The notes under the pieces: model-generated
Told to the model about the DNA's origin: nothing
Seen by the model: only the letters and a program-made list of their open reading frames with translations
The model's database searches: none
Source: Brachycybe producta
Lineage: Eukaryota > Arthropoda > Diplopoda > Playtdesmida > Andrognathidae
Assembly (NCBI GenBank): GCA_036925085.1
Contig: JAUPFP010000019.1
Coordinates: forward strand, 61,001 to 125,000
DNA: 64,000 nucleotides
Direction: 5' to 3'
Shown here: piece by piece, positions 1-64,000 of the stretch
Numbering within the stretch: the first letter of the stretch is position 1
Layout of the letters: each line of letters opens with the position of its first letter
Program-made: the position numbers and the translations under genes

Positions 1-177
1 GCGAAAATTGTCATTCAGAATAGAAGAATTTATTAAAAATATTTTTGTATTATTATTAATAAAACAAAAAAAAATGCAAATATTGTCCAGATTTCTTGCG
101 GACCACCAGTGGTTCACGAACCACCGGTTGGCGACCGCTGCTTTAAAATATTACGGGAACCCGGATAGTACTATTAC

Positions 178-178
<1 letters not shown>

Positions 179-225
<47 letters not shown>

Positions 226-248
226 GCCAGGTCTGTGTGTGTGTGTGT
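179..248. repeat. (TA)n then (GT)n microsatellites
   Basis: About 43 bases of uninterrupted TA dinucleotide are followed by a 14-base spacer and a short GT run. The tract sits at the left edge of the dispersed repeat at 223-760. The second copy of that repeat also begins after a shorter TA run near 42673-42690, so the dinucleotide belongs to the repeat boundary. The small reading frames across it are repeat artefacts. Confidence 0.95.
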
Positions 249-760
249 GGTTAACGCTGTACAATTTATATAAATTTAAATGAATAAATGAACCGCTTTT
301 TTTCTCAAGGTCAACTATATGTTGCACACTCCCTATCCAAGAACCCCATGATATTAAATTGGAGAGGGGAAAAGGTTGGAAAGTGTAGGGGGGAAAGAGA
401 GAGGAAACGTGGAGGGGGGAAATGGAGAAGGGGGAAACTGAAATTGAAATGAAAGTAAAAAAGGAACCAACGACGCGCATGCGCACACCAGAGAAAATGA
501 AAAACTCATTTTCTCTTTCAAATATAATAAAGGGGAGAGGATAATAGTAGCCAAATTAAACTAAAGTTTATCACAGGCAACTGTGCCCAGCATTAGAATT
601 TCTTTTGCTCAGCCCTTTTATGAACGTCATTAATTTCTAATTGGTTTGTTACTTGGTCTGACGTCATAAAAGGGCAGAGGAAAAGAAATTCTAATGCTGG
701 GCACAATTGCCTGTGAATTTTGCTCCCGTCATTTATGACGGGTTACCCCACTAGTTATTA
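223..760. repeat. Dispersed composite repeat, copy 1 (pairs with 42689-43181)
   Basis: This segment matches 42689-43181 in the same orientation. Both start TTAAGCCAGGTCT, share ATGAACCGC followed by poly-T and CTCAAGGTCAACTATATG, run through a purine-rich G/A block, carry a nested foldback element, and end GACGGGTTACCCCACTAGT. No terminal inverted repeat or TSD is evident for the whole unit. The last bases read on the minus strand as AACCCGTCATAAATGACGGG, a hairpin resembling the AACCCGTC word seen at three other places. Identity is unknown; a Helitron-type element is possible but unproven. Confidence 0.8.
572..715. mobile_element. Foldback MITE, subfamily C, copy 1 (nested)
   Basis: The 144-bp palindromic element begins CACAGGCAACTGTGCCCAGC and ends with the inverted form GCTGGGCACAATTGCCTGTG. 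The core has the family signature: CAGCCCTTTTATGAACGTCA, CTAATTGGTTTGTTAC and GTCTGACGTCATAAAAGGGC. It lies inside the dispersed repeat at the same place as the copy at 42996-43138, so it was inserted before that repeat multiplied. No 9-bp TSD is visible here, which fits an old insertion. Confidence 0.85.
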
Positions 761-767
761 TATATAG

Positions 768-1095
768 TATCTAGAGTGAGAAAAAAAATGTCCGAAAAAG
801 TAGACATGAATAAAAATAATGGGAACGTTATCTTAATAAAATGATAATTTTAGAGTATCAGGATTCACATTTAATTAATATTAAGAATATCGCATAAAAC
901 GCATTTTATGTCTCATTTCATTTTTGAGTTGTGTTGGAATATCTTAGAATGAACATGCTCTGGTAACTACTTAAATTTAATTTTAAGAAACTATTATAAT
1001 TATACACATTTTTTACAGTCGGAAATTTAATAATTTTTTTTTAATTTTCTCGTGGAACCTTTACTTCACGGAACCCCATTTGGGAAACACTAGCT
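768..1095. repeat. hAT-ended dispersed repeat, copy 1 (pairs with 51194-51508)
   Basis: About 320 bp align with 51194-51508 in the same orientation. Shared words include ATCGCATAAAA, TTTTGTGTCTCATTT (here TTTATGTCTCATTT), GACTACTTAAAT, TTTTAAGAAACTATT and TTTTCTCGTGGAACC. The right end GGAACCCCATTTGGGAAACA is the kind of terminus seen in Charlie-type hAT non-autonomous elements (family knowledge). No matching left end is visible, so the copy is truncated or the left boundary is decayed. Confidence 0.65.
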
Positions 1096-1974
1096 TATAC
1101 ATTATACACAATAGTTATAGATATTTTCACCATTTTGCAATACACTTTTGCAAATCTTTAAGCTCATTTACATATTTTATTTCCGCATGTTCTTTATTCC
1201 TTTTCGCTACAAATCTCAACGAATGTTTCATATTTAGAAAGATTTTTCTAGAAGTTTAACAATATTCGTTTTTTTTTGTTGTTGTATGTCTTGATACCTT
1301 TTATAAAATATTTTTCGTTTAAATATGTTTAAAACATTTAGAAAGATTACCTATACATGTTTTTCAGGTTTATGGTTTGAAATGCGTTATATTTTTCCGA
1401 AATTGATTGTATCAAGACTGATCAGATTCGTTTTGAATGAAAAAGCACAAAAAAAACCAACTCCAAAAACCTGCGATTCTAATTTCATACTGTCCAATAA
1501 AATTCGTTTTATTCCTGTAATCATGTACATGCTATGATTGATTGCCTGCAACAAGGAGCAGCAGCAGCAGCATTAGTAAAAATTTCGATTTTTTTTTTTC
1601 TTCTTTCTTGTCTTCTCTTCTTTTTCTTCATGCTCCAGTGTTGCCAGCAATACATTATACTGTGTAAAAACTAAACAAAATTTATGCAAATTAGTCCATT
1701 GAAGAGCTTATGCATGCATGCATGTGCTTCTTCTCATAGCAAAATATACTGGAGGATTGGACAAACACCCCTTCAAAATGAAAACCTGCAAACCTAATTT
1801 GGAAGGTGATGGAAACTGGCGGCTGTGTCTATGTATATATATGTGTGTGCTTGCAATACTGAAAACAAAATATCAGGCTAAAAAAAAACCTGGCATCCCA
1901 GGTGAATAGGAATGACACAAGATTGAATTTCCTCTCAAAATGCTTATGGTAAAATTTAAATTGCAGTCACTGTT

Positions 1975-2005
<31 letters not shown>

Positions 2006-3040
2006 GATAGGAAAAACTAAACAAGAACATGGGTTGTCCAACGTGTGGCCCATATAAAACATTTCTCCGCACACACATTAATAAACACAAACAGAAACGA
2101 GCAGTCTGAAGATGATGAACACACAATAGCTTTATTTAGGAAAACTAATTTTATTTTTTATTTTTTTGGGTGAAAAAAAGCTAATTGATTTTGTAGATAA
2201 TCTCGAATGTGGCTTTCTAAGTTGTCACCGCTAGTTTAATGCGCTCAAAAACTATAAGAGGTAAATTTATACCCTTTTCCAACATTAACTGGGCTACATT
2301 ATAAATTAGATTTTCCGTTCCACATAGGATAGAATTACACTAATCAGCAATTTCAAAAAATATGATGCAGACAAAAAAAAACTTAAGTAGTTTTCAAACT
2401 TATAATGAAAAAGGGGCCACGTTTAATTGGTTATTACAAGCTAAGGTCCAAATTCAAGAAGAAAGCTTGACACTTGAACTTCAACTAGGCCCATTTCCGA
2501 CAACGTTCCACAACATAGGAAGAAAAAAAAAATCTTATTTAACCGGTTTTCAATATAACTTGAATTTTCTATGTTGGAACCCTGTTCAGAGGGTTGAAGT
2601 TACTGTACCAGTGCTAAGTTTCCTTCTTAAAACGTCACTAGAAAAACAACTGTGAAAACAACAACTTCAAAAGAAAAGAAAAAACTTTAAAGTTTTCAGA
2701 AACTAGAAAAGTGAAACGTATGGATGCAATGGTAATTTTATGTTGGTTTACTTTTCAAATTTAACTTTTTATGGTAAATTTGAAAATAAACTACCCAAAT
2801 TGTGAAGTTTCGTATATAATCACTGATCAGACAATTTTTCCCCCCAATTTTGGACCAACTTGAAGTGAAAAACGAAAATGACAAATTTGAAATTCCTACA
2901 AGTTTATTTAAAATAAACCAATAAGAAATTATTATGTGGTTTTTAAAACACTTTCAATTTCTTGTTAAAGTTTATTTTTTTTTTAAGCAAGCATGCCGTT
3001 TCAACCACTACGTAGTGGCACTGTGTTAACATCAAAGCTC
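1096..3040. other. No gene seen; AT-rich spacer
   Basis: Only short random frames occur. Visible items are a CAG triplet run at about 1557-1572, a GAAA/GA run at about 1976-2005 and a single hAT-like terminal word (GTTGTCCAACGTGTGGCCC) at about 2034-2053 with no partner end found. Nothing else is recognised. Confidence 0.6.
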
Positions 3041-3043
3041 TTA

Positions 3044-3761
3044 AGGTGGGTTCACAAGAAGTAGTGAATTGGGCGAGAACACGCCCAGTAATGTGCACTT
3101 CACGACCATTTCCAGTTCACACGGGGTTCTCCAACGACCATCTATTGCCGTCGCCAAAAGCTGTCTCGCGAGTAGTTGTTCAAATGGCAGCACTATTCAT
3201 TTTGTACACCGACATTTTCACTTGCCGAATTCACGACTGAAGCGGTCGTTGTCACTCCGGCAGGTTGGAGTAAGCAAGACCCCACATTTCAAGGTCGTGT
3301 ACGACCGCCCACTTCCACGACCACATGTTCCACATGAGGTAGTGATTACTACTGCTAGCCTACTGGTAAGTGGTCTCGCCCAGTAATGCGCATGTTACAC
3401 TACTTGCTTGTTCAACACCGGAGTTCACGACCATTTTTCCAGTTCACACGGAGTTCTCCAACGACCATCTATTGCCGTCGCCAAACATTGTCTCGCGAGT
3501 CGCGAGTAGTTAGTTGCTTCAAATGGCAGAACGAGAAGCAGTGAAAGTCGATCGTTTGTGAAGTATTAATTAACGAATTCACGACTGAAGCGGTAGTTCT
3601 CACTCCGGCATGCAGGTTGGAGTGAGCACGACCCGACTTTTCATGGTCGTGTACGACGACCGCCCACTTTCACGACCACTTGCTCACATGAAGTAGTCAT
3701 TACTACTGCTAGCCTACCGGTAGTGCTCTGGCCCAATTGACGACTCCGTGTGAACCCACCA
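3044..3761. mobile_element. 718-bp MITE with TTA target duplication, internally duplicated
   Basis: The left end reads AGGTGGGTTCACA and the right end TGTGAACCCACCA, flanked by TTA at 3041-3043 and 3762-3764. About 350 bp are repeated in tandem inside: TTCACGACCATTT, TCCAACGACCATCTATTGCC, GTCTCGCGAGTAG and TACTACTGCTAGCCTAC each occur twice, at roughly 3100-3365 and 3427-3715. The G+C content is higher than the surroundings. The 3-bp TSD fits PIF/Harbinger-type elements, which is an inference. The two overlapping short frames inside do not resemble a transposase. Confidence 0.8.
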
Positions 3762-3764
3762 TTA

Positions 3765-4487
3765 GTATCTCGTTTAGAGTCGTGTCTCAAGAATAGTGTT
3801 GGACTGTATTGTGTATAAAAACATTAATCTTGTTACACTTTTCTATTATTTTTCTGACTTCAGACTTACGTGACACCCTGTAGAGACAAACAGTAACGTG
3901 AAGAGACACCTCCTCCTTCTGCCACTACTCATAATTAGTAATTAATCTCACTACTAATAAATGAAATTATATAATGGCGGAAGTCGACAGATGATCGCTT
4001 CTCTAATTAACTTTATAGCGAGATAATACAAAAAAACATTTTTTTTTTCTGTTGCCAAAAAAGATGAAACACAAATATCGATTAATGAAAAAAGCCAGTG
4101 AATTTTTAGCTGCCAGCAAAAGACATTTCTTTAGATGAGTGTTAATTTTTTTTTTTACTAATGCAATCAGCATCATTGTATTTCCCCCCTGTGTATAAAT
4201 GGGTTTTCTGACCAGTAATTTTTATACCCCGGCTAGATTACGGATCCAACCGTGATGACTGAGTGTCTCCAACATACAGATCAGCATAACAGAAAGGCGA
4301 ATACAACACGCAAGCAAAGCAAGAAAGTTCGGATTCAGTTTTTGTTGCACCTCATGTTAGTAAGGCTGATTACTTCCCTTCAAGCAGGGTCTTATATGCG
4401 CCACATTGCGCAACGTGCCCGCGCATCACACTTTCATAGTTCGTGGAAATACCATATACCAACAGAAACTCAAGAAGAAAACAGTTC
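3765..4487. other. No gene seen; spacer
   Basis: AT-rich sequence with poly-A/T runs. The 99-codon frame at 4252-4551 runs into the neighbouring hAT element and has no recognisable domain, so I do not call it a gene. Confidence 0.55.
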
Positions 4488-5200
4488 CTCTTGTTTAGTG
4501 ATGTGCGATAGTCAAAAATGCACTATCGATAGTATTTTACAGGACCGATAGATAGTATCGATAGTCACTTCACTATCGATAGTACTATCAATAGTTTTCA
4601 ACTTTTTCAAGGTTGCAAATTAAAAGCTACATTAAAAACCTGTTAGGCTCACAACTTGTCTTAGTAGTTTTACCAGTCCATAGACTCCATAGCATACTTA
4701 TTACAAGCCATTACACCATTACTCACTAATGTTACAATACAAAATTATACAACACAGTTTAAGAGTGCACACGGTGCACAAGGTACGCACGTTACATTGC
4801 ACAAAGTGCACAATGCGCACAAGGTACACGTTCAAGTGAACAATATGCACATTGTGCACAAAGTGCACAATGCGCACAAGGTACACGTTCAAGTGAACAA
4901 TATGCACATTGTGCACATTGCTCACTGCGTACATGGTTCACAAGGCGCACAATGTGCACACAGTGCATATGTACAAACGACAAATTGAAATAATTATGGC
5001 GCCATCTAGCATCCACTATTTCAGATACATTATTGTTTATGTGAGACAGTGTGTTGATTTTTTTTAAAAACTATCGATAGTTTTTAAACTATCGATAGAA
5101 CTATCGATTTGTAAACCACTCGATCGTTTGACTATCGAGTAGTTGACTATCGCGATAGTATTCATATTCATATCGCTATCGGAACATCACAACTCTTGTT
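4488..5200. mobile_element. 697-bp non-autonomous hAT element with internal GTGCAC minisatellite
   Basis: A perfect 8-bp TSD, CTCTTGTT, lies at 4488-4495 and 5193-5200. The element (4496-5192) begins TAGTGATGTGCGATAGTC and ends GCTATCGGAACATCACAA, giving imperfect terminal inverted repeats of the TAGTGATG hAT type. Both subterminal regions are crowded with the palindromic word ACTATCGATAGT (about 4520-4595 and 5068-5105). The centre (about 4763-4975) is a minisatellite of GCACA-rich units, including a ~64-bp unit present twice around 4797-4920. No transposase is encoded; the frames across the centre are artefacts of the repeat. Confidence 0.9.
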
Positions 5201-5265
5201 TTAAGAAAACTGTGCGTGTGCAAGTCTCCCGATAATCTTGTTGTAGTGCCAATTAAATAATTATT

Positions 5266-5547
5266 GTATATTCAATTCAATTCAACTCAGTACACTTGCA
5301 TCCAGCTTAAAAGCCATGTGGCCGGGGGGGGGGAGAGAGGGAGTGCTCCCGATCACAATTGATTGTCATTCAAGTAAAACACGACATCATTGTGTAATTG
5401 AAATCATCATAACGAAGAACTATCAACTGGAAGAGAATTCCATAGTCTTAATATAACATTTGGGAAAAAAGACCAAAAATATATTTATGCATCAGTTCTA
5501 GCCATTAGTTCTTTAAAAGTTTTTGAATGCTCGTGTACGGAGCCCTG
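5266..5547 (-). mobile_element. LINE 3' end fragment (CR1/L2/Jockey-like), copy 1
   Basis: Read on the minus strand, this ends in a pentanucleotide tail (repeats of TTGAA) after GTACTGAGTTGAATTGAAT. It aligns with the 3' part of the longer fragment at 44107-44735: CAGTTCTAGCCA, CTGGAAGAGAATT, CATAGTCTTA and AATTGAAATCATC are shared. The coding remnant includes a minus-strand RLWNSLPVDSSLLR segment, similar to the end of non-LTR retrotransposon ORF2 in these clades. It is 5'-truncated, abutting the foldback that starts near 5546. Confidence 0.7.
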
Positions 5548-6075
5548 TTGAGGGCATAGAATATTTTTTTTATCTCGTCTGGACAAGATAATAAGTCGTC
5601 CGGACAAGATAGTAAGTGACAGTCGGGTCAGGATGAAAAGATGAATACTGTGGGGTAACTCTAAAACCTGAAACAAAATGCATATAGAATTCGCTGAACA
5701 CTGTACTAACATATGTGCAGAACACTACTGACATCGGTGCAGAATAACATAACCATTTTTTAAATTAAATTGTGATTTTTTTACATTATGGGGGATGCGC
5801 CCCCCCACACACACACACCCCCTGAATCAAGCTTAATTAAATATGACACCATCTAATCACCTATATATATAAAAAAAGCATAGTGTTCCTCCAATTCTAT
5901 ATGCATTCTGTATCGAGGTTTAAAGTTACCCTACAATGTTCATCCTTTCATCCAGACCCGACTTAGTGTCTAGCCCAGACGACTAATAGTATCTTGTCCA
6001 GATGACTTTATTATCTCGTCCAGACGACTAGTATCTCGTCCAGACGAGATAAAAAAATATTCCATGTCCTCAACG
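5546..6075. mobile_element. Foldback element with ~170-bp arms and internal tandem units
   Basis: The two ends are long inverted repeats: TTGAGGGCATAGAATAT at the left pairs with ATATTCCATGTCCTCAA at the right, and the match runs about 170 bp inward to GCATATAGAATT / AATTCTATATGCAT. Each arm contains short tandem units built on TCTCGTCTGGACAAGATAAT, two on the left and about four on the right. The centre (5710-5880) is AT-rich with a C/AC run. There is no coding capacity and no clear TSD. Confidence 0.8.
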
Positions 6076-6087
6076 TGTCTTCTCTAA

Positions 6088-6479
6088 AGCCTGGAACAGA
6101 CACGCGGAATTCCGCTCAGAAAATAATAACAGAATATTTAAATGAGACAATTTTCCATAAAAAGTGAACGGAAAGTTCATTAAAAATGAGTTGAACAAAG
6201 CTCAACTTTTTCCGTTCTCAAAATATTCCGTTCAAATTCCCACCAATCAGAAACGAGCATGACGTGACATGACAAAAAAGCAAATTGGAATCCATTTTGG
6301 CAATAGATCTAAATATAATGTTTCTTTTCTTGCTCAATAGAGAGTGCCCACAACTTTCCTCATTACTTTTTCTGTTTCTATGTGTGAACAACAGAGATAC
6401 AGAAAAAGAAAATGACTTTTTTTTTTCCTTTTCCTATTTTCTTTTTCCTTGGCGGAATTCCGCGTGTGTGTTCCAGGCT
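6088..6479. mobile_element. 392-bp MITE (AGCCTGGAACA family), forward copy
   Basis: Terminal inverted repeats AGCCTGGAACAGACACGCGG and CCGCGTGTGTGTTCCAGGCT flank the element, with TAA before and TTA after. The inside matches 13889-14265 in inverted orientation (for example GGAATCCATTTTGGCAATA, CAGAAAAAGAAAATGAC, TTTTCCTTGGCGGAATTCCG). The frames at 6285-6646 lie wholly or partly inside the repeat and are not genes. TIR and TWA-type flanks suggest a Harbinger-like or Tc1/mariner-like origin. Confidence 0.85.
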
Positions 6480-6482
6480 TTA

Positions 6483-7266
6483 CAAGAATTTATATTTAAT
6501 AAGTCATTAAATAGGACAATATTATTATCTGTCAGTAAACTTCCGAAAAGGGCAAGGCTTTGGTCATTTTTTTCGGCCTGCTTATGACTCCCACTCTCTC
6601 GTAAACATAACCGTGTGTGGGCGTCACTGCGTATTGGCGCGTGCAAGATCGACGTGCAACATGCTGGTTGTGAAGGACGTTTTGCAGCCCCTTCACGAGC
6701 AAAAAAAACGACTAGAACTACTGCTCTAAAACAATCACACCATACAATGCATTATCGAATGCACCTTAATTGTGTGCGGTAGCACCTTAACTGTGTGCGT
6801 GTTTTTTCACCAAATTTACTTCAATACCTTTAATGTGTGTTTGTATGGACTTACAAGTTTATAACACAGGCCTAAGCAATTTACGAGTTTTGTACCAAAA
6901 AAAAAATCCGTTTTATGCGAAAATTACAATTAAAAGAAAATTAAAGAAAAAATAAAATATTGTTCATAAGTTGTTATAATGACAGATGGATATTATTCAC
7001 TTTTTTATAGTATTTTTAATAGCCTGTATCTGGTGCAATTATAATGAAAATGGAATGTGCTGATGCTCGTTTTACTTGTAATCTATAAATCATGTAACTG
7101 CATTCTTCTCACTAAATTAAGAGTTAATGATTAACGAATAGAAAGAAGAAGAAGAAAAAAACCTGCTTAGAACTTCTTCTTCACGCAATGTCCATGCAGT
7201 GACCAACAGTGTGGCACGCGTGCCACTCAAAATATAAAATGAGAACCACATGTTTAAAAAAAATTC
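6483..7266. other. No gene seen; spacer
   Basis: AT-rich sequence with a poly-A run near 6898 and a GAA-type run near 7145. Nothing else recognised. Confidence 0.55.
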
Positions 7267-7270
7267 TTAA

Positions 7271-7844
7271 GACCATTACCTCCAGAAATATATTTTCAAA
7301 ATATTGTCGAAACTTACCCAAAGATTACCAAAACGATTTTTAAATTTTAAAATAAGTCAATAAAACCATAAAAAAAAAATTTGAAAATGAAGTGACTTTT
7401 CCTGAGACACCAAATGACGCCATTTTAAATTTTCAAAAACAGAAATCTATCACTCCCCCATTTTTGTGGCAAAGGTTGTCACCTCACATTTCCCATAATT
7501 CCTTAATGAAATATACCTAGGTATTTTCCCTATTCCTATTCAACTCAATACAACCTTCCCATGTGGAATAATTCAAATATTAAATCCATAGTACTTTGAA
7601 ATGAAAGTAATGTGAGGAAGTGACAACACATCAGAATTCGAGAAGAGGAGTAGACTTTGTGGGTTTTTTGTTGCCGATGTCTGTTGTTTGGTGGCACAGC
7701 TATCTGATAAAGGTTCATTTACATGAAGTCAACTGATTTTTAATTTTTTTAATTTATATTAATCACTTATTTTAAATCTTAAAAATCGTTGAATAATTCT
7801 TGACAATATTTTGACAAAAAAGTTCTGGAGGTAAAATGATCTCT
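7271..7844. mobile_element. 574-bp TTAA-bounded MITE, copy 1
   Basis: TTAA lies at both edges (7267-7270 and 7845-7848). The ends are inverted: GACCATTACCTCCAGAAATA at the left and TTCTGGAGGTAAAATGATC at the right. The interior matches 56860-57397 collinearly (AGTGACTTTTCCTGAGACACC, GACGCCATTTTAA, TTGTTGCCGATGTCTGTTG and others). TTAA duplication is characteristic of piggyBac and Kolobok superfamilies; which one applies cannot be decided without a transposase. Confidence 0.85.
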
Positions 7845-7848
7845 TTAA

Positions 7849-8523
7849 AAAAATTTCTTAATTATAACAACGAAAATTAAAACCCGAGCCATTTCTAGTT
7901 ATAATTGCATATGGATCCAAACATCAATGAAAAAGAATATTTAATTTTTAAATGAAAAGCATTAAATATGTGATAACGAAGAAGAAGAAGATGAAAAATA
8001 TCATCAAAGTTATGCAGAAACATTTTTTCTTCACCCTATTTTCCGGTTTTGTTTTGGGGGGAAAATCTACCAAGACACACACATTCAAACACTATCATCA
8101 TCCTTCATAATGTGTTAATTTAAAAATTTAATAAAACGGGACATAGAATAGATAAGAAAATGGAAATAGGGAGAAACTTTTCTTGAACACAATAGAGGTG
8201 TAGGTAGCATTGAAATTGCGTTTACTCTCTCTCTCTCTCTCTCTCTCTCTTTCTACGTGGGTGTGCTTTCCTTGGATGTGTATTCTTTTCTGCGTGTTTG
8301 AGGGTAAACCCACCTAATGGCATGCAGCATGAAGCAGAGGAGGAGAATTAGACAAACCATAGGAGTATAGAGTGTGCCAGCACTTCCTGTCGGCGACCAA
8401 ATTATCGCTCGTCACTCCAGTGTAATTAACTCAACGACTTGATAACCTCCATCTCTATCTGTGGTCGTTGGTTCACATGAACTCGGGCTTAGATAGAACG
8501 CACGTATTAATCGTGATTTACAC
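7849..8523. other. No gene seen; (CT)n at 8226-8251
   Basis: AT-rich spacer containing GAAGAAGAAGAAG near 7979 and a 26-base CT run. The 61-codon minus frame across the CT run reads a dinucleotide repeat and is not a gene. Confidence 0.55.
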
Positions 8524-8745
8524 GGTGAGCACATCGGCACAACTCCAAAAAAAAAAAAAAAAAACACTTTTTTTGGGAAAATGAGTTTAAAGTTGCAATT
8601 TTTCTATCTCAATTACAATTAGTACTCTGCTAGCAGCGAGGGAACCCAAATAAACGGATAATGTGAATAGTTAAAATGGTTTTTGCACTTAAAAAACTGA
8701 GCAAAGTTAAGCCATGAACCTTCTCTTACTTCTCAAAACAGTTTT
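8524..8745. mobile_element. Partial MITE of the GGCACAACTC family
   Basis: The left end GAGCACATCGGCACAACTCC, then poly-A and CACTTTTTTTGGGAAAATGA, matches the ends of the elements at 10022-10282 and 27976-28083. The following part (GGAACCCAAATAAAC through AACTGAGCAAAGTTAAGCCATG) matches the interior of 10022-10282 in inverted orientation. A proper right terminus is not visible. Confidence 0.6.
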
Positions 8746-9595
8746 AGCCAAATGTCCCTTTAGAGTAAATGAGTTTAGCCTAAAACTTGCCCTAAAATCA
8801 TTTGCTCTAAAACTTTCATGGCAAGTGCTTTAGGGCAAATGAAAAAAAGAACAATAAAATGCAGTTCAAACAATTTAAAATAAAAAGTTACTGAGTACTT
8901 TTATTATTACATCTTTTTAAATCAGAGAAAATGGCAAAATCCTAGGTTTTTGATTAAGATTTAGTTCTTTTTTGCTCTTTCTTAATTTTAAGAATAATAA
9001 AGCACCATTTTGTATTCAAACAATTTATTATTTAAATAAATTTAAATAAAATTATACACAAATGGCTGACGCTTCGACAGCAATAGTAGCTACCTTCAGA
9101 ATCTTAATACATAAATAGTCCATAACTAAATAATATAGTTTTTGATTAACTCCTCTCACGTCACAAGCTTCAAATTAAAGTGAGCCGACTCCATGTTTAA
9201 GGTTTCTATCACACTTTATTTGAATATCAAGGTGTCTGTCTTATTTTTGGAAATACCTCCCTCCCTCCCTCTATCTCTCTTTTCATTTCCCTTTGCGTGT
9301 ATGTTGTCTATTTGCTCTTTTTAGCCTCCTTATATATGTGTATGCACGTGTTTTTTTTTTTTCTTATCTGTGTGACATGTTTGTGTTTGTGCTCGTGTTT
9401 CTTCTCTGCTCTTCATCTGAGAAGCCTGAAATCTCACCTCTTAAATGCACCTCGAATTCCCTTCCTAAGCAAACACGCGCTTTAATTATATTGAACAAAA
9501 AACTGTTCTAGAGACTTAACATGGAAACCAAACTGCACATGTGAATTTCCCAAAGGATCACTGAACGAAATTTGCATAATACCAATTTGCAGTGG
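8746..9595. other. No gene seen; spacer
   Basis: AT-rich; a CCCTC/CTCT-rich patch at about 9258-9285. The two short frames at 9293-9511 are pyrimidine-rich and show no recognisable domain. Confidence 0.5.
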
Positions 9596-9822
9596 CAATA
9601 TTCCTGGGTCGCACACTTAAAACGGTCCCCATTTAATCTCAAAAACTATAAATGCTATCTATACAGTTATACAGTGAGAAGTTCTTAGATATTTTTAACA
9701 ACATAAAATTTATTCGTACAATAACTGAAGCAAGTTTGGTCAAAAATTATTAGTTTTTTTAATTTTGAAAATGACAAACTATTTGAAAACGGGCGCGACA
9801 TTTTTTTGTCGCCCAGGAATTG
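9596..9822. mobile_element. Probable short MITE
   Basis: CAATATTCCTGGGTCGCACA at the left is inverted as GTCGCCCAGGAATTG at the right. No TSD is clear, and no second copy is seen in the window. Confidence 0.45.
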
Positions 9823-10021
9823 TGTCGTGATGTACAAATAAATGGACCACTCTGCGCGGCAACAAAATAATCACTTAATACCATTTAAAACAATGTGTTT
9901 TATATTAAGTTTATTTTTAGCAGCCGCCATAAGAAGTCGCCATTGTGAGAGCAGGTTTAAATAAAATCGTTTCCACTAATTTCGGCGATTGGTATAAAAC
10001 CCTGCAGGAGTTGTACATACA

Positions 10022-10282
10022 GCACCGCGGCTAAAAGAGTGGCACAACTCAAAAAACCACTTTTTTTTTTGGGAAGAGGAGTTTAAAGTTAAGAGAAGAT
10101 TTCATGGCTTACTTTGCTGAGCTTCTCAAGTGAAAAAAAAAAAAACCGTTTTAACTATTCACAATATTGGTTTATTTGGTTCCCCTACAATAGATTGCGA
10201 CAGTAAAAATGCAACTTTAAACTCATTTTCCCAAAAAAAAAAGTAGTTTTTTTTAGTTGTGCAACTCAGCAGTGCCACACAG
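10022..10282. mobile_element. MITE of the GGCACAACTC family, near complete
   Basis: The left end reads GCACCGCGGCTAAAAGAGTG then GCACAACTCAAAAAACCACT. The right end carries the inverted AGTAGTTTTTTTTAGTTGTG followed by AGCAGTGCCACAC. Inverted inner words AGTTTAAAGTT / AACTTTAAACTC support a foldback structure. Related copies are at 8524-8745 and 27976-28083. Confidence 0.75.
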
Positions 10283-10328
10283 TGGTTTACTAGTGCCATC
10301 ATGAAGGTGACAACCATAATACCTGTTC

Positions 10329-10391
10329 TCTAGACACGACAACCACACTGTGGCACCATCTCTAGACACGACAACCACACTGTGGCACCAT
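10329..10391. repeat. ~35-bp tandem duplication
   Basis: The segment from CTCTAGACACGACAACCACA to TGTGGCACCATC occurs twice in direct succession with almost no divergence, indicating a recent local duplication. Confidence 0.85.
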
Positions 10392-10654
10392 CGAAAGACA
10401 GATTCAGATGATAGATGTTTTACTGTTAGAAGTTACTGTTGAAGACCTAAAAAAAACACGGCCTGGGTCTCATTCCACAAAACTACTAGAGTAATAAATT
10501 ACAAGCTACAACTAAAAATACCTGAAGATTAAATATGGTTTAATAATATTCAGTTCCACATAGAAACTGCCACCCCCTGTAGATTTCACTAATAACTACA
10601 ACTGCTACAAGTAAAATAATACAAAATGGCGTCGCAGGAGAGCAAAATATTGTT

Positions 10655-10745
10655 GTTGAACCTTTTTCCTGAGAGTGTTCCATTACTGGCCCTTGAGAAT
10701 CTCAGAAAACTGGAGTGTGCATAATTTTTGACTCCCCCCCCCCTC
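10655..10745 (-). pseudogene. Mariner remnant (one end)
   Basis: This matches the right end of the mariner at 22213-22777: GTTGAACCTTTTTCCTGA, AGTGTTCC, GGCTCTTGAG (here GGCCCTTGAG) and the terminal ATAATTTTTGACTC. The terminus is degraded into a run of C. Only about 90 bp survive, so this is an older deletion relic of the same family. Confidence 0.75.
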
Positions 10746-11370
10746 ATACAAGTTACAAGTAATGGCTTTAAGGAACACAATATTTTATATTGATGGAATT
10801 TACAGGTGAATTCCATCGTAATTATTAGTCATTACTTTATTGTGGAATTCGGCCCTCGTGTCGTTTCTGTCAACTTAGTAATACCGTATACAACACCACA
10901 TATACTAACAACTACCCTAATACCTTGTACACACACGAGTTAAATGAATTCAAATTAAACGTGTTTAGGTGAATTATACAGAATCCAGTTAAGGACATGA
11001 ACCCAAATAAAAATTGACTTTATTATTAATATTTTAAATTAAAATTACCAAATCAATATTTTGTCAATAGTTTATATAATATATTTAAGTATTAACTCAA
11101 TATTTTCAGATTATTAAATGAATAAATTGAATTCGATATTTTGTTTGTTTGTCCTTCATAGGGCTCTGTAGAACACGTTTATTATTTAAGAGCCTAGGTA
11201 CACCGCCATCTTGATGTTTTGAGCAGACGACAACGAGACAAATGAGTGTTCTTATATGGTGTTACTAAAACTGCAAGAAATCGCCTCACAATCGCTCAAT
11301 TAGAATGCAGTAAAGCGCAAAACGCAATAAAAAGTATTGTTCTTCTCGTGCTCGATTTATATAATGTTTG
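10746..11370. other. No gene seen; spacer
   Basis: AT-rich sequence with no repeat or coding signal I can support. Confidence 0.5.
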
Positions 11371-11948
11371 AAAAGGTCCTTCTATTTTTAACAACGTTCA
11401 AAGTCGTTCGTTTTTTAACCCCATGTTAAATCCTATTGGATCAAAAAACGTCCCACAAACATTTGAAAAACTCTCGTTAAAAACGATTTAGAACAATAAC
11501 AAAATAAATAGCACATATATTCATGTAGTGGCTTCACGATGTTTCCTTTTTATAAATTTTAAAAAGGTTCTTCTATTTTTTAATAACGTTTAAAATAGTA
11601 CGTTTTTTAACTCCATGTTAAGTTCCATAGGAGCAAAACACCGTCCCACAAACGTTAGAAGAACTCCCATTAAAATGATTTAGAACAACCAAAAAAAATT
11701 AGCACGTACTTACACGTGTTTATTGCCTTCAGGATTATTCCTTTTTCTAAATTTTAAAAGGGCTTTCTATTTTTAAATAACATTTAAAATCTTACGTTTT
11801 TTTAACTCCATGTTAATTCCCATAGGACCAAAAAAACCGTCACCGAAACATTTGAAGAACTCCCATTAAAAACGACTTAGAACAATCACATAGTAATTAG
11901 CACGTGCATTAATCTATTGGCTTCACAACGTTTCCTTTTTATAAGATT
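11371..11948. repeat. Three-copy tandem repeat, period ~193 bp
   Basis: Units start at about 11371, 11562 and 11756. Each contains TTCTATTTTT, AACGTTTAAAAT-like, CGTTTTTTAACTCCATGTTAA, ATAGGA-CAAAAA, AACTCCCATTAAAA, GATTTAGAACAA, TAGCACGT and GGCTTCACGATGTTTCCTTTTTATAA (variants). The copies differ by many substitutions and small indels, so the array is old. The period is in the range of monomeric satellites, but three units alone do not show a satellite. Confidence 0.9.
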
Positions 11949-13820
11949 AGCACGCGAAATTATTTTTCTATTAATTATTGTGTGACTTCGAACCGGGAGA
12001 AAAAACCTTAAAAAACCGTTTTTCAATCAACAACGATCGCAGCGCCTACATTCGGAGAAATTTCGAATTAAACGATGTATCTAGCCTCTTAAATGCATTT
12101 AAAATGCATTTAAATCTTTCTCACAAAACTACATTATTATTTTGAGCAAAACGTTTTAATTGCCCCATCCGGTACTCACTGCGCTATTTGAAAATTAAAA
12201 AGCAACATTGTGATTCCTCCCATAGTGAAAATAAATTCCCAAGTTTTCGAATTATAAATATAGAAAAAGCTTAGTTTATTTTATTCAAATTCACAAGAAG
12301 AAAATAATTTTTTTTTTCAAAAATATTTAATTTTATTTCCTGCTGTAATAAACTTATGAGAAAAAGTTAATAAGAACGTATTTTGATTTTACCTTATGTT
12401 ATGACTTCTTCAAACAAACAAACAACATAAAAGTTTGTCGCTGCTCGTTCTTTTTTAGATCAAAGTCAAACAAGAAAATCTACAATAAGACAAAAATAAA
12501 ACGAGATTAATTTTTATGTATGTCAATTTTAACGCAAGAATTGCAAATTTAAAGCTGGGGTCACATTGCTCATCTATTTTTTTTTTGCAAAATAATTTGC
12601 ACTTTGTGCTTTTTATGCTGTGCAACCAATAAAATGTCAATAGTCAATTGTGCTCAACAATTGATTCATTACTGATGAAAATCATTTGTATATTAGTCAC
12701 TTTTATTAACGACATTCTCTGTAAGGCACAACACAATAGCATCATCGTAGAAAAATCAAACAAAACCTTGAAGGATGTGTTTCTGTTGGCTGCAATAGTA
12801 ACTTCAGCTTACCAAAAATAGAAAATAGATTTAAAAAAAGCTGAAATTGTTTAAAACATTCTGCCACGCGGAATTACATTTAATAAGGCATAAACTTTAT
12901 AAAAACTGTAAATGAATTGTTTTTGCTTTTTTATTGTAATGTGTTAAGAAAAGAACCCTTCAAATGGAATTGCTTCCAGCTAAATAAACGATGGTGCTGA
13001 TTAAGCGTTAAATGAAACAAGCGCGAAATTGAATAAAGTAAGCACACAATAGATGGCGTGTCGCATTTCTGTTCTGCATGTGTGTTCATCACATGCAAAC
13101 AGAAAACGAACAGAATTTCTTTTGTTGCAGTGGTTTTCTTGTGTGTTTTCTGTTGTATGTTTCTGCATGTGTGTCCTTGACTTGAGTGTCTTAGCATACA
13201 AGAGCTTAGAAAAAAAAAACTAAATGAAGATTGTACAGAATATTACAGTTTCCTCGAAGTTTCTTAAGAAGCCAAGAAATCTCAACAAATGGGTTTTTCA
13301 CGGAATGATTTCTTCGAACAGTATACACAACATACGAGTTTCCCCATCTATTTTCTCGCCACCATCAAACTGTACAACAACATACAACATTTAGATTAAT
13401 GTCTACCACCGTATAGCCAAGTTTATGTATGTGCCCCTGTATCTGTGTGTGACACTGAAGCACATATCATCCAACTCAAAAGATCCATTTTCAAGTGTTC
13501 CAAACACAAGGGACTGAAGAGCCAGCCGCCTCCTCCTCCTCCTCCTCCTCCTATCCGACCACTTTGATAAATTAGTTGTCACAAGAATGATGAGATTAAT
13601 AGAAAGTCCACTGTAAAGCTCTTGGATAAGATTGAAGGAAAGAGAAACAGAAAAGAAAAAAAGTGAAAGAAACATTGTCTTTTCTCTCTTTTTCTCTGTA
13701 ATTTTAATATTATGTCAAGACATAGTTAAAATGTTAATTTAATCTCAAATTCAACAAGAGATTGTTGCAAGGCTAATTCACATTACTGGTTATTTGTACC
13801 TAAGGTTGCAAGACAATGGA
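11949..13820. other. No gene seen; spacer with CTC triplet run
   Basis: AT-rich. A CTC/TCC triplet run lies at about 13529-13552. The frames at 12931-13201 and 13403-13675 have no recognisable domains. Confidence 0.5.
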
Positions 13821-14730
13821 TGCATGTGTAATCCATTTCCTCCTACTTACAAACAGAAAATGGCGAATGAAAATAGGTTTTTATCTAAAGCCTGGAACAC
13901 AAACGAGGAATTCCGCCAAGGAAAAAGAAAATAGGAAAAAGGGAAAAAAAGTCATTTTCTTTTTCTGTATCTCTGTTGTTCACACACAGAAACAGAAAAG
14001 TAATGAGGAAAGTTGTGTACAGCCTCTATTGAGGAAGAAAAGAAACATTATATTTATTGCCAAAAATGGATTCCAATTTGCTTTTTTGTGATGTCACACG
14101 CTTCTTTCTGATTGGTGGGAATTTAAACAGAATATTTTGAGAACGGAAAAAATTGAGCTTTGTTCAACTCATTTTTAATGAATTTTCCGTTCACTTTTTA
14201 TGGAAAATTTTCTCATTTAAATATTCTGATTTTCTGATCAGAAATCCGCGCGTGTGTTCCAGGCTTAATTTGAAAAAAAAAAGTCGAAATAAAATCATGT
14301 CGTTGTTTCTTTTTTCTATCAAATAAATAGCATAACATTAAATTAAATAAATTCTATTTTCAGTCGGCGGTTTCTGCATATGGAAAATGTGGTACTCTTG
14401 ATCACCTTTAAATCCCATAACAATTAAAACGTGGAAAAAAAGCAGAAGTTTCGATGAACCTTAATTGTAATTTTTTATTTCTTTGTCTATTCTCTGCTAA
14501 ATTTTTCTGCATGTGGAATCCATTTACAATTCACGCACAGAAAACGCCGAATTAAAATAGCTTTTTATCTAACTTAAAAAATGGAAACAATTTCATCTTT
14601 CTGTTTCTGTTTTCTATCATAATATAAATAGATTAAAATTAAATTAAAATTATTTTCAGCCGCATTTTCAGTCGGCGGTTTCTGCATATGAAAATCGTGG
14701 AATTCTTCAACACCTTTAAGTCCCATAAAT
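13821..14730. repeat. Tandem duplication (~308-bp unit), first unit split by a MITE
   Basis: Unit 1 runs from TGCATGTGTAATCCATTT (13821) to about 14508; unit 2 starts at TGCATGTGGAATCCATTT (14509) and runs to about 14730. Shared words include AAAATAGGTTTTTATCTAA / AAAATAGCTTTTTATCTAA, TTTCAGTCGGCGGTTTCTGC, and CACCTTTAAATCCCATAA / CACCTTTAAGTCCCATAA. Removing the MITE at 13889-14265 and one TAA gives unit 1 almost the length of unit 2, so unit 2 acts as an empty site. Confidence 0.85.
13889..14265. mobile_element. 377-bp MITE (AGCCTGGAACA family), inverted copy
   Basis: Terminal repeats AGCCTGGAACACAAACGAGG and CGCGTGTGTTCCAGGCT are flanked by TAA on both sides (13886-13888, 14266-14268). 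It is the inverted relative of 6088-6479. The empty version of its target is preserved in the adjacent duplicate (ATCTAACTTAAA at about 14568), which supports a 3-bp TAA duplication. The 91-codon plus frame at 13816-14091 is mostly MITE sequence. Confidence 0.9.
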
Positions 14731-15801
14731 TTACTATTCTAGTCATGATACACTTTCAATTTTTTTTTCTCTTGAAAAGTTTACTCGAGAAAACTAAATT
14801 TTTAAAATCTATTAAATTATTCAAAATATTAAAACTTAAAAATCTAGAAAGAAAAACACCTTCGAAGAACAACAAATTTCCATTTAAAATGTTCATGCGA
14901 TTCTAAAACTTGTGGGACAAAGACAAAGAGAGAAAAAAAATCTTCAAATCAAATGCCACAAAACACAAAAGTACACACATACTTTAAAAATCAGCAAAAA
15001 AACAATATAAACAACAACAAAAACGTAGAAATCTCAACAACAACAACAACAAAATCACAAAAACATAAACAAGAGAAGTACATTCTCTGCTCGAATACAG
15101 TTTTGTTTGTATTCTTGAGATTTCTCTTATTTTTTTCTGGTAGCAGATGTTTCAATTCCCATTAAATTTTTATTCCAACGTTTAAACTCACGTTGAAAAT
15201 CAAGCAACAGAAAAAGAAAAGAAAAGAAGAAAAAAAAAAGATTGGAAAAGAAAACTCATGAAATATTAACACTGAAACTAGATTGTGGAGGAGAAGTCTA
15301 GTTTTTTTTATCAAAGATTTCTTTACTGTCAGGGGATCTTTAGAAATTCTTGTCACAGAAAACACAACGATACACAAACACACAAAACAACAACTTTATC
15401 TAAAACAAGCCTAGCAGAATTTTTGTTTAAAAGTCAAGTTGCAATTTTGTGTTCAACTTAACAACTTCCGAGTATTAGTACCACTAAAATAAAATCTTTT
15501 TTTTGTAAAACCTACAGCACATGTGGTTTCTGAAACAAATTGTGTAAACTAATTTCGAATAAAGGGGCTTCCTTTAAAAATTAAAATGAATAAACTCGGG
15601 ATTGCACAAGGAATTGCAGCGGATCCCCCCCCCCCCCACAATGGGCACTTATATTGGAAACACCAAATGCCCATGAGTGAAACAAGGATCCAATAAACAA
15701 TAAAATAAAATGCAAATCAGAGAGAGCATTACTTCAAGCGCCGAGGTCCAACAGCGGCTAAAATACATTCAATTTAATTTAACTAAAGACGCCTACAGTC
15801 A
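14731..15801. other. No gene seen; low-complexity spacer
   Basis: Contains AAC-type runs near 15010-15060, A/G-rich tracts near 15205-15245 and a poly-C run at about 15626-15637. The frames here are compositional. Confidence 0.55.
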
Positions 15802-16653
15802 ACTTTGTAATGACCCGACTTGGGTCCGTTGCAACACCCCGGCAAAACTTCCCCATCTTACCGGATCCTTGACTCCCTTGGGGCCGAGGTCGAAGCGCGG
15901 ACTGCCCGCTCTTGTCCGTCCGGTCCCTGGGTGATGCCGGTCGAGAGTCGATCTCCCCGTAGGTCGACGGACGAATGGCCGACGAACACGACGAAGAACC
16001 CACGGTAGACCACCGATGGATCCTACCGTGGAACCGACGCGAAGTACCGGCCGATAACGACGGAAACAGGATGGTGATGGTGCCGGCGTATCCCCACCGG
16101 AAACCCCCACCCTCCCCGCGGTAACTTCCCCAGAAAATAAGTGACACGGACTCAGTGTGTAGAGTGAAAACAATGCAGATATTTATTCAAAGAATAAATG
16201 TAAAAACACTCACTGTTGTTTAGGCAATATCTGCTGGATGAAATTATCCAGCAGAGAGCCAACCAAAGATGATAATTTATTCAGTAAAGAATAAATGATG
16301 ACTACACACTTACTCATTATACAAGTAATCTGCTGGACAATGGTCCAGCAGAGAAAACACAAAAGATGACTCTACTCCAGAGAACAAAGAGATGAATGGT
16401 GGCCATCTTGGCCACCTGTTGAAGTGGAGCACAAAACCAACACATCCACCTTCATCCAAGGGTCTCACACACACTGCCCAGAATATAATGGCCGCCGCCA
16501 TTATATACCCCCAGGCTGCTCCACCTGGGGGAGGACAGTGACCCTTGCTGGCCATTTTGTCGTCTGCCTAGCAGCTAATTAGCCAGCCTAGCAGACGACA
16601 CAGGAAATTTAGTTCTGCTCCACATAGAGAGCAAAACTGGGTTGTCACAACTT
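15802..16653 (-). mobile_element. Solo LTR (Ty3/gypsy-like), minus orientation
   Basis: A 4-bp TSD ACTT lies at 15802-15805 and 16650-16653. On the minus strand the element (16649 to 15806, 844 bp) begins TGTGACAACCC and ends GGGTCATTACA, obeying the TG...CA rule. In that orientation it has a TATA-like word (GGTATATAATGG at about 16502) and several AATAAA signals further on (about 16290-16170), the expected U3-R-U5 order. The distal third is strikingly GC-rich compared with the surrounding DNA. No internal retroelement coding or second LTR is found, so it is a solo LTR left by recombination. The 81-124-codon minus frames (15779-16173, 16310-16555) lie inside the LTR and are not genes. Confidence 0.82.
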
Positions 16654-18225
16654 GAGCCAGATCTCTGGCAACCGAAGCAGCTCCCAATTAACAAGAAAAA
16701 TATTAAGTGCTTCAACCACAGTTTACGATTCTAAGACACTTATTTTCTTCTTAGTATTGCTACTCAAAACACACGATAATCAAGGTATATTTACATAATA
16801 CGGAAACGTCCCCGTCACGGAACGTACCGTCATGTTAATTAACCTTTCGTTGGCTACGTCGTACTGAAATGAATAGCTCTGACGGAGGTGGTCACACGAT
16901 CACACTTTCAGAACTGACCATCAATGTCATGGACCGTCACGACAGTCAAGGAACGTCGACGTTTCACGTTCATTCGTTCCATGAAATGTGACTGATACCA
17001 TATCAAAACATTGTATAATGTTTTGACGTGATGGTACGTTCCGGGTAGGGTGAATCGACCTTCAGAGTTCGAAAACGTTCATAGAGTTCATAAAAATAAC
17101 CTCCAGTTTCTATCGATCTTTTGTAACGCCTGGTATTTTATGATTTTCTGAAATCGCTAGCCTAAAGGTGCATATTATTCCCCACCTTCATTCCTGCCGC
17201 CCCTTTTTACAACCTGTTCGGCAAGAATGAAGGGATTCTTCTTGGAGTGTGGTCACTTGGACATGGTTAGACCATGTAGGTGTACACAGTTCCAAGCCTA
17301 TAAAGCACCGAGCTCCAAAATGCACGTGGTCCATTCGCATTTTTCAAAAATAAGATAGATCACTTCTAGGTCCGAGTGTGTCCAAGAGACTTGGACACAC
17401 CTGGAGCCTTTGTTTAACGAATCAGATGTTTCTATTGTATTAAATGCATTTAAATTATCAGGTGTGTACTAGGTATTAGGAACTACAATCATTTTAAACC
17501 ACTTCCTAAATTCTAAAGTATGCCTTCCTATTGGTTGATAAAATCTAATTTCCATGTTGAATAAATAATTTCACCTTTTTTTCTGCTTACATTCTGCCTA
17601 ATAAATAGTGTAGAATTATTTAAATTACTTTCAGTTGGGTTTTTTTTTTTTTTTCTGCATGGGAAATGAATGCAAAAATAAATTTTTTCGGTTATTCAAA
17701 ACAAAAAAAATCTCATTTAAATAAAAAAAATCCGATTTAAATATAAAAAAAATCCGATTTGAAGGAAATAAATCAGCCACCCTGGGTGACTGTCAAATAG
17801 ACACGAACACATTTCGTGTTGAAATGTGATCTAGAAATAAATTTATCAGAAAGTCAAACTTGACTATCACCACCAACTTCAAAAGGGTGTGGGGGGGAGT
17901 GGGTTACACCATTTATATCTTCTTACAACTTCTTGATACATATTTAATGTCACACCTTCTTTGCATTGAAAGTGTGGATCTGAAGTTTCTAAATGAGTGT
18001 TTAAAATTTTAAATAAAAAAGAAAACCACCTTGAACAAATCAGCCACTTGATTAAAACAAACCCAAATTCATTACAAATGTAATTTGCTTTTAAAAGTAG
18101 TACATATATAAAAACAACAACAACAAAAAATCAATCATAAATCAATAGTTTTTTTAATAGTTTTTCAGCCTAAATCGTACTGTAGACATTATGTAGCAAA
18201 TTCAAACAATGATAGTAATAATGAA
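16654..18225. other. No gene seen; possible MITE at about 16812-17050
   Basis: GTCACGGAACGTACCGTCAT near 16816 is inverted as GTGATGGTACGTTCCGGG near 17030, suggesting a ~240-bp element without a clear TSD. A repeated AAAAATCCGATTTAAAT block near 17700-17765 ends in AAATCAGCCACCCTGGGTG, resembling the end of a GATTTAAATC-rich hAT-type repeat also hinted at near 60895. The rest is AT-rich. Confidence 0.4.
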
Positions 18226-18227
18226 TG

Positions 18228-18321
18228 AGTGTGTGTGTGTGTGTGTAGTACAGTGAAGGGCGAATGAATGTATAATGTGAAAAGAAAAATACATTAGCCT
18301 ACATTTTCATCAATGAATTTC

Positions 18322-18404
<83 letters not shown>
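18228..18404. repeat. (GT)n and long (GA)n microsatellites
   Basis: A GT run at about 18228-18246 is followed by an uninterrupted GA run of about 79 bases (18326-18404). The GA tract is a homopurine strand capable of triplex formation. Confidence 0.97.
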
Positions 18405-18407
<3 letters not shown>

Positions 18408-18802
18408 TCCAGTAGGTCAGACAAACTCCATTCAGTAGCAAAATGTGGGTTAAAAATTAAATTTTATTTAGAATAATACTGAATAATTACCTACGCTGAT
18501 TTGTACACCGAGGTCATAAACGAAAACAAATTTTCATCTGCATAATAAAGGTGTCAAATTTTTTTTAAAATAAAAGTACAAAAAAAATGTATTTACTCGA
18601 TTTAAATATGAATACTTACATTAATTTATATATTTTTTTTACTATTGTTTTAGCATTCAAATTTCATTTTACAAATTCTTTTCTTAACTTTTCCTTTTTA
18701 TCATGCAAGAATTTTATGAAAGCAATATCAAAAATATTTTCAAAAAGGTATACATAGAGGCTACATGAACAAACCACAAACCTCCTCAATTTCGAAAACT
18801 GT

Positions 18803-19027
18803 ATACCAGTGACAGGTAATTAGAAATCGGGACAAACAGAAGTTGGCTCCGCCTTTTTTATGACGAACGCAACCTTTCTAATTGGCTGGTTATGTAGTCT
18901 GACGTCACATGCTCCGCCCTTTTGAACGTTAAACCACACAACAAACCAATTAGAAGTTGCCAGTCGTCATAAAAAGGGCGGAGCCAATTTCTGTTTGTCC
19001 CGATTTCTAATTGCCTGTATACCAGTG
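18803..19027. mobile_element. Foldback MITE, subfamily A, with 9-bp TSD
   Basis: A perfect TSD ATACCAGTG lies at 18803-18811 and 19019-19027. The element (18812-19018, 207 bp) begins ACAGGTAATTAGAAATCGGG and ends CCCGATTTCTAATTGCCTGT. Inward from each end come AAGTTGGCTCCGCC, TTTTTATGACGAACGCAAC and CTAATTGG. The centre holds GTCTGACGTCACATGCTCCG. It has no coding capacity. The 92-codon minus frame at 18858-19136 covers this element and is not a gene. Confidence 0.93.
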
Positions 19028-19049
19028 TAGGGACGCTGATCAAGCGCCA

Positions 19050-19204
19050 AAAGGAAGTAAAACAGGCAAGTGTAGCCAGCACCACTGTAGATTTTCGTTT
19101 ACTCTGCCCTTTTATGAGCATCAGAATAAATATCAACCAATTAGAAATTGATGACGCTCATAAAAGGGCGAAGCAAACGAAAAGCTAGTGCTGACCAGTG
19201 CTAA
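19050..19204. mobile_element. Foldback MITE, divergent subfamily D
   Basis: Mirrored core words CTGCCCTTTTATGAGCATCA and TGACGCTCATAAAAGGGC, with CAACCAATTAGAAATTG between them, place it in the same family. The outer arms (ATTTTCGTTTACTC / GCAAACGAAAAGCTAG) differ from the other subfamilies. No 9-bp TSD could be assigned. Confidence 0.75.
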
Positions 19205-19397
19205 AGCCTCGTTTTCACGGCTATAGTAGCTGTCATAAAAGTTCGCGATAGTTCAACTCTCACGATAGCAACTGTCTACATGTCTTGAAGTAACGTGATA
19301 GTTCTGTCATGAAAGTGCCACATGCCAACCCAATTTTGAGAAATTCCCGTGAACTTCAGTTCTGGCTTATTGCTTATTGCTATACAAGAGATACACA

Positions 19398-19621
19398 CTT
19401 GGGAGAACAGGCAATTAGAAATCGGGACAAACAGAAGTTGGCTCCATCCTTTTTTACGACAAACGCAACTTCTAATTGGTTGGTTATGTAGACTTACGTC
19501 ACATGCTCCGCCCTTTTCAACGTCGAACCACACAACAAACCAATTAGAAGTTACCTGTCGTCATGAAAAGGGCGGTGCCAACTTCCGTTAGTCCCGATTT
19601 CTAATTGCCTGTCTTGGGAGA
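19398..19621. mobile_element. Foldback MITE, subfamily A, with 9-bp TSD
   Basis: A perfect TSD CTTGGGAGA lies at 19398-19406 and 19613-19621. The element (19407-19612, 206 bp) has termini ACAGGCAATTAGAAATCGGG and CCCGATTTCTAATTGCCTGT and aligns end to end with 18812-19018, including the asymmetrical CACACAACAAACCAATTAGA part. The three short frames (19276-19591) overlapping it are artefacts. Confidence 0.94.
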
Positions 19622-20710
19622 GGCTCTCAGAGGTCCCTTTTTCAAATTTTGTACACATATTTTGAGAACGTTCTCGACAACTAGTTTAAATTACAAAAGT
19701 GTAGATGATGTTATAATTTTCGAAATACGTACTATTTAAACAAAACGAAGGTAACGTGCACCCCTTGGCACATTTACATTCACCATAACCAGAGCATTAA
19801 ACGCCTGTCCCTTTCAATACACGGAAGCTAGGCGTTTCCGATTGCACCCTACTGGGTCCACACACACACCAATGCAAAAAAAATCTGAACCAAAAAAAAA
19901 ATCTAATCTCAAATGTGTCCATGAAGAAAACTAGTGCAAAACACGCACAAAATCACTCCCTGAATGTAATTTTTTTTATCAATGAATGATAATAATAAGA
20001 AATAAATTAACACGCTTGAAAGTAAAACTAAAAAAAAATTCTAGTTCAATGATAAAAAAACCGAGGTCCAACACGACAGAATAAATTCAGTTAAAAAGAC
20101 AGTTTTAAAAATACTTTTTCATCAATGAAAATTTAAAAAAAAATTCTATTAAAATTTTCTTTGAAGTAGAAAAAAGTCTCCTTGAATTTTTCTCAAGTGA
20201 ATGAACAAAATCAGTTAATAGTTTCTCATCGAAGAAACAACTTTTAATACGAAAAAAATTCCTATAGAAAATATTTTAAGTCACGTGTACCAATATGTCA
20301 GCTTAGAACAAATTAATGAAGCAGAAATCGATTATCCACTGCATTAACTTTCAGAAATGTTGAGTCAAATATGAATTAATTTTTTTTTCTCTCTCTTCAA
20401 TTTGTGAAATACTTTGGAATGTTGACTCGATTTTTTTAAAAAAATGCAAAATGCGCCTATTCATAAAAAGTCATTTACTTTTGATGTTCATTTTATAAAT
20501 ATAGTAATATTTAATTTTTTCTGATTAGAAATTTGCTATTAAGGTTGCTCTAACTTTGATATGACAGATTTTTTAAAAAAGAACTTTAAAAGATCTGAAA
20601 GTTTGTTGGAAATTTAAATAAAAACATTGTGGATTGAATTTTCGAAATGCAATCGAAGTGTTTTTTTTATACAAATAATTACCTGAGGATCATATTCTTG
20701 CATTGGGGTA
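19622..20710. other. No gene seen; spacer
   Basis: AT-rich with poly-A/T. A 27-base segment at 19823-19849 recurs inverted at 34064-34090 with one mismatch. Nothing else recognised. Confidence 0.5.
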
Positions 20711-21081
20711 GGGTTTATACTCCAAACTTTGCTAAGATTTGCAAGCTTAAATTAGTTCCCCAAAGCTTAGCTTGTTCATACAAACACATGGTCTTGCACG
20801 CTTCATCACTGCATTTTCTAACCTGCATTTTCTAACCCTATAAAACAAGATATACGAAATAATAGAAACCTTTCCCTTTCTGGAAGAAAAAAAGGTGACT
20901 TGTTCACCCCATTTGTGTATCCGTTTCATGGTTGGAGCTTTCAGTTGCTAAGCTTTGAAAAGTTGAACAATTTCAAAGCTAGCTTCATGCTCTGGCAAAG
21001 GCAAAAACCTGAAGCTCTGACGTCATTCTTGAAGCTTCACAGGCTGCTATGCCGCTTAGCAAGGGAGTATAAATAAACCAA
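20711..21081. mobile_element. ~370-bp MITE (GGTTTATACT family), copy 1
   Basis: Inverted ends GGTTTATACTCCAAACTTTG / CTTAGCAAGGGAGTATAAAT. The inside aligns in inverted orientation with 51561-51940 (CCCAAAGCTTAGCTTGTTCATA; GTTGAACAATTTCAAAGCT; GCTCTGACGTCATT). There is no coding capacity beyond short frames inside the repeat. Confidence 0.8.
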
Positions 21082-21487
21082 CCCTTGAAGCAGTAGCTGA
21101 AAATGAACATAGTGTTTAGCCATCCTCAGCTGCAACAAAACAGCTCAGCTTTTCAGTTCACATAAAGTTAGTTCCAAGCACCTCAAATGAATGTATTTTA
21201 TTACACAAGGTCGACATTATGTGGCCTTGATAAATTAATTATTTGCATGCAATACCGTTTTTACATTCCTATTGGTTGACGGATATCATGTGATGATGAC
21301 ATCACATGAGCTACAAATGAGCTGAAATATCTAAATACATTAGATATAAGCTGAAATGCGCTTTAAGCTTTCATTTGCTGCTTACATGTAAATGTAAGAG
21401 CTGATACAGGAGAAGCACAATATGGTACAATGTTTCTGCTTCAGCTTATAAAATTCTCATCTTCAGCTCACTGGTAAATGCACTCTT
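21082..21487. other. No gene seen; AGCT-rich spacer
   Basis: Many AGCTGA/CAGCTT words occur (about 21090-21480), possibly an old degenerate foldback, but no clear termini. Confidence 0.4.
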
Positions 21488-21605
21488 AATGGTGGGTTTA
21501 GTGGCGTGCTGAAAATGAAAATTTTGTAGCTGGAGATATCTGGCACCAACACACCATGGCACGACTTTTCATCTTCATCTTCCGCACTCCACTAAATCCA
21601 CCTTC
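21488..21605. mobile_element. ~118-bp mini-MITE
   Basis: TGGTGGGTTTAGTGGCGTGC near the left is inverted as GCACTCCACTAAATCCACC at the right. It directly abuts the truncated foldback that follows. Confidence 0.6.
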
Positions 21606-21607
21606 AC

Positions 21608-21778
21608 TGTATGATGAACGGCAACTTCTAATCGGTTGGTTATGTAGTCTGACGTTGAAAAGGGCGAAGCATGTGACGTCAGACTACATAACCAACCAAT
21701 TGAAAGTTGCGTTCGTCATAAAAAGGAGCCAAATAAACCAGGAGCCAACTTCTGTTTATCCCGTTTTCTAATTGCCTG
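21608..21778. mobile_element. Foldback MITE, subfamily A, left arm truncated
   Basis: The core is complete (GGCAACTTCTAATCGGTTGG, GTGACGTCAGACTACATAAC, GCGTTCGTCATAAAAAGG) and the right end CCCGTTTTCTAATTGCCTGT is intact. The left arm stops at TGATGAACGGCAAC, next to the mini-MITE, so the outer left ~40 bp are missing. Confidence 0.8.
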
Positions 21779-22212
21779 TAAAATTGCAAGGCACTATGCT
21801 ACTCCAGAAATTCTAATGTGGTGTGTAGACTTGAAAAAACTAAAAAAAAAAACATAATTAAGTAGCAGGTAGGTTTTTGATTGTTCAGTAAATTCTGCTT
21901 GGAAAATGTCCAGATTAGAACAGAACATGTTCGGGAACATTTTTAAGAACATGTTTGTTGTTCGCAACATGTTCCCAGTTGATAACCTCATAATGAATGT
22001 TTGGGGAAATGTTCCAAACTACTACGTGGGCCGAAAACGAACATCCTTTGATATGACAGACAAAAATCGACAACTGGTGGGTCGAGGCCGAACAGAACAA
22101 CGACCAAAATGTGTTATAGAGAAATGATCGAAAAAACCGTCCACACTGTTCACGAACAGTGTTCTGTTTGTTGTTCTTTTGATCTTTTCTATAGTTAGGC
22201 CGCGCCCTAATA

Positions 22213-22777
22213 AGAGGGTGAGTCAAAAATTCTCCGCACTCTGACTGTAGAATTTATTTTATTCAACTTTTAGAAAAGACAAAGTTCTACATCTTTTTTC
22301 GAAATAATCTCCTTGCTTTTCAATACCCTGTCCATTTGTCAACAAGCATTCGTATTCCCTTATTAAAAAATGTTTTAGGCTGAGCTGCGAGCCAGGAATG
22401 TACCACTGTCTTCACTTCTTCATCAGAGGTGAATCTTCGTCCTCGAAGGTCTGCTTTCAGGGGACCAAACAGGTGAGAGTCCGATGGAGCAAGATCAGGA
22501 CTGTAGGGAAGATGTGTTTAACACCTCAAAACAAAGTTTCTGCAGAGTGTCAACAGTGTGGGCAAAAGTGTGCGGACGTGCATTGTCATGCAAGATCACA
22601 ACGCCTTTGCATAGCATTCCTCTGCGTTTAATCCGAAGTTTAGGCTTCAGCTTTTCACTGTAACGAGCACTGTTGATTGTTGAACCTTTTTCCTGATAGT
22701 GTTCCCAATAATGGCTCTTGAGGCTTGAGCTCAAATCCCAGAAAACCAGTGTGCGGATAATTTTTGACTCACCCTAG
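22213..22777 (-). pseudogene. Internally deleted mariner with transposase C-terminal half
   Basis: The termini AGGGTGAGTCAAAAATT (left) and AATTTTTGACTCACCCT (right) form inverted repeats of roughly 28 bp and are flanked by TA, the mariner target. Read on the minus strand, the coding part starts within the catalytic domain (SHYWEHYQEKG, INSARY), continues to HDNARPH, which carries the second catalytic aspartate, and after a one-base insertion resumes as YSPDLAPSDSHLF with the third aspartate of the D34D triad, then RGRRFTSDEEV and a stop near the left end. The N-terminal HTH half is absent; a full mariner is about 1.3 kb and this copy is 565 bp. It is non-functional. The short frames at 22398-22734 are parts of it or its shadow. 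Confidence 0.92.
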
Positions 22778-22779
22778 TA

Positions 22780-25727
22780 TACATGTATTCCCATAACAGC
22801 TATCCCCATCCACCTCCAACCCTTATCATTTAAGATGAGAAACAAATAATTAACATGCTGATTCTAATTTCGGTGAATCTACTCAATTCATATTCTAAGT
22901 TCGTGTCGCGCGCGCACACATTGTTTATGCTAAAAGATGATACAATTAACAAGATCTACACTTTTCTAGAATCAATAGATGAAAAAGGTTGCTGTTATCT
23001 CATATGCAACAAGAGAACAGTCACCTTTGTCTAAAAATGCAAATCTCACAAAATGTCGAGTGGCAGAATGCACACTTAAGATCTGCATCAACGGTGGTGC
23101 TCAGGGCGACCTATGTCTTCCTAGACTACAGCAACATAATATGAAAACCTCAAACTTTTTATGTTTATCGCATTTGAGTTACCTTTATTAAAAAAAAAGC
23201 TACACAGAAAAAGAAATTCACAAAATTTCCAAAACACCAAACTCCTTAAAACTTATACAAAAAAACACACAACAGCCTAGGATATTATTAAAGTGTCTCC
23301 TCTTAACTACACACCTCCAGAAAAAAAATTCTATAACATTCATTTCAAGCGACAAAATAATTTCGTATTGTCTTTTTTTTGGTAGGTGTTCCAAATAGGT
23401 TTTCAAGACACATAAAACGAGGACAGAAACCCCCCATATAATAAGATGTCCCTCTTCGCCCTTTTTACTACATAATGAGACAATATATTTTCTTTGTTTT
23501 TTGTTTTTTTTTGGAATGTTACAAAATCGTTGTTGCTTCTTCTTATTCTTTTTCTATTGTCTAGACATTTTATTTGGTCCCCTTTTTTCTCTTTCTATGT
23601 TGAGCTGCTGCTGCTTCCCAATTACTTTTGTTTAGTGTCAGAAGAAGAAAATGAAAGAAATAAGACAGAAAAAGAAAAAAAAAGGCCCCAAACACATCGT
23701 CATTGCAACAAATGAAAGCCAGAAATTCCAACAGACAGCAAAAGTAAACTTTTCAGAGAGACATCAATTTCTATCATCATCATTATTCCATTATTACATG
23801 TAAAAGGGAAATAAAAGAGAAAATTGAAAAAAGAAAAGAAAAAGAAGCATCAAAGTGAATTCTTCATTTGTTTTATAAATTGCATTTTCATACATAAAAA
23901 AAAGACAACCGATTTTTATTTATATTATAGGCCCTAAAAGTTGTATTCAACCGTTTGTTTAATAGGAAAGGTTATAAGAAATAAAACTAAGAGTTTTAAG
24001 ATAAATGGAAAAATCATTATTGTAGCAAATAGATCACTACCTTACTTTTCCAATGAAATTCTCATGAGGTACTACAATATATTAAGATAATGTATTTCAT
24101 GATATTAGAATACTATTTGAATATTATGGTAGGTTTACACATCTAACATTCATTGCTAGCAGTAAGTTTCCAGTTTCAACAAGATAACTTGTATATACAA
24201 ACAGTGCAGACGAGATTACACGGTATCGCGATAGACACGTACACAAGCCCCATACCTAACCTAATATACTGGGTGTCACAAGTAGACCCCTCAGCCACCG
24301 CCGTTAGCCGAATTTTTTTCGTGCAGCCAAAATCCGCCGAATAATTTTATAGCTAGCTGTTATCCAGCCGCCGAAAATAATTTCAGCTTAGCCGAAAAAA
24401 GTTTAATAGTATTTAATAAAATTGCAATATTATATTTGGGAATCTCCTCTGGGTCAGTTGGACTTGAAAATTTGTTCTAGATAACTTTTATGCTACGGCC
24501 GTCGTTGAATATCAGTTGCATGTGTATGTGTGCTGTCATATAAATCACTCACGTAACCAAATTATTGCACACCTGAGGATTGCATATGTGCCTCTTGGCT
24601 TATAGTCCCTTTTTCCTTTTGTGCAAGTTGCATGACGGGTTTATTAGTAACAAGCGAAGCGCGCCACATAAATTAGCAACATTTATTCAGTATCGCACCT
24701 AACAAATAAACACGGTTAAAAGTTAATTGGTAACCGCATCCTGGCCACCTGAGCCAGTACGTGCCTGGCAACAAGTTACCGCTTTGGTCGCATTACTACT
24801 ACTCCTACTACAATGGTTTGTGTGTACTTCTCGTATTTTCAAACGCATAAAAAAGAGACAAACTCATCATTCTTTTGACATTTGCAAGTCATGTGTTTCA
24901 ACATTGGTACCAACCACAAACCGGAAACAAATGAGTGAGAAAGGGACATTAATGGACAAACTTGAGTTCAAGACAGAAGAAACAGAAGCAGTTTTTTTTC
25001 TGTCAAATTACTATTTCAACTCCACTCATGTTGAAATGAAAGCTTTTTTTTCTGTTTCCTCCTTCTTGTAACTCCTTCTTCAACTCACGTAATTTACTTT
25101 TACCACAACACAGAAAAGCTAATTTCTTGCTCTCTTTTGTTGTTGCTTTATAGATTAGTGTTCTTCTTTACAATTGTTTATGCACCAGTTAAAATGCAAA
25201 TACAAAAAAAACCTCCCTCCCCCCCCTCACAGTGTATTAAACATTCCACAAAACCATTTTGACAGAAAAAAATTGTTTATATAAAAAATGACAAGATGAA
25301 AGGTGGAAGGAAGAACAGAGCAGAGCATAAAGAAGAAGTTACAGTCACTCTCAAAAGTGGTTAACCAAAGAATTTTTCAATTACTTCAAAGCTTCCCCTT
25401 TCTTTTCTTTTTAAACTTGCGTATTGGTTCAAACATAAAATAACTGAATAAACAAGATAATAGTGTAATGCTTAAAAGACACTATAAAGTTACTACTTTG
25501 CAAAAATATATTTGGAATGTCAAATTTTATTGTTTGTAAAAAAAACATATTGAAAAAAATATAAAAATACAAGTTTTAAACATTCTTGTAGATCTGGTAC
25601 TAAACAACGTACAAATATGTTTTTTTGTTGTTTGTTTTTCCTGAATATGTTTACAGGGTATTTTTGTTTACTATAGATGTGTCAAAAGAAAACATGTTGC
25701 AAGTCACTCACTGGTCAAGTTGCAAAT
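22780..25727. other. No gene seen; ~2.9-kb spacer
   Basis: AT-rich with pyrimidine/purine runs (about 23490-23700). A segment at about 24624-24655 carries TGCAAGTTGCATGACGGG, matching inverted the word near 52727-52743. The 114-codon frame at 24727-25071 begins with a valine/leucine-rich stretch but shows no recognisable domain; I cannot support it as a gene. Confidence 0.5.
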
Positions 25728-26074
25728 ATTGGAACCAGTGGCGGATTTACCATTTTGCCGCCCCTAGGCAGCACCTGAAAACACATGGCCTATACTTTCT
25801 TAAAGTAATAGTTACTTTTGTATGCTTTTAACAATGGTAATGTCAACTGTTTTGTCGGAAGTGGTAGGGATTGCACTTCTCGGCCACCGTACTCTTGTTA
25901 CATCAATTACTCTTGCCAACCAAGTTATATTAGGCAGTTTATTGTTTTACAATACTTTTTTTTGTATCCAAAACGAATTTCCAAAAAAAAATGTTGCAAT
26001 TTGCCGCCCCAAAAATTTGCCGCCCTAGGCAGCTGCCTACTCTACCTATTGGTAAATCCGCCCCTGATTGGAAC
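25728..26074. mobile_element. 331-bp hAT MITE with perfect 8-bp TSD
   Basis: TSD ATTGGAAC lies at 25728-25735 and 26067-26074. The element (25736-26066) begins CAGTGGCGGATTTACCATTT and ends AATGG-like TTGGTAAATCCGCCCCTG, with inner inverted GCCGCCCCTAGGCAGC / GCCGCCCTAGGCAGCTGCC. CAG...CTG termini with 8-bp TSD identify hAT. The overlapping 68-135-codon frames at 25818-26398 are within or read through it. Confidence 0.94.
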
Positions 26075-27975
26075 TATGTCATTTCAACAGTGATACTGAT
26101 GATTAAGGCTCATTCCCATTACAATGTTTGCTACGACTGCAGCTACTACTTCGTTACTGCAAAATTACTGAAGTCATGGTTACTTCACTGCAGTTCACAC
26201 ATCATCACATCTACATTACAGTTAGCCGCCAATGAAAATTTTTTTCTTCTATTAGCCAATCATAAGGAGTATTATATATTTTGGGTTTTAAGAAAAATCA
26301 AACAAAAACAACATGGAAGGCAGTGCACATTTATTGCGTCGATAGACGCCATGTTGTTTTTTTGGGTAAACAAAAAAACTAGAAAACAAAAAACGTGAAA
26401 ATTCGAGAGTGTCCTCATTGGCTCATGTGGTTAATTTATTACTTCTCTACTGAAATGACCAACAAGTGTGGACTACAAAGGATGTTACATATATGGGAAA
26501 CGGACGGATGCTAAAATTATTCTGAAGGGTGGTGGGGGGGAGGAGAATAAAAAAGTTAGAACACACATTGTGGGAGTCCAGTTTTTTGTACATTATACAC
26601 TTGAGTTAATGTCATAAAACTGCCAGAAAAACAATAACTCACCTGCTAGTTAATTAAGATTATTTTTAAAGAATTAAATTACATTTTTTATAAATCGACC
26701 TAAAATGTACACCGAGGGGTCAGTAGGAGATAGATGCCATATTCTTACATTGTCCAATTTAATTTTTTTGTTTCATTTTAGCATCTTGTCTAGCTATTAA
26801 CCCATTTCTACTGTTGTTCATTTTAGTTCTATTTGAGCATAGCTTTTTTTTTAGCCTTTGTTTCAATACCTGCTCTTCTTCAGTGACATTATTATATTAT
26901 CATCATCATGTCATCTGCCTGCCTGCCTGATGCACCTGCTGTTTCATGCCATACGTTTAATTAAACTGAATTGAATAATATTTCTTATTAAAATACATCC
27001 TCCATTGTAACACAACAACCTAGATTATTACTTTCAGTCACAATGTTTCTCATACACTTTCATTGATTATTCTTTCCTGTGTGTAAAAGCATATGTCAAA
27101 AACATGAGGATTTGAATTATGCACGGCATCTATATATTATATACCCGGTACAGTATATGAATGTAGAACTTTGCAAATGCTCGTACAGGGTGTTAACAAA
27201 TCCTAGGAAAACCACGGAAAAATCGTTTTCTTGGAAATTGGATTAATCTATGATCTGAGACACTCCACTTATTTAACACTCCAGTAATTTTACTTAATAG
27301 TATCGAAACAACGTGTTTAAGGTTGCTGAAAAGTTATTCATTTTGCTTTTGTCCCCCGCCCCCTGGATGGCGCCAATGCAGTGACTCATACTATGCTCCA
27401 TAGGCGTTTTTGTAAAATTTGGAAGCAAAAACGACAAGCAAACGTGTTTTTTAGAAACAACATTACGAAAAATGCAAATTGTTTTCAAAACTAGAATCGT
27501 AAAAGATTATATTAAAACAATTTCATTACCATTATCTTAAAACAAACTTTTTTTAGCAGTTTGAAAATACCCCGTTATTTGGTTTTTCCATTGACATTTC
27601 ATGAAAAGCTTTTTAGCTATTCTAGTTTCTAAAACATGTTGAATTTTCTTTCATATTGTTTCCCCTGAAAAACGTTCGTTTCAAAAATCCCATTGATCCC
27701 ATTTGATGTTGACAGCAATTCGTTTTTGCATGGTGGAAGAAGGTGCATTTGAAAATACCATGCTTTCATGATACAGTGTAGTCGTCTCACTTCTATCAAT
27801 AGCAGCACTTACTAGCGAGCAAATGTCAGTTTAGCAAATCACTGCATGCCACCCATAATGTAAATAATAACCCTTGTATACGTCTCATTGATGCAATTGT
27901 CCTTTACACAAAATGAATGTCCATTTTACAAAATGAACATAAATTGGGCTGATGCAATACGCGAAATGGACATAT
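26075..27975. other. No gene seen; spacer
   Basis: AT-rich, with a G-run near 26535, an ATC/ATT-rich patch near 26890 and CTGC repeats near 26917. Nothing recognised. Confidence 0.5.
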
Positions 27976-28083
27976 CGCACCTCGGCTGCAAGAGTGGCAC
28001 AACTCAAAAAACCACTAGCAACTTTAAACTCATTTCCCCCCAAAAGTGTTCTTTTAGTTGTGCCACTCTTCCCGCTGAGGTGC
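27976..28083. mobile_element. Short MITE of the GGCACAACTC family
   Basis: The 108-bp foldback runs from CGCACCTCGGCTGCAAGAGT to ACTCTTCCCGCTGAGGTGCG, with inner GGCACAACTCAAAAAACCAC inverted as AGTGTTCTTTTAGTTGTGCC. It is a minimal version of 10022-10282. Confidence 0.8.
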
Positions 28084-30543
28084 GACATATACATGTACAT
28101 ACTGTATAGTATAATTTATAGCAATCATCATTTGCTCGCTAGTAATTATTTACATGAATGATTTCGAGTCGCTTTAAAACAAAATTGACCAACATTTTTC
28201 AAATTACTTCTCCTGAGCCAGATATATTCACAAAAAGAGCGAACAAGAGCGGGCGAGCCTTCTTGCTGGGTGCAGTGAGTCTGGTGAGTAGTGGTTAGCG
28301 AGCGAGCAAACATTCGCTCGCTCGTTTTAAAAAAATATCGGGTGGATGGCGGTACAATGGGCACATACAGTGTATATAAAAAATACTTCTTCGCGCTTAA
28401 TTAGTGTGGATTTTGATTATTGTATTGTTGCAGTGCAGTTCAGTTTTTCGCTTTTACTAGATTTGAGTGCTCGCTGTAAATGATGGCTCAACGGCGAACA
28501 GGAACATATTCTCCCTGGTATGGAGGAAAAGTGAGCATTTCAAGGAAATACGAGAAAATATCTGCGAGCATGAGCAAACGTATGCTCTTCTTGCTCGCGC
28601 TTTTGGTGTATATACCCAGCTTGACCCATTTTGTCGAAAATCGCAGTAATATAAAGCTGATGCTAAACGCAGCAACAGCCAAGCAACAATACTATAATTG
28701 TAGCAACAGTAGTTTCCCATTTGTTGCTAGCAACACGTATGATACATGTAGCGACTTTCATGAAACTACACCAAATTTTAACTTCCTTCTTGAAAGCAAC
28801 AACCAATAAAACGAAGATATTGTGGGACAAAGATTGGTGTCCTCCTTTGTCCTCCTGCTGCTTTAATTATAATGGCTATTAAATAATTCCTAATTGTGAA
28901 ATAAACAATCCTTATAAAATTCTATCAGGAACAATTTCCTTTCTGCTGACCACATTGTGTTGGGAGACTTTTTTTCTTCTTCTTCCTCTTCATCACATAA
29001 AATAGTTACGTGATTATAAAAACCGTTTTTTATTGGCTTTTGGCTGAAATGGTTGCTTGAAAATAAAACAAAGTTTTATTTGGAAATTCTGTTGCTTTCA
29101 ATTTGTAAGCAACAACTCCGTTTGTTGCTGGTTTGACAGATGTTTCAACTTTCATAAAACAATAGAGCAACATGCCTAAATGGCTTAAGGCCAGGAGGAA
29201 ATTAGGCAACCAATCAAGCTTGCAACCAGCAACAGTTCCTGGTGACACTAAACTAGCACCACCACTGCAGTTGCAGGCACCAAATTAGTAGTTTAGCAAC
29301 AATAGCAAGTGGATGTAGCCTCTGCTCTAAAGGAAGACAGTTTCTGTTTCAGCCTCCATTTTGTAAATGGTTGCTTGTAACTGGTTAAATTGGTTCCACA
29401 ATTTGAACTGGTGCGTTGCCTGTAACTAGCAAGCACTTTTTCTTGCAACCATTTTCTGACAATGTGGGTTTTCAAATGCAATCAATGGAGACAGTTCTCC
29501 AGTATCTAAAGTAAAATACTATCAACAGCAGAAGCAGCAGCCAAATTCTTATCAAGAAATGTAATATTGCAGGCAAATGTTGGCTTTTCCAGCTGAAGTG
29601 ATGAATGTACTGCGTTCTGAAATGCACCCACAGCTACTCAAATTAGAAAAAAAAAGGTCACTTCTGAAACACCATGTATATAAATGCCAGGAAATATCTC
29701 TAGAGATATATACAGTGTATATACTGTATGTATGTATAGACACTGAAGCAACCATAAAAAAATACCTTGCTGTTAAAAATTACATGTTGCCAGAATTTCA
29801 TTCTACCTTTAGCAGGTTGCCAACGTTACCACACAAACAATATTATATTCTACTAGTGACTCCACCCAAACATAACGCGTGCATTGCGCTTGCGCCTCTA
29901 CGTTAAAGCCACAGCCAAAAACCATCTTGTCATCATTTTGATTATTATTAAGTAAAGAGGGGGAGATTTCACACCATAAAAAAGAGAAGATAGTGAAAAT
30001 ATTTCGATTAGGTCGATATAAGAAAAAACTCAAGAGAGAGAGAAAAAAAAAAGAGGAAGAAGCGTAGAAGAAAAAAAAAAAAAATCCTGATAAAAAAAAA
30101 TTCAACTTTTCCAAGTGACTCTGACTTAGAGATTAGCTATCAAAATGATTACGACTTTAGATTCCCCCTTTTAGTTTTGAATAATGTCATTAAAGTTGAT
30201 GGGTGCAAAATCATATGAAATATGCAATAAAAAAATATCTGCGATGTCTCAGATATAAATAAGGTATATATATAAGCTGCAAATATTAATATTTGAACCT
30301 GATTTCAATATACAAAATATTAAAATGATTACATTTTATGTTCACGGAATAGAAGAAAGAAAAGAAAAACACGGAACATATATTAAACACCTTTTTTGAG
30401 TTACTATAGTGTGTATTTTCAACAGGCTTAGCTTTTTTTTAAACATAGGCAGCGATAGGAGCATTTTGTAAAGGCTGGTTTAGTAGCATGCCGAAGATTA
30501 ACATGCACTTTCTAGCTTGAGATGAAGTAATTTGTCATGTAAA
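28084..30543. other. No gene seen; palindrome and GCAAC-rich spacer
   Basis: A hairpin GCGAGCGAGCAAACATTCGC followed by TCGCTCG lies near 28299-28325. From about 28670 to 29470 the words GCAACA, TTGCTG and TTGCTT recur densely on both strands, suggesting decayed tandem or foldback sequence. Frames of 60-109 codons in this stretch have no domain I recognise. Purine-rich runs occur at 30025-30110. Confidence 0.45.
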
Positions 30544-30799
30544 ATTCATTCTTGTGATGGGCGATATCGGTATGTGTATCGGTATCGACGATTTGGATTT
30601 TTTCATTCAAAATAGTATCGATTTTTTAAAAATAATTTCTTTCATCTAATGATTATGCATTAGTTTCACAGCCAATGCATAATTTGCATTGTATTTAATA
30701 AAATTGCATAAACTATTTGACAAAGCACTTTTATTAGAATAAATGAAATGACAAAAATTATATTAAATAAAAAAACAACTTAAATGATTGAGAGATTCA

Positions 30800-30965
30800 G
30801 AAGATTCAGAATTTCAGTTTTTTTTTTATAAAGGAAGATCGTCATATCAGCATTTTTTGGGTTTAGGTGATTTCTCCTGGCCGAAATGATTTGTGCAGCT
30901 GATGAAAATATTTGTTTTGATGGAACAGACGTAGCTGGAGTCATAATTAATAATTTAATATTTCA
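30800..30965 (-). pseudogene. hAT transposase C-terminal dimerisation remnant
   Basis: Translating the minus strand from about 30960 gives a segment with SVPSKQIFSSAAQIISARR, then NHLNPKNADMTIFLYKK. This matches the hAT C-terminal dimerisation motif of the general form PATS-xPSER-xFS-AG...RRxxLxPxxVxxLxFL (family knowledge). It lies in the right place and orientation relative to the ends of the surrounding element. The upstream RNase H-like catalytic part is gone, so it is not functional. It lacks a start codon and is short. Confidence 0.88.
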
Positions 30966-31078
30966 TTTTTCTACTTACTAGCTATACTTTGCTAGAGGTG
31001 TCAACAAAAGTATGTAAAAATCATTCTATAATGATGTGGTTGACGTTCAACAAGCATAATAACCTGCATATTGACGAT

Positions 31079-31289
31079 GTAGAAAGTACAGGCATATGTA
31101 AACAGCTTCCAAATTTCTTTGGCTCCGCCTTTTTATGAGCATCATCAATTTCTAATTGGTTTGTTACAGGGTCTGTTGTCATATGCCCCGCCCCTTTTAT
31201 TTCTAACTGGTTGATATTTGGTCTGATGCTCATAAAAGGGTGGAGCCAAAGAAATTCTGAAACTGTCTACAAATGTCTGTGTAGAAAGT
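31079..31289. mobile_element. Foldback MITE, subfamily B, with 9-bp TSD (nested in hAT)
   Basis: Perfect TSD GTAGAAAGT at 31079-31087 and 31281-31289. The element (31088-31280, 193 bp) begins ACAGGCATATGTAAACAGCT and ends GAAACTGTCTACAAATGTCT-GT. The core has TTTGGCTCCGCCTTTTTATG, TTTCTAATTGGTTTGTTACA and its inverted partner GGGTGGAGCCAAAG. Insertion inside the hAT element gives a relative age: the foldback is younger. Confidence 0.93.
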
Positions 31290-31413
31290 TGACTAACTTG
31301 AGTTAAAAATTTCGATATTCGATATTTTAAAAAGTATGAATGATACTCGATATTTTAAAAAAATATCGATATATCAAAATATCGAATCGAAATCGCCCAT
31401 CACTAATTAATTC

Positions 31414-32209
31414 TCATCGTGAAGTTTGTTTGATCAAGATGACTTTTTTTTTTGGCTGAAACTAAAGTCTAAGGCTGGTTTCATAATTTCCCAGTTTTGC
31501 CAGTCTAGATGGGATGTCATTGGGGGACGGGGCAGGGGCATTTGCTCCTCTTGAATACAACCGTTTTATTGCAATTACTACAGTATGCGCACATTTTTTT
31601 TTCGAATTTCCTAAGCCTAAGCCTTTGTTTATTCTGTACACTTATATTAATTTCCAAACCATAACCAAATATATATTTTTTTGGAAATTTCTCATGATCA
31701 CTTGTGATCAGGAAATGAGATGGATTAATGAGACCAATGGACAAACAACAACAACAAAAAACCTCATGCTGTTTTTAAAGCTAACTCTTTTCCATCAATT
31801 TAAACACACACACACAGAAATAAAATATATTATGCAAAAGCTATATAAGTAAAGTTTTAAAAAAACCATTTGAAATTTGCATCCTCAAGGCTAAAAGCAA
31901 AAAAAAAACTAAAAGCAAAAACTTCTTATTCAATTTCTTCATCAATGTTAGAAGAATTTTATAAGATATAAAACAACACAAAAAGATTTCTTATTTTGTG
32001 TTGTATACAGTAGTAGCTAAGCTTTAACAGGAACATGGAATAAGAAGAAGAAGAAGAAAAAAAAAACACCTCAGGGTTATCATTGTGATGAAATGTTAAA
32101 TTCGATTGAAACCGGAAATTTAAACAAGGAAGAAGCTAAAATTGGGTTTCGTGGTTGGGATGCAAAGAAATAAGAAAGGGAAAAAAAAAAAGTCTTGCCT
32201 CTTTCCTTT
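31414..32209. other. No gene seen; spacer
   Basis: AT-rich with an AC run near 31806 and GAAGAAG repeats near 32043. The 112-codon frame at 31514-31852 shows no recognisable domain. Confidence 0.5.
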
Positions 32210-32992
32210 TTAGGCCTCGTTCACACCATGAAGTAATATGGTGCAACAAAGCAAGGTTACACTAATGTGCAGGTGCAAAGACAGGGGCGTAGCTAGGCAC
32301 CCGCAAGATCCGCAACTGCAAGGGGAAAACAACTGGGGGCTGCAACTAGCGCAGGAGGTTTGGGGGCGCAAAAAACGAAATGAAAGTTGACTTATTTTCA
32401 AAAAATAATTGAATAAATTAAGCGAGTGATTCCGAATCGCTCGCTTAAAAACTACATACTTGCACCAGTAAATCTTCATAGAGATCAATGGTCACAGTGG
32501 AACAATGGTAGGAATAGTCGGAAAAATAGTAGGAACAGTCGGAAGGTTGGGTTTAGTGAAATTAAGCTTGTTGCAGGGTGGTTGGAGGCGCAGCCTCCAG
32601 TTTTTAAAGAATTATTCTTATTAAATCAAATTAGTCCATTGTTAGACTGTTCCCTAATTTGATTAACGGGAAGAACGGTCGGAACAATGAACAAATTTGT
32701 TTTAATAATTCTTTAAAAACTGGGGGGGGGGCTGAGCTCCCCAGACCCCCTGCAATAAGCTTAATTTCCTAACCTTCCGACTGTTTCTGCTGTTATTCAG
32801 ACCTGTTCCGCCGTTCATCAAAATAGCACCCCCACCCAGGATGAGGACTATGTGGAGAGAAAGTTAAGAAGGCGCAAAGTTTTAAGTGGCCGGGGGGGGG
32901 GGCGCAACCAAGTCATAGCTACGCCACTGTGCAGAGAACAGAGACACTTTGAATTGTTGCTGCATTTACTTCATGGTGTGACACAGGCTTTA
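32210..32992. mobile_element. MITE of the TTCACAC-ended class, interrupted by a hAT
   Basis: TTA lies at both sides (32210-32212, 32990-32992). The ends GGCCTCGTTCACACCATGAA and TTCATGGTGTGACACAGGCT are inverted repeats. Removing the hAT insertion (32282-32929 plus one TSD) leaves an element of about 120 bp. A related left half, CATTCAAACCATGAAGCAAT, occurs near 58392. Confidence 0.82.
32274..32937. mobile_element. 648-bp hAT MITE with 8-bp TSD, itself holding a foldback
   Basis: TGCAAAGA (32274-32281) and TGCAGAGA (32930-32937) match at 7 of 8 bases. The ends are CAGGGGCGTAGCTAGGC and GTCATAGCTACGCCACTG, a classic hAT pattern. Inside, about 32505-32615 and 32700-32805 form inverted arms (GGAACAGTCGGAAGGTT / AACCTTCCGACTGTTTC; TAAAGAATTATT / AATAATTCTTTA), either a nested foldback or the element's own body. 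Confidence 0.9.
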
Positions 32993-34457
32993 TTTGTCAA
33001 CAAAAATACAAATTTATCGGAGGCATATGGCGTATATACAGGGTGGCTCAAATTGTACCATTTGTTTCCAAACCCCACGTCTCACAAACCAGATACTTTT
33101 TTTTTTTTTTGAAAGTTCAAATTTGAATCACCATATTAACATGGTTTTAAAGTGTTAACTCGTCTCTCGAACTCTGGATTATTCCGTCTTTCAAGTACAA
33201 AATAAAGAACAACTTGAATTTGTTTCAGAAACTAGAAAGGATGAGGGCATTTTCATGTTAACATTGTTTAAATTAATTTTATGTGAGCTTAAAAATGACC
33301 CAACTACAAGCTACAAGGAGAAATATATATTTTTTGCAAAGTTTTATTTTTGGCCATACTGTATAAAAATACATGCATATTCATTTTTCTTGCCTCCAGA
33401 TAAATATTAAAATAAAACATGAACAAAAAAAATTACCATTCAAAATTTCAGAAAAAAATTTTTTTTTCCCCCGTCTAATTTTCAATGAAAACAGGAAGAA
33501 AAAAATATATAATACAAACAAACTCTCAAAAGCTTTTAGATTCAAAGATATATTTTTTTTTGTTCCTTTCAAAAATTTACCTCAAGGGTTGGATTTTCTC
33601 TTAACACCTTTAGTGGTACTATCGTTAACACCAGAACTTCAGTTAACTCTGAAGTGAGGAGAAAAAAAACCCTCCTCGCTCTCGCCTAAACTACCACCTC
33701 AACTCTCTACCCCCACCCTCCCCAAACCCTTCAAGTTTTCAATACAAATCCAATAGTCAAACAAGTGGCATCTTGTAAAAGAAAACAGTTTTCTAATGGC
33801 ATAAAGCTTAACTGTGTTGTTTGATGCCTTGAGAGAGTTATATGTGACATTCCTATATGTATCTTTCTTTTTTTTTTTTTTGGTTGTTGTTTCAAACATA
33901 AACATACAAAACCCATTAAAAAATGCATTTTTCCATTGCTACATTATAAACAACATTCATATTTTTTCTCTTATATGCGTATATTTCGCATAGCTGATTT
34001 ATGTAAAAGTTGGAATGATATAAATCTAACTGCGAGCAACATTTTCAGCCACTCGTTACTTTTGGGTGCAATCGAAAACGCCTAGCTTCCTCGCATTGAT
34101 AGCAGCATTGTACAGTAGTTAAATTATAAGCATTATAAAAGCAAGTTTTCAATGCAATGCTTTTAGCATGTAAGTTCAAGCTCTGAATTGATGTGCGCCG
34201 CGTGAAAAATACAGCATGCAAATGCAACATAACGTTTGGGGCATTTCCATAAAAGAAATTAGCCGTCGGTACATAAAAATGTGCACGGAGAACAGTCAGT
34301 CGCACAGCTCTGATCTGTTTTTAGTTATGTTCGATTCAAACTAGCATGCTCACTTTAGTTAAGGATGGGTTTACATGTGCGCTTTGAGATCTCAAATTCA
34401 CGCTGTGAGCTGTGGGCAAAACACAGCGAATCTCTCTCATCGCGTGTATCGTGAATT
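32993..34457. other. No gene seen; isolated mariner-like end at 33035
   Basis: TATACAGGGTGGCTCAAATT at about 33034-33055 resembles a mariner terminus but no partner is found. The remainder is AT-rich and low complexity. A segment at 34064-34090 repeats 19823-19849 in inverted orientation. Confidence 0.45.
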
Positions 34458-34721
34458 TTAAAAATTCTTGAATCGTTGTGCTTTTCCAAGCTTTTTTGGA
34501 CTTCTGGGGGCCAGTTGCGTGCTCCTTAGGCATTTTTAGAGCTTTTAGAGCATTTAAATATTTTTAGATTTTTGGCCGTTTTTTTTAAAAAAAAGCCAAG
34601 TCTAGACACTTGGTTTTTCACACATTTTTTCCAATTAAAAAAATCTTGAATCCTTGTGCTTTTCCAAGCTTCTTGGGACTTCTGGGGCCAGTTTGACTGC
34701 TCCTGAGGCATTTTTAGAGCT
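34458..34721. repeat. Tandem duplication, ~85-bp blocks ~180 bp apart
   Basis: The block containing TTGTGCTTTTCCAAGCTT, GGACTTCTGGGG, CCAGTT, TGCTCCT and GGCATTTTTAGAGCTTTT occurs at 34458-34542 and 34638-34721 with few differences, separated by unrelated AT-rich sequence. Confidence 0.88.
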
Positions 34722-35601
34722 TTTAAAGCTTCAAGAGCTTTCTTTGCAAGTCTAAAGTCACAGCATGTTTACTTGTACCCAATAAATTCAAAATCTTCGC
34801 ATGATAAAACTAACCAAGGTTAAATTATATGTTTAGTTCCGTATGTTTGTGGTAATGGCATGTGGTGGAAAAACTCTTCTTAGTCATTAGCATGCAAGCC
34901 AACGAGAAAGAAGGGAGAGGAGGGGGGGGGGTTATTAATGTTACATGGTAGTATCTTTTGGTTGCCAGAAAATCCAAAAAAGCCACAATTCTTTCTTATC
35001 GCAACACCAGTAACACTACTCAAATGTGTCTTATATATGTATTTTCATGCGTAAAGATATAAAAAAAAAACTGAGCTCTTATAAAAAATACCTTGCTAGA
35101 AAAAAGAAATTATCTCAGCATGAGAAAAGAAACAGCCAAAGTGAAAATGTTATAGTAAGAAAAAGTTGCTAATCAATTGATTGATGGAGAAATAAATACA
35201 CAGTTTGACCACTTCATAAAAATGCCATTATTGATGTATTGTAATTTCAACCCATACTTTTACCAATACATAAGTCTATACATCTATGGGTAAAGATTGA
35301 ATAAAAAAAAAGCTAATGAAATTGTGCAAAGATCAAGGAAGACCAAAAACAACCTAAGTAGAACGATTTAAAACTAACATGGATTCCGTCAGGTAAAAGA
35401 CACTACTTGTAAACCCGTTGTGCACACAGTGTGCACGACGGGTTTACAAGTAGTAGTATATAAAAAAAACTACGCTTTTCAGTAAGGATTTTATCTTCTA
35501 CTGAGACATGTTTTTTTGTTTTTGGAACTACAGGAGTGTAAATTTTTTATTTTGTTAAAAAGTATGTTATTTAAGCTGCACTCATAACGGATCCTGGACA
35601 G
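34722..35601. other. No gene seen; contains a 53-base hairpin at ~35402-35454
   Basis: ACTACTTGTAAACCCGTTG and the following GTGCACAC pair with GTGTGCACGACGGGTTTACA and AGTAGT across a 1-base loop, giving 26-bp arms with one mismatch. A G-run lies near 34922. Otherwise AT-rich spacer. Confidence 0.6.
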
Positions 35602-35813
35602 GTCATTCGAACAGGCATCTGTAGACAGCTTCAGAATTTCTTTGGCTCCGCCTTTTTATGAGCATCAGACCAAATATCAACCAATTAGAAATAAAAAAAG
35701 GCGGGGCATGTGACACCAGACCCAGTAACAAACCAATTAGAAATTGATGACGCTCAAAAAAGGGCGGAGCCAAAGAAATTCTGAAGCTGTCTACAGATGC
35801 CTTTGTCATTCGA
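35602..35813. mobile_element. Foldback MITE, subfamily B, with 9-bp TSD
   Basis: Perfect TSD GTCATTCGA at 35602-35610 and 35805-35813. The element (35611-35804, 194 bp) starts ACAGGCATCTGTAGACAGCT and ends AGCTGTCTACAGATGCCTTT. The mirrored core contains TTTGGCTCCGCCTTTTTATG and GGGCGGAGCCAAAG with CAACCAATTAGAAAT and AACAAACCAATTAGAAATTG between. The target was a GGATCC...GGATCC inverted site. The 73-codon minus frame over it is an artefact. Confidence 0.95.
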
Positions 35814-36475
35814 GGATCCGTCAAATCTTGACAGATTAACAGGTCGCACTAGTAGCAACTGCAGTGTACAAAATTTAAGCTCTTTAGGTCATTATGGGGA
35901 AGTTGGTTAAAATACGAGAAATAGAAGTCAACGCAAACGGACAACGGTCATGTCAATTACAATAAAAGTTTGCAAAAAAACAATAACTATAAAGGTTACG
36001 GGGTAATAGTCGTGGGCCAAGTTCAGAAGTACCAGGTTCAGGCGTACATGTATATTTACCACGCTTACAAGACTCTTACTTTCGAGAAACAGGCCCGTGG
36101 TCCCGAACTGTTTGCAAACTGTTCTAGAATGGCTTCAGAGCTTGGTCTGTACGCGGCTTTAGAGCAGTCCAAATTACATTTCTGAGTAAGGAAATAATCA
36201 CTGACTTTACAAAAATAATAGTACAATAATTGAAAAACAATTAGAAAATAATTGTGAAGTAATTAGATTTCACACACAAAAAAAACAATGAATTATAATA
36301 ATTATAATTACAAATTTACAATTGTTTTTAAAGTAATGTGAATTACTGATTACTTAGAAAAGTAATATAATTATTAATTATAGTAATGGCAGATTGCTCT
36401 CCAACACTGGTTAAAAAACCAACATGTGATTATCTGAATAGATTTAGCTATTTTCCCCTTCCACGTAGGCCTGTA
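35814..36475. other. No gene seen; spacer
   Basis: The 71-codon plus frame at 35970-36185 has ordinary-looking composition (YKGYGVIVVGQVQKYQ) but I recognise no domain and see no convincing splice context, so I leave it uncalled. AATTAT-rich DNA follows. Confidence 0.4.
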
Positions 36476-36760
36476 TACAGCATATGTATATGTTACTTGT
36501 CAATCTGATGAATCAGTCAATCTGCAGATTGCCTAGAGAATCTGCAAAACAACCAGCCTGCTAGTGAATCTGCAAAACAACCAGCCTGCTAGTGAATCTG
36601 CAAAACAACCAGCCTGCTAGTGAATCTGTAAAATTCAACACCTAAAATGTATTGAAGTTTGCAGTGCAGATTCACTAGGAGTTTGGTAGTTTTGCAGATT
36701 GCCTAATCAATCTGCAGATTGACTGATTCCGTAGATTGACTACTTAACATATATACTGTA
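36476..36760. mobile_element. Foldback element with internal 28-bp tandem triplicate
   Basis: The outer arms are inverted: TACAGCATATGTATATGTTA... and ...TACTTAACATATATACTGTA. Then come AATCAGTCAATCTGCAGATT and its partner AATCTGCAGATTGACTGATT. The left arm's word GAATCTGCAAAAC with AACCAGCCTGCTAGT is expanded into three perfect 28-bp units (36538-36565, 36566-36593, 36594-36621); the right arm carries a single diverged equivalent. No coding capacity; TSD unclear. Confidence 0.85.
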
Positions 36761-37287
36761 AGCAAGTTTGTTTTGTTGATCTATAGAATAGAATCTTATG
36801 AATCCAACTACGATGGATTGGATAAGTTTAATTAACAATGTAATTTTTTAACAGCTTCAAAAATTTCCTTTTAAAAGTTACTTCCTTTAACCAACCACAT
36901 ATTAACCTCAAAGATGATGCATTGTACATGTGTACATGGTAATAAATTCATATGCATTTTAGGAAATAGAGGAAAATTCAATACCAAAGACCGCACAAGA
37001 AGCTAAAACCATAACCTTTTTTTATTATTATTATTATTATTATAATATGAAAGGTGGAGGGAGATGCAGCTTGAAATATTTATAAAGTTCAGCAAAACAG
37101 GATGGACCAGCAGCTGAGTCAAGATAATATAAAATGTCTAGCAGTTTTTTTTTCTTTTCAAGAACTTAAATTCATTGTAGAACAGATAAAAACCGATTGA
37201 CCAAACTAGCATATATAGTAGAGTTCTGGTAAATAAAATTATTAAGTTACTTCATGACAACAACAAAAAACAAGGGATTCAAGGAAC
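36761..37287. other. No gene seen; (TTA)n at about 37020-37042
   Basis: AT-rich spacer with a TTA triplet run. Nothing else. Confidence 0.5.
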
Positions 37288-38090
37288 CCTATAGACCTCC
37301 ATTGCTTTAATATATGCTTTCATATATCAAATAACCAACTTTTTTTCATTGTGCGCATGTGTACGCACATGTACACACGTGTGCGCATGTGTACGCACAT
37401 GTACACACGTGTGCGCATATGTATATAGATAATCACACATGTATGTACTCATGTACATGACATAGTTACATGTGATGCGCATGCGTCATTCATTTGTAAT
37501 AATACGGGTTTAAAATGAAAATACGTCACATGTATTCTAATATACAAAAATAATAACAGAACATAGAAAGGAACACCCCTCCTAAATAATAGAAAAGTCC
37601 CCCCTTTCGAATGCTACAACTGGAAAGAGGAAGAATCGAGATTTTTTTTTAAAAAATTACGATTTTGAAAAATCGAAATTTTATATATCGAATCGCTCTA
37701 AAATTCCAATTTTTTTCCAGTTTCATCGTCAGAATGTTTACATCATTTTAGGTCTGATGACATTTTATTGTAGGTGGCCCCGTTTTCGAGTTGTTCGACC
37801 CACTAAAAATTATGACCAAAAACTCAAAATTTGTTTCTAAAAAAATCATAAAAAAATAACCCCTGGGTAAAATTTTCTAATTTTTTGTCAGGAGCTTCAT
37901 ATTGACCCACGGAATCAAATAAAAAATACTGCATGTCTTTATCTCATTCCGTTCTTGAGTTGTTCGAGGAACTAAATCGGTTCCGGACACACACACACAC
38001 ACACATACATACACACACACAGACATCCTTTTTTTCCCCTTTTCTTGCATGATCCTATATACCTCCATTGCTCTTTAGAGCAATGGAGGT
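37288..38090. repeat. ~750-bp segment between 19-bp direct repeats, ending in a perfect palindrome
   Basis: CCTATAGACCTCCATTGCT (37288-37306) and CCTATATACCTCCATTGCT (38054-38072) are direct repeats with one mismatch. The second runs into a perfect 30-base palindrome (38061-38090) with 14-bp arms. The segment also holds the alternating tract at 37350-37427, the sentence-like AT-rich stretch with CCGTTCTTGAGTTGTTCGAG near 37948 and an AC run at 37988-38021. The direct repeats could be a TSD of a retroposed sequence or part of a foldback. Confidence 0.6.
37350..37427. repeat. 30-bp tandem repeat of strictly alternating purine-pyrimidine
   Basis: Two identical 30-bp units (37351-37380, 37381-37410; beginning GTGCGCATGTGTACGCACAT) and a partial third form about 78 bases without a break in purine-pyrimidine alternation, rich in GTGCGC, GTACAC and CGTGTG. 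Such tracts favour Z-DNA under negative supercoiling (established DNA chemistry). Confidence 0.92.
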
Positions 38091-38307
38091 CAAAAAGCCA
38101 CTAAAACATTGATTATTCTGCATTTTGAAAACTTTAAGAAAAAATTTTAAAAGTGTTTTAAAAACTAGAAGTGTCACTGAGTTACATAAACAAGGTTGCC
38201 ACCAAATTTCATGTCTGAACTTTATTGATATTTTCAGATTTTTCCAACCCAAAGTTGCCAAGTTAGATATTTTCCAGGTTTTTTTTTTCAAAACCAACTT
38301 CTGTATG

Positions 38308-38498
38308 CTGTAATAAACAGGCAAGTAGAAAACGGGATAAACAGACGTTTGCTCCACCCTTTTTATGACGAACGCAACTTCTAATTGGTTTGTTGTGACG
38401 TCAGACTACATAACCAACCAATTATAAGTTGCCATTCGCCACAAAAAAGCGGAGCAAACGTCTGTTTATCCCGTTTTCTAATTGCCTGTCTGTAATAA
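38308..38498. mobile_element. Foldback MITE, subfamily A (short), with 9-bp TSD
   Basis: Perfect TSD CTGTAATAA at 38308-38316 and 38490-38498. The element (38317-38489, 173 bp) starts ACAGGCAAGTAGAAAACGGG and ends CCCGTTTTCTAATTGCCTGT. The core reads CCTTTTTATGACGAACGCAA, CTAATTGGTTTGTTGTGACG, TCAGACTACATAACCAACCA. Slightly shorter than its relatives at 18812 and 19407, with the deletion in the centre. Confidence 0.95.
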
Positions 38499-39847
38499 TG
38501 GACATCAATGTGATAACTACCTTACCCTGCTTGTTCCTGACTTCTTTTGTTCGAAAATTTTCTAACCTTAACCTAACTAATATTTTAAACCATGTTTTTT
38601 TCATTTTTTTATTATCTTGAAAATACTTACCCTTTTTTAAAGCTTTTAGAGGCCTTTGCCTTTGGGCCACATTTTAGCGCTTCTAAAATAAACTCTAGAA
38701 ATGCCACTGACATCTGCTAGATATCCGAAATTTAGGACATTCAACGGATATTTGAAATTTCGGATATCCAACAGTTTTTCAGGATATCGGATGAGATCAT
38801 ATACAACTTACAAGTCATTATCCCAACGGATATATTTACCGATATTTTTTTCCTACTTTGACGCTTAATATTCGCTTTTTTTTTTGGTAGACAATAAAAT
38901 GAGAAATTGGGGCAATTCAATGACAAACATTTCCAGAGGTGGGTGATATAAACAACTTGAATTTCACGTGGTTTTTTTACATATTACACACGAAAAATTA
39001 ATTTAATTACACATGAGCATCTACTGTACAGAAAGCATTAGAAAAAAATTCAACCACCGTTGAATCGCGCATTGCACCCAGAAATTGAAAGACTTTTTTT
39101 TATCTTGCAGACTTCAAATGCGAATGGATATCTGTTACCTGATGGAAAAATAAATTCGGATATCTGTTACCCGCAGATAGTAAAATTTACTATCCGAGGC
39201 ATCACTTTTTTTTTTTTAGGTTTTACATATTTTCTTGATGAATTCAAATAAACTCTTCCTAACTCTTTCGAAAATTTTAGAATTTGTTGAGAATGCCATG
39301 TTTTCCAGGTTTCCAGGTTGAGTGGCAACCGTAATTAAGTCATAATTGACTCAATTTACTCTTCGTAGTTTCTAAAGCTATTTTAATTTCTTCTGAGCGT
39401 AGCTTTAACATCTGAACAAACTGAAACTATTTGAAGTTTCACAGAAAAAGAAAAAAATCATAAGGACACTTAAATTACATTAAGGCTTTTTTGTTGTCCA
39501 TAGGGTATTTATTTTATTTATAAAAAAAATCATCCACAGAAATATTTTTTTTCTTCTTCTGAATTTCTTTTTTTTTTTTTAAAAAAAATTTTTTTTTGAA
39601 AAAACTCGAAACAAAAAAATATAATAATGTTCAAAACACCAAAAACATAAAACGAATTCCATCAGATACAGACAAAATAAAGCAAACAACACACACACAA
39701 AAAAGGTCTAAAAGAAAAATAAAGAGACATAAGAATCCAAAAACTTCATAAATAAATATTTGACTTCAAATTGATTAACATTGTAATTCGTTTTAGATTG
39801 TGACATGAACGACATTTTCTTGTTCTTTCTCCCCCTCTATTTCTATA
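38499..39847. other. No gene seen; GGATAT-rich and poly-T spacer
   Basis: GGATATCCGA-like words and a short inverted pair (ATATCCGAAATTT / AAATTTCGGATAT) occur at about 38719-38767 and similar words near 39127-39175. Long T/A runs at 39540-39600. No coding signal. Confidence 0.45.
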
Positions 39848-39849
39848 TA

Positions 39850-40536
39850 CAGGGTGTCCATAAAGTCTTTCCCTGATTACAAAAATCGACTGTACACCAA
39901 CTATGCAAAGTACAAGAAAACGGCAAACTAGAAAACTATTTGTAGCCACACTTTTTTCCTGCCCGGATTTCCAGCCTGTAAACAATCCAGGTCATCAAAA
40001 CCAAAACAGTGTTGTTGCAGAAGAAAGCGCAATTTGTAGGGTTTCATGAAACAAAATCGGTAACTACGGTTCAGCGAAACTTTAGAACGGAATATCGATG
40101 AGAACCACCCGATGTTAAAAGCATTAAACAGTGGTATCTGAAGTTTATAGAGACTGGTAGTGTTGGAGATTTGAAAAGAACTTTGCGACCAACTGTGACT
40201 CAAGTAAATGTTAGTTCTCTTTAAACTTCAGATACCACTGTTTAATGCTTTTAACATCCGGTGGTTCTCGTCGATATTCCGTTCTAAAGTTTCGCTGAAC
40301 CATAGTTACCGATTTCGTTTCATGAAACCACAAAACACATTGCGCTTTCTCCTGCAACGACGCCATTTTGGTTTTGATGACCGCAGCGCCGCCTGGACTG
40401 TTTATGGGCTGGAAAACCAAGCAGGAAAAAAACTTTAAGAGTGTGGCTACAAATAGGTGAAAACCGTTCTCTTGTACTTTGCAATAGTTTGTGTACAGTG
40501 GATTTTTGTAATCAGGAAGACTTTAAGGACCCCCAG
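39850..40536. mobile_element. Foldback built from two inverted mariner/Tc1-type 5' ends
   Basis: The element begins CAGGGTGTCCATAAAGTCTT and ends AAGACTTTAAGGACCCCCAG, flanked by TA (39848-39849, 40537-40538). Arms of about 325-340 bp are inverted copies of each other around a short centre (about 40190-40211). Each arm encodes the N-terminal HTH region of a transposase: the minus-strand right arm gives a 69-codon frame (MASLQEKAQCVLWFHETK, SVTMVQRNFRTEYRREPPDV, KSIKQWYLKF), while the left arm on the plus strand has the same protein with an in-frame stop. The sequence resembles the DUF4817-type HTH of arthropod mariner/Tc-like transposases (family knowledge). No catalytic domain is present. 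Confidence 0.88.
40211..40420 (-). pseudogene. Transposase N-terminal HTH fragment (better-preserved arm)
   Basis: 69 codons, starting in the right arm and reading toward the centre of the foldback. VQRNFRTEYRREPPD followed by SIKQWYLKF is the characteristic helix-turn-helix portion. It ends at a stop on reaching the arm junction. The element has no downstream DDE domain, so this is a remnant unless co-opted as a DNA-binding peptide. Confidence 0.75.
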
Positions 40537-40538
40537 TA

Positions 40539-41128
40539 TATTTTTTTATTTTCTTTCTTTTCTTATATAAAAAAAACTAGAGAAAGAAATATAAAAAAAT
40601 AACTTACTTTCTTCAATAATACAGTAAAAAAAACCTCTGAGTTTCTAAAAGTGACAAGACTTTATTATATTAAAAGACAGAAGCTACTATATATAACCCT
40701 AAGAACAGAAGAGAAAAAAAATTTGATTATATATTGTTTTCTATTGCTTTTCCCCTCCCCCTCCCATTTCTTCTATTCTTTCAGTACAGTATTTTTTTTC
40801 TACTCCCAAATATAGGTAGATAAAAGTTAGAACTCAAAATAAGAACCCAGAGAAGGAAAAAAAAAACCTATAGCTAACTCACTCTCAATCTTCCTCCTAG
40901 AAAAACTCCCACACTTATCCACCACCACCCCACTGTATAAATTTACTTCTGCGGTCAAAACCAACAATGTTCCAACACGAGTTCCATATAAATTTTAACA
41001 ATGTTACATGAACACTGTCACACACAAAAAAAATAATAATAAAAAATGAGACCTCCTGTGGAATGGATGTACATTGTTCACATAGAAAAACACTGACACG
41101 TGCACGGTGAAACTAGAAAAAGATAACC
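40539..41128. other. No gene seen; spacer
   Basis: AT-rich with CCCCTCCCCCTCCC near 40752 and CCACCACCCC near 40921. Nothing recognised. Confidence 0.5.
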
Positions 41129-41442
41129 ATATATAGCAGGGGTGGCCATAGCGCGGCTCGCGAGCCGTTCACGCAGGCGAGTAGTGGGGCTCTTATGCAA
41201 ATGAATCATGTGTGCCGAACACTCCGTCTGATTGGTTCCAGGCGTCCGAGGGGGGGAGCATCTGCCAGAGACTGAATCAGGTTGACTGGGGGGGAAGATC
41301 TGTGGGTAAACTTTAAAAAATTGAACTAATTTTTCAATTTCTCAATGTTTTGTTATTAACGATAAATAAATGGCTCTATCAAATATTCCTTCCTGAAATG
41401 TGGCTTCCAAAGGTAGTGTAGCTGGCCACCCCTGATATATAG
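41129..41442. mobile_element. 298-bp hAT MITE with perfect 8-bp TSD
   Basis: TSD ATATATAG at 41129-41136 and 41435-41442. The element (41137-41434) starts CAGGGGTGGCCATAGCGCGG and ends GTGTAGCTGGCCACCCCTG. These ends are typical of widespread hAT elements. No coding remnant seen inside. Confidence 0.94.
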
Positions 41443-41864
41443 CTATAACTGCACAGATACACACCATTTGAAAACTACTGCACGGAAAGAGAGAGAAAGC
41501 ATGTTTGTTCGGCGACTTTATAATGAAGTTGTTTCATAAGTACCTGCAAAAGTGTTAGGAAATTACTTTAATTGTTGCTTTGTCATGTATGCCATCATCA
41601 AACGATATTAACAGTTAAAATAGCGCAGAAGCCGCAGGCTTACTGATAGGACTAAAAGCAAGAGAGAAAATTTAACAATGTCTTAAGATGCAACATCATA
41701 ATTAACTCATATGGCTTCTTTTTTGCATAACAAAATTTACACACCCATATGAACAACCTCGTTACCGACGGTTGTACTAATGTCATAAAAGGCAGGTATT
41801 TTCAAATGCAGTCTAGAAGACAAAATCAAGTTGCTATTCAAGAGTGACAGTAGCCCTAGTAGGA
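41443..41864. other. No gene seen; spacer
   Basis: AT-rich with no supported feature. Confidence 0.5.
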
Positions 41865-42145
41865 CTACTGGCCCGGGTGGCAAGGCGGCAAATTCCACCT
41901 ACGGCGGTCCCTCCAGACGCCGGTAGGTCAAACATTTAATTTTTATGCACTGTCAAGTGGTGCAGGTAATATAAGTTTAGATAAGTATTTTAAAAACTAT
42001 AACACCTACATTTTTGTAATTTTAAGCTAATTGTTAACAGCACATTAAAATATACAATTCTAACTATAGGCCTACTCTGTTACTTGAAAATTAAAAAAGT
42101 TATAGGATAAACATTACAGGAGCCTAAAGGTGTGATTCTTCAGGT
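41865..42145. repeat. Dispersed repeat, copy 1 (pairs with 60254-60440)
   Basis: Shares with 60254-60440 GGCAAGGCGGCAAAT, GCCGGT, TCAAACATT, CACTGTCAAGTGGTGCA (there CACTGCCAAGTGGTGCA), GAAAATTAAAAAGTTAT and GGATAAACAT. The left edge, CTACTGGCCCGGGTGGCAAG, resembles hAT ends of the ...GGACTGGCC...GGCAAATGCC... type, but no TSD or right end is visible. Confidence 0.65.
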
Positions 42146-42688
42146 GTGCCTGCAGACAGCATCTGCGTCCTGGCGGCCTACTTTCAATAGTTCTTTATGT
42201 GAGCAGTTCCTCTGGTGCGTCTGCGTCTGGCAATCAGAATGTGCGGCCGGTGTCTATACTGCTATAGAGCAGCACAGACGCAGGCGCAGTGGAAAAAGGG
42301 TCTTTTTGCCGAGTTTCTTTGTGCTTGTTGTAGTTGTTTTATTGGTGTGTGTACGTTGAAATTTTTGTTTTTTTGCGGCCCACATAAACTTAGACCTTGT
42401 TTATTTGGCCCGTGTTAGCCTTTGAGTTTGACATGCTTGGTTTAACACTCACAAGAAGAGTAAAAGACTCAACCAGCCGCCACGACTGTAATACTCGTGC
42501 GGATTTACTTCTCCATTTTGTCGCCATAGCAATAAATAGATAACGACCCAATGAAAAAATGAACCCCAGTTTGTCAGTCATGTATGCGATTGGGACTTTT
42601 TCGCCTCTTATGAACGTTTAATTGGAATTATAAAAATTATAAAGGTAGGTTCATTGTACTTTCTTAATCATGAGATATTTTATATATA
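42146..42688. other. No gene seen; single hAT-like terminus near 42382-42441
   Basis: GCGGCCCACATAAACTTAGA followed by GTTAGCCTTTGAGTTTGACA reads, inverted, like the ATGTCAAACTCAAAGGC...GGCCGC end of Charlie-type hAT elements. A matching opposite end was not found. The 75-codon frames upstream show no domain. Confidence 0.5.
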
Positions 42689-43181
42689 TATTAAGCCAGG
42701 TCTCATGAATGAACCGCTTTTTTTTCTCAAGGTCAACTATATGTTGCACACTCCCCATCCAAGAACAACATGATATTAAATTGGAGAATAGAAAGGGTGG
42801 AAAGTGTAGAAGGGGGGGAGAGAAAAACGGGGAGAGGGAAAAAGTGGGAGGGGGTGACTGAAATTGAAATGAAAGGAGGAAAAAAAGAAACAAACGACAC
42901 ACATGCGCACACCAGAGAAAATGAAAAGCTTATTTTCTCTTTCAAATATAAAAAGGGGAGGAGATAATAGTAGCAAAATTAAACTACAGTTTATCACATG
43001 CAATTGTGTCCAGCATTAGAATTTCTTTTGCTCCGCCCTTTTATGAACGTCATCAATTTCTAATTGGTTTGTTACTTGGTCTGACGTCATAAAAGGGCGG
43101 AGTAAAAAAAAATTCTAATGCTGGGCACAATTGCCTGTGAATTTTGCTCCCGTCGTTTATGACGGGTTACCCCACTAGTGT
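42689..43181. repeat. Dispersed composite repeat, copy 2 (pairs with 223-760)
   Basis: Same order of landmarks as copy 1: TTAAGCCAGGTCT, ATGAACCGC, CTCAAGGTCAACTATATG, purine-rich block, AGAAAATGAAAAGCTTATTT, nested foldback, then GACGGGTTACCCCACTAGT. Internal differences are mainly in the purine-rich block. The four overlapping short frames here mirror those in copy 1 and come from the repeat. Confidence 0.85.
42996..43138. mobile_element. Foldback MITE, subfamily C, copy 2 (nested)
   Basis: Starts CACATGCAATTGTGTCCAGC, ends GCTGGGCACAATTGCCTGTG. Core CTCCGCCCTTTTATGAACGT, CTAATTGGTTTGTTACTTGG, CTGACGTCATAAAAGGGCGG. It occupies the same site as 572-715 within the larger repeat. Confidence 0.88.
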
Positions 43182-43788
43182 TGTATATTTTAAGAGTGGT
43201 TAGAAATATTTTTAAAACACAATAATAAGTATTAACGATGTCATCACCTCAATGCGCCTCTATATCACTCCATTAACGTCCTTGGTGCTTCCACATTTGT
43301 TTTATGTTTCAAGCACTACAAGAGCATACCATAAAGCACCACGTCCAAGCAATGTGAATTACTCTTTTCCTTCAGTTCTCTCATCTATACAGAATAGGTA
43401 TTCTTGAGTTGCTATGTACACGCCCACCCACACCCACACCCCCTTACCAAAAAAATATGAGCAGATTATCTTCCTAGAAAACATAATGTGCATGTTCTTG
43501 CTCAACCCATAGACTTGAAACAACATTATGAATTTAGGGAAAAGATAATAGAAACAAAATTGCGTGTTGTGTGGGAAAGAGAAAAACTAAAATCGATGTA
43601 ACGTCTATGTGCAAAATATACTGCTAAAGAAAACTATAGAAGAAAAAAAAATGTCTCAGGATTTTTATTGAAAAGCAAAACAACAAAAAAAAAAATTCGA
43701 TACCGTCACACAGCATCTTATATTAAAGTTCGCTTATAAAATTGATATTTCTTGGTGGAATACATCAGAAAAAAAGAATTTGGATCTA

Positions 43789-43830
<42 letters not shown>

Positions 43831-44106
43831 GATTCACAATGCTATGGAACAATCCATTTCATCAAAATAACCACTCGAAAAGGGTAAGAATGTGACACAC
43901 CCAATTTGTATACGAATTATATATTTGTACTGAATGACACAAAAATATGCCTTGTAAGAAAAGAAGGTAGTGAGAAATGGAGTCCAAATTTAAATTCACC
44001 AATCACAAGTGCCAATGTTTTTTTCGACTACATTCATCTTTCCTGCCTTGGACGCCTTAAACAGGGTAAAGACAGTCAATTTTGACTTGTCAATCCGTAT
44101 ACGCAT
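43182..44106. other. No gene seen; poly-A of ~33 at 43791-43823
   Basis: AT-rich spacer with a long uninterrupted A run. Nothing else supported. Confidence 0.55.
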
Positions 44107-44735
44107 AGAAATTCAATTCAACTCAGTACACCTGCAATCATCAGCTCGAAAGCCATTTGGCAGGGGGGATTGCTCACAATCTTAATTTATTGTTATTTAG
44201 ACAATATAGGACACAATCGTCAAATTGAAATCATCTTAACAAAGAACTATTTACTGGAAGAGAATTTCATAGTCTTAAGAATAACATTCGGGAAAGAAGA
44301 CCAAAAATATGCATCAGTTCTAGCCAATAATTCTTTGAGGATTTTTGCATGCCCTTGTCTACTTTTACAGGGATCAGAGTCAACAACTGTCCAAAAAGGA
44401 CAAGGCTTTGCTCACTTCTTCAAGAAGCTAATGATTCAAATTGTATTTCCTGAAGCATACAAAATACACTGCCAGGTGTACATTATCTCCTTTCACAAAC
44501 CTTGCAGCCCTTATTGCTGTACCATTTCTGTTTGATGTTTTACGTTATTCCTAAATGGGTTCCAAATTGGAGAACAATATTCTAATATGGGCCTAACTAA
44601 GCTAAAGTAACAGTACATTTTCTTTACAATGTTTAAGGGTGCATTCAACAAATTGCAACCTTTGCTTAGCTTTGCAAACTGCTTTGAATTATATGTTCTT
44701 TTCCAAAGCATGTCGTTTAATACCAACATTATCTG
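44107..44735 (-). pseudogene. LINE ORF2 3' end and tail (CR1/L2/Jockey-like)
   Basis: The minus-strand frame at 44511-44729 carries YFSLVRPILEYCSPIWNP followed by EMVQQ, the conserved segment downstream of the reverse transcriptase catalytic core in CR1/Jockey-type elements (family knowledge). Beyond the stop, other frames give RLWNSLPVNSSLLR, near the ORF end, so at least one frameshift is present. The 3' terminus is TACTGAGTTGAATTGAATTT, a pentanucleotide tail. The fragment lacks the RT core and endonuclease: a 5'-truncated dead copy. Its 3' part equals 5266-5547. Confidence 0.85.
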
Positions 44736-45906
44736 AAATTAACTATAAGCTTGGTTATGTATCTGCAGTTAATATTTGCAGAGGAAACTAGGTTTTAGGG
44801 TATTAAAAATTATGCAACTGAAATATAACCTTCCTATTTACTGATAAAAGAAAATTCCAAAATGGCAGGAAAAAATAAATTCAAATTAGACAAATTCTAT
44901 TTTCAGTCTTATTTTTTTTTCCTCCATGTGTGGGATATGTTGGCATAATTTTAATGAGAAACATTTATTTGAAAAGCTTCATTGCTGTTTATTATATTTA
45001 ACTGCTCTCTCAGATCTCTCTCTTCAAAGAGCACTTGATGTTTCCATAATAACATGATTATCACACTAATAATAAAAGTTGAATGGAACAAACAACAACA
45101 TGAAAACGACCATGTGGAATAACCAAATTCAGCATAACTATTATGATCCCGTCTCAGTGAGACCACTTCCGCCTAAATGCTTAGAAACACAATGTTCCTT
45201 TCCACATAGAATTCATTTTTTTTTTCTCTCTACATTTTCATCTCAAGTGTTGTCTTCTCAATTATCTTCATTCATCATACATACAGTGTCTTCCTTCTAC
45301 TGTTCTAAAACATAACTCCCTAAACATGAAGGATGAAATTAATTCTATCTGATGTTCCTGTCAAGTTTTTTAGATGAAGGAAAAAGAAGCCACAAAAAAA
45401 AAAAAGGAAAAATCTAAGAAGAAAGTGTAACTTAAAAAAGATGTTACTCGAGACAGCTTAAAGCCTCAAAGACAGAAAGAAGCAAAGACTCATTTAAAGT
45501 GTAAATTAAGCATTGAAGAAGAATTGAAGAAGAAAAAAAACCAAGGCTTTAAATGAAGACGAAAATATATTTCATTTTTAAAATAAAACTACTTTCATGG
45601 TTGTCAAAAATAATTTTTACTTTGTTGTTGTTGTGTGTGTTTGTAATAAAACGCTGTGTTAATAAAAGATTATATTCAGAGAGCTTTGTGTCACATTTAG
45701 TCTGTTTGCAAATTTGCTTTAAACAAATAAAGCAACTTCATAAGTTTATAATCATTAAAACATGACAGAATGCATTCTTTTCAAAGTAGAATATGCAACA
45801 TTTTCTAAATTGAAATTGACTGGTTTTGGACTAACAAAGTAGCTGCAGGTTGAAGAGAAAAAGAAACTTGTGTAAATAATCACTTGAGTTATTTATCAGA
45901 AGCAAC
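44736..45906. other. No gene seen; spacer
   Basis: AT-rich; a segment at 44880-44950 (CAAATTCTATTTTCAGTC then CTCCATGTG) resembles parts of the 13821-14730 duplication and 17600-17690, suggesting a diverged dispersed repeat. No gene. Confidence 0.4.
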
Positions 45907-46240
45907 TATAAAGGTGCATCCACACTATTGCCTTGCTCAGCCTTAAATCGGCATTGTGGAATAGGTAGGAACACGTCAGTTGGCATTGCCGACAGGCAGA
46001 TTGGATTGCCGAATTGAAACCGAACTATGTCGGTCTCATCAAAAAAGGCCGAGCCGAACTGCACAGTGGGAAGGTATCCCTGCTTCCTGGCTTCGTGGAA
46101 GAACGTCTTCCTCGTACGTTTTCACACTCACTGCCCACCTGGTAGTGTGGACGTCGAGGTATTTTCAATAAAGCCGACCGCCTTTGGCGCGCTGCAATGC
46201 CGATTTAAGCGGATTGGAATAGTGTGGATGCACCTTTATA
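45907..46240. mobile_element. ~330-bp MITE (AGGTGCATCCACAC ends)
   Basis: TATAAAGGTGCATCCACACT at the left is inverted as AGTGTGGATGCACCTTTATA at the right, perfect for 20 bp. The interior has GC-rich GCCGA/CGGCA words and inverted TAAATCGGCATTG / CAATGCCGATTTA. The flank can be read as TA or TAA/TTA. The two frames inside are not genes. Confidence 0.87.
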
Positions 46241-46399
46241 ATAAATTCATAGTTAATACTAGAAAAAATGAAGAAACTTATTTAAAGTTTATATGTGACA
46301 GGAACAATCACTAAAAAAATAAAAAATTTCAAATAATACATTTAAATTCATTTTCTGTCGTTCAATAAGCAATGACAGCAATACTAAACCCTCTGTAAA

Positions 46400-46828
46400 G
46401 CAATACTAAAACCTCATACCACGGCATTTCGCTACAACAGCCTTTTTACATTATAGCTCAGTTTCGATTTACAGCCCAACATTTTTCGATATACGGCCAA
46501 AAAAAATCTGGAAACCCCATATATGTACATGTATTTTACTATGTTGTCACCTGTGGTTCTGCATTGTATATTAAAAACATTCCATTGTGTTTGAAAGTGT
46601 ATGTCACATCGAAACATACGGAGAGATTCCGATTAGAATCGTTCCTCAACAATCTAATTTGCCTTTTGATTACATGTATACAAAGCAAAAAAATTGCCTT
46701 TTCAACTAAAAACTTAGTGATCTTCTAAATTTTTTTTTTATAAAAATTGAACGGATCCTATAGAATATGTATGAGTTCACCGTACCCAGAATGTACCTCG
46801 GCCGTAAAGCGAGGTATTAGTGTACTGT
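46400..46828. mobile_element. Probable pogo/Tigger-like MITE
   Basis: The right end GTAAAGCGAGGTATTAGTGT-ACTG, read inverted as CAGTACACTAATACCTCGCT followed by TTACGG, resembles Tigger/pogo termini; a degraded left counterpart (CAATACTAAAACCTC... TTTCGC) lies at 46401. TA flanks are not clear. Confidence 0.5.
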
Positions 46829-47085
46829 CTTTAAGAAACTTTCATTAGGCGATGGACAGTGACAGCTTTATGGACAACAGTGAGCTAATTCATTTTTTTT
46901 TTCTTCTGCAGTCATCAAATCATTATTTGTTTTTTTTAACTGTTTGTTATTGTGAGCCGTTTTAAACTGTTAATAAAATATTATTTGAATTCAACAGTTA
47001 GTTAATTCAACTATTTGAAAATAATTTGATTGGGTTTCACAGAATCTCAGTTCTCAGTTATAAATTATAATTATTATAGGGTTAT

Positions 47086-47724
47086 AGTGGATAGTTGTAG
47101 GATCTGTTTTAGTTTTAGGATCTGTGCTGCAAGATAATGGGAGCTTAGACTTAGGACACAAACCAGATAAAAGCAGGTTGGCATAGGTGGAGGCAGGCTA
47201 GTGGGGTATTATGTGACAGGAAGTTACCTATAAAATTGAAGGGAAAGTTTTATAGGACAGTAGTCAGACCAGCTATGTTGTATGGGTCAGAATGTTGGGC
47301 AATCAAGAAGGTGCATGAGGATAGAATGCAGGTAGCTGAGATGAGAATGCTAAGGTTTATGAGTGGGGTGATCAGAAGGGATAGGATCAGAAATGATTTT
47401 ATTAGGGGTAGTGTAGGGGTAAACAAATATAGCAGAAAAGATGCAGGAAAATAGGCTGCGGTGGTTTGGGCATATCCTCAGGAGCGGGGAAGATGGGCTG
47501 CTGAGGCAAGCAATGAACTTAGACCTGGGAATAAAACGGGGTAGAGGAAGACCCAAGCAAACTTGGGACGTGGTAGTAAAACGGGATATGGTGGCATGTG
47601 GGGTCACTGGGAGCTTGGTGCAAAATCGGAACGAGTGGAGAGTTAGAACCAGCAAGGCCGACCCTGCTGCTTGCGGGATAAGGTACAGGAAATGATGATG
47701 ATGAAGATGAGTGGATAGTTGTAG
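47086..47724 (+). pseudogene. RTE-type LINE ORF2 C-terminal fragment with 15-bp TSD
   Basis: A perfect 15-bp direct repeat AGTGGATAGTTGTAG brackets it (47086-47100 and 47710-47724). The body (47101-47709) encodes the end of an RTE-clade ORF2: LGSVLQDNGSLDLGH, RTVVRPAMLYGSECWAIKK, VAEMRMLRFMSGV, RNDFIRGSVGV, then after a one-base frameshift near 47420 ENRLRWFGHILRSGEDGLL, GRGRPKQTWDVVVKRDM, and a stop. The 3' tail is ATGATGATGATGA, typical of RTE elements. It lacks endonuclease and RT core; 5' truncation is the usual product of target-primed reverse transcription. Decay is modest, so insertion is relatively recent. Confidence 0.93.
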
Positions 47725-48977
47725 ATTATTCCATTAAATTAATAAATTCCACTAGACACGCAACGCAATCAGTTATTCAACTGACAGCCAGACACGACAA
47801 TCCAGACTTGACCGTCTATGCACGCCCAGCTTTAAAGCAAGAGTCTAGCAAGGAAATGGATTTCTTTAACTGAGAACAAAAGTTTAGGTTGTTTTACAGG
47901 AAATAATATTAAGGACTATTTTAAACATACAAAATCAATGTCACAAAGATTCAGGACAATTTTACATATCTTTTTTTTTAGAACAAATCCTTAAAACAAA
48001 CACACGTAAAGAGAAAGAGAGAGAGTGAGAGAAACACGAACATTACACGTATATATTATGCACATAATGATGAAAAATCTCTTTCAACATGTTTTTTTTT
48101 CGTGAATGCTGGTAACAAATGATAAAACACAGACATAATTCCGTTGAAGAGTAAACAAAGCAAACATTATATACTAAAGAAAAATATTGTTTCTGTGTCT
48201 GTGTGTTTCTCTCTCTCTCTCTCTTTCTCTCTTAAAACACATTCAAATAAATGCTTCAGCTTAGATTAGAATAATAATGTTCATCTTCAGTTCATTTAAC
48301 ATTGCCATAACTTAGCAATGATCATATATAAAAAAGAAATGCTACTAAAAAAACCGTTATGTTACTATTGAAATGCAGACATAAATAAATACAGAAAAGT
48401 ACTTTATCCAGCTTTATTTTGCAAAGAAACTTTTAAGGGTGCATATATCCCGAGTTATGTTTAAGAAAATCTAAGTCAGATGGCGCTATCGCATTTTTCT
48501 TACAACAAAATGTATGTTTATCTACAAAAAATCAATAAATAATCATACATTAATTAAGGAAAAGCAAACAATATTTTTTTAAGCTAATATGTTCCTGAAA
48601 CAATATGGCTGATTTTTTTAGTTTGAAGAAGGGGGAAAAAAAAACAAATTAACCCGGCTTTTTTGGTTTTAAACCTGTTTTTTTTTTTGGTTTAAACCAT
48701 GAAATGTTTTTTTATAAAAAAAAATTACTGCACTGTCTATAAGACACACTGCCACACTGGAAAGTGTATATTTTTTGCATTTTGCATATTGTGCATATTT
48801 TCATTTTTTTATTCAAAGATCAAATATTAATGTAATATAAATATTAAAGTAATTAAACTAATAATTTCATTAACCCAAATTGTCTGAATAATGTGTGTGG
48901 GCAGCAGTGATTAACATAAGACATAAAACCTTCAGTTACAATCTTCAACTCACATTGCCTTTATGAGTCACAGTATG
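47725..48977. other. No gene seen; (CT)n near 48208-48232
   Basis: AT-rich spacer with GA run near 48013 and TGCATATT words near 48775-48800. Confidence 0.5.
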
Positions 48978-49136
48978 ACCTATGTCAGAAGTGGACTGGC
49001 CAAAGGGACAGCTCGGGCAAAAGCCAGAAGGGCCGGTTTTCAATTGGTCTGGTTGTTCATTTTTCCAAAAAATATTGCCAATCCAGTCTAAAATGCCAGG
49101 GCCAAGTTATTTTCCCAGTATTCCTCTGACCTATGT
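48978..49136. mobile_element. 143-bp hAT MITE with perfect 8-bp TSD
   Basis: TSD ACCTATGT at 48978-48985 and 49129-49136. The element (48986-49128) starts CAGAAGTGGACTGGCCAAAG and ends CCAGTATTCCTCTG. The GGACTGGCC...GGGCAAAAGCC composition matches a known class of hAT termini. It is among the shortest elements in the window. Confidence 0.85.
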
Positions 49137-50864
49137 AGTGAAGCATACTGTTGGAATGAAGTAGTAATTTTTGTTTGCATATTAAAAACCAAAAGATTCG
49201 GTACACTTCACAAAAAAATAAATAAAACTAGTTGTCTTTGGTTAAAACCAAAGGTTTATTTAAAAAAACCAAGTGGTTAAAACCACGTCACCCTGTCCTG
49301 AAATGAGCATTGAAATCTCACAATCATACATAATCTCACAAACTTTATTGTAGGAAACGTTTTGGCCAGCAAAGCCGGGCACTACAGCTAGGTCACTTAT
49401 AAAGAAGATTTGATTTTTAGTGACCGTGTTTATTTGTCTATGGAATTTAACATAGAGATTAAAAATGATAGTTTTTAACACACTTTTAAAAATAGAAAAA
49501 CATTATCACTTGCAATAAAAAACAAAATCACCCGATAGCCTATAGTGTAAAGTGTATATTACACTTTGAACTATGTTAAAATTTTAATTCTGAGCGAAGA
49601 ATTTTTCTTAAAAAAATTCGATGATGTTTTTGGCTTGGTATTTTCTCTCCTAACCCACATGGGGTTTATGGGTTATGCAGTTCTTGCAGTGTCAACTACC
49701 TGGTTATCTTACATCGCATGCAAGTTGGACAGTTTGCAAGCTTTTCATTTTTTAGACTGAGAAGCCAATACATACAGCTGAAATCTTGTGCCATTGACTG
49801 GTGGATACAAGTTGACAAATCTAGTTAACAATGGTGCATAGCCATAAAAATGTACATGTATATGCAACAACGGCATTTTTGATTTCCAATGCTTTCTTAA
49901 AAAAGTAAGGTTTTTGTAACTTACTTTCTACAGTTTCCATTTGGTTTGATAATTGCAGCTGACTACAATTAACCAATCAAATTTCCAAGAAATTTGCCAC
50001 AAAAAAAAAACAGCCCAGACATGGTTTGCATGCTTCAAGAAAAGCAATTTCGACATCAAACAACATGGGAATTGGCCAGTGAGTCAGGACTTACTTTATT
50101 GTGCATTTGGACACAGCTTGTGCACTTGAAATTTCAGAGAGTGCACTTGGACAATGAAAAGTGTGTACCCAGAAAAATTAAATAATTATTAATTAAATTT
50201 GTTTTTACTCATTTTGAAAGGTTTCTCTCATAGTAATGTTTGATTTTAAGCTAGTCACAGTCAGGAGTCAAATAAATTAAGTCCAAACAGGAGCTGAGCA
50301 ATCTACTGTATAGTTTTAGTTCTTCTTTCAAAAATAAAAGTGAGATACTTGAATTATTATTAGCAATTATAATCTATTAATCATAAATTAAAACTGGTTT
50401 TGCACTTGGAAAAATGTCTTACAATAAGCCCTGCAAGTGATTTGGGTTGTGGACATCCTATTTTGTGTGAAAAATAATTTTAAATCGTTAAAAAAAGACC
50501 TGGACAAACATATGCCGCAACCCGCTAGTAAGACACACTGACATAACCAGTGCATTAGATACACAGATGTGACAAACACATTAAGTTTGCTACACATAAT
50601 GTCATAAACTTCCAAATTTTAACTTTTTTTTGCCTTTGATTATGCCCCTCTCCATTCCATCTACTTCTATTTCCATCAGATTAATGTTTTTTTTTACCAA
50701 AGAGAAGAAAGTTTTTTTCAATGATCAAACTGAACCTCACTGACAGTTATTTCGTTCTCTGGAGAAACAAGAGAGAAAGCTCTAAGCTTGATAAATTAAC
50801 TGATAAAGACAATAGGAGAAGAAGCTACAATCAAACTACATACAGGATGAATCAGAAATTGTTC
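49137..50864. other. No gene seen; spacer
   Basis: AT-rich. The 64-75-codon frames (49566-49760, 49994-50185, 50388-50615) show no recognised domain. No repeat termini found. Confidence 0.5.
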
Positions 50865-51075
50865 GTCTACACTTTTGCATTTTCCAATTTTATTTGACTA
50901 TGAAACCCGTTTTATTATTTACTCGCTTTTATTTAACTTCATAATTTGTTTGTTTGTCCACCACACCTTCTGAAATATTTGAAAATAATTCACACTGCAC
51001 GGGGATTGAACCCGTGACCAAGTTGACCAACATTAACCATGGGCTAAGACACTAACCACTCCACCAGACTCGATT
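50865..51075 (-). ncRNA. tRNA-derived SINE or tRNA pseudogene
   Basis: On the minus strand the head contains a box A-like TGGTGGAGTGGTTAGTG (about 51066-51050) and a box B-like GGTTCAATCCC (about 51012-51002), with CACGGGTTCAATCCCCGTG forming a perfect T-arm stem. Spacing is longer than in a compact tRNA but within tRNA range with a variable arm. A tRNA-unrelated AT-rich body follows toward 50865, which favours a SINE. The acceptor stem is not intact, so a functional tRNA is unlikely. Confidence 0.7.
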
Positions 51076-51193
51076 ACATCTTGTTTTACTTTTTAGACCC
51101 TTTTTTTTTTTATAAAAGTATCACAAAAACCATGTTTTTTTTTTGTTTAATCCTTAAAATATTACAGAACCACAATAGTACTTTTACATAATA

Positions 51194-51508
51194 CCATATA
51201 CGGAGTAAGATAAATGACAGAAAAAGCAGATATGGATAAAAGTAACAGGCACGTAATCCTAATAAAATTATAATTTAAAGTAACAGATTCACTTTTAATT
51301 CATAATATTGAGAAAAAAATCGCATAAAAATTACAACACATTTTGTGTCTCATTTAATTTTTCAATTGTGGTGGAATGTTTGAAGATGGATAGTCTATGC
51401 TGTGACTACTTAAATGAAAATTAAAATTATTTTAAGAAACTATTGTAATGACACGTTTTTTTACAGTAAAATTCAATATTTTTCTTATTTTCTCGTGGAA
51501 CCCTAACT
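51194..51508. repeat. Dispersed repeat, copy 2 (pairs with 768-1095)
   Basis: Collinear with copy 1 over about 310 bp; ends at TTTTCTCGTGGAACCCTAA, losing the final ~20 bp that carry the hAT-like terminus in copy 1. Confidence 0.7.
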
Positions 51509-51560
51509 AAGCTACCTTAAAATGTTTTCCATTGCAATTTGCGATGCTCTTTGAACGTTT

Positions 51561-51940
51561 AAGGCTTGGTTTATACTACCTTCCTAATCGGCAAAGCAGC
51601 CTGCAAAGCTTCAAAAATGACGTCGAGCTTCAGATTTTGTGCCTTCGCCAGAGCAATGAAGCTTTGAAATTGTTCAACTTTTCAAAGTTTAGCAACTCAA
51701 AGCACCAATCATGAAGCGGATATACACAAATGGGGGGAACAAGTCACGCCTTTTTCTCTTGCAGGAGGTGCAGGGTTCTATTGTTTCTATATCTGTTTTA
51801 TGGGGTGTATAGGTTAGAAAATACTGTGAAGCTTGTAAGACCACATGTTTGTATGAACAAGCTAAGCTTTGGGGAGCTAATTTTGAGGAGCTTCAAAACT
51901 TTTGCAAATCTTAGCAAAGTTTGAAGTAGGTCTATATATA
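51561..51940. mobile_element. ~380-bp MITE (GGTTTATACT family), inverted copy
   Basis: Ends GGCTTGGTTTATACTACC and AGTAGGTCTATATATA with inner inverted GCAAAGC / GCAAATCTTAGCAAAGTTTG. Interior is the inverted equivalent of 20711-21081: AAATTGTTCAACTTTTC, ATGAACAAGCTAAGCTTTGG, CCTTCGCCAGAGC. No TSD assigned. Confidence 0.78.
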
Positions 51941-53125
51941 GGTGAAAATTTATTCTTATTTTTATTAAGTGTTTGTATGTTCTGCATGTTTTACGCATGT
52001 GTGATCCAGGACTTAAAACCTATATCGAGAGGAGTTTGAAATTCACATTTTGTTCTAGAATCAAGATAATCCTGAAAAAAAACACTTTTGGATCACCCTA
52101 CACTATAAAATATAAGAAATCAGATTATACAACAAGACATTTCTTCTTTCCACACCACACACCACCACACACTGCTGAAAAATAATGAGATTTTAATGAT
52201 CTTTTTCCTAGTGCAACACACGCGTTAGGTTCATTCAAGATTACAATTAAATTGATTTAAATCCCCGATTAAAATCAAATGCTTGAAGTGTCATTTTTTT
52301 TTTTCTTTCTTTCTTTTCTACTTCTTTTTTCTCTTCTCCAATAGTGTTCATTTGACAGCGAAAAAAGGTTTTAGACAAAATCCTTTTAATTAAAATGATT
52401 TAAATAAAAAACCCTTCAAAAGCAATTGGAAGACAAACTAAATAGAAAGACGAAAAAAAAATGGCTGTAAATTAAATTTGCATACCATATCATTAATGAT
52501 ATTTACATTGGTCAATATTTTGACAAGAAACCGTGCAGAAAACTGCAAATTCAATTGAAAAACACATTGAATTTGTCATGGGTTCCCTTGAGAGTTATGT
52601 TACTTGTGCATGAATGAATTGAATGGTCGCAAACATGCAAAAGTACACTAATGTATATCAACACAACTTTATTGCGAATTGCAATCTTGCACATTCTGTT
52701 ATTCATCAATATACTAGAAAACCCGTCGTGCAACTTGCACGAAAGGAAAGGGGCAATAAGTTAAGCAGTCAACTGACGCCAGTGACTGGCTTCGAGTAGA
52801 CAGCACAGGATGATTTTTCGGGCAGGTTGCGATTGGCCTGGCCAGGCAGGTCAACTTATTTGAGAATTAAGTTTTGAGTCAGCTGGTCGAGCCAGTGGCG
52901 CTTCCCAAACCACCATTTTTTCTTGACCAGCGCCTCAACTGGCGTCATGTGGACAGTCCTAGGGCCAACTGACCCATTACAAGTCAGTTGTCATCAGTGT
53001 GCTGTAGCCAAATTTAAACTCCGTGTGGATGGGCTACTGAAAATTTACAGGTCAGTCTCTGGCGTTATTCAAACTGATGCTATAGTCGAACCTGCTTATC
53101 AACTGGCCTCGTGTAAACGCGCCTA
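51941..53125. other. No gene seen; AACCCGTCGTGCA hairpin near 52727
   Basis: AAAACCCGTCGTGCAACTTG followed by CACGA forms a GTGCAACTTGCAC hairpin at about 52725-52743 and recurs, inverted, near 24624-24655. From about 52770 to 53110 the sequence is richer in GC with CAACTGACG/CAACTGGCGTC words, probably another element without clear ends. Confidence 0.4.
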
Positions 53126-53271
53126 TAGGGTATTTTCATGTTGATATCTTTTAAAATAAACTTTTTATAGACAAAAATTTGAAAAATATCGTCTGCTAAG
53201 CATTGTCTACTTAAAGCTGATTCATTTTCAGATATAAATTTTTTTTTTTAAATATCAACATGAAAAACCCT
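53126..53271. mobile_element. ~145-bp MITE
   Basis: AGGGTATTTTCATGTTGATA is inverted as TATCAACATGAAAAACCCT. Body AT-rich. TSD unclear. Confidence 0.65.
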
Positions 53272-53616
53272 TTGAAGTGATTCAGCTACGATTCTAGTTC
53301 CTAAAACACATTTTAGTTTAGATTCATTTTGCGCCTGAAAGGCAAAATAATTAAGAGTTCGAGATTAGTTTACATTTTAAAACAATTTTAACAACAAAGG
53401 GCTGAGTTGAGACATTCTCGTAACATAAAGTAGTACTTGAGTAGTCTTTTTAAAAAATTATTTGCTCAAGTTTTGAGCCATTTTTAACTTCAAAATTGAA
53501 GGTTTACTTTGACTGTTGTATTCTCCACTTTCGGATACCTAGTCTTTTATGGCTTTATAATCAAGAACCTTTGTCTCTTAATATATTACATGTATAAATT
53601 GCTGTGGCTCAGCAAA

Positions 53617-53660
53617 ATAGTTAGGAACCACTAAAGCAGTGGTTCCTAACTATTTTGTGG
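53617..53660. repeat. Perfect 20-bp inverted repeat of hAT-like ends
   Basis: CAAAATAGTTAGGAACCACT and AGTGGTTCCTAACTATTTTG are separated by five bases (AAAGC). CAGTGGTTCCTAACTATTTT resembles a common hAT terminus, so this is an inside-out pair of ends with the termini facing each other. Confidence 0.85.
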
Positions 53661-54630
53661 GGCAATACACCAACATATTAACAAGGTTCGAAAACCCTAA
53701 AACAGTGTTCCAATCTGTGTACTAAATAAACCAACCAACAAAAAAAGGAAGAAGAAAAAATAAAAACAGCTTTTCTTTTTAAAATGCATTAGCAATTCCA
53801 GAAGGCGATGGAAGTTGTGGCGATGGTGGCGGTGGGCAAAACCTTACACACTTGAAAACGTGGCTAAACTAAATTGGCAGTCCAAGTGGCATGCCATAAA
53901 TTTAATACAATTTCGTCCACCTTCCATTGGTACAACAAGAATGTTGTCTATCCCATAGATTTACAAGGGATTTCAAAAACTCTCTTTTGGTTTGCAGTTA
54001 TTTTTTTTTTTTTTTGAAAAAAAGAAAATTTGAAAACGCGGCAAAACCAACGCCGCCACAAAAAAAAAGTTGTGTATTTTTTTTTCTCCTTTTCTATACC
54101 AATGTACATATAGAAGAAGAAGAAGAAGAAAAAAAGAGTATTGCCACTTAAAGGTAGTGGCTCATTGATATTCACAGTACGTAACCCTGGTAGTAGTACA
54201 AGTAATGCTATTGCAATTTTATTCACTTTCCCAACATCTTCTTGTGTATATGTTATTCATTCGAATTTTCAATTCTTTCTTTCTCTCTCTCTCTCTCTTT
54301 CTGTCTTTTCTTTCTTTTTCGAATTCAACAACTGACATCACGTATCTTCTTCCAGTTTTGTTACAAAAAAAGACCTAAAAACATTTTTTTTGTTGTCATT
54401 TACAATTTCCAGACAACCGAAATTTATTATATTCTTTTGCAGTTCGACATTTCAATTAAAACCTAAGTTATATATTCTAAAACCTGGGGCCCCACATGCA
54501 TACAAAAAGCAGAATATACAAATAGAAATAAATCTAAAAAAAAAAGTTCTCTCTACATTTTTCTGCTTTTCTTTGCGTTTTAAAAGAGATAATATCCCCC
54601 AGAAATTATTTGTTCAAATATTGTGGAGAC
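53661..54630. other. No gene seen; low-complexity spacer
   Basis: Poly-T/A, GAA triplets (about 54113-54135) and CT run (about 54277-54300). Frames here are compositional. Confidence 0.55.
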
Positions 54631-54633
54631 TAA

Positions 54634-55090
54634 AGCCCCTATCACACTAGCTACTTATGATGCAATTCAACTTGTGATGTGACTTGCAACTATAGAACTT
54701 TGTAATAAATTCTACATCACACATGAAACTAGTTTTACGACTTATAGTTCCGTTCAAGTTTTCAAAACTTCGTTTGTGTCCACAATGTGGAAGCCATTAT
54801 ATGATCAGCTAACAGGAAATAATGAAACCAGAAATTAATTCAAAATTTTGATTTCATTTTCGGCATACAAAGCCTGATTGGTTGTTTGTCAGAAAATTTC
54901 ATAAAAAGTCTCTCAGAAGTTTGAACATGTGCAACTCAATGAGACCGCATCTTACGCTAGTTGAAAAGAAAGTTTTATCAAGATGCATGTCAAATCACAC
55001 TATAAATAAAGAAGTTTTTATGCCACAATGCAAATTTTATTGCATCAAAATTTCATCAAAAGTTGCTAGTGTGATAGCCTGATAGGGGCT
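54634..55090. mobile_element. 457-bp MITE (AGCCCCTATCACACTAG ends)
   Basis: AGCCCCTATCACACTAGCTA at the left; TAGTGTGATAGCCTGATAGG then GGCT at the right. TAA before and TTA after. Inner inverted AACTTGTGATG / CATCAAAAG are weak. No coding capacity (the 66-codon frame lies inside). Confidence 0.82.
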
Positions 55091-56688
55091 TTACCCAACG
55101 ATTGTCAAAAACGAACAAGCTTTCTTTTCCAACCACAATGTGGTTTCGCCTTATTGTAGCGACCCGGTTGTGACGTCATTAACTATTTGTTAATGTTAAT
55201 GCAAATGCTAACGAAAAAACAAGTTGCTAATGGAACCACAATTTAACTAACGGAACCACTAATCGAAAGAAAAAAAAAGAAAATCACACAAACAAGAAAA
55301 CATAACCAGTGTCCACAAATTCACCATAATTCCATTCCAGGTTCATTGTTTGCTTTTACAATGAAGAAAGAAAATAGCATTTTAAATGTGTGGATTGTTG
55401 TTGAATACCACTACCATTCCCCATCACATTAAGTGTACTTACTGAACAGAGTCAATTAAATTCAATGGCAGGAGTTGCCAATCAAGTCTAATTACCACCA
55501 ATCTAAATAGAAAAGTCTACTCAAAAGACACCAAACAGGGTAATAAGAGGAAGAAGAAAAAGAAAAAGGCAAAGTAAAGGCTTGCAGCAGCAAATGAATG
55601 ATTCTCCCATTTCCACGTCCAGGAATCGATGATCTTTTCCACGAAAAAAAAAAAAATAATGGGGCCCCAGTGGTACATGTACTAAGACCTCCCTTTCCAT
55701 TAGTAAAAACTACTGTTTTTTCTCTCACCCACACCACCTTAATCTTCAAAGCTTTTAGTCACTACTTCTAGACTATAAACACCTCCCCTCCCCCCCCCCC
55801 TTATTCCTTCTATTCAATTTCTCTCTCTCCAAATTTTGCTTTTCAAGTTGTTCCATTCAATCCAAGAACCCCCCCCCCCCCCCTTTTTCAGAGTTTACTT
55901 TTCAACTATTTCACAAATTGCCCCTTTATTAGCTATATGTTTGGCCTAACAAAAACCCTTTCTGTTGAATAAAAGTAAACTTCTTATTCAATTCTCCAAT
56001 TAGTAACCCTTCCAAAATCCTTCAGATTTTAATAATTATTTTATGTTTAACACAATTTTACTAAATGTCTTTTAAGATGAAGTAATTATTAACTGCTTGA
56101 ATGAAAAATGGCTTAATCCCATTTTACAGCCATTGTGTCATCTTGTTGATGGATTTGACATTCATTCGTTGAAGTTGATCATACTGCCTTGACCAATAGT
56201 CTAACTGATGGTTAATTCCTACCAACATAAAAAGTAATCCTTCCTCAATGAAACACATTACAGTAAACAGGGATTACAAATAGTAAAACCAACAATTTAG
56301 GATAACTTTTGAAAACTCAAGAATATTTGGATATTCACTTATACATTTCGCAATGTCCATTTTTAAAACACCTTGAGACATATTATAAGTAGGGCATACA
56401 CACTGCAGAAGGAACAGTAAGTTAGAAATGTTTTAGAAACTAGAAGAGTAAAAGAATCACTTAAGAACGTCGTCACTTTGATAAACATGTATTTTAAAAA
56501 TGTATATTTTATGGCAAGTTTCAGAGGGAATAAAAATCATGATTTTTTTTTATAAAAAAATCGGATTTGATATAAATTGGACTTTCTTTTTAAATTTACA
56601 TCAGATTTTTTCGATTTGTTTAAAGTGCCTCCAGCGCCTAAGAGCTAGAGATGGGAGCCGCGGCCATCAATAGATATAAACGTGCCAC
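55091..56688. other. No gene seen; spacer with poly-C runs
   Basis: Poly-C tracts at about 55788-55800 and 55869-55882; rest AT-rich. The 85-codon minus frame at 55492-55749 reads low-complexity sequence. Confidence 0.5.
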
Positions 56689-56691
56689 TAA

Positions 56692-56844
56692 GGGCCTTGT
56701 CACACAGGCGACTTATGAAAGACTTTGCCGACAAAATGAAATCGAAGGTTGCTGGGCTGTCGTCGCAATGTATTTTCTATGGAAAGACGCCAACCTTTGC
56801 ACACAGGCATCTTTATATTAAAAGTCGCCTGTGTGACAAGGCTC
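56692..56844. mobile_element. 153-bp MITE with TAA duplication
   Basis: GGGCCTTGTCACACAGGCGA and TCGCCTGTGTGACAAGGCTC are inverted; TAA at 56689-56691 and 56845-56847. A second CACACAGGC word inside (about 56799) suggests a foldback. It abuts the TTAA element that follows. Confidence 0.88.
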
Positions 56845-56859
56845 TAAGTATATATTTAA

Positions 56860-57397
56860 AGAGACCGTTACCTCCAGAAATATCTTTTCAAACCCAAAGA
56901 TTGCCAAAACGATTTTTAAATTGACAATAAGTCATTAAAACCATAAAAAAAAACTTAAAAATGAAGTGACTTTTCCTAAGTCACCAAACGACGCCATTTT
57001 AAGTTTCAAAAAAAGAAAGTTTTCCCCCCATTTTTGTGACAAAGGTTGTCACCTCACATTTCAAGAATTCCTTAATGAAATACATGTATTCCTATTCAAC
57101 TCAATACAACCTTCCATGTAGAATAATTCAAATATTAAATCCATAATATATGAAATGAAAGTAATGTGAGCTGGTGACAACACATCAGAATTAGAGTTGA
57201 GGAGTATACTTTTGGGGAGGGGGGTTGTTGCCGATGTCTGTTGGTTGGTGGCGCATCTATCTGATAAAGTTCATTTATATGAAGTCAACTGATTTTTTAA
57301 TTTTTTAAATTATATTAAACACCTATTTTAAATTTCAAAAATCGTTTTGAATCTTGACAATATATTTGACAAGAAATTTCTGGAAGTAATTATCTCC
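56860..57397. mobile_element. 538-bp TTAA-bounded MITE, copy 2
   Basis: TTAA at 56856-56859 and 57398-57401. Left end AGAGACCGTTACCTCCAGAA, right end TTTCTGGAAGTAATTATCTC. Collinear with 7271-7844. Its left end is better preserved than in copy 1. Confidence 0.88.
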
Positions 57398-57401
57398 TTA
57401 A

Positions 57402-58453
57402 GAATTTTTCTAAAAAAAATTACACATCTTCATTCTTCAGAGAATTACATCTAATGTAAGCCATTGCCAGTAAATGGCAATGGTAAACCAAGTTCAGATA
57501 AAATCATGCCAATAATAACTCATATTTGAAACCATTAAGAATGGCAAAAACCACGCAAAAAAAAATGAAATATTTAAATGAATCTTCACCGAACAATTTC
57601 TCTACTTAGCAAACCACCTATCGAAGCTTCTTTCTCCCCCTACAAGGAAAAAAAAACTTACCATAATAATATTTTTCAATTCACCACAAAACTACCAACT
57701 ACTTTTCACATAACAATAAAAAGGTAAACCATGGAAGAAGAAAAAAAAAAGCAGAAAGAAAAAAATATATATAAGAAATGATTCTTCAGCAGTTTCAGTC
57801 TAGTCTTCAAAAATAGTTATTTTATATTCATCTCTTTCCAACTTTTATACCAGAAACACATTTACCCCCAACAAGCTTTTTATCCCCCTCCTCACACCCT
57901 CCTGTCACACATCTCATCCCTTAGTATTTTTCTTCCATATGTTTTCTTTTCACTTCTCTCTCTCCCTCCTCCTGCCACACTTTTCACTTTCTCCCCATAC
58001 CCCTACTACTTTCTCTCACTGTACCATTTCCTCTCCCTCCTTCTCCAATACCCACACTCCATCTTCCTTAACCCACCCACACATCCATATCACACCTCGA
58101 AAAGTTTTCTTTTCATTCTCAGTAAAGAGATTTTAGAGCCTATTATCAGATGTAATAAATCCTCTAGGCTAAAACCCCTCTAGGCACTAAGACTGCAAAG
58201 ATCTTAGACCACAACACACCCATTACAAACTATAATCGATTTCATGACAAAATGTTGCTAGCCACTTTGTCAAAATATATACATATCTACTGAAACAAGT
58301 CAATTCCAAAAGCAATTAGTAGTTCTGTTTGTTAACTAAATGTAAACCACCAAATTTCCTATTACTGTATATAATGCACACTGACAGGTGTCATTCAAAC
58401 CATGAAGCAATGCAGCAGCAATGTAAAGTTTCTCTCTACAGCACATGTGCAGT
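57402..58453. other. No gene seen; pyrimidine-rich spacer
   Basis: A CT/CCCA-rich stretch at about 57880-58100 explains the 65-codon frame. CATTCAAACCATGAAGCAAT at about 58392 resembles the left half of the MITE at 32213. Confidence 0.45.
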
Positions 58454-58456
58454 TAA

Positions 58457-58872
58457 GCGGCAGTCACACTAGGCTGGTTTACAAGCTGCTGGTTGCTACT
58501 GGCTATTAGCAGCAACAGCAAGCAGCAGCTGCTTTGGGTTCACACTTGTCCAGTCACTGCTGGTATTAGCAGTGCAAGTCATCCAATCACCGTCTTGCAA
58601 AAACACAAACTCTAACAACAACCAACCCAAGCAGTGGAGTTTCAACTACCACTAGTGCCACTACTAGTAACAAAAAGTTCACACTAGATGGCAGCAGCAG
58701 GAAGGGAGTCACATGACCAGCTGGCAGCTGCTAAAGTTGGACATGTCCAACTTCACCAGCCGCTGTTAAAATCACTAGCATGCTGGGAAAAGCAGCTGCT
58801 GGTAGCAGTTCAGACTATGCTGCTAGAGCGCTACAACCAGCCAGCAGAAACCAGCCTAGTGTGACTGCGGCA
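58457..58872. mobile_element. 416-bp MITE, AGCAGCAGC-rich, TAA flanks
   Basis: GCGGCAGTCACACTAGGCTG / CAGCCTAGTGTGACTGCGGC termini; TAA at 58454-58456 and 58873-58875. The interior is rich in CAGCTGCTGG, GCAGCAGC and CACTAGT words in both orientations, giving internal foldback potential (GGACATGTCCAAC near 58739). Confidence 0.87.
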
Positions 58873-58875
58873 TAA

Positions 58876-60253
58876 GGGTAAAAACATGGTGCGAGCTGGA
58901 AGCTAAGATATAAGATAGATATTTCAATTGATCAGCACAAAGTGACGCTTCATACAGTGCTTCAATGCATCGTCATGAATCCTGTTGAATCTTGAAGAAT
59001 TAACCAATGATGTCTTTTGAAGCACATCTCCAGTTGACTCTCTGCTTTAGAATACTAAACATTGCCGTGGAAGGTTTTATTACATCAGTGCAGTTGTACA
59101 AAGTGGGCAGGCGATCCCCACTATGTACATCTGCAGTGCTGCTAGCATCTAGCATCTTGAAACCTAACCTTGTATCCCAGCTAGGCTCTTGACTGGCCTT
59201 CGCCACAATGTTTTTACCATTAATAATCGCCTATATAACAAACTCCACTGATGCATAGATGGCGCTATAATCGGTTTGCATGTTTCTGCATTACATAAAC
59301 AGTTTCACATTTTGGTATATATTGTCCTAAATACCATCATTGAATATTTTTTTCCTGAACCTGTGGATTGTTGAATATCAACTCAAAGAAACAGTGTTGC
59401 CAAGTTACCCAGGATATGGTGATTCATGGATATAACCCATATTATATGAATACCAAAAGACTCTGGCAACACTATAAAAATGTAAACCCATGAAAATTCC
59501 ACAGTCACAACAAATCAATATGAGAAATATTTTCCATTTCTAACTGAGAAAAGAACCGTCTTCTTATTTTCCTTCATATATAATCCCTTCATCTTCCTTC
59601 CCCTTTCTTATGGTTTCACAGATATAACCACAGGAGGTAGGAGAGAGAAAAAAGTCTCGTAACGATGAATGAATAGATGGAGCTTCAACAAAAAATATAT
59701 ATTTCTCATACAGAAACCATTCACAACAATATATATTATATAGAAACCCTCCTTATATATTTCAACTTAAGAGAATAACAAAAGAAGAATACAATGAACT
59801 CATAGAAAACTCAAGAGAAAAAAAAAACACTTTCAGTCATAAAAACACTGAAATGGTACTAAAGACCATTTTGGACAAGAAAATATCGAAAACAAAATAT
59901 ATTAGAATTGTAAATACTAATAAAAAAAACTACTAAGTAGCACAGTAACTCATGAAACAATCCAAATATAAACAGAAAAATACACTTTCATCATACGTGA
60001 AATTAATAAAAAAAGGATAATGCAACTTTTTATGCACCCTGTACTTAGTACATTGAGCGTTTTTATATTCAGGCCTGGTTCACACATGGAGATGCTACCC
60101 TCTTTATATTTGTGACTTATCATTAGGGTTGAAGTTATCATGCACAATAGAAATCTCCTTAGCGTTATCTTGTGAGAACATCTTTTGGTAGCCCTGGCGC
60201 ACATCGAGACGCAGAAACATAGTGCAGCATATCTAAGATTTATGCATCCAGTC
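58876..60253. other. No gene seen; spacer
   Basis: AT-rich. One isolated end, CAGGCCTGGTTCACACATGG near 60071, fits the TTCACAC terminal pattern but no clean partner was found. The 113-codon minus frame at 59950-60291 has no recognisable domain. Confidence 0.45.
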
Positions 60254-60440
60254 AGGCACATACTGACTGGGCAAGGCGGCAAATGCCTCATGCAACGGTC
60301 CTTCTTAGTGCCGGTGCATCAAACATTCAAATTTATAACACTGCCAAGTGGTGCACGAAATTTGAACTATATTAGTTGAAAATTAAAAGTTATTGGATAA
60401 ACATGCCCGAGATTAGTCTCTCGAAAGTGTGATTTTGACA
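60254..60440. repeat. Dispersed repeat, copy 2 (pairs with 41865-42145)
   Basis: Collinear with 41865-42145: TGACTGGGCAAGGCGGCAAA, GCCGGTGCATCAAACATTCA, CACTGCCAAGTGGTGCA, GTTATTGGATAAACAT, GTGTGATT. No TSD visible. Confidence 0.65.
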
Positions 60441-62048
60441 GGATGTTTTCTAAACTGACCGGCCCCAGGAGTCTCTAGAAACTGTGCGGTTTCGTGAGTT
60501 TATAGAAACTGTGCCCCTGGGAGCCTCTCAACACTAAGAAGCACCCTAACCTTATACAAACTATAGAGCCCGGGAACTTCTTAAAAAGGCCCTCGAGAGC
60601 CTCTCATAACGTCTACAAAAATTTAACAGCTACTTAGATTTCAAACATGTTTTACATGTTTGATGCTGTATTAAAAAACGTGGTTAAATTTCGTGGTACG
60701 CTTCACAAGCCACTAGAAAAAATGTTTTTTTTTTTGGATGGTGGTCCACCGTAACCGGATATTGCCGACTTACGATTTTGTAGCCAGTACGTTTTAATAC
60801 ATATGCGCATATGTAAAGTAGGCTTTCCGTGTGTTCCCGTGACAAGAAAGTTCTATGCGCATGGGCAAAAATTGCTGTCACAATCTCCAGCCAGGGTGGA
60901 TTGAATTAAATCACTTTGATTTAAATCCAAAGCTATTTTTTTAAATAAAAATTTAAAAAAATCAGATTATTTCAATACTTGAGAAAAATCGAGACTTCAT
61001 TATTTATTATTTATTAACGCTGCATATGGACTTTTATGTCCCTCTGCCATAGGCCTATTTGGCTGCTAGCAGAGTACTAATTGTAATTGTAATTATTTGT
61101 TAGTAACTTACCTGCTAGAAAATAATATATTCAAAAATAAAGTTAAATTTTAAAATGACTTCTTTTTTTTTTATTGTAATTATAATGTTAATAAACAATT
61201 ATTAAATGGCACGTTACTTAAAACTTTGTCTCATATTGTCTTGTTATGCATGTAAAGTGGAATATATATTTAAATTTAATTTTTTAACGTTTTAACGTTT
61301 CTAAATCGTGATTTAAATAAATAATTTAAAATTAAATTTTTTTTAATAAAAATGATTTTTTTTTAAAAAAGCCTCTAGTTATAGCAGACAAGTTATCGCA
61401 GTATAGTTTCATAACACTGTTATGTGCGACAAGGATTCGTAAAACTGTAGTGAACTATGTGAAATTTTTCCTTCCAATCATTCACACAATATCCTACACC
61501 GTCAAGCCGAACCCCGACCCCCACCTCCACCCCACACACACACACTTCCCTGAAATAATTATGATGCAAACAATTTAGACACCACCACACATACAAATCC
61601 GGATTTAAACAGATTAAAAATATGAAAGACCACCAAAAAATCCCCTGTTTTACATCATTTTCCGTTTTCATTTTTTGATTGATTGATTAGAAAAAACCCA
61701 TTAGATTAAAATTTTGGCATTAGACAGAATGGATTGTGAATGAGAATTAGGGTAGAGAAGAAGGGGGTGGCCATCCAGAGGTTTAAAAAAAAGTCACTGA
61801 ATGGGCATTTATTTGAAAGTTATTACAATTTAATGTTTCATATACAGTATGCTTCAGAAGTATTGTATTTCCATATAATCAGGCCAAGGTTCCCACATGC
61901 ATACAAAGCTAACTGAAAATAAGAATTTATCTTATTTGCATAACTATATTATTTATGTGTTAAAACAATATGTGAAGTTGTTTCCTTCTGCCATATGGAA
62001 CACCATTATATTAGGCAACAGAAAGGCGCATTTTTCTTGCAAGCACCA
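60441..62048. other. No gene seen; GATTTAAATC-rich repeat traces
   Basis: CCAGGGTGGATTGAATTAAA followed by TCACTTTGATTTAAATC (about 60893-60930) and CGTGATTTAAAT (about 61306) look like the two ends of an AT-rich hAT-type repeat also hinted at near 17700-17775. AC run near 61535. No gene. Confidence 0.45.
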
Positions 62049-62051
62049 TTA

Positions 62052-62722
62052 AGGCTATGTGTCGACTAATTGTCGAACAACTTTTTGTCTGTACGATGTG
62101 AACAATAGGTTACAATACAGGTGTGTTCACTGGCATCGACACAACAAAACTGTGTTTCACCAGTTGAAAGAGTTGTGGAGAGCCACAACATTGAACAACC
62201 TTTTTGTTTAACGCCTAGTATGTGCCAATGTAAATCAAATGGGAACGTGAATCCAGGCGACAACCTTGTCGTTGCTTCCCATTGTGCTTAGACCTGGTCG
62301 ACCTGACAGTGGCCTATTTAAGACGTATTGATAGCAGCTACTTCTACGAAGTCCATGATGATACTAGTCAAAATGTTTGTTTTTTTCCTAGCAACAAGTC
62401 TATGGCCTGCGAACACACGCAGACCAATGACGCCACTGTTTCGTTTGCCATCTGTTGCCGTGCCACGAAGGTAACAACGCAACAGTTGTTCGACAATTAG
62501 TCGACAGTGTACACATAGCCTAATAGGTTTCAATACAGGTGTATTCACAGGCAACGACACAACAAAACTGTGTACTAGGATGCATGTGCCAATGCAAATC
62601 AAATGGGAGCATGTACACCGACGATAACTGTTTCGTTTGTCATCTGCTGTCATACAGTTGCTAGTCAGGATGGTAACGACGCAAACGTTCGAAGACAATT
62701 TGTCGACTGTGTACCCATTGCC
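62052..62722. mobile_element. MITE (AGGCTATGTGTCGAC ends) with tandem-duplicated body
   Basis: Left end AGGCTATGTGTCGACTAATT; a first right end AATTAGTCGACAGTGTACAC-ATAGCCT at about 62496-62521; a second, diverged right end AATTTGTCGACTGTGTACCC at about 62697-62716. Body words AATACAGGTGTGTTCAC, CGACACAACAAAACTGTGT and CAAATCAAATGGGA occur in both halves. TTA flanks the outer limits (62049-62051 and about 62723-62725). Overlapping frames (126 codons minus, 72 plus) are repeat-derived. Confidence 0.8.
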
Positions 62723-62756
62723 TTATCGACACCATTTTGAGCAGAATGTTGAAAAT

Positions 62757-63035
62757 AGCTTATAAACTTAAGCTAGAAACTCAATTTATAACTTAAGCTT
62801 GAACATATGTTAAAACTTTATTTAAATTTTAAAACTTGAAACTTAAGCCACAAAAGGCTTAAAACTAGCTGAAAATGATAATGGAAACTCAAGCTTGAAA
62901 CTAGCTTGAAACCCTATTTGAAACTCAAGCTAAAAACTTAAGCTTTTAATATTTGAAACTCAAACTTGAAACTAGCTTAAAACTCAAGGTTGAAACCCAT
63001 GCTTGAAATTCAATCTTGAAAGTAGCTTTAAACTA
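62757..63035. repeat. Degenerate ~12-bp tandem array
   Basis: About twenty loosely conserved units of the forms GAAACTCAAGCTT and GAAACTAGCTT follow one another. AAGCTT and CTAGC words recur at ~12 or ~24 base spacing. Not coding. Confidence 0.85.
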
Positions 63036-63744
63036 CATACATTACTTTTTGGTGTGCACCAAGGTAGTCATTACAGAATGACAATAAATTGTCATATCTT
63101 GCTCATATGTGTACACGAAAGCGTCCCTGCTACCAATCCCTCGTCTACTGAGTTTTTCCTGATCATTAATTTAAAAATACAAGTTAATATTTCTTATTCT
63201 TTAATTAATTTTCTTATTTTTTCTGTCAATATAAAACTTGTCTAAAGCCTCCTTTACATCTGCAATTAGTCTTAAATAAATTTATAAATGAATTTAAAAA
63301 TGCGAGAATACATGTGTATAACGACGTGAATGTTAAATTATTTGTTCAAGGTTGCATTAATGTCGAATATGTTCTATTTATCTTAAATGATCACATCTAC
63401 TAGAGCGCTTTCTCGGGATAAGCATCATTCTTATGTAATTTACAAAGCTACATACGATGCGCTCTGCAACATATTTAGCACACCTCCCCACCAATTCTCT
63501 TGTCTAGAAGGTCACAATATATACTATAAACTGTCACACTACGCACTGTTCTGCTCACTTTATGCAAGTAAAAATGTTCGAATACATGTACTTGTGTATA
63601 ACCACCGATTGATACTTATAAATTAAATTACAAATTTTATGTACCTAATCATTAACGAAAACATTCATCATTTAAGGAAGAAACAAAAAATACAAAAAGA
63701 AAATATAAAATTTTCTTGGGATACCACCACTCCCCACGTATCAT
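63036..63744. other. No gene seen; spacer
   Basis: AT-rich; no supported feature. Confidence 0.5.
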
Positions 63745-63745
63745 C

Positions 63746-63960
63746 TCACGTACCCCGAGGGTAGGCTTGTGAACTGTGGAGGACAGTCCTCTATTCGGAA
63801 GAACTGTCCTCCGGCCAGGACCATCCTCAATGGACGTATTTAAGTGTTTATGCAATTTATTGTCTGGAGGACATGTTTGCCTTTTTGGAGGACAGTCCTG
63901 GTCGGAGGACTATCCTCCACAAAAGAGGAAAGGTGGCAAGCCTACACCTGGGGTACGCGT
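63746..63960. mobile_element. ~215-bp hAT-like MITE with GGACAGTCCTC repeats
   Basis: CACGTACCCCGAGGGTAGGC at the left is inverted as GCCTACACCTGGGGTACGCG at the right, continuing to GGCTTGTGAAC / GGTGGCAAGCC. Between them the palindromic word GAGGACAGTCCTC and relatives occur four or more times. TSD not resolved, partly because the window ends soon after. Confidence 0.65.
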
Positions 63961-64000
63961 ACTCAACTTTGGAGCCCACTGGCCTAGACTGAAAAAAGAT

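What the first reader, a model, noticed from the sequence alone, without database searches (positions are those of the whole stretch)
18803..38498. A foldback transposon family with ACAGGCA ends and perfect 9-bp target duplications, five proven insertions in one window
Seen directly: elements at 18812-19018, 19407-19612, 31088-31280, 35611-35804 and 38317-38489 are flanked by perfect 9-bp repeats ATACCAGTG, CTTGGGAGA, GTAGAAAGT, GTCATTCGA and CTGTAATAA. Four more relatives (572-715, 19050-19204, 21608-21778, 42996-43138) lack a readable TSD. Nine copies in 64 kb, all 140-210 bp, non-coding and nearly palindromic. A 9-bp TSD points to Mutator-like (MULE) or possibly Merlin transposases; no transposase is present here. 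I do not know a named family with these ends.
Basis: partly seen in the sequence, partly recalled or inferred. Interest (0 to 1): 0.85.

Follow-up and report, generated by a model that had tools for sequence, protein, structure and literature searches.

The report
Palindromic mini-transposon family, 9-bp duplications
A real and very abundant family of short hairpin-shaped mobile DNA pieces, most likely moved by a Mutator-type enzyme, sits in an unnamed large genome; it looks like a new family of a well-known kind, with an odd exchangeable block near its ends.

Summary
BLAST with the nine copies finds nine blocks and no others at E <= 1e-6. All five stated 9-bp repeats are exact. One terminus type (A) has 8,593 hits with at most 1 mismatch in the 295-Mb genome, control 0; a second (B) has 2,291.

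Of 94 two-ended copies in the held loci, 44 have a 9-bp target duplication, 7 an 8-bp one, one 11, one 12; 41 have none readable. Shuffled flanks give 0.7 in all. Some paralogous empty sites confirm 9 and 8 bp. The A consensus is a 205-bp palindrome.

The Merlin transposase profile has no candidate. Mutator (MULE) transposases are present. One 4,173-bp MULE, with a 796-codon open frame, has 70-bp inverted ends, 9-bp duplications and 17 closely spaced pairs of its termini, but its ends are ACTAGCG, not ACAGGCA. So: a MULE-type palindromic MITE family whose own transposase was not identified.

Unexpected: tip (1-7) and core (from 31) are conserved between A and B, but positions 8-30 are unrelated, and both ends of a copy carry the same type (95 of 95).

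The parts
18812..19018 (+). A-type palindromic MITE, 207 bp; TSD ATACCAGTG at 18803-18811 and 19019-19027
19407..19612 (+). A-type palindromic MITE, 206 bp; TSD CTTGGGAGA at 19398-19406 and 19613-19621
31088..31280 (.). B-type palindromic MITE, 193 bp; TSD GTAGAAAGT at 31079-31087 and 31281-31289
35611..35804 (.). B-type palindromic MITE, 194 bp; TSD GTCATTCGA at 35602-35610 and 35805-35813
38317..38489 (.). A-type MITE with shortened centre, 173 bp; TSD CTGTAATAA at 38308-38316 and 38490-38498
573..714 (.). C-type MITE inside a larger dispersed repeat (284-765); no exact TSD, but 9 bp extra against the empty paralog L008
42996..43138 (.). C-type MITE in a second copy of the same larger repeat (about 42705-43188)
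19050..19204 (.). degraded copy of the family, no readable TSD
21608..21779 (.). A-type copy truncated at its left end, so no TSD expected

Best explanation
A family of non-autonomous, palindromic miniature transposons (MITEs) moved by a Mutator-like (MULE) transposase. Shown: small uniform non-coding copies, inverted arms nearly the full length, 9-bp (sometimes 8-bp) duplications, insertion into other repeats and into each other, thousands of termini. Inferred: a MULE transposase supplied in trans binds the arms, cuts the element out and inserts it at staggered 9-bp cuts. The transposase that did this was not identified; it may be lost, rare, or share only the tip and core of the arms.
For: Nine copies in the window; 8,593 A and 2,291 B termini genome-wide, controls 0. 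TSDs in 94 copies: 9 bp in 44, 8 bp in 7, 11 in 1, 12 in 1; 33 elements at 32 further hits, not chosen for TSDs, gave 16 with at most 1 mismatch at 9 bp against 0.5 expected (these loci are also among those). Clean 9-bp gaps in 4 and clean 8-bp gaps in 2 of 13 empty-site comparisons that I picked from the candidate rows. No Merlin candidate; 21 MULE matches. A 4,173-bp MULE in the same genome has 70-bp inverted ends, an exact 9-bp TSD at one copy and one with 1 mismatch at the other, and its terminus occurs in 17 pairs 275-329 bp apart. Palindromic elements with its core but another sub-terminal block (L004, L035, L050; a partial one in L120) show the same tip/block/core layout. Printed MULE TSD range 8-11 bp (PMC6446971, passages).
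Against: No convincing longer element with ACAGGCA ends and a transposase was found: three searches built to find one gave MITE variants, singletons or chance-level hits. 41 of 94 copies have no readable TSD; 7 of 13 empty-site comparisons are not clean. TSD length and shape are not proof of a superfamily; AcademH also makes 9-10 bp TSDs (PMC10045372, passage) and no search for it was answered. The MULE with resolved ends shares no arm sequence with this family beyond chance-level matches.
Confidence: 0.8

Rival explanations
1. The family is mobilised by another superfamily with about 9-bp staggered cuts, AcademH being the most plausible.
For: AcademH makes 9- or 10-bp TSDs (PMC10045372, passage). 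No convincing MULE with these tips was found.
Against: Minor TSD lengths here are 8, not 10 (7 copies against 0). A MULE with 9-bp TSDs and palindromic relatives of like layout exists in this genome. No Academ transposase search was answered, so it was not tested.
Confidence: 0.1
2. A Merlin-derived MITE family.
For: Merlin TSDs are 8-9 bp (recalled, no call).
Against: The Merlin transposase profile PF12762 has 0 candidates in the whole genome, though introns could hide one.
Confidence: 0.03
3. Not mobile: a dispersed palindromic repeat spread mainly inside larger repeats or by segmental duplication.
For: The two C-type window copies and L073 share one larger repeat; 41 of 94 copies lack a TSD.
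Against: 53 of 94 copies have their own TSDs, with varied sequences; nested insertion of A into B with a 9-bp gap (L128).
Confidence: 0.03

Closest known systems
Muta1 and its derivatives, MULEs of Aedes aegypti (PMC5225508, passages)
   Same: 8- or 9-bp TSDs; many non-autonomous derivatives sharing the ends
   Different: Muta1 has 145-bp TIRs with 12-bp tandem repeats and an active transposase; its derivatives carry varied internal sequence; ours are uniform palindromes with no identified autonomous partner
Tm1 Mutator/Foldback family of root-knot nematodes (PMC3169594, abstract, section 9 and part 1 of section 11)
   Same: foldback-like arms, 9-bp TSDs, MITE-like members most numerous
   Different: Tm1 has asymmetric 7-bp tips and repeated ~14-bp motifs, low copy number and one transposase-bearing element; ours has symmetric tips and thousands of termini
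The 4.17-kb MULE of this same genome (C13:545813-549985 and C28:2720786-2724979)
   Same: tip AC..GC, conserved core behind a variable block in its palindromic relatives, 9-bp TSD, short-spaced terminus pairs
   Different: tip ACTAGCG not ACAGGCA; no alignable arm sequence beyond chance-level matches
Spectre/Ghost MULEs of invertebrates (PMC6446971, passages)
   Same: MULE transposase with a C2H2 finger (here over Pfam's cut-off only in L048, below it in L060 and L051, by eye in L041); Spectre has 8-bp TSD and 74-bp TIRs
   Different: Spectre's finger and transposase are two frames; no palindromic MITE family in the passages read

Membership tests
MITE | short, non-coding, uniform length, high copy number | tested here: met
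   64 of 80 A copies are 205-209 bp; 8,593 A termini
MITE | terminal inverted repeats and target site duplication | tested here: met
   TSD readable in 53 of 94
MITE | derived from or sharing ends with an autonomous element | tested here: inconclusive
   none found convincingly; L060 has a MULE gene between two C-type ends but no TSD; searches not exhaustive
Mutator-like (MULE) superfamily | TSD of 8-11 bp, mostly 9 | tested here: met
   52 of 53 readable TSDs are 8, 9 or 11 bp, one is 12; range from PMC6446971
Mutator-like (MULE) superfamily | long TIRs | tested here: met
   arms of about 92 bp in the A consensus
Mutator-like (MULE) superfamily | MULE transposase encoded between the same ends | tested here: inconclusive
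   21 MULE hits; both ends with TSD resolved for one family only, ACTAGCG
Merlin | DDE_Tnp_IS1595 transposase in the genome | tested here: not met
   0 candidates; search ignores introns
AcademH | Academ transposase with helicase, 9-10 bp TSD | not tested
   profile PF20231 (its link to Academ is recalled, unverified) did not complete; no 10-bp TSD seen
Foldback elements | long arms built of internal tandem subrepeats | tested here: inconclusive
   the A consensus folds back fully and the CTCCGCCCTTTT module recurs in its centre (by eye), but no tandem array was seen

The most novel reading that the evidence does not exclude
The ends of these elements are modular: a fixed 7-bp tip, an exchangeable ~23-bp recognition block, and a fixed core. 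The block has been replaced as a unit at both arms at once, giving subfamilies served by different transposases while keeping the same core; arm-to-arm copying through the hairpin keeps the two ends matched. The same layout in the ACTAGCG MULE and its palindromic relatives in this genome would make it a general way for MULE-type elements to change transposase.
Probability: 0.25. Interest if true: 0.6.

Novelty: new member of a known kind. Interest (0 to 1): 0.35.

Why it matters
The family makes up about 2% of the DNA sampled, so it shapes this genome's insertions and palindromes, and perhaps its regulatory sites and small RNAs. The tip/block/core layout offers a testable view of how non-autonomous elements might switch between transposases, since the block can be swapped in an excision assay.

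Tried and rejected
Autonomous partner, three ways. (1) All exact A termini whose positions 31-35 differ from the MITE: 40 hits, judged from their 35-bp strings as mostly MITEs with small indels; the five oddest were fetched (1 kb each) and are truncated, shortened or rearranged copies. One, L119, is a 538-bp copy with about 320 bp of foreign DNA and an 8-bp TSD. (2) Hits of the A core whose continuation differs: 208, the first 100 listed; indel variants and singletons, no repeated new interior. (3) Tip plus core with a new block: 5 against 4 in the reversed control.

MULE loci as partners. L060: its MULE gene lies between two C-type ends in the right orientation (370-403 and 3979-4012, 31 of 34 bases equal), the nearest thing to a partner seen; but the 9-bp flanks ATTCAGGAT and GAATTTTGC match at 0 of 9 positions, by my reading the sister copy L061 lacks both ends, and the right end runs on into the dispersed repeat of the window's C copies (97.5% over 81 bp), so I read these as chance neighbours. 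L048's neighbour is a MITE with its own TSD GTTATAAAA; L046's is a composite A block whose outer ends carry TSD ACAGAAGTT. L045's 6.4 kb shows no convincing TIR. The palindromic MULE with 31-bp arrays was followed outwards on C38 without reaching an end. Ends of L046, L048, L049 and L050-L052 were not resolved.

L009 (a lone 58-bp arm) looked like the TIR of a long element but abuts another repeat. Species not identified; the COX1 profile search did not complete. The identity line is wrong (gap columns counted); one search replaces it. One search included low-scoring rows; for I dropped those below 40 (5 of 13 B, 6 of 10 C, 4 of 5 D). One search failed by a script error and was repeated. Words of the element's sequence in the paper library: 0 papers; ACAGGCA with four other terms gave three papers, unrelated by title. 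Paper searches on foldback, palindromic and Phantom elements listed no family with these ends in what I saw of them; Repbase and Dfam could not be consulted.
Full report
Observation. The five 9-bp repeats are exact, and a BLAST with the nine copies finds no tenth block at E <= 1e-6. The window is G000:C19:61001-125000 of a 295-Mb genome in 442 contigs, species not named.

Size of the family. The 22-bp A terminus has 4,256 forward and 4,337 reverse hits with at most one mismatch; the reversed-pattern control has none. The 22-bp B terminus has 1,148 and 1,143, control none. As a copy has two ends, this means at least some 4,000 A and 1,100 B copy equivalents. In 46 held loci fetched for other reasons (144,070 bp, with some near-duplicate loci among them) I found 20 blocks and 2.1% of the sequence, close to the window's 2.5%; scaled up, that is roughly 40,000 fragments, a coarse figure.

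Duplications. In 94 two-ended copies (120-240 bp) from the window and all loci held at that time, 29 have an exact 9-bp repeat, 15 a 9-bp repeat with one mismatch, 5 an exact 8-bp one, 2 an 8-bp one with one mismatch, one 11 bp and one 12 bp; 41 show none. Shuffling the right flanks gives 0.7 in all categories together. A first look at 46 pairs had given 17 exact and 23 with at most one mismatch at 9 bp. A separately fetched set of 33 elements (32 further hits) gave 9 exact, 16 with at most one and 19 with at most two mismatches at 9 bp, against 0.5 (at most one) and 0.7 (at most two) expected; these loci are also among those. The 29 exact targets lean to G-T-T at the start and A-A at positions 7-8, a mild symmetric preference that I did not test. 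By type, TSDs were read for 50 of 80 A, 2 of 8 B, 0 of 5 C and 1 of 1 D.

Empty sites. From the candidate rows I picked 13 comparisons with paralogous repeats that lack the element. Four show a clean 9-bp excess (window 573-714 and L073 against L008, which are one and the same old insertion; L089 against L076; L128 against a B copy in the window), two a clean 8-bp excess (L108 against L018 and against window 29225-29330), and seven are not clean. L088 is an A copy whose TSD TCTGTAGAC equals positions 8-16 of the B element. So 8 and 9 bp are both real, and the C-type copies, which look as if they had no TSD, also carry 9 extra bases.

Anatomy. The A consensus (30 copies) is 205 bp and folds end to end: arms of about 92 bp with a 20-nt loop, -142.9 kcal/mol as RNA. 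Eighty A copies average 95.8% identity to it, gaps left out, a sample biased towards close copies. B (8 copies), C (4) and D (a single copy) fold back too, less evenly inside. Between A and B the first 7 bp are identical, positions 8-30 match at 7 of 23 (shuffle mean 5.7, P 0.33), and of 79 aligned core positions 66 match; A and C share 6 of 23 in the block, B and C 16 of 23. The A, B and C consensuses each have identical first 30 bp on both arms. Of 95 copies whose two ends could be typed, 81 are A-A, 8 B-B, 5 C-C, 1 D-D and none mixed; within A, variants of the block do mix, 13 of 81. On contig 1, pairing 100 listed exact A termini with 56 of the 100 listed exact B termini gives 14 A-A, 10 B-B and no A-B. 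The C copies are not all independent, and only 8 B copies are in the 95, which limits this rule.

Which transposase. Merlin: the profile PF12762 has no candidate in the genome. MULE: PF10551 gives 21 matches from 31 candidates, many in open frames of about 690-1,090 codons. C2H2 fingers: over Pfam's cut-off only in L048, below it in L060 and L051, by eye in L041. One group (L044, L045, L047) is split into pieces, with a RING-like stretch in L045 (by eye). One family could be delimited: two copies, 99.5% identical, 4,173 and 4,194 bp, 70-bp TIRs at 91% identity, a 796-codon open frame, a 21-bp tandem array behind the gene, and 9-bp TSDs, AAAGAAGAT exact and CCTTTTATC/CCTATTATC. Its 21-bp terminus has 52 hits with at most two mismatches: by position the two full elements, 17 pairs 275-329 bp apart, three pairs 217-232 bp apart with another terminus variant, and 8 unpaired (the pairing is my reading of the list, and these short elements were not fetched). 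Palindromic elements with its core (arm positions from about 23 to 70) but a different sub-terminal block lie in L004, L035 and L050, with a partial one in L120. Thus this genome holds a MULE that makes 9-bp TSDs and has MITE-like relatives with the same tip/block/core layout. It does not share arm sequence with the ACAGGCA family, so it is a model and not the partner.

Search for the partner. None was found convincingly. Each search had limited power: pass chances for a random interior or block of about 24%, 42% (first 100 of 208 listed) and 13%; the first two require an A-type terminus or core, the third a GGCA tip and a TTGGCTC core. A single-copy partner could have been missed. The one doubtful case is L060, a MULE gene (736-aa frame) between two C-type ends without TSD, discussed under Tried and rejected.

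How it works, most likely. Shown: inverted arms, staggered-cut duplications, nested insertion, high copy number. Inferred: MULE transposase in trans, cut and paste, loss or rarity of the source element. The role of the 8-30 block as recognition site is a guess from its position and its replacement as a unit. The core holds CCAAT, GC-box-like and TGACGTCA motifs (recalled motif names, seen by eye, not tested).

Known relatives. MULE TSDs are 8-11 bp (PMC6446971, passages); the mosquito Muta1 makes 8 or 9 bp with no apparent sequence preference (PMC5225508, passages); Tm1 of nematodes is a Mutator/foldback family with 9-bp TSDs and MITE-like members (PMC3169594, abstract, section 9 and part 1 of section 11). 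I found no printed family with these ends in the searches; Repbase and Dfam were not available, so an existing entry is possible. Verdict: real, a new member of a known kind as far as could be seen, with one unusual feature worth testing.

Noticed in passing
L053-L059, L062, L063, L084 (contigs C2, C5, C38, C89): A MULE present as near-identical copies (99.5-100%), on C2, C5 and C38 as inverted pairs a few kb apart; on C38 an arm runs into more than 3 kb of 31-bp tandem repeats. Looks like a young Rehavkus-like foldback MULE; its ends were not reached.
   Followed up: partly
G000:C13:545813-549985 and C28:2720786-2724979: MULE with a 796-codon open frame in a 4.17-kb element with 9-bp TSDs; its terminus occurs in 17 further pairs 275-329 bp apart.
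   Followed up: yes
L032:1312-1649: A composite A copy sits at the centre of a roughly 60-bp inverted repeat of flanking DNA, as if a fold-back duplication had formed around the hairpin.
   Followed up: no
L126:509-701: A full-length U2 spliceosomal RNA match (RF00004, 164 bits) between two A copies.
   Followed up: partly
L117:160-235: Another near-perfect hairpin sequence (ACTATATACAATGC...GCATTGTATATAGT) directly after a 26-bp fragment of an A terminus (by eye).
   Followed up: no
window 284-765 and about 42705-43188; L008:1204-1268; L060 from 3974; L073: A dispersed repeat carrying the C-type MITE; in L060 its 81 shared bases stand beside what reads like the end of a Penelope-type endonuclease frame (by eye, not searched).
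   Followed up: partly
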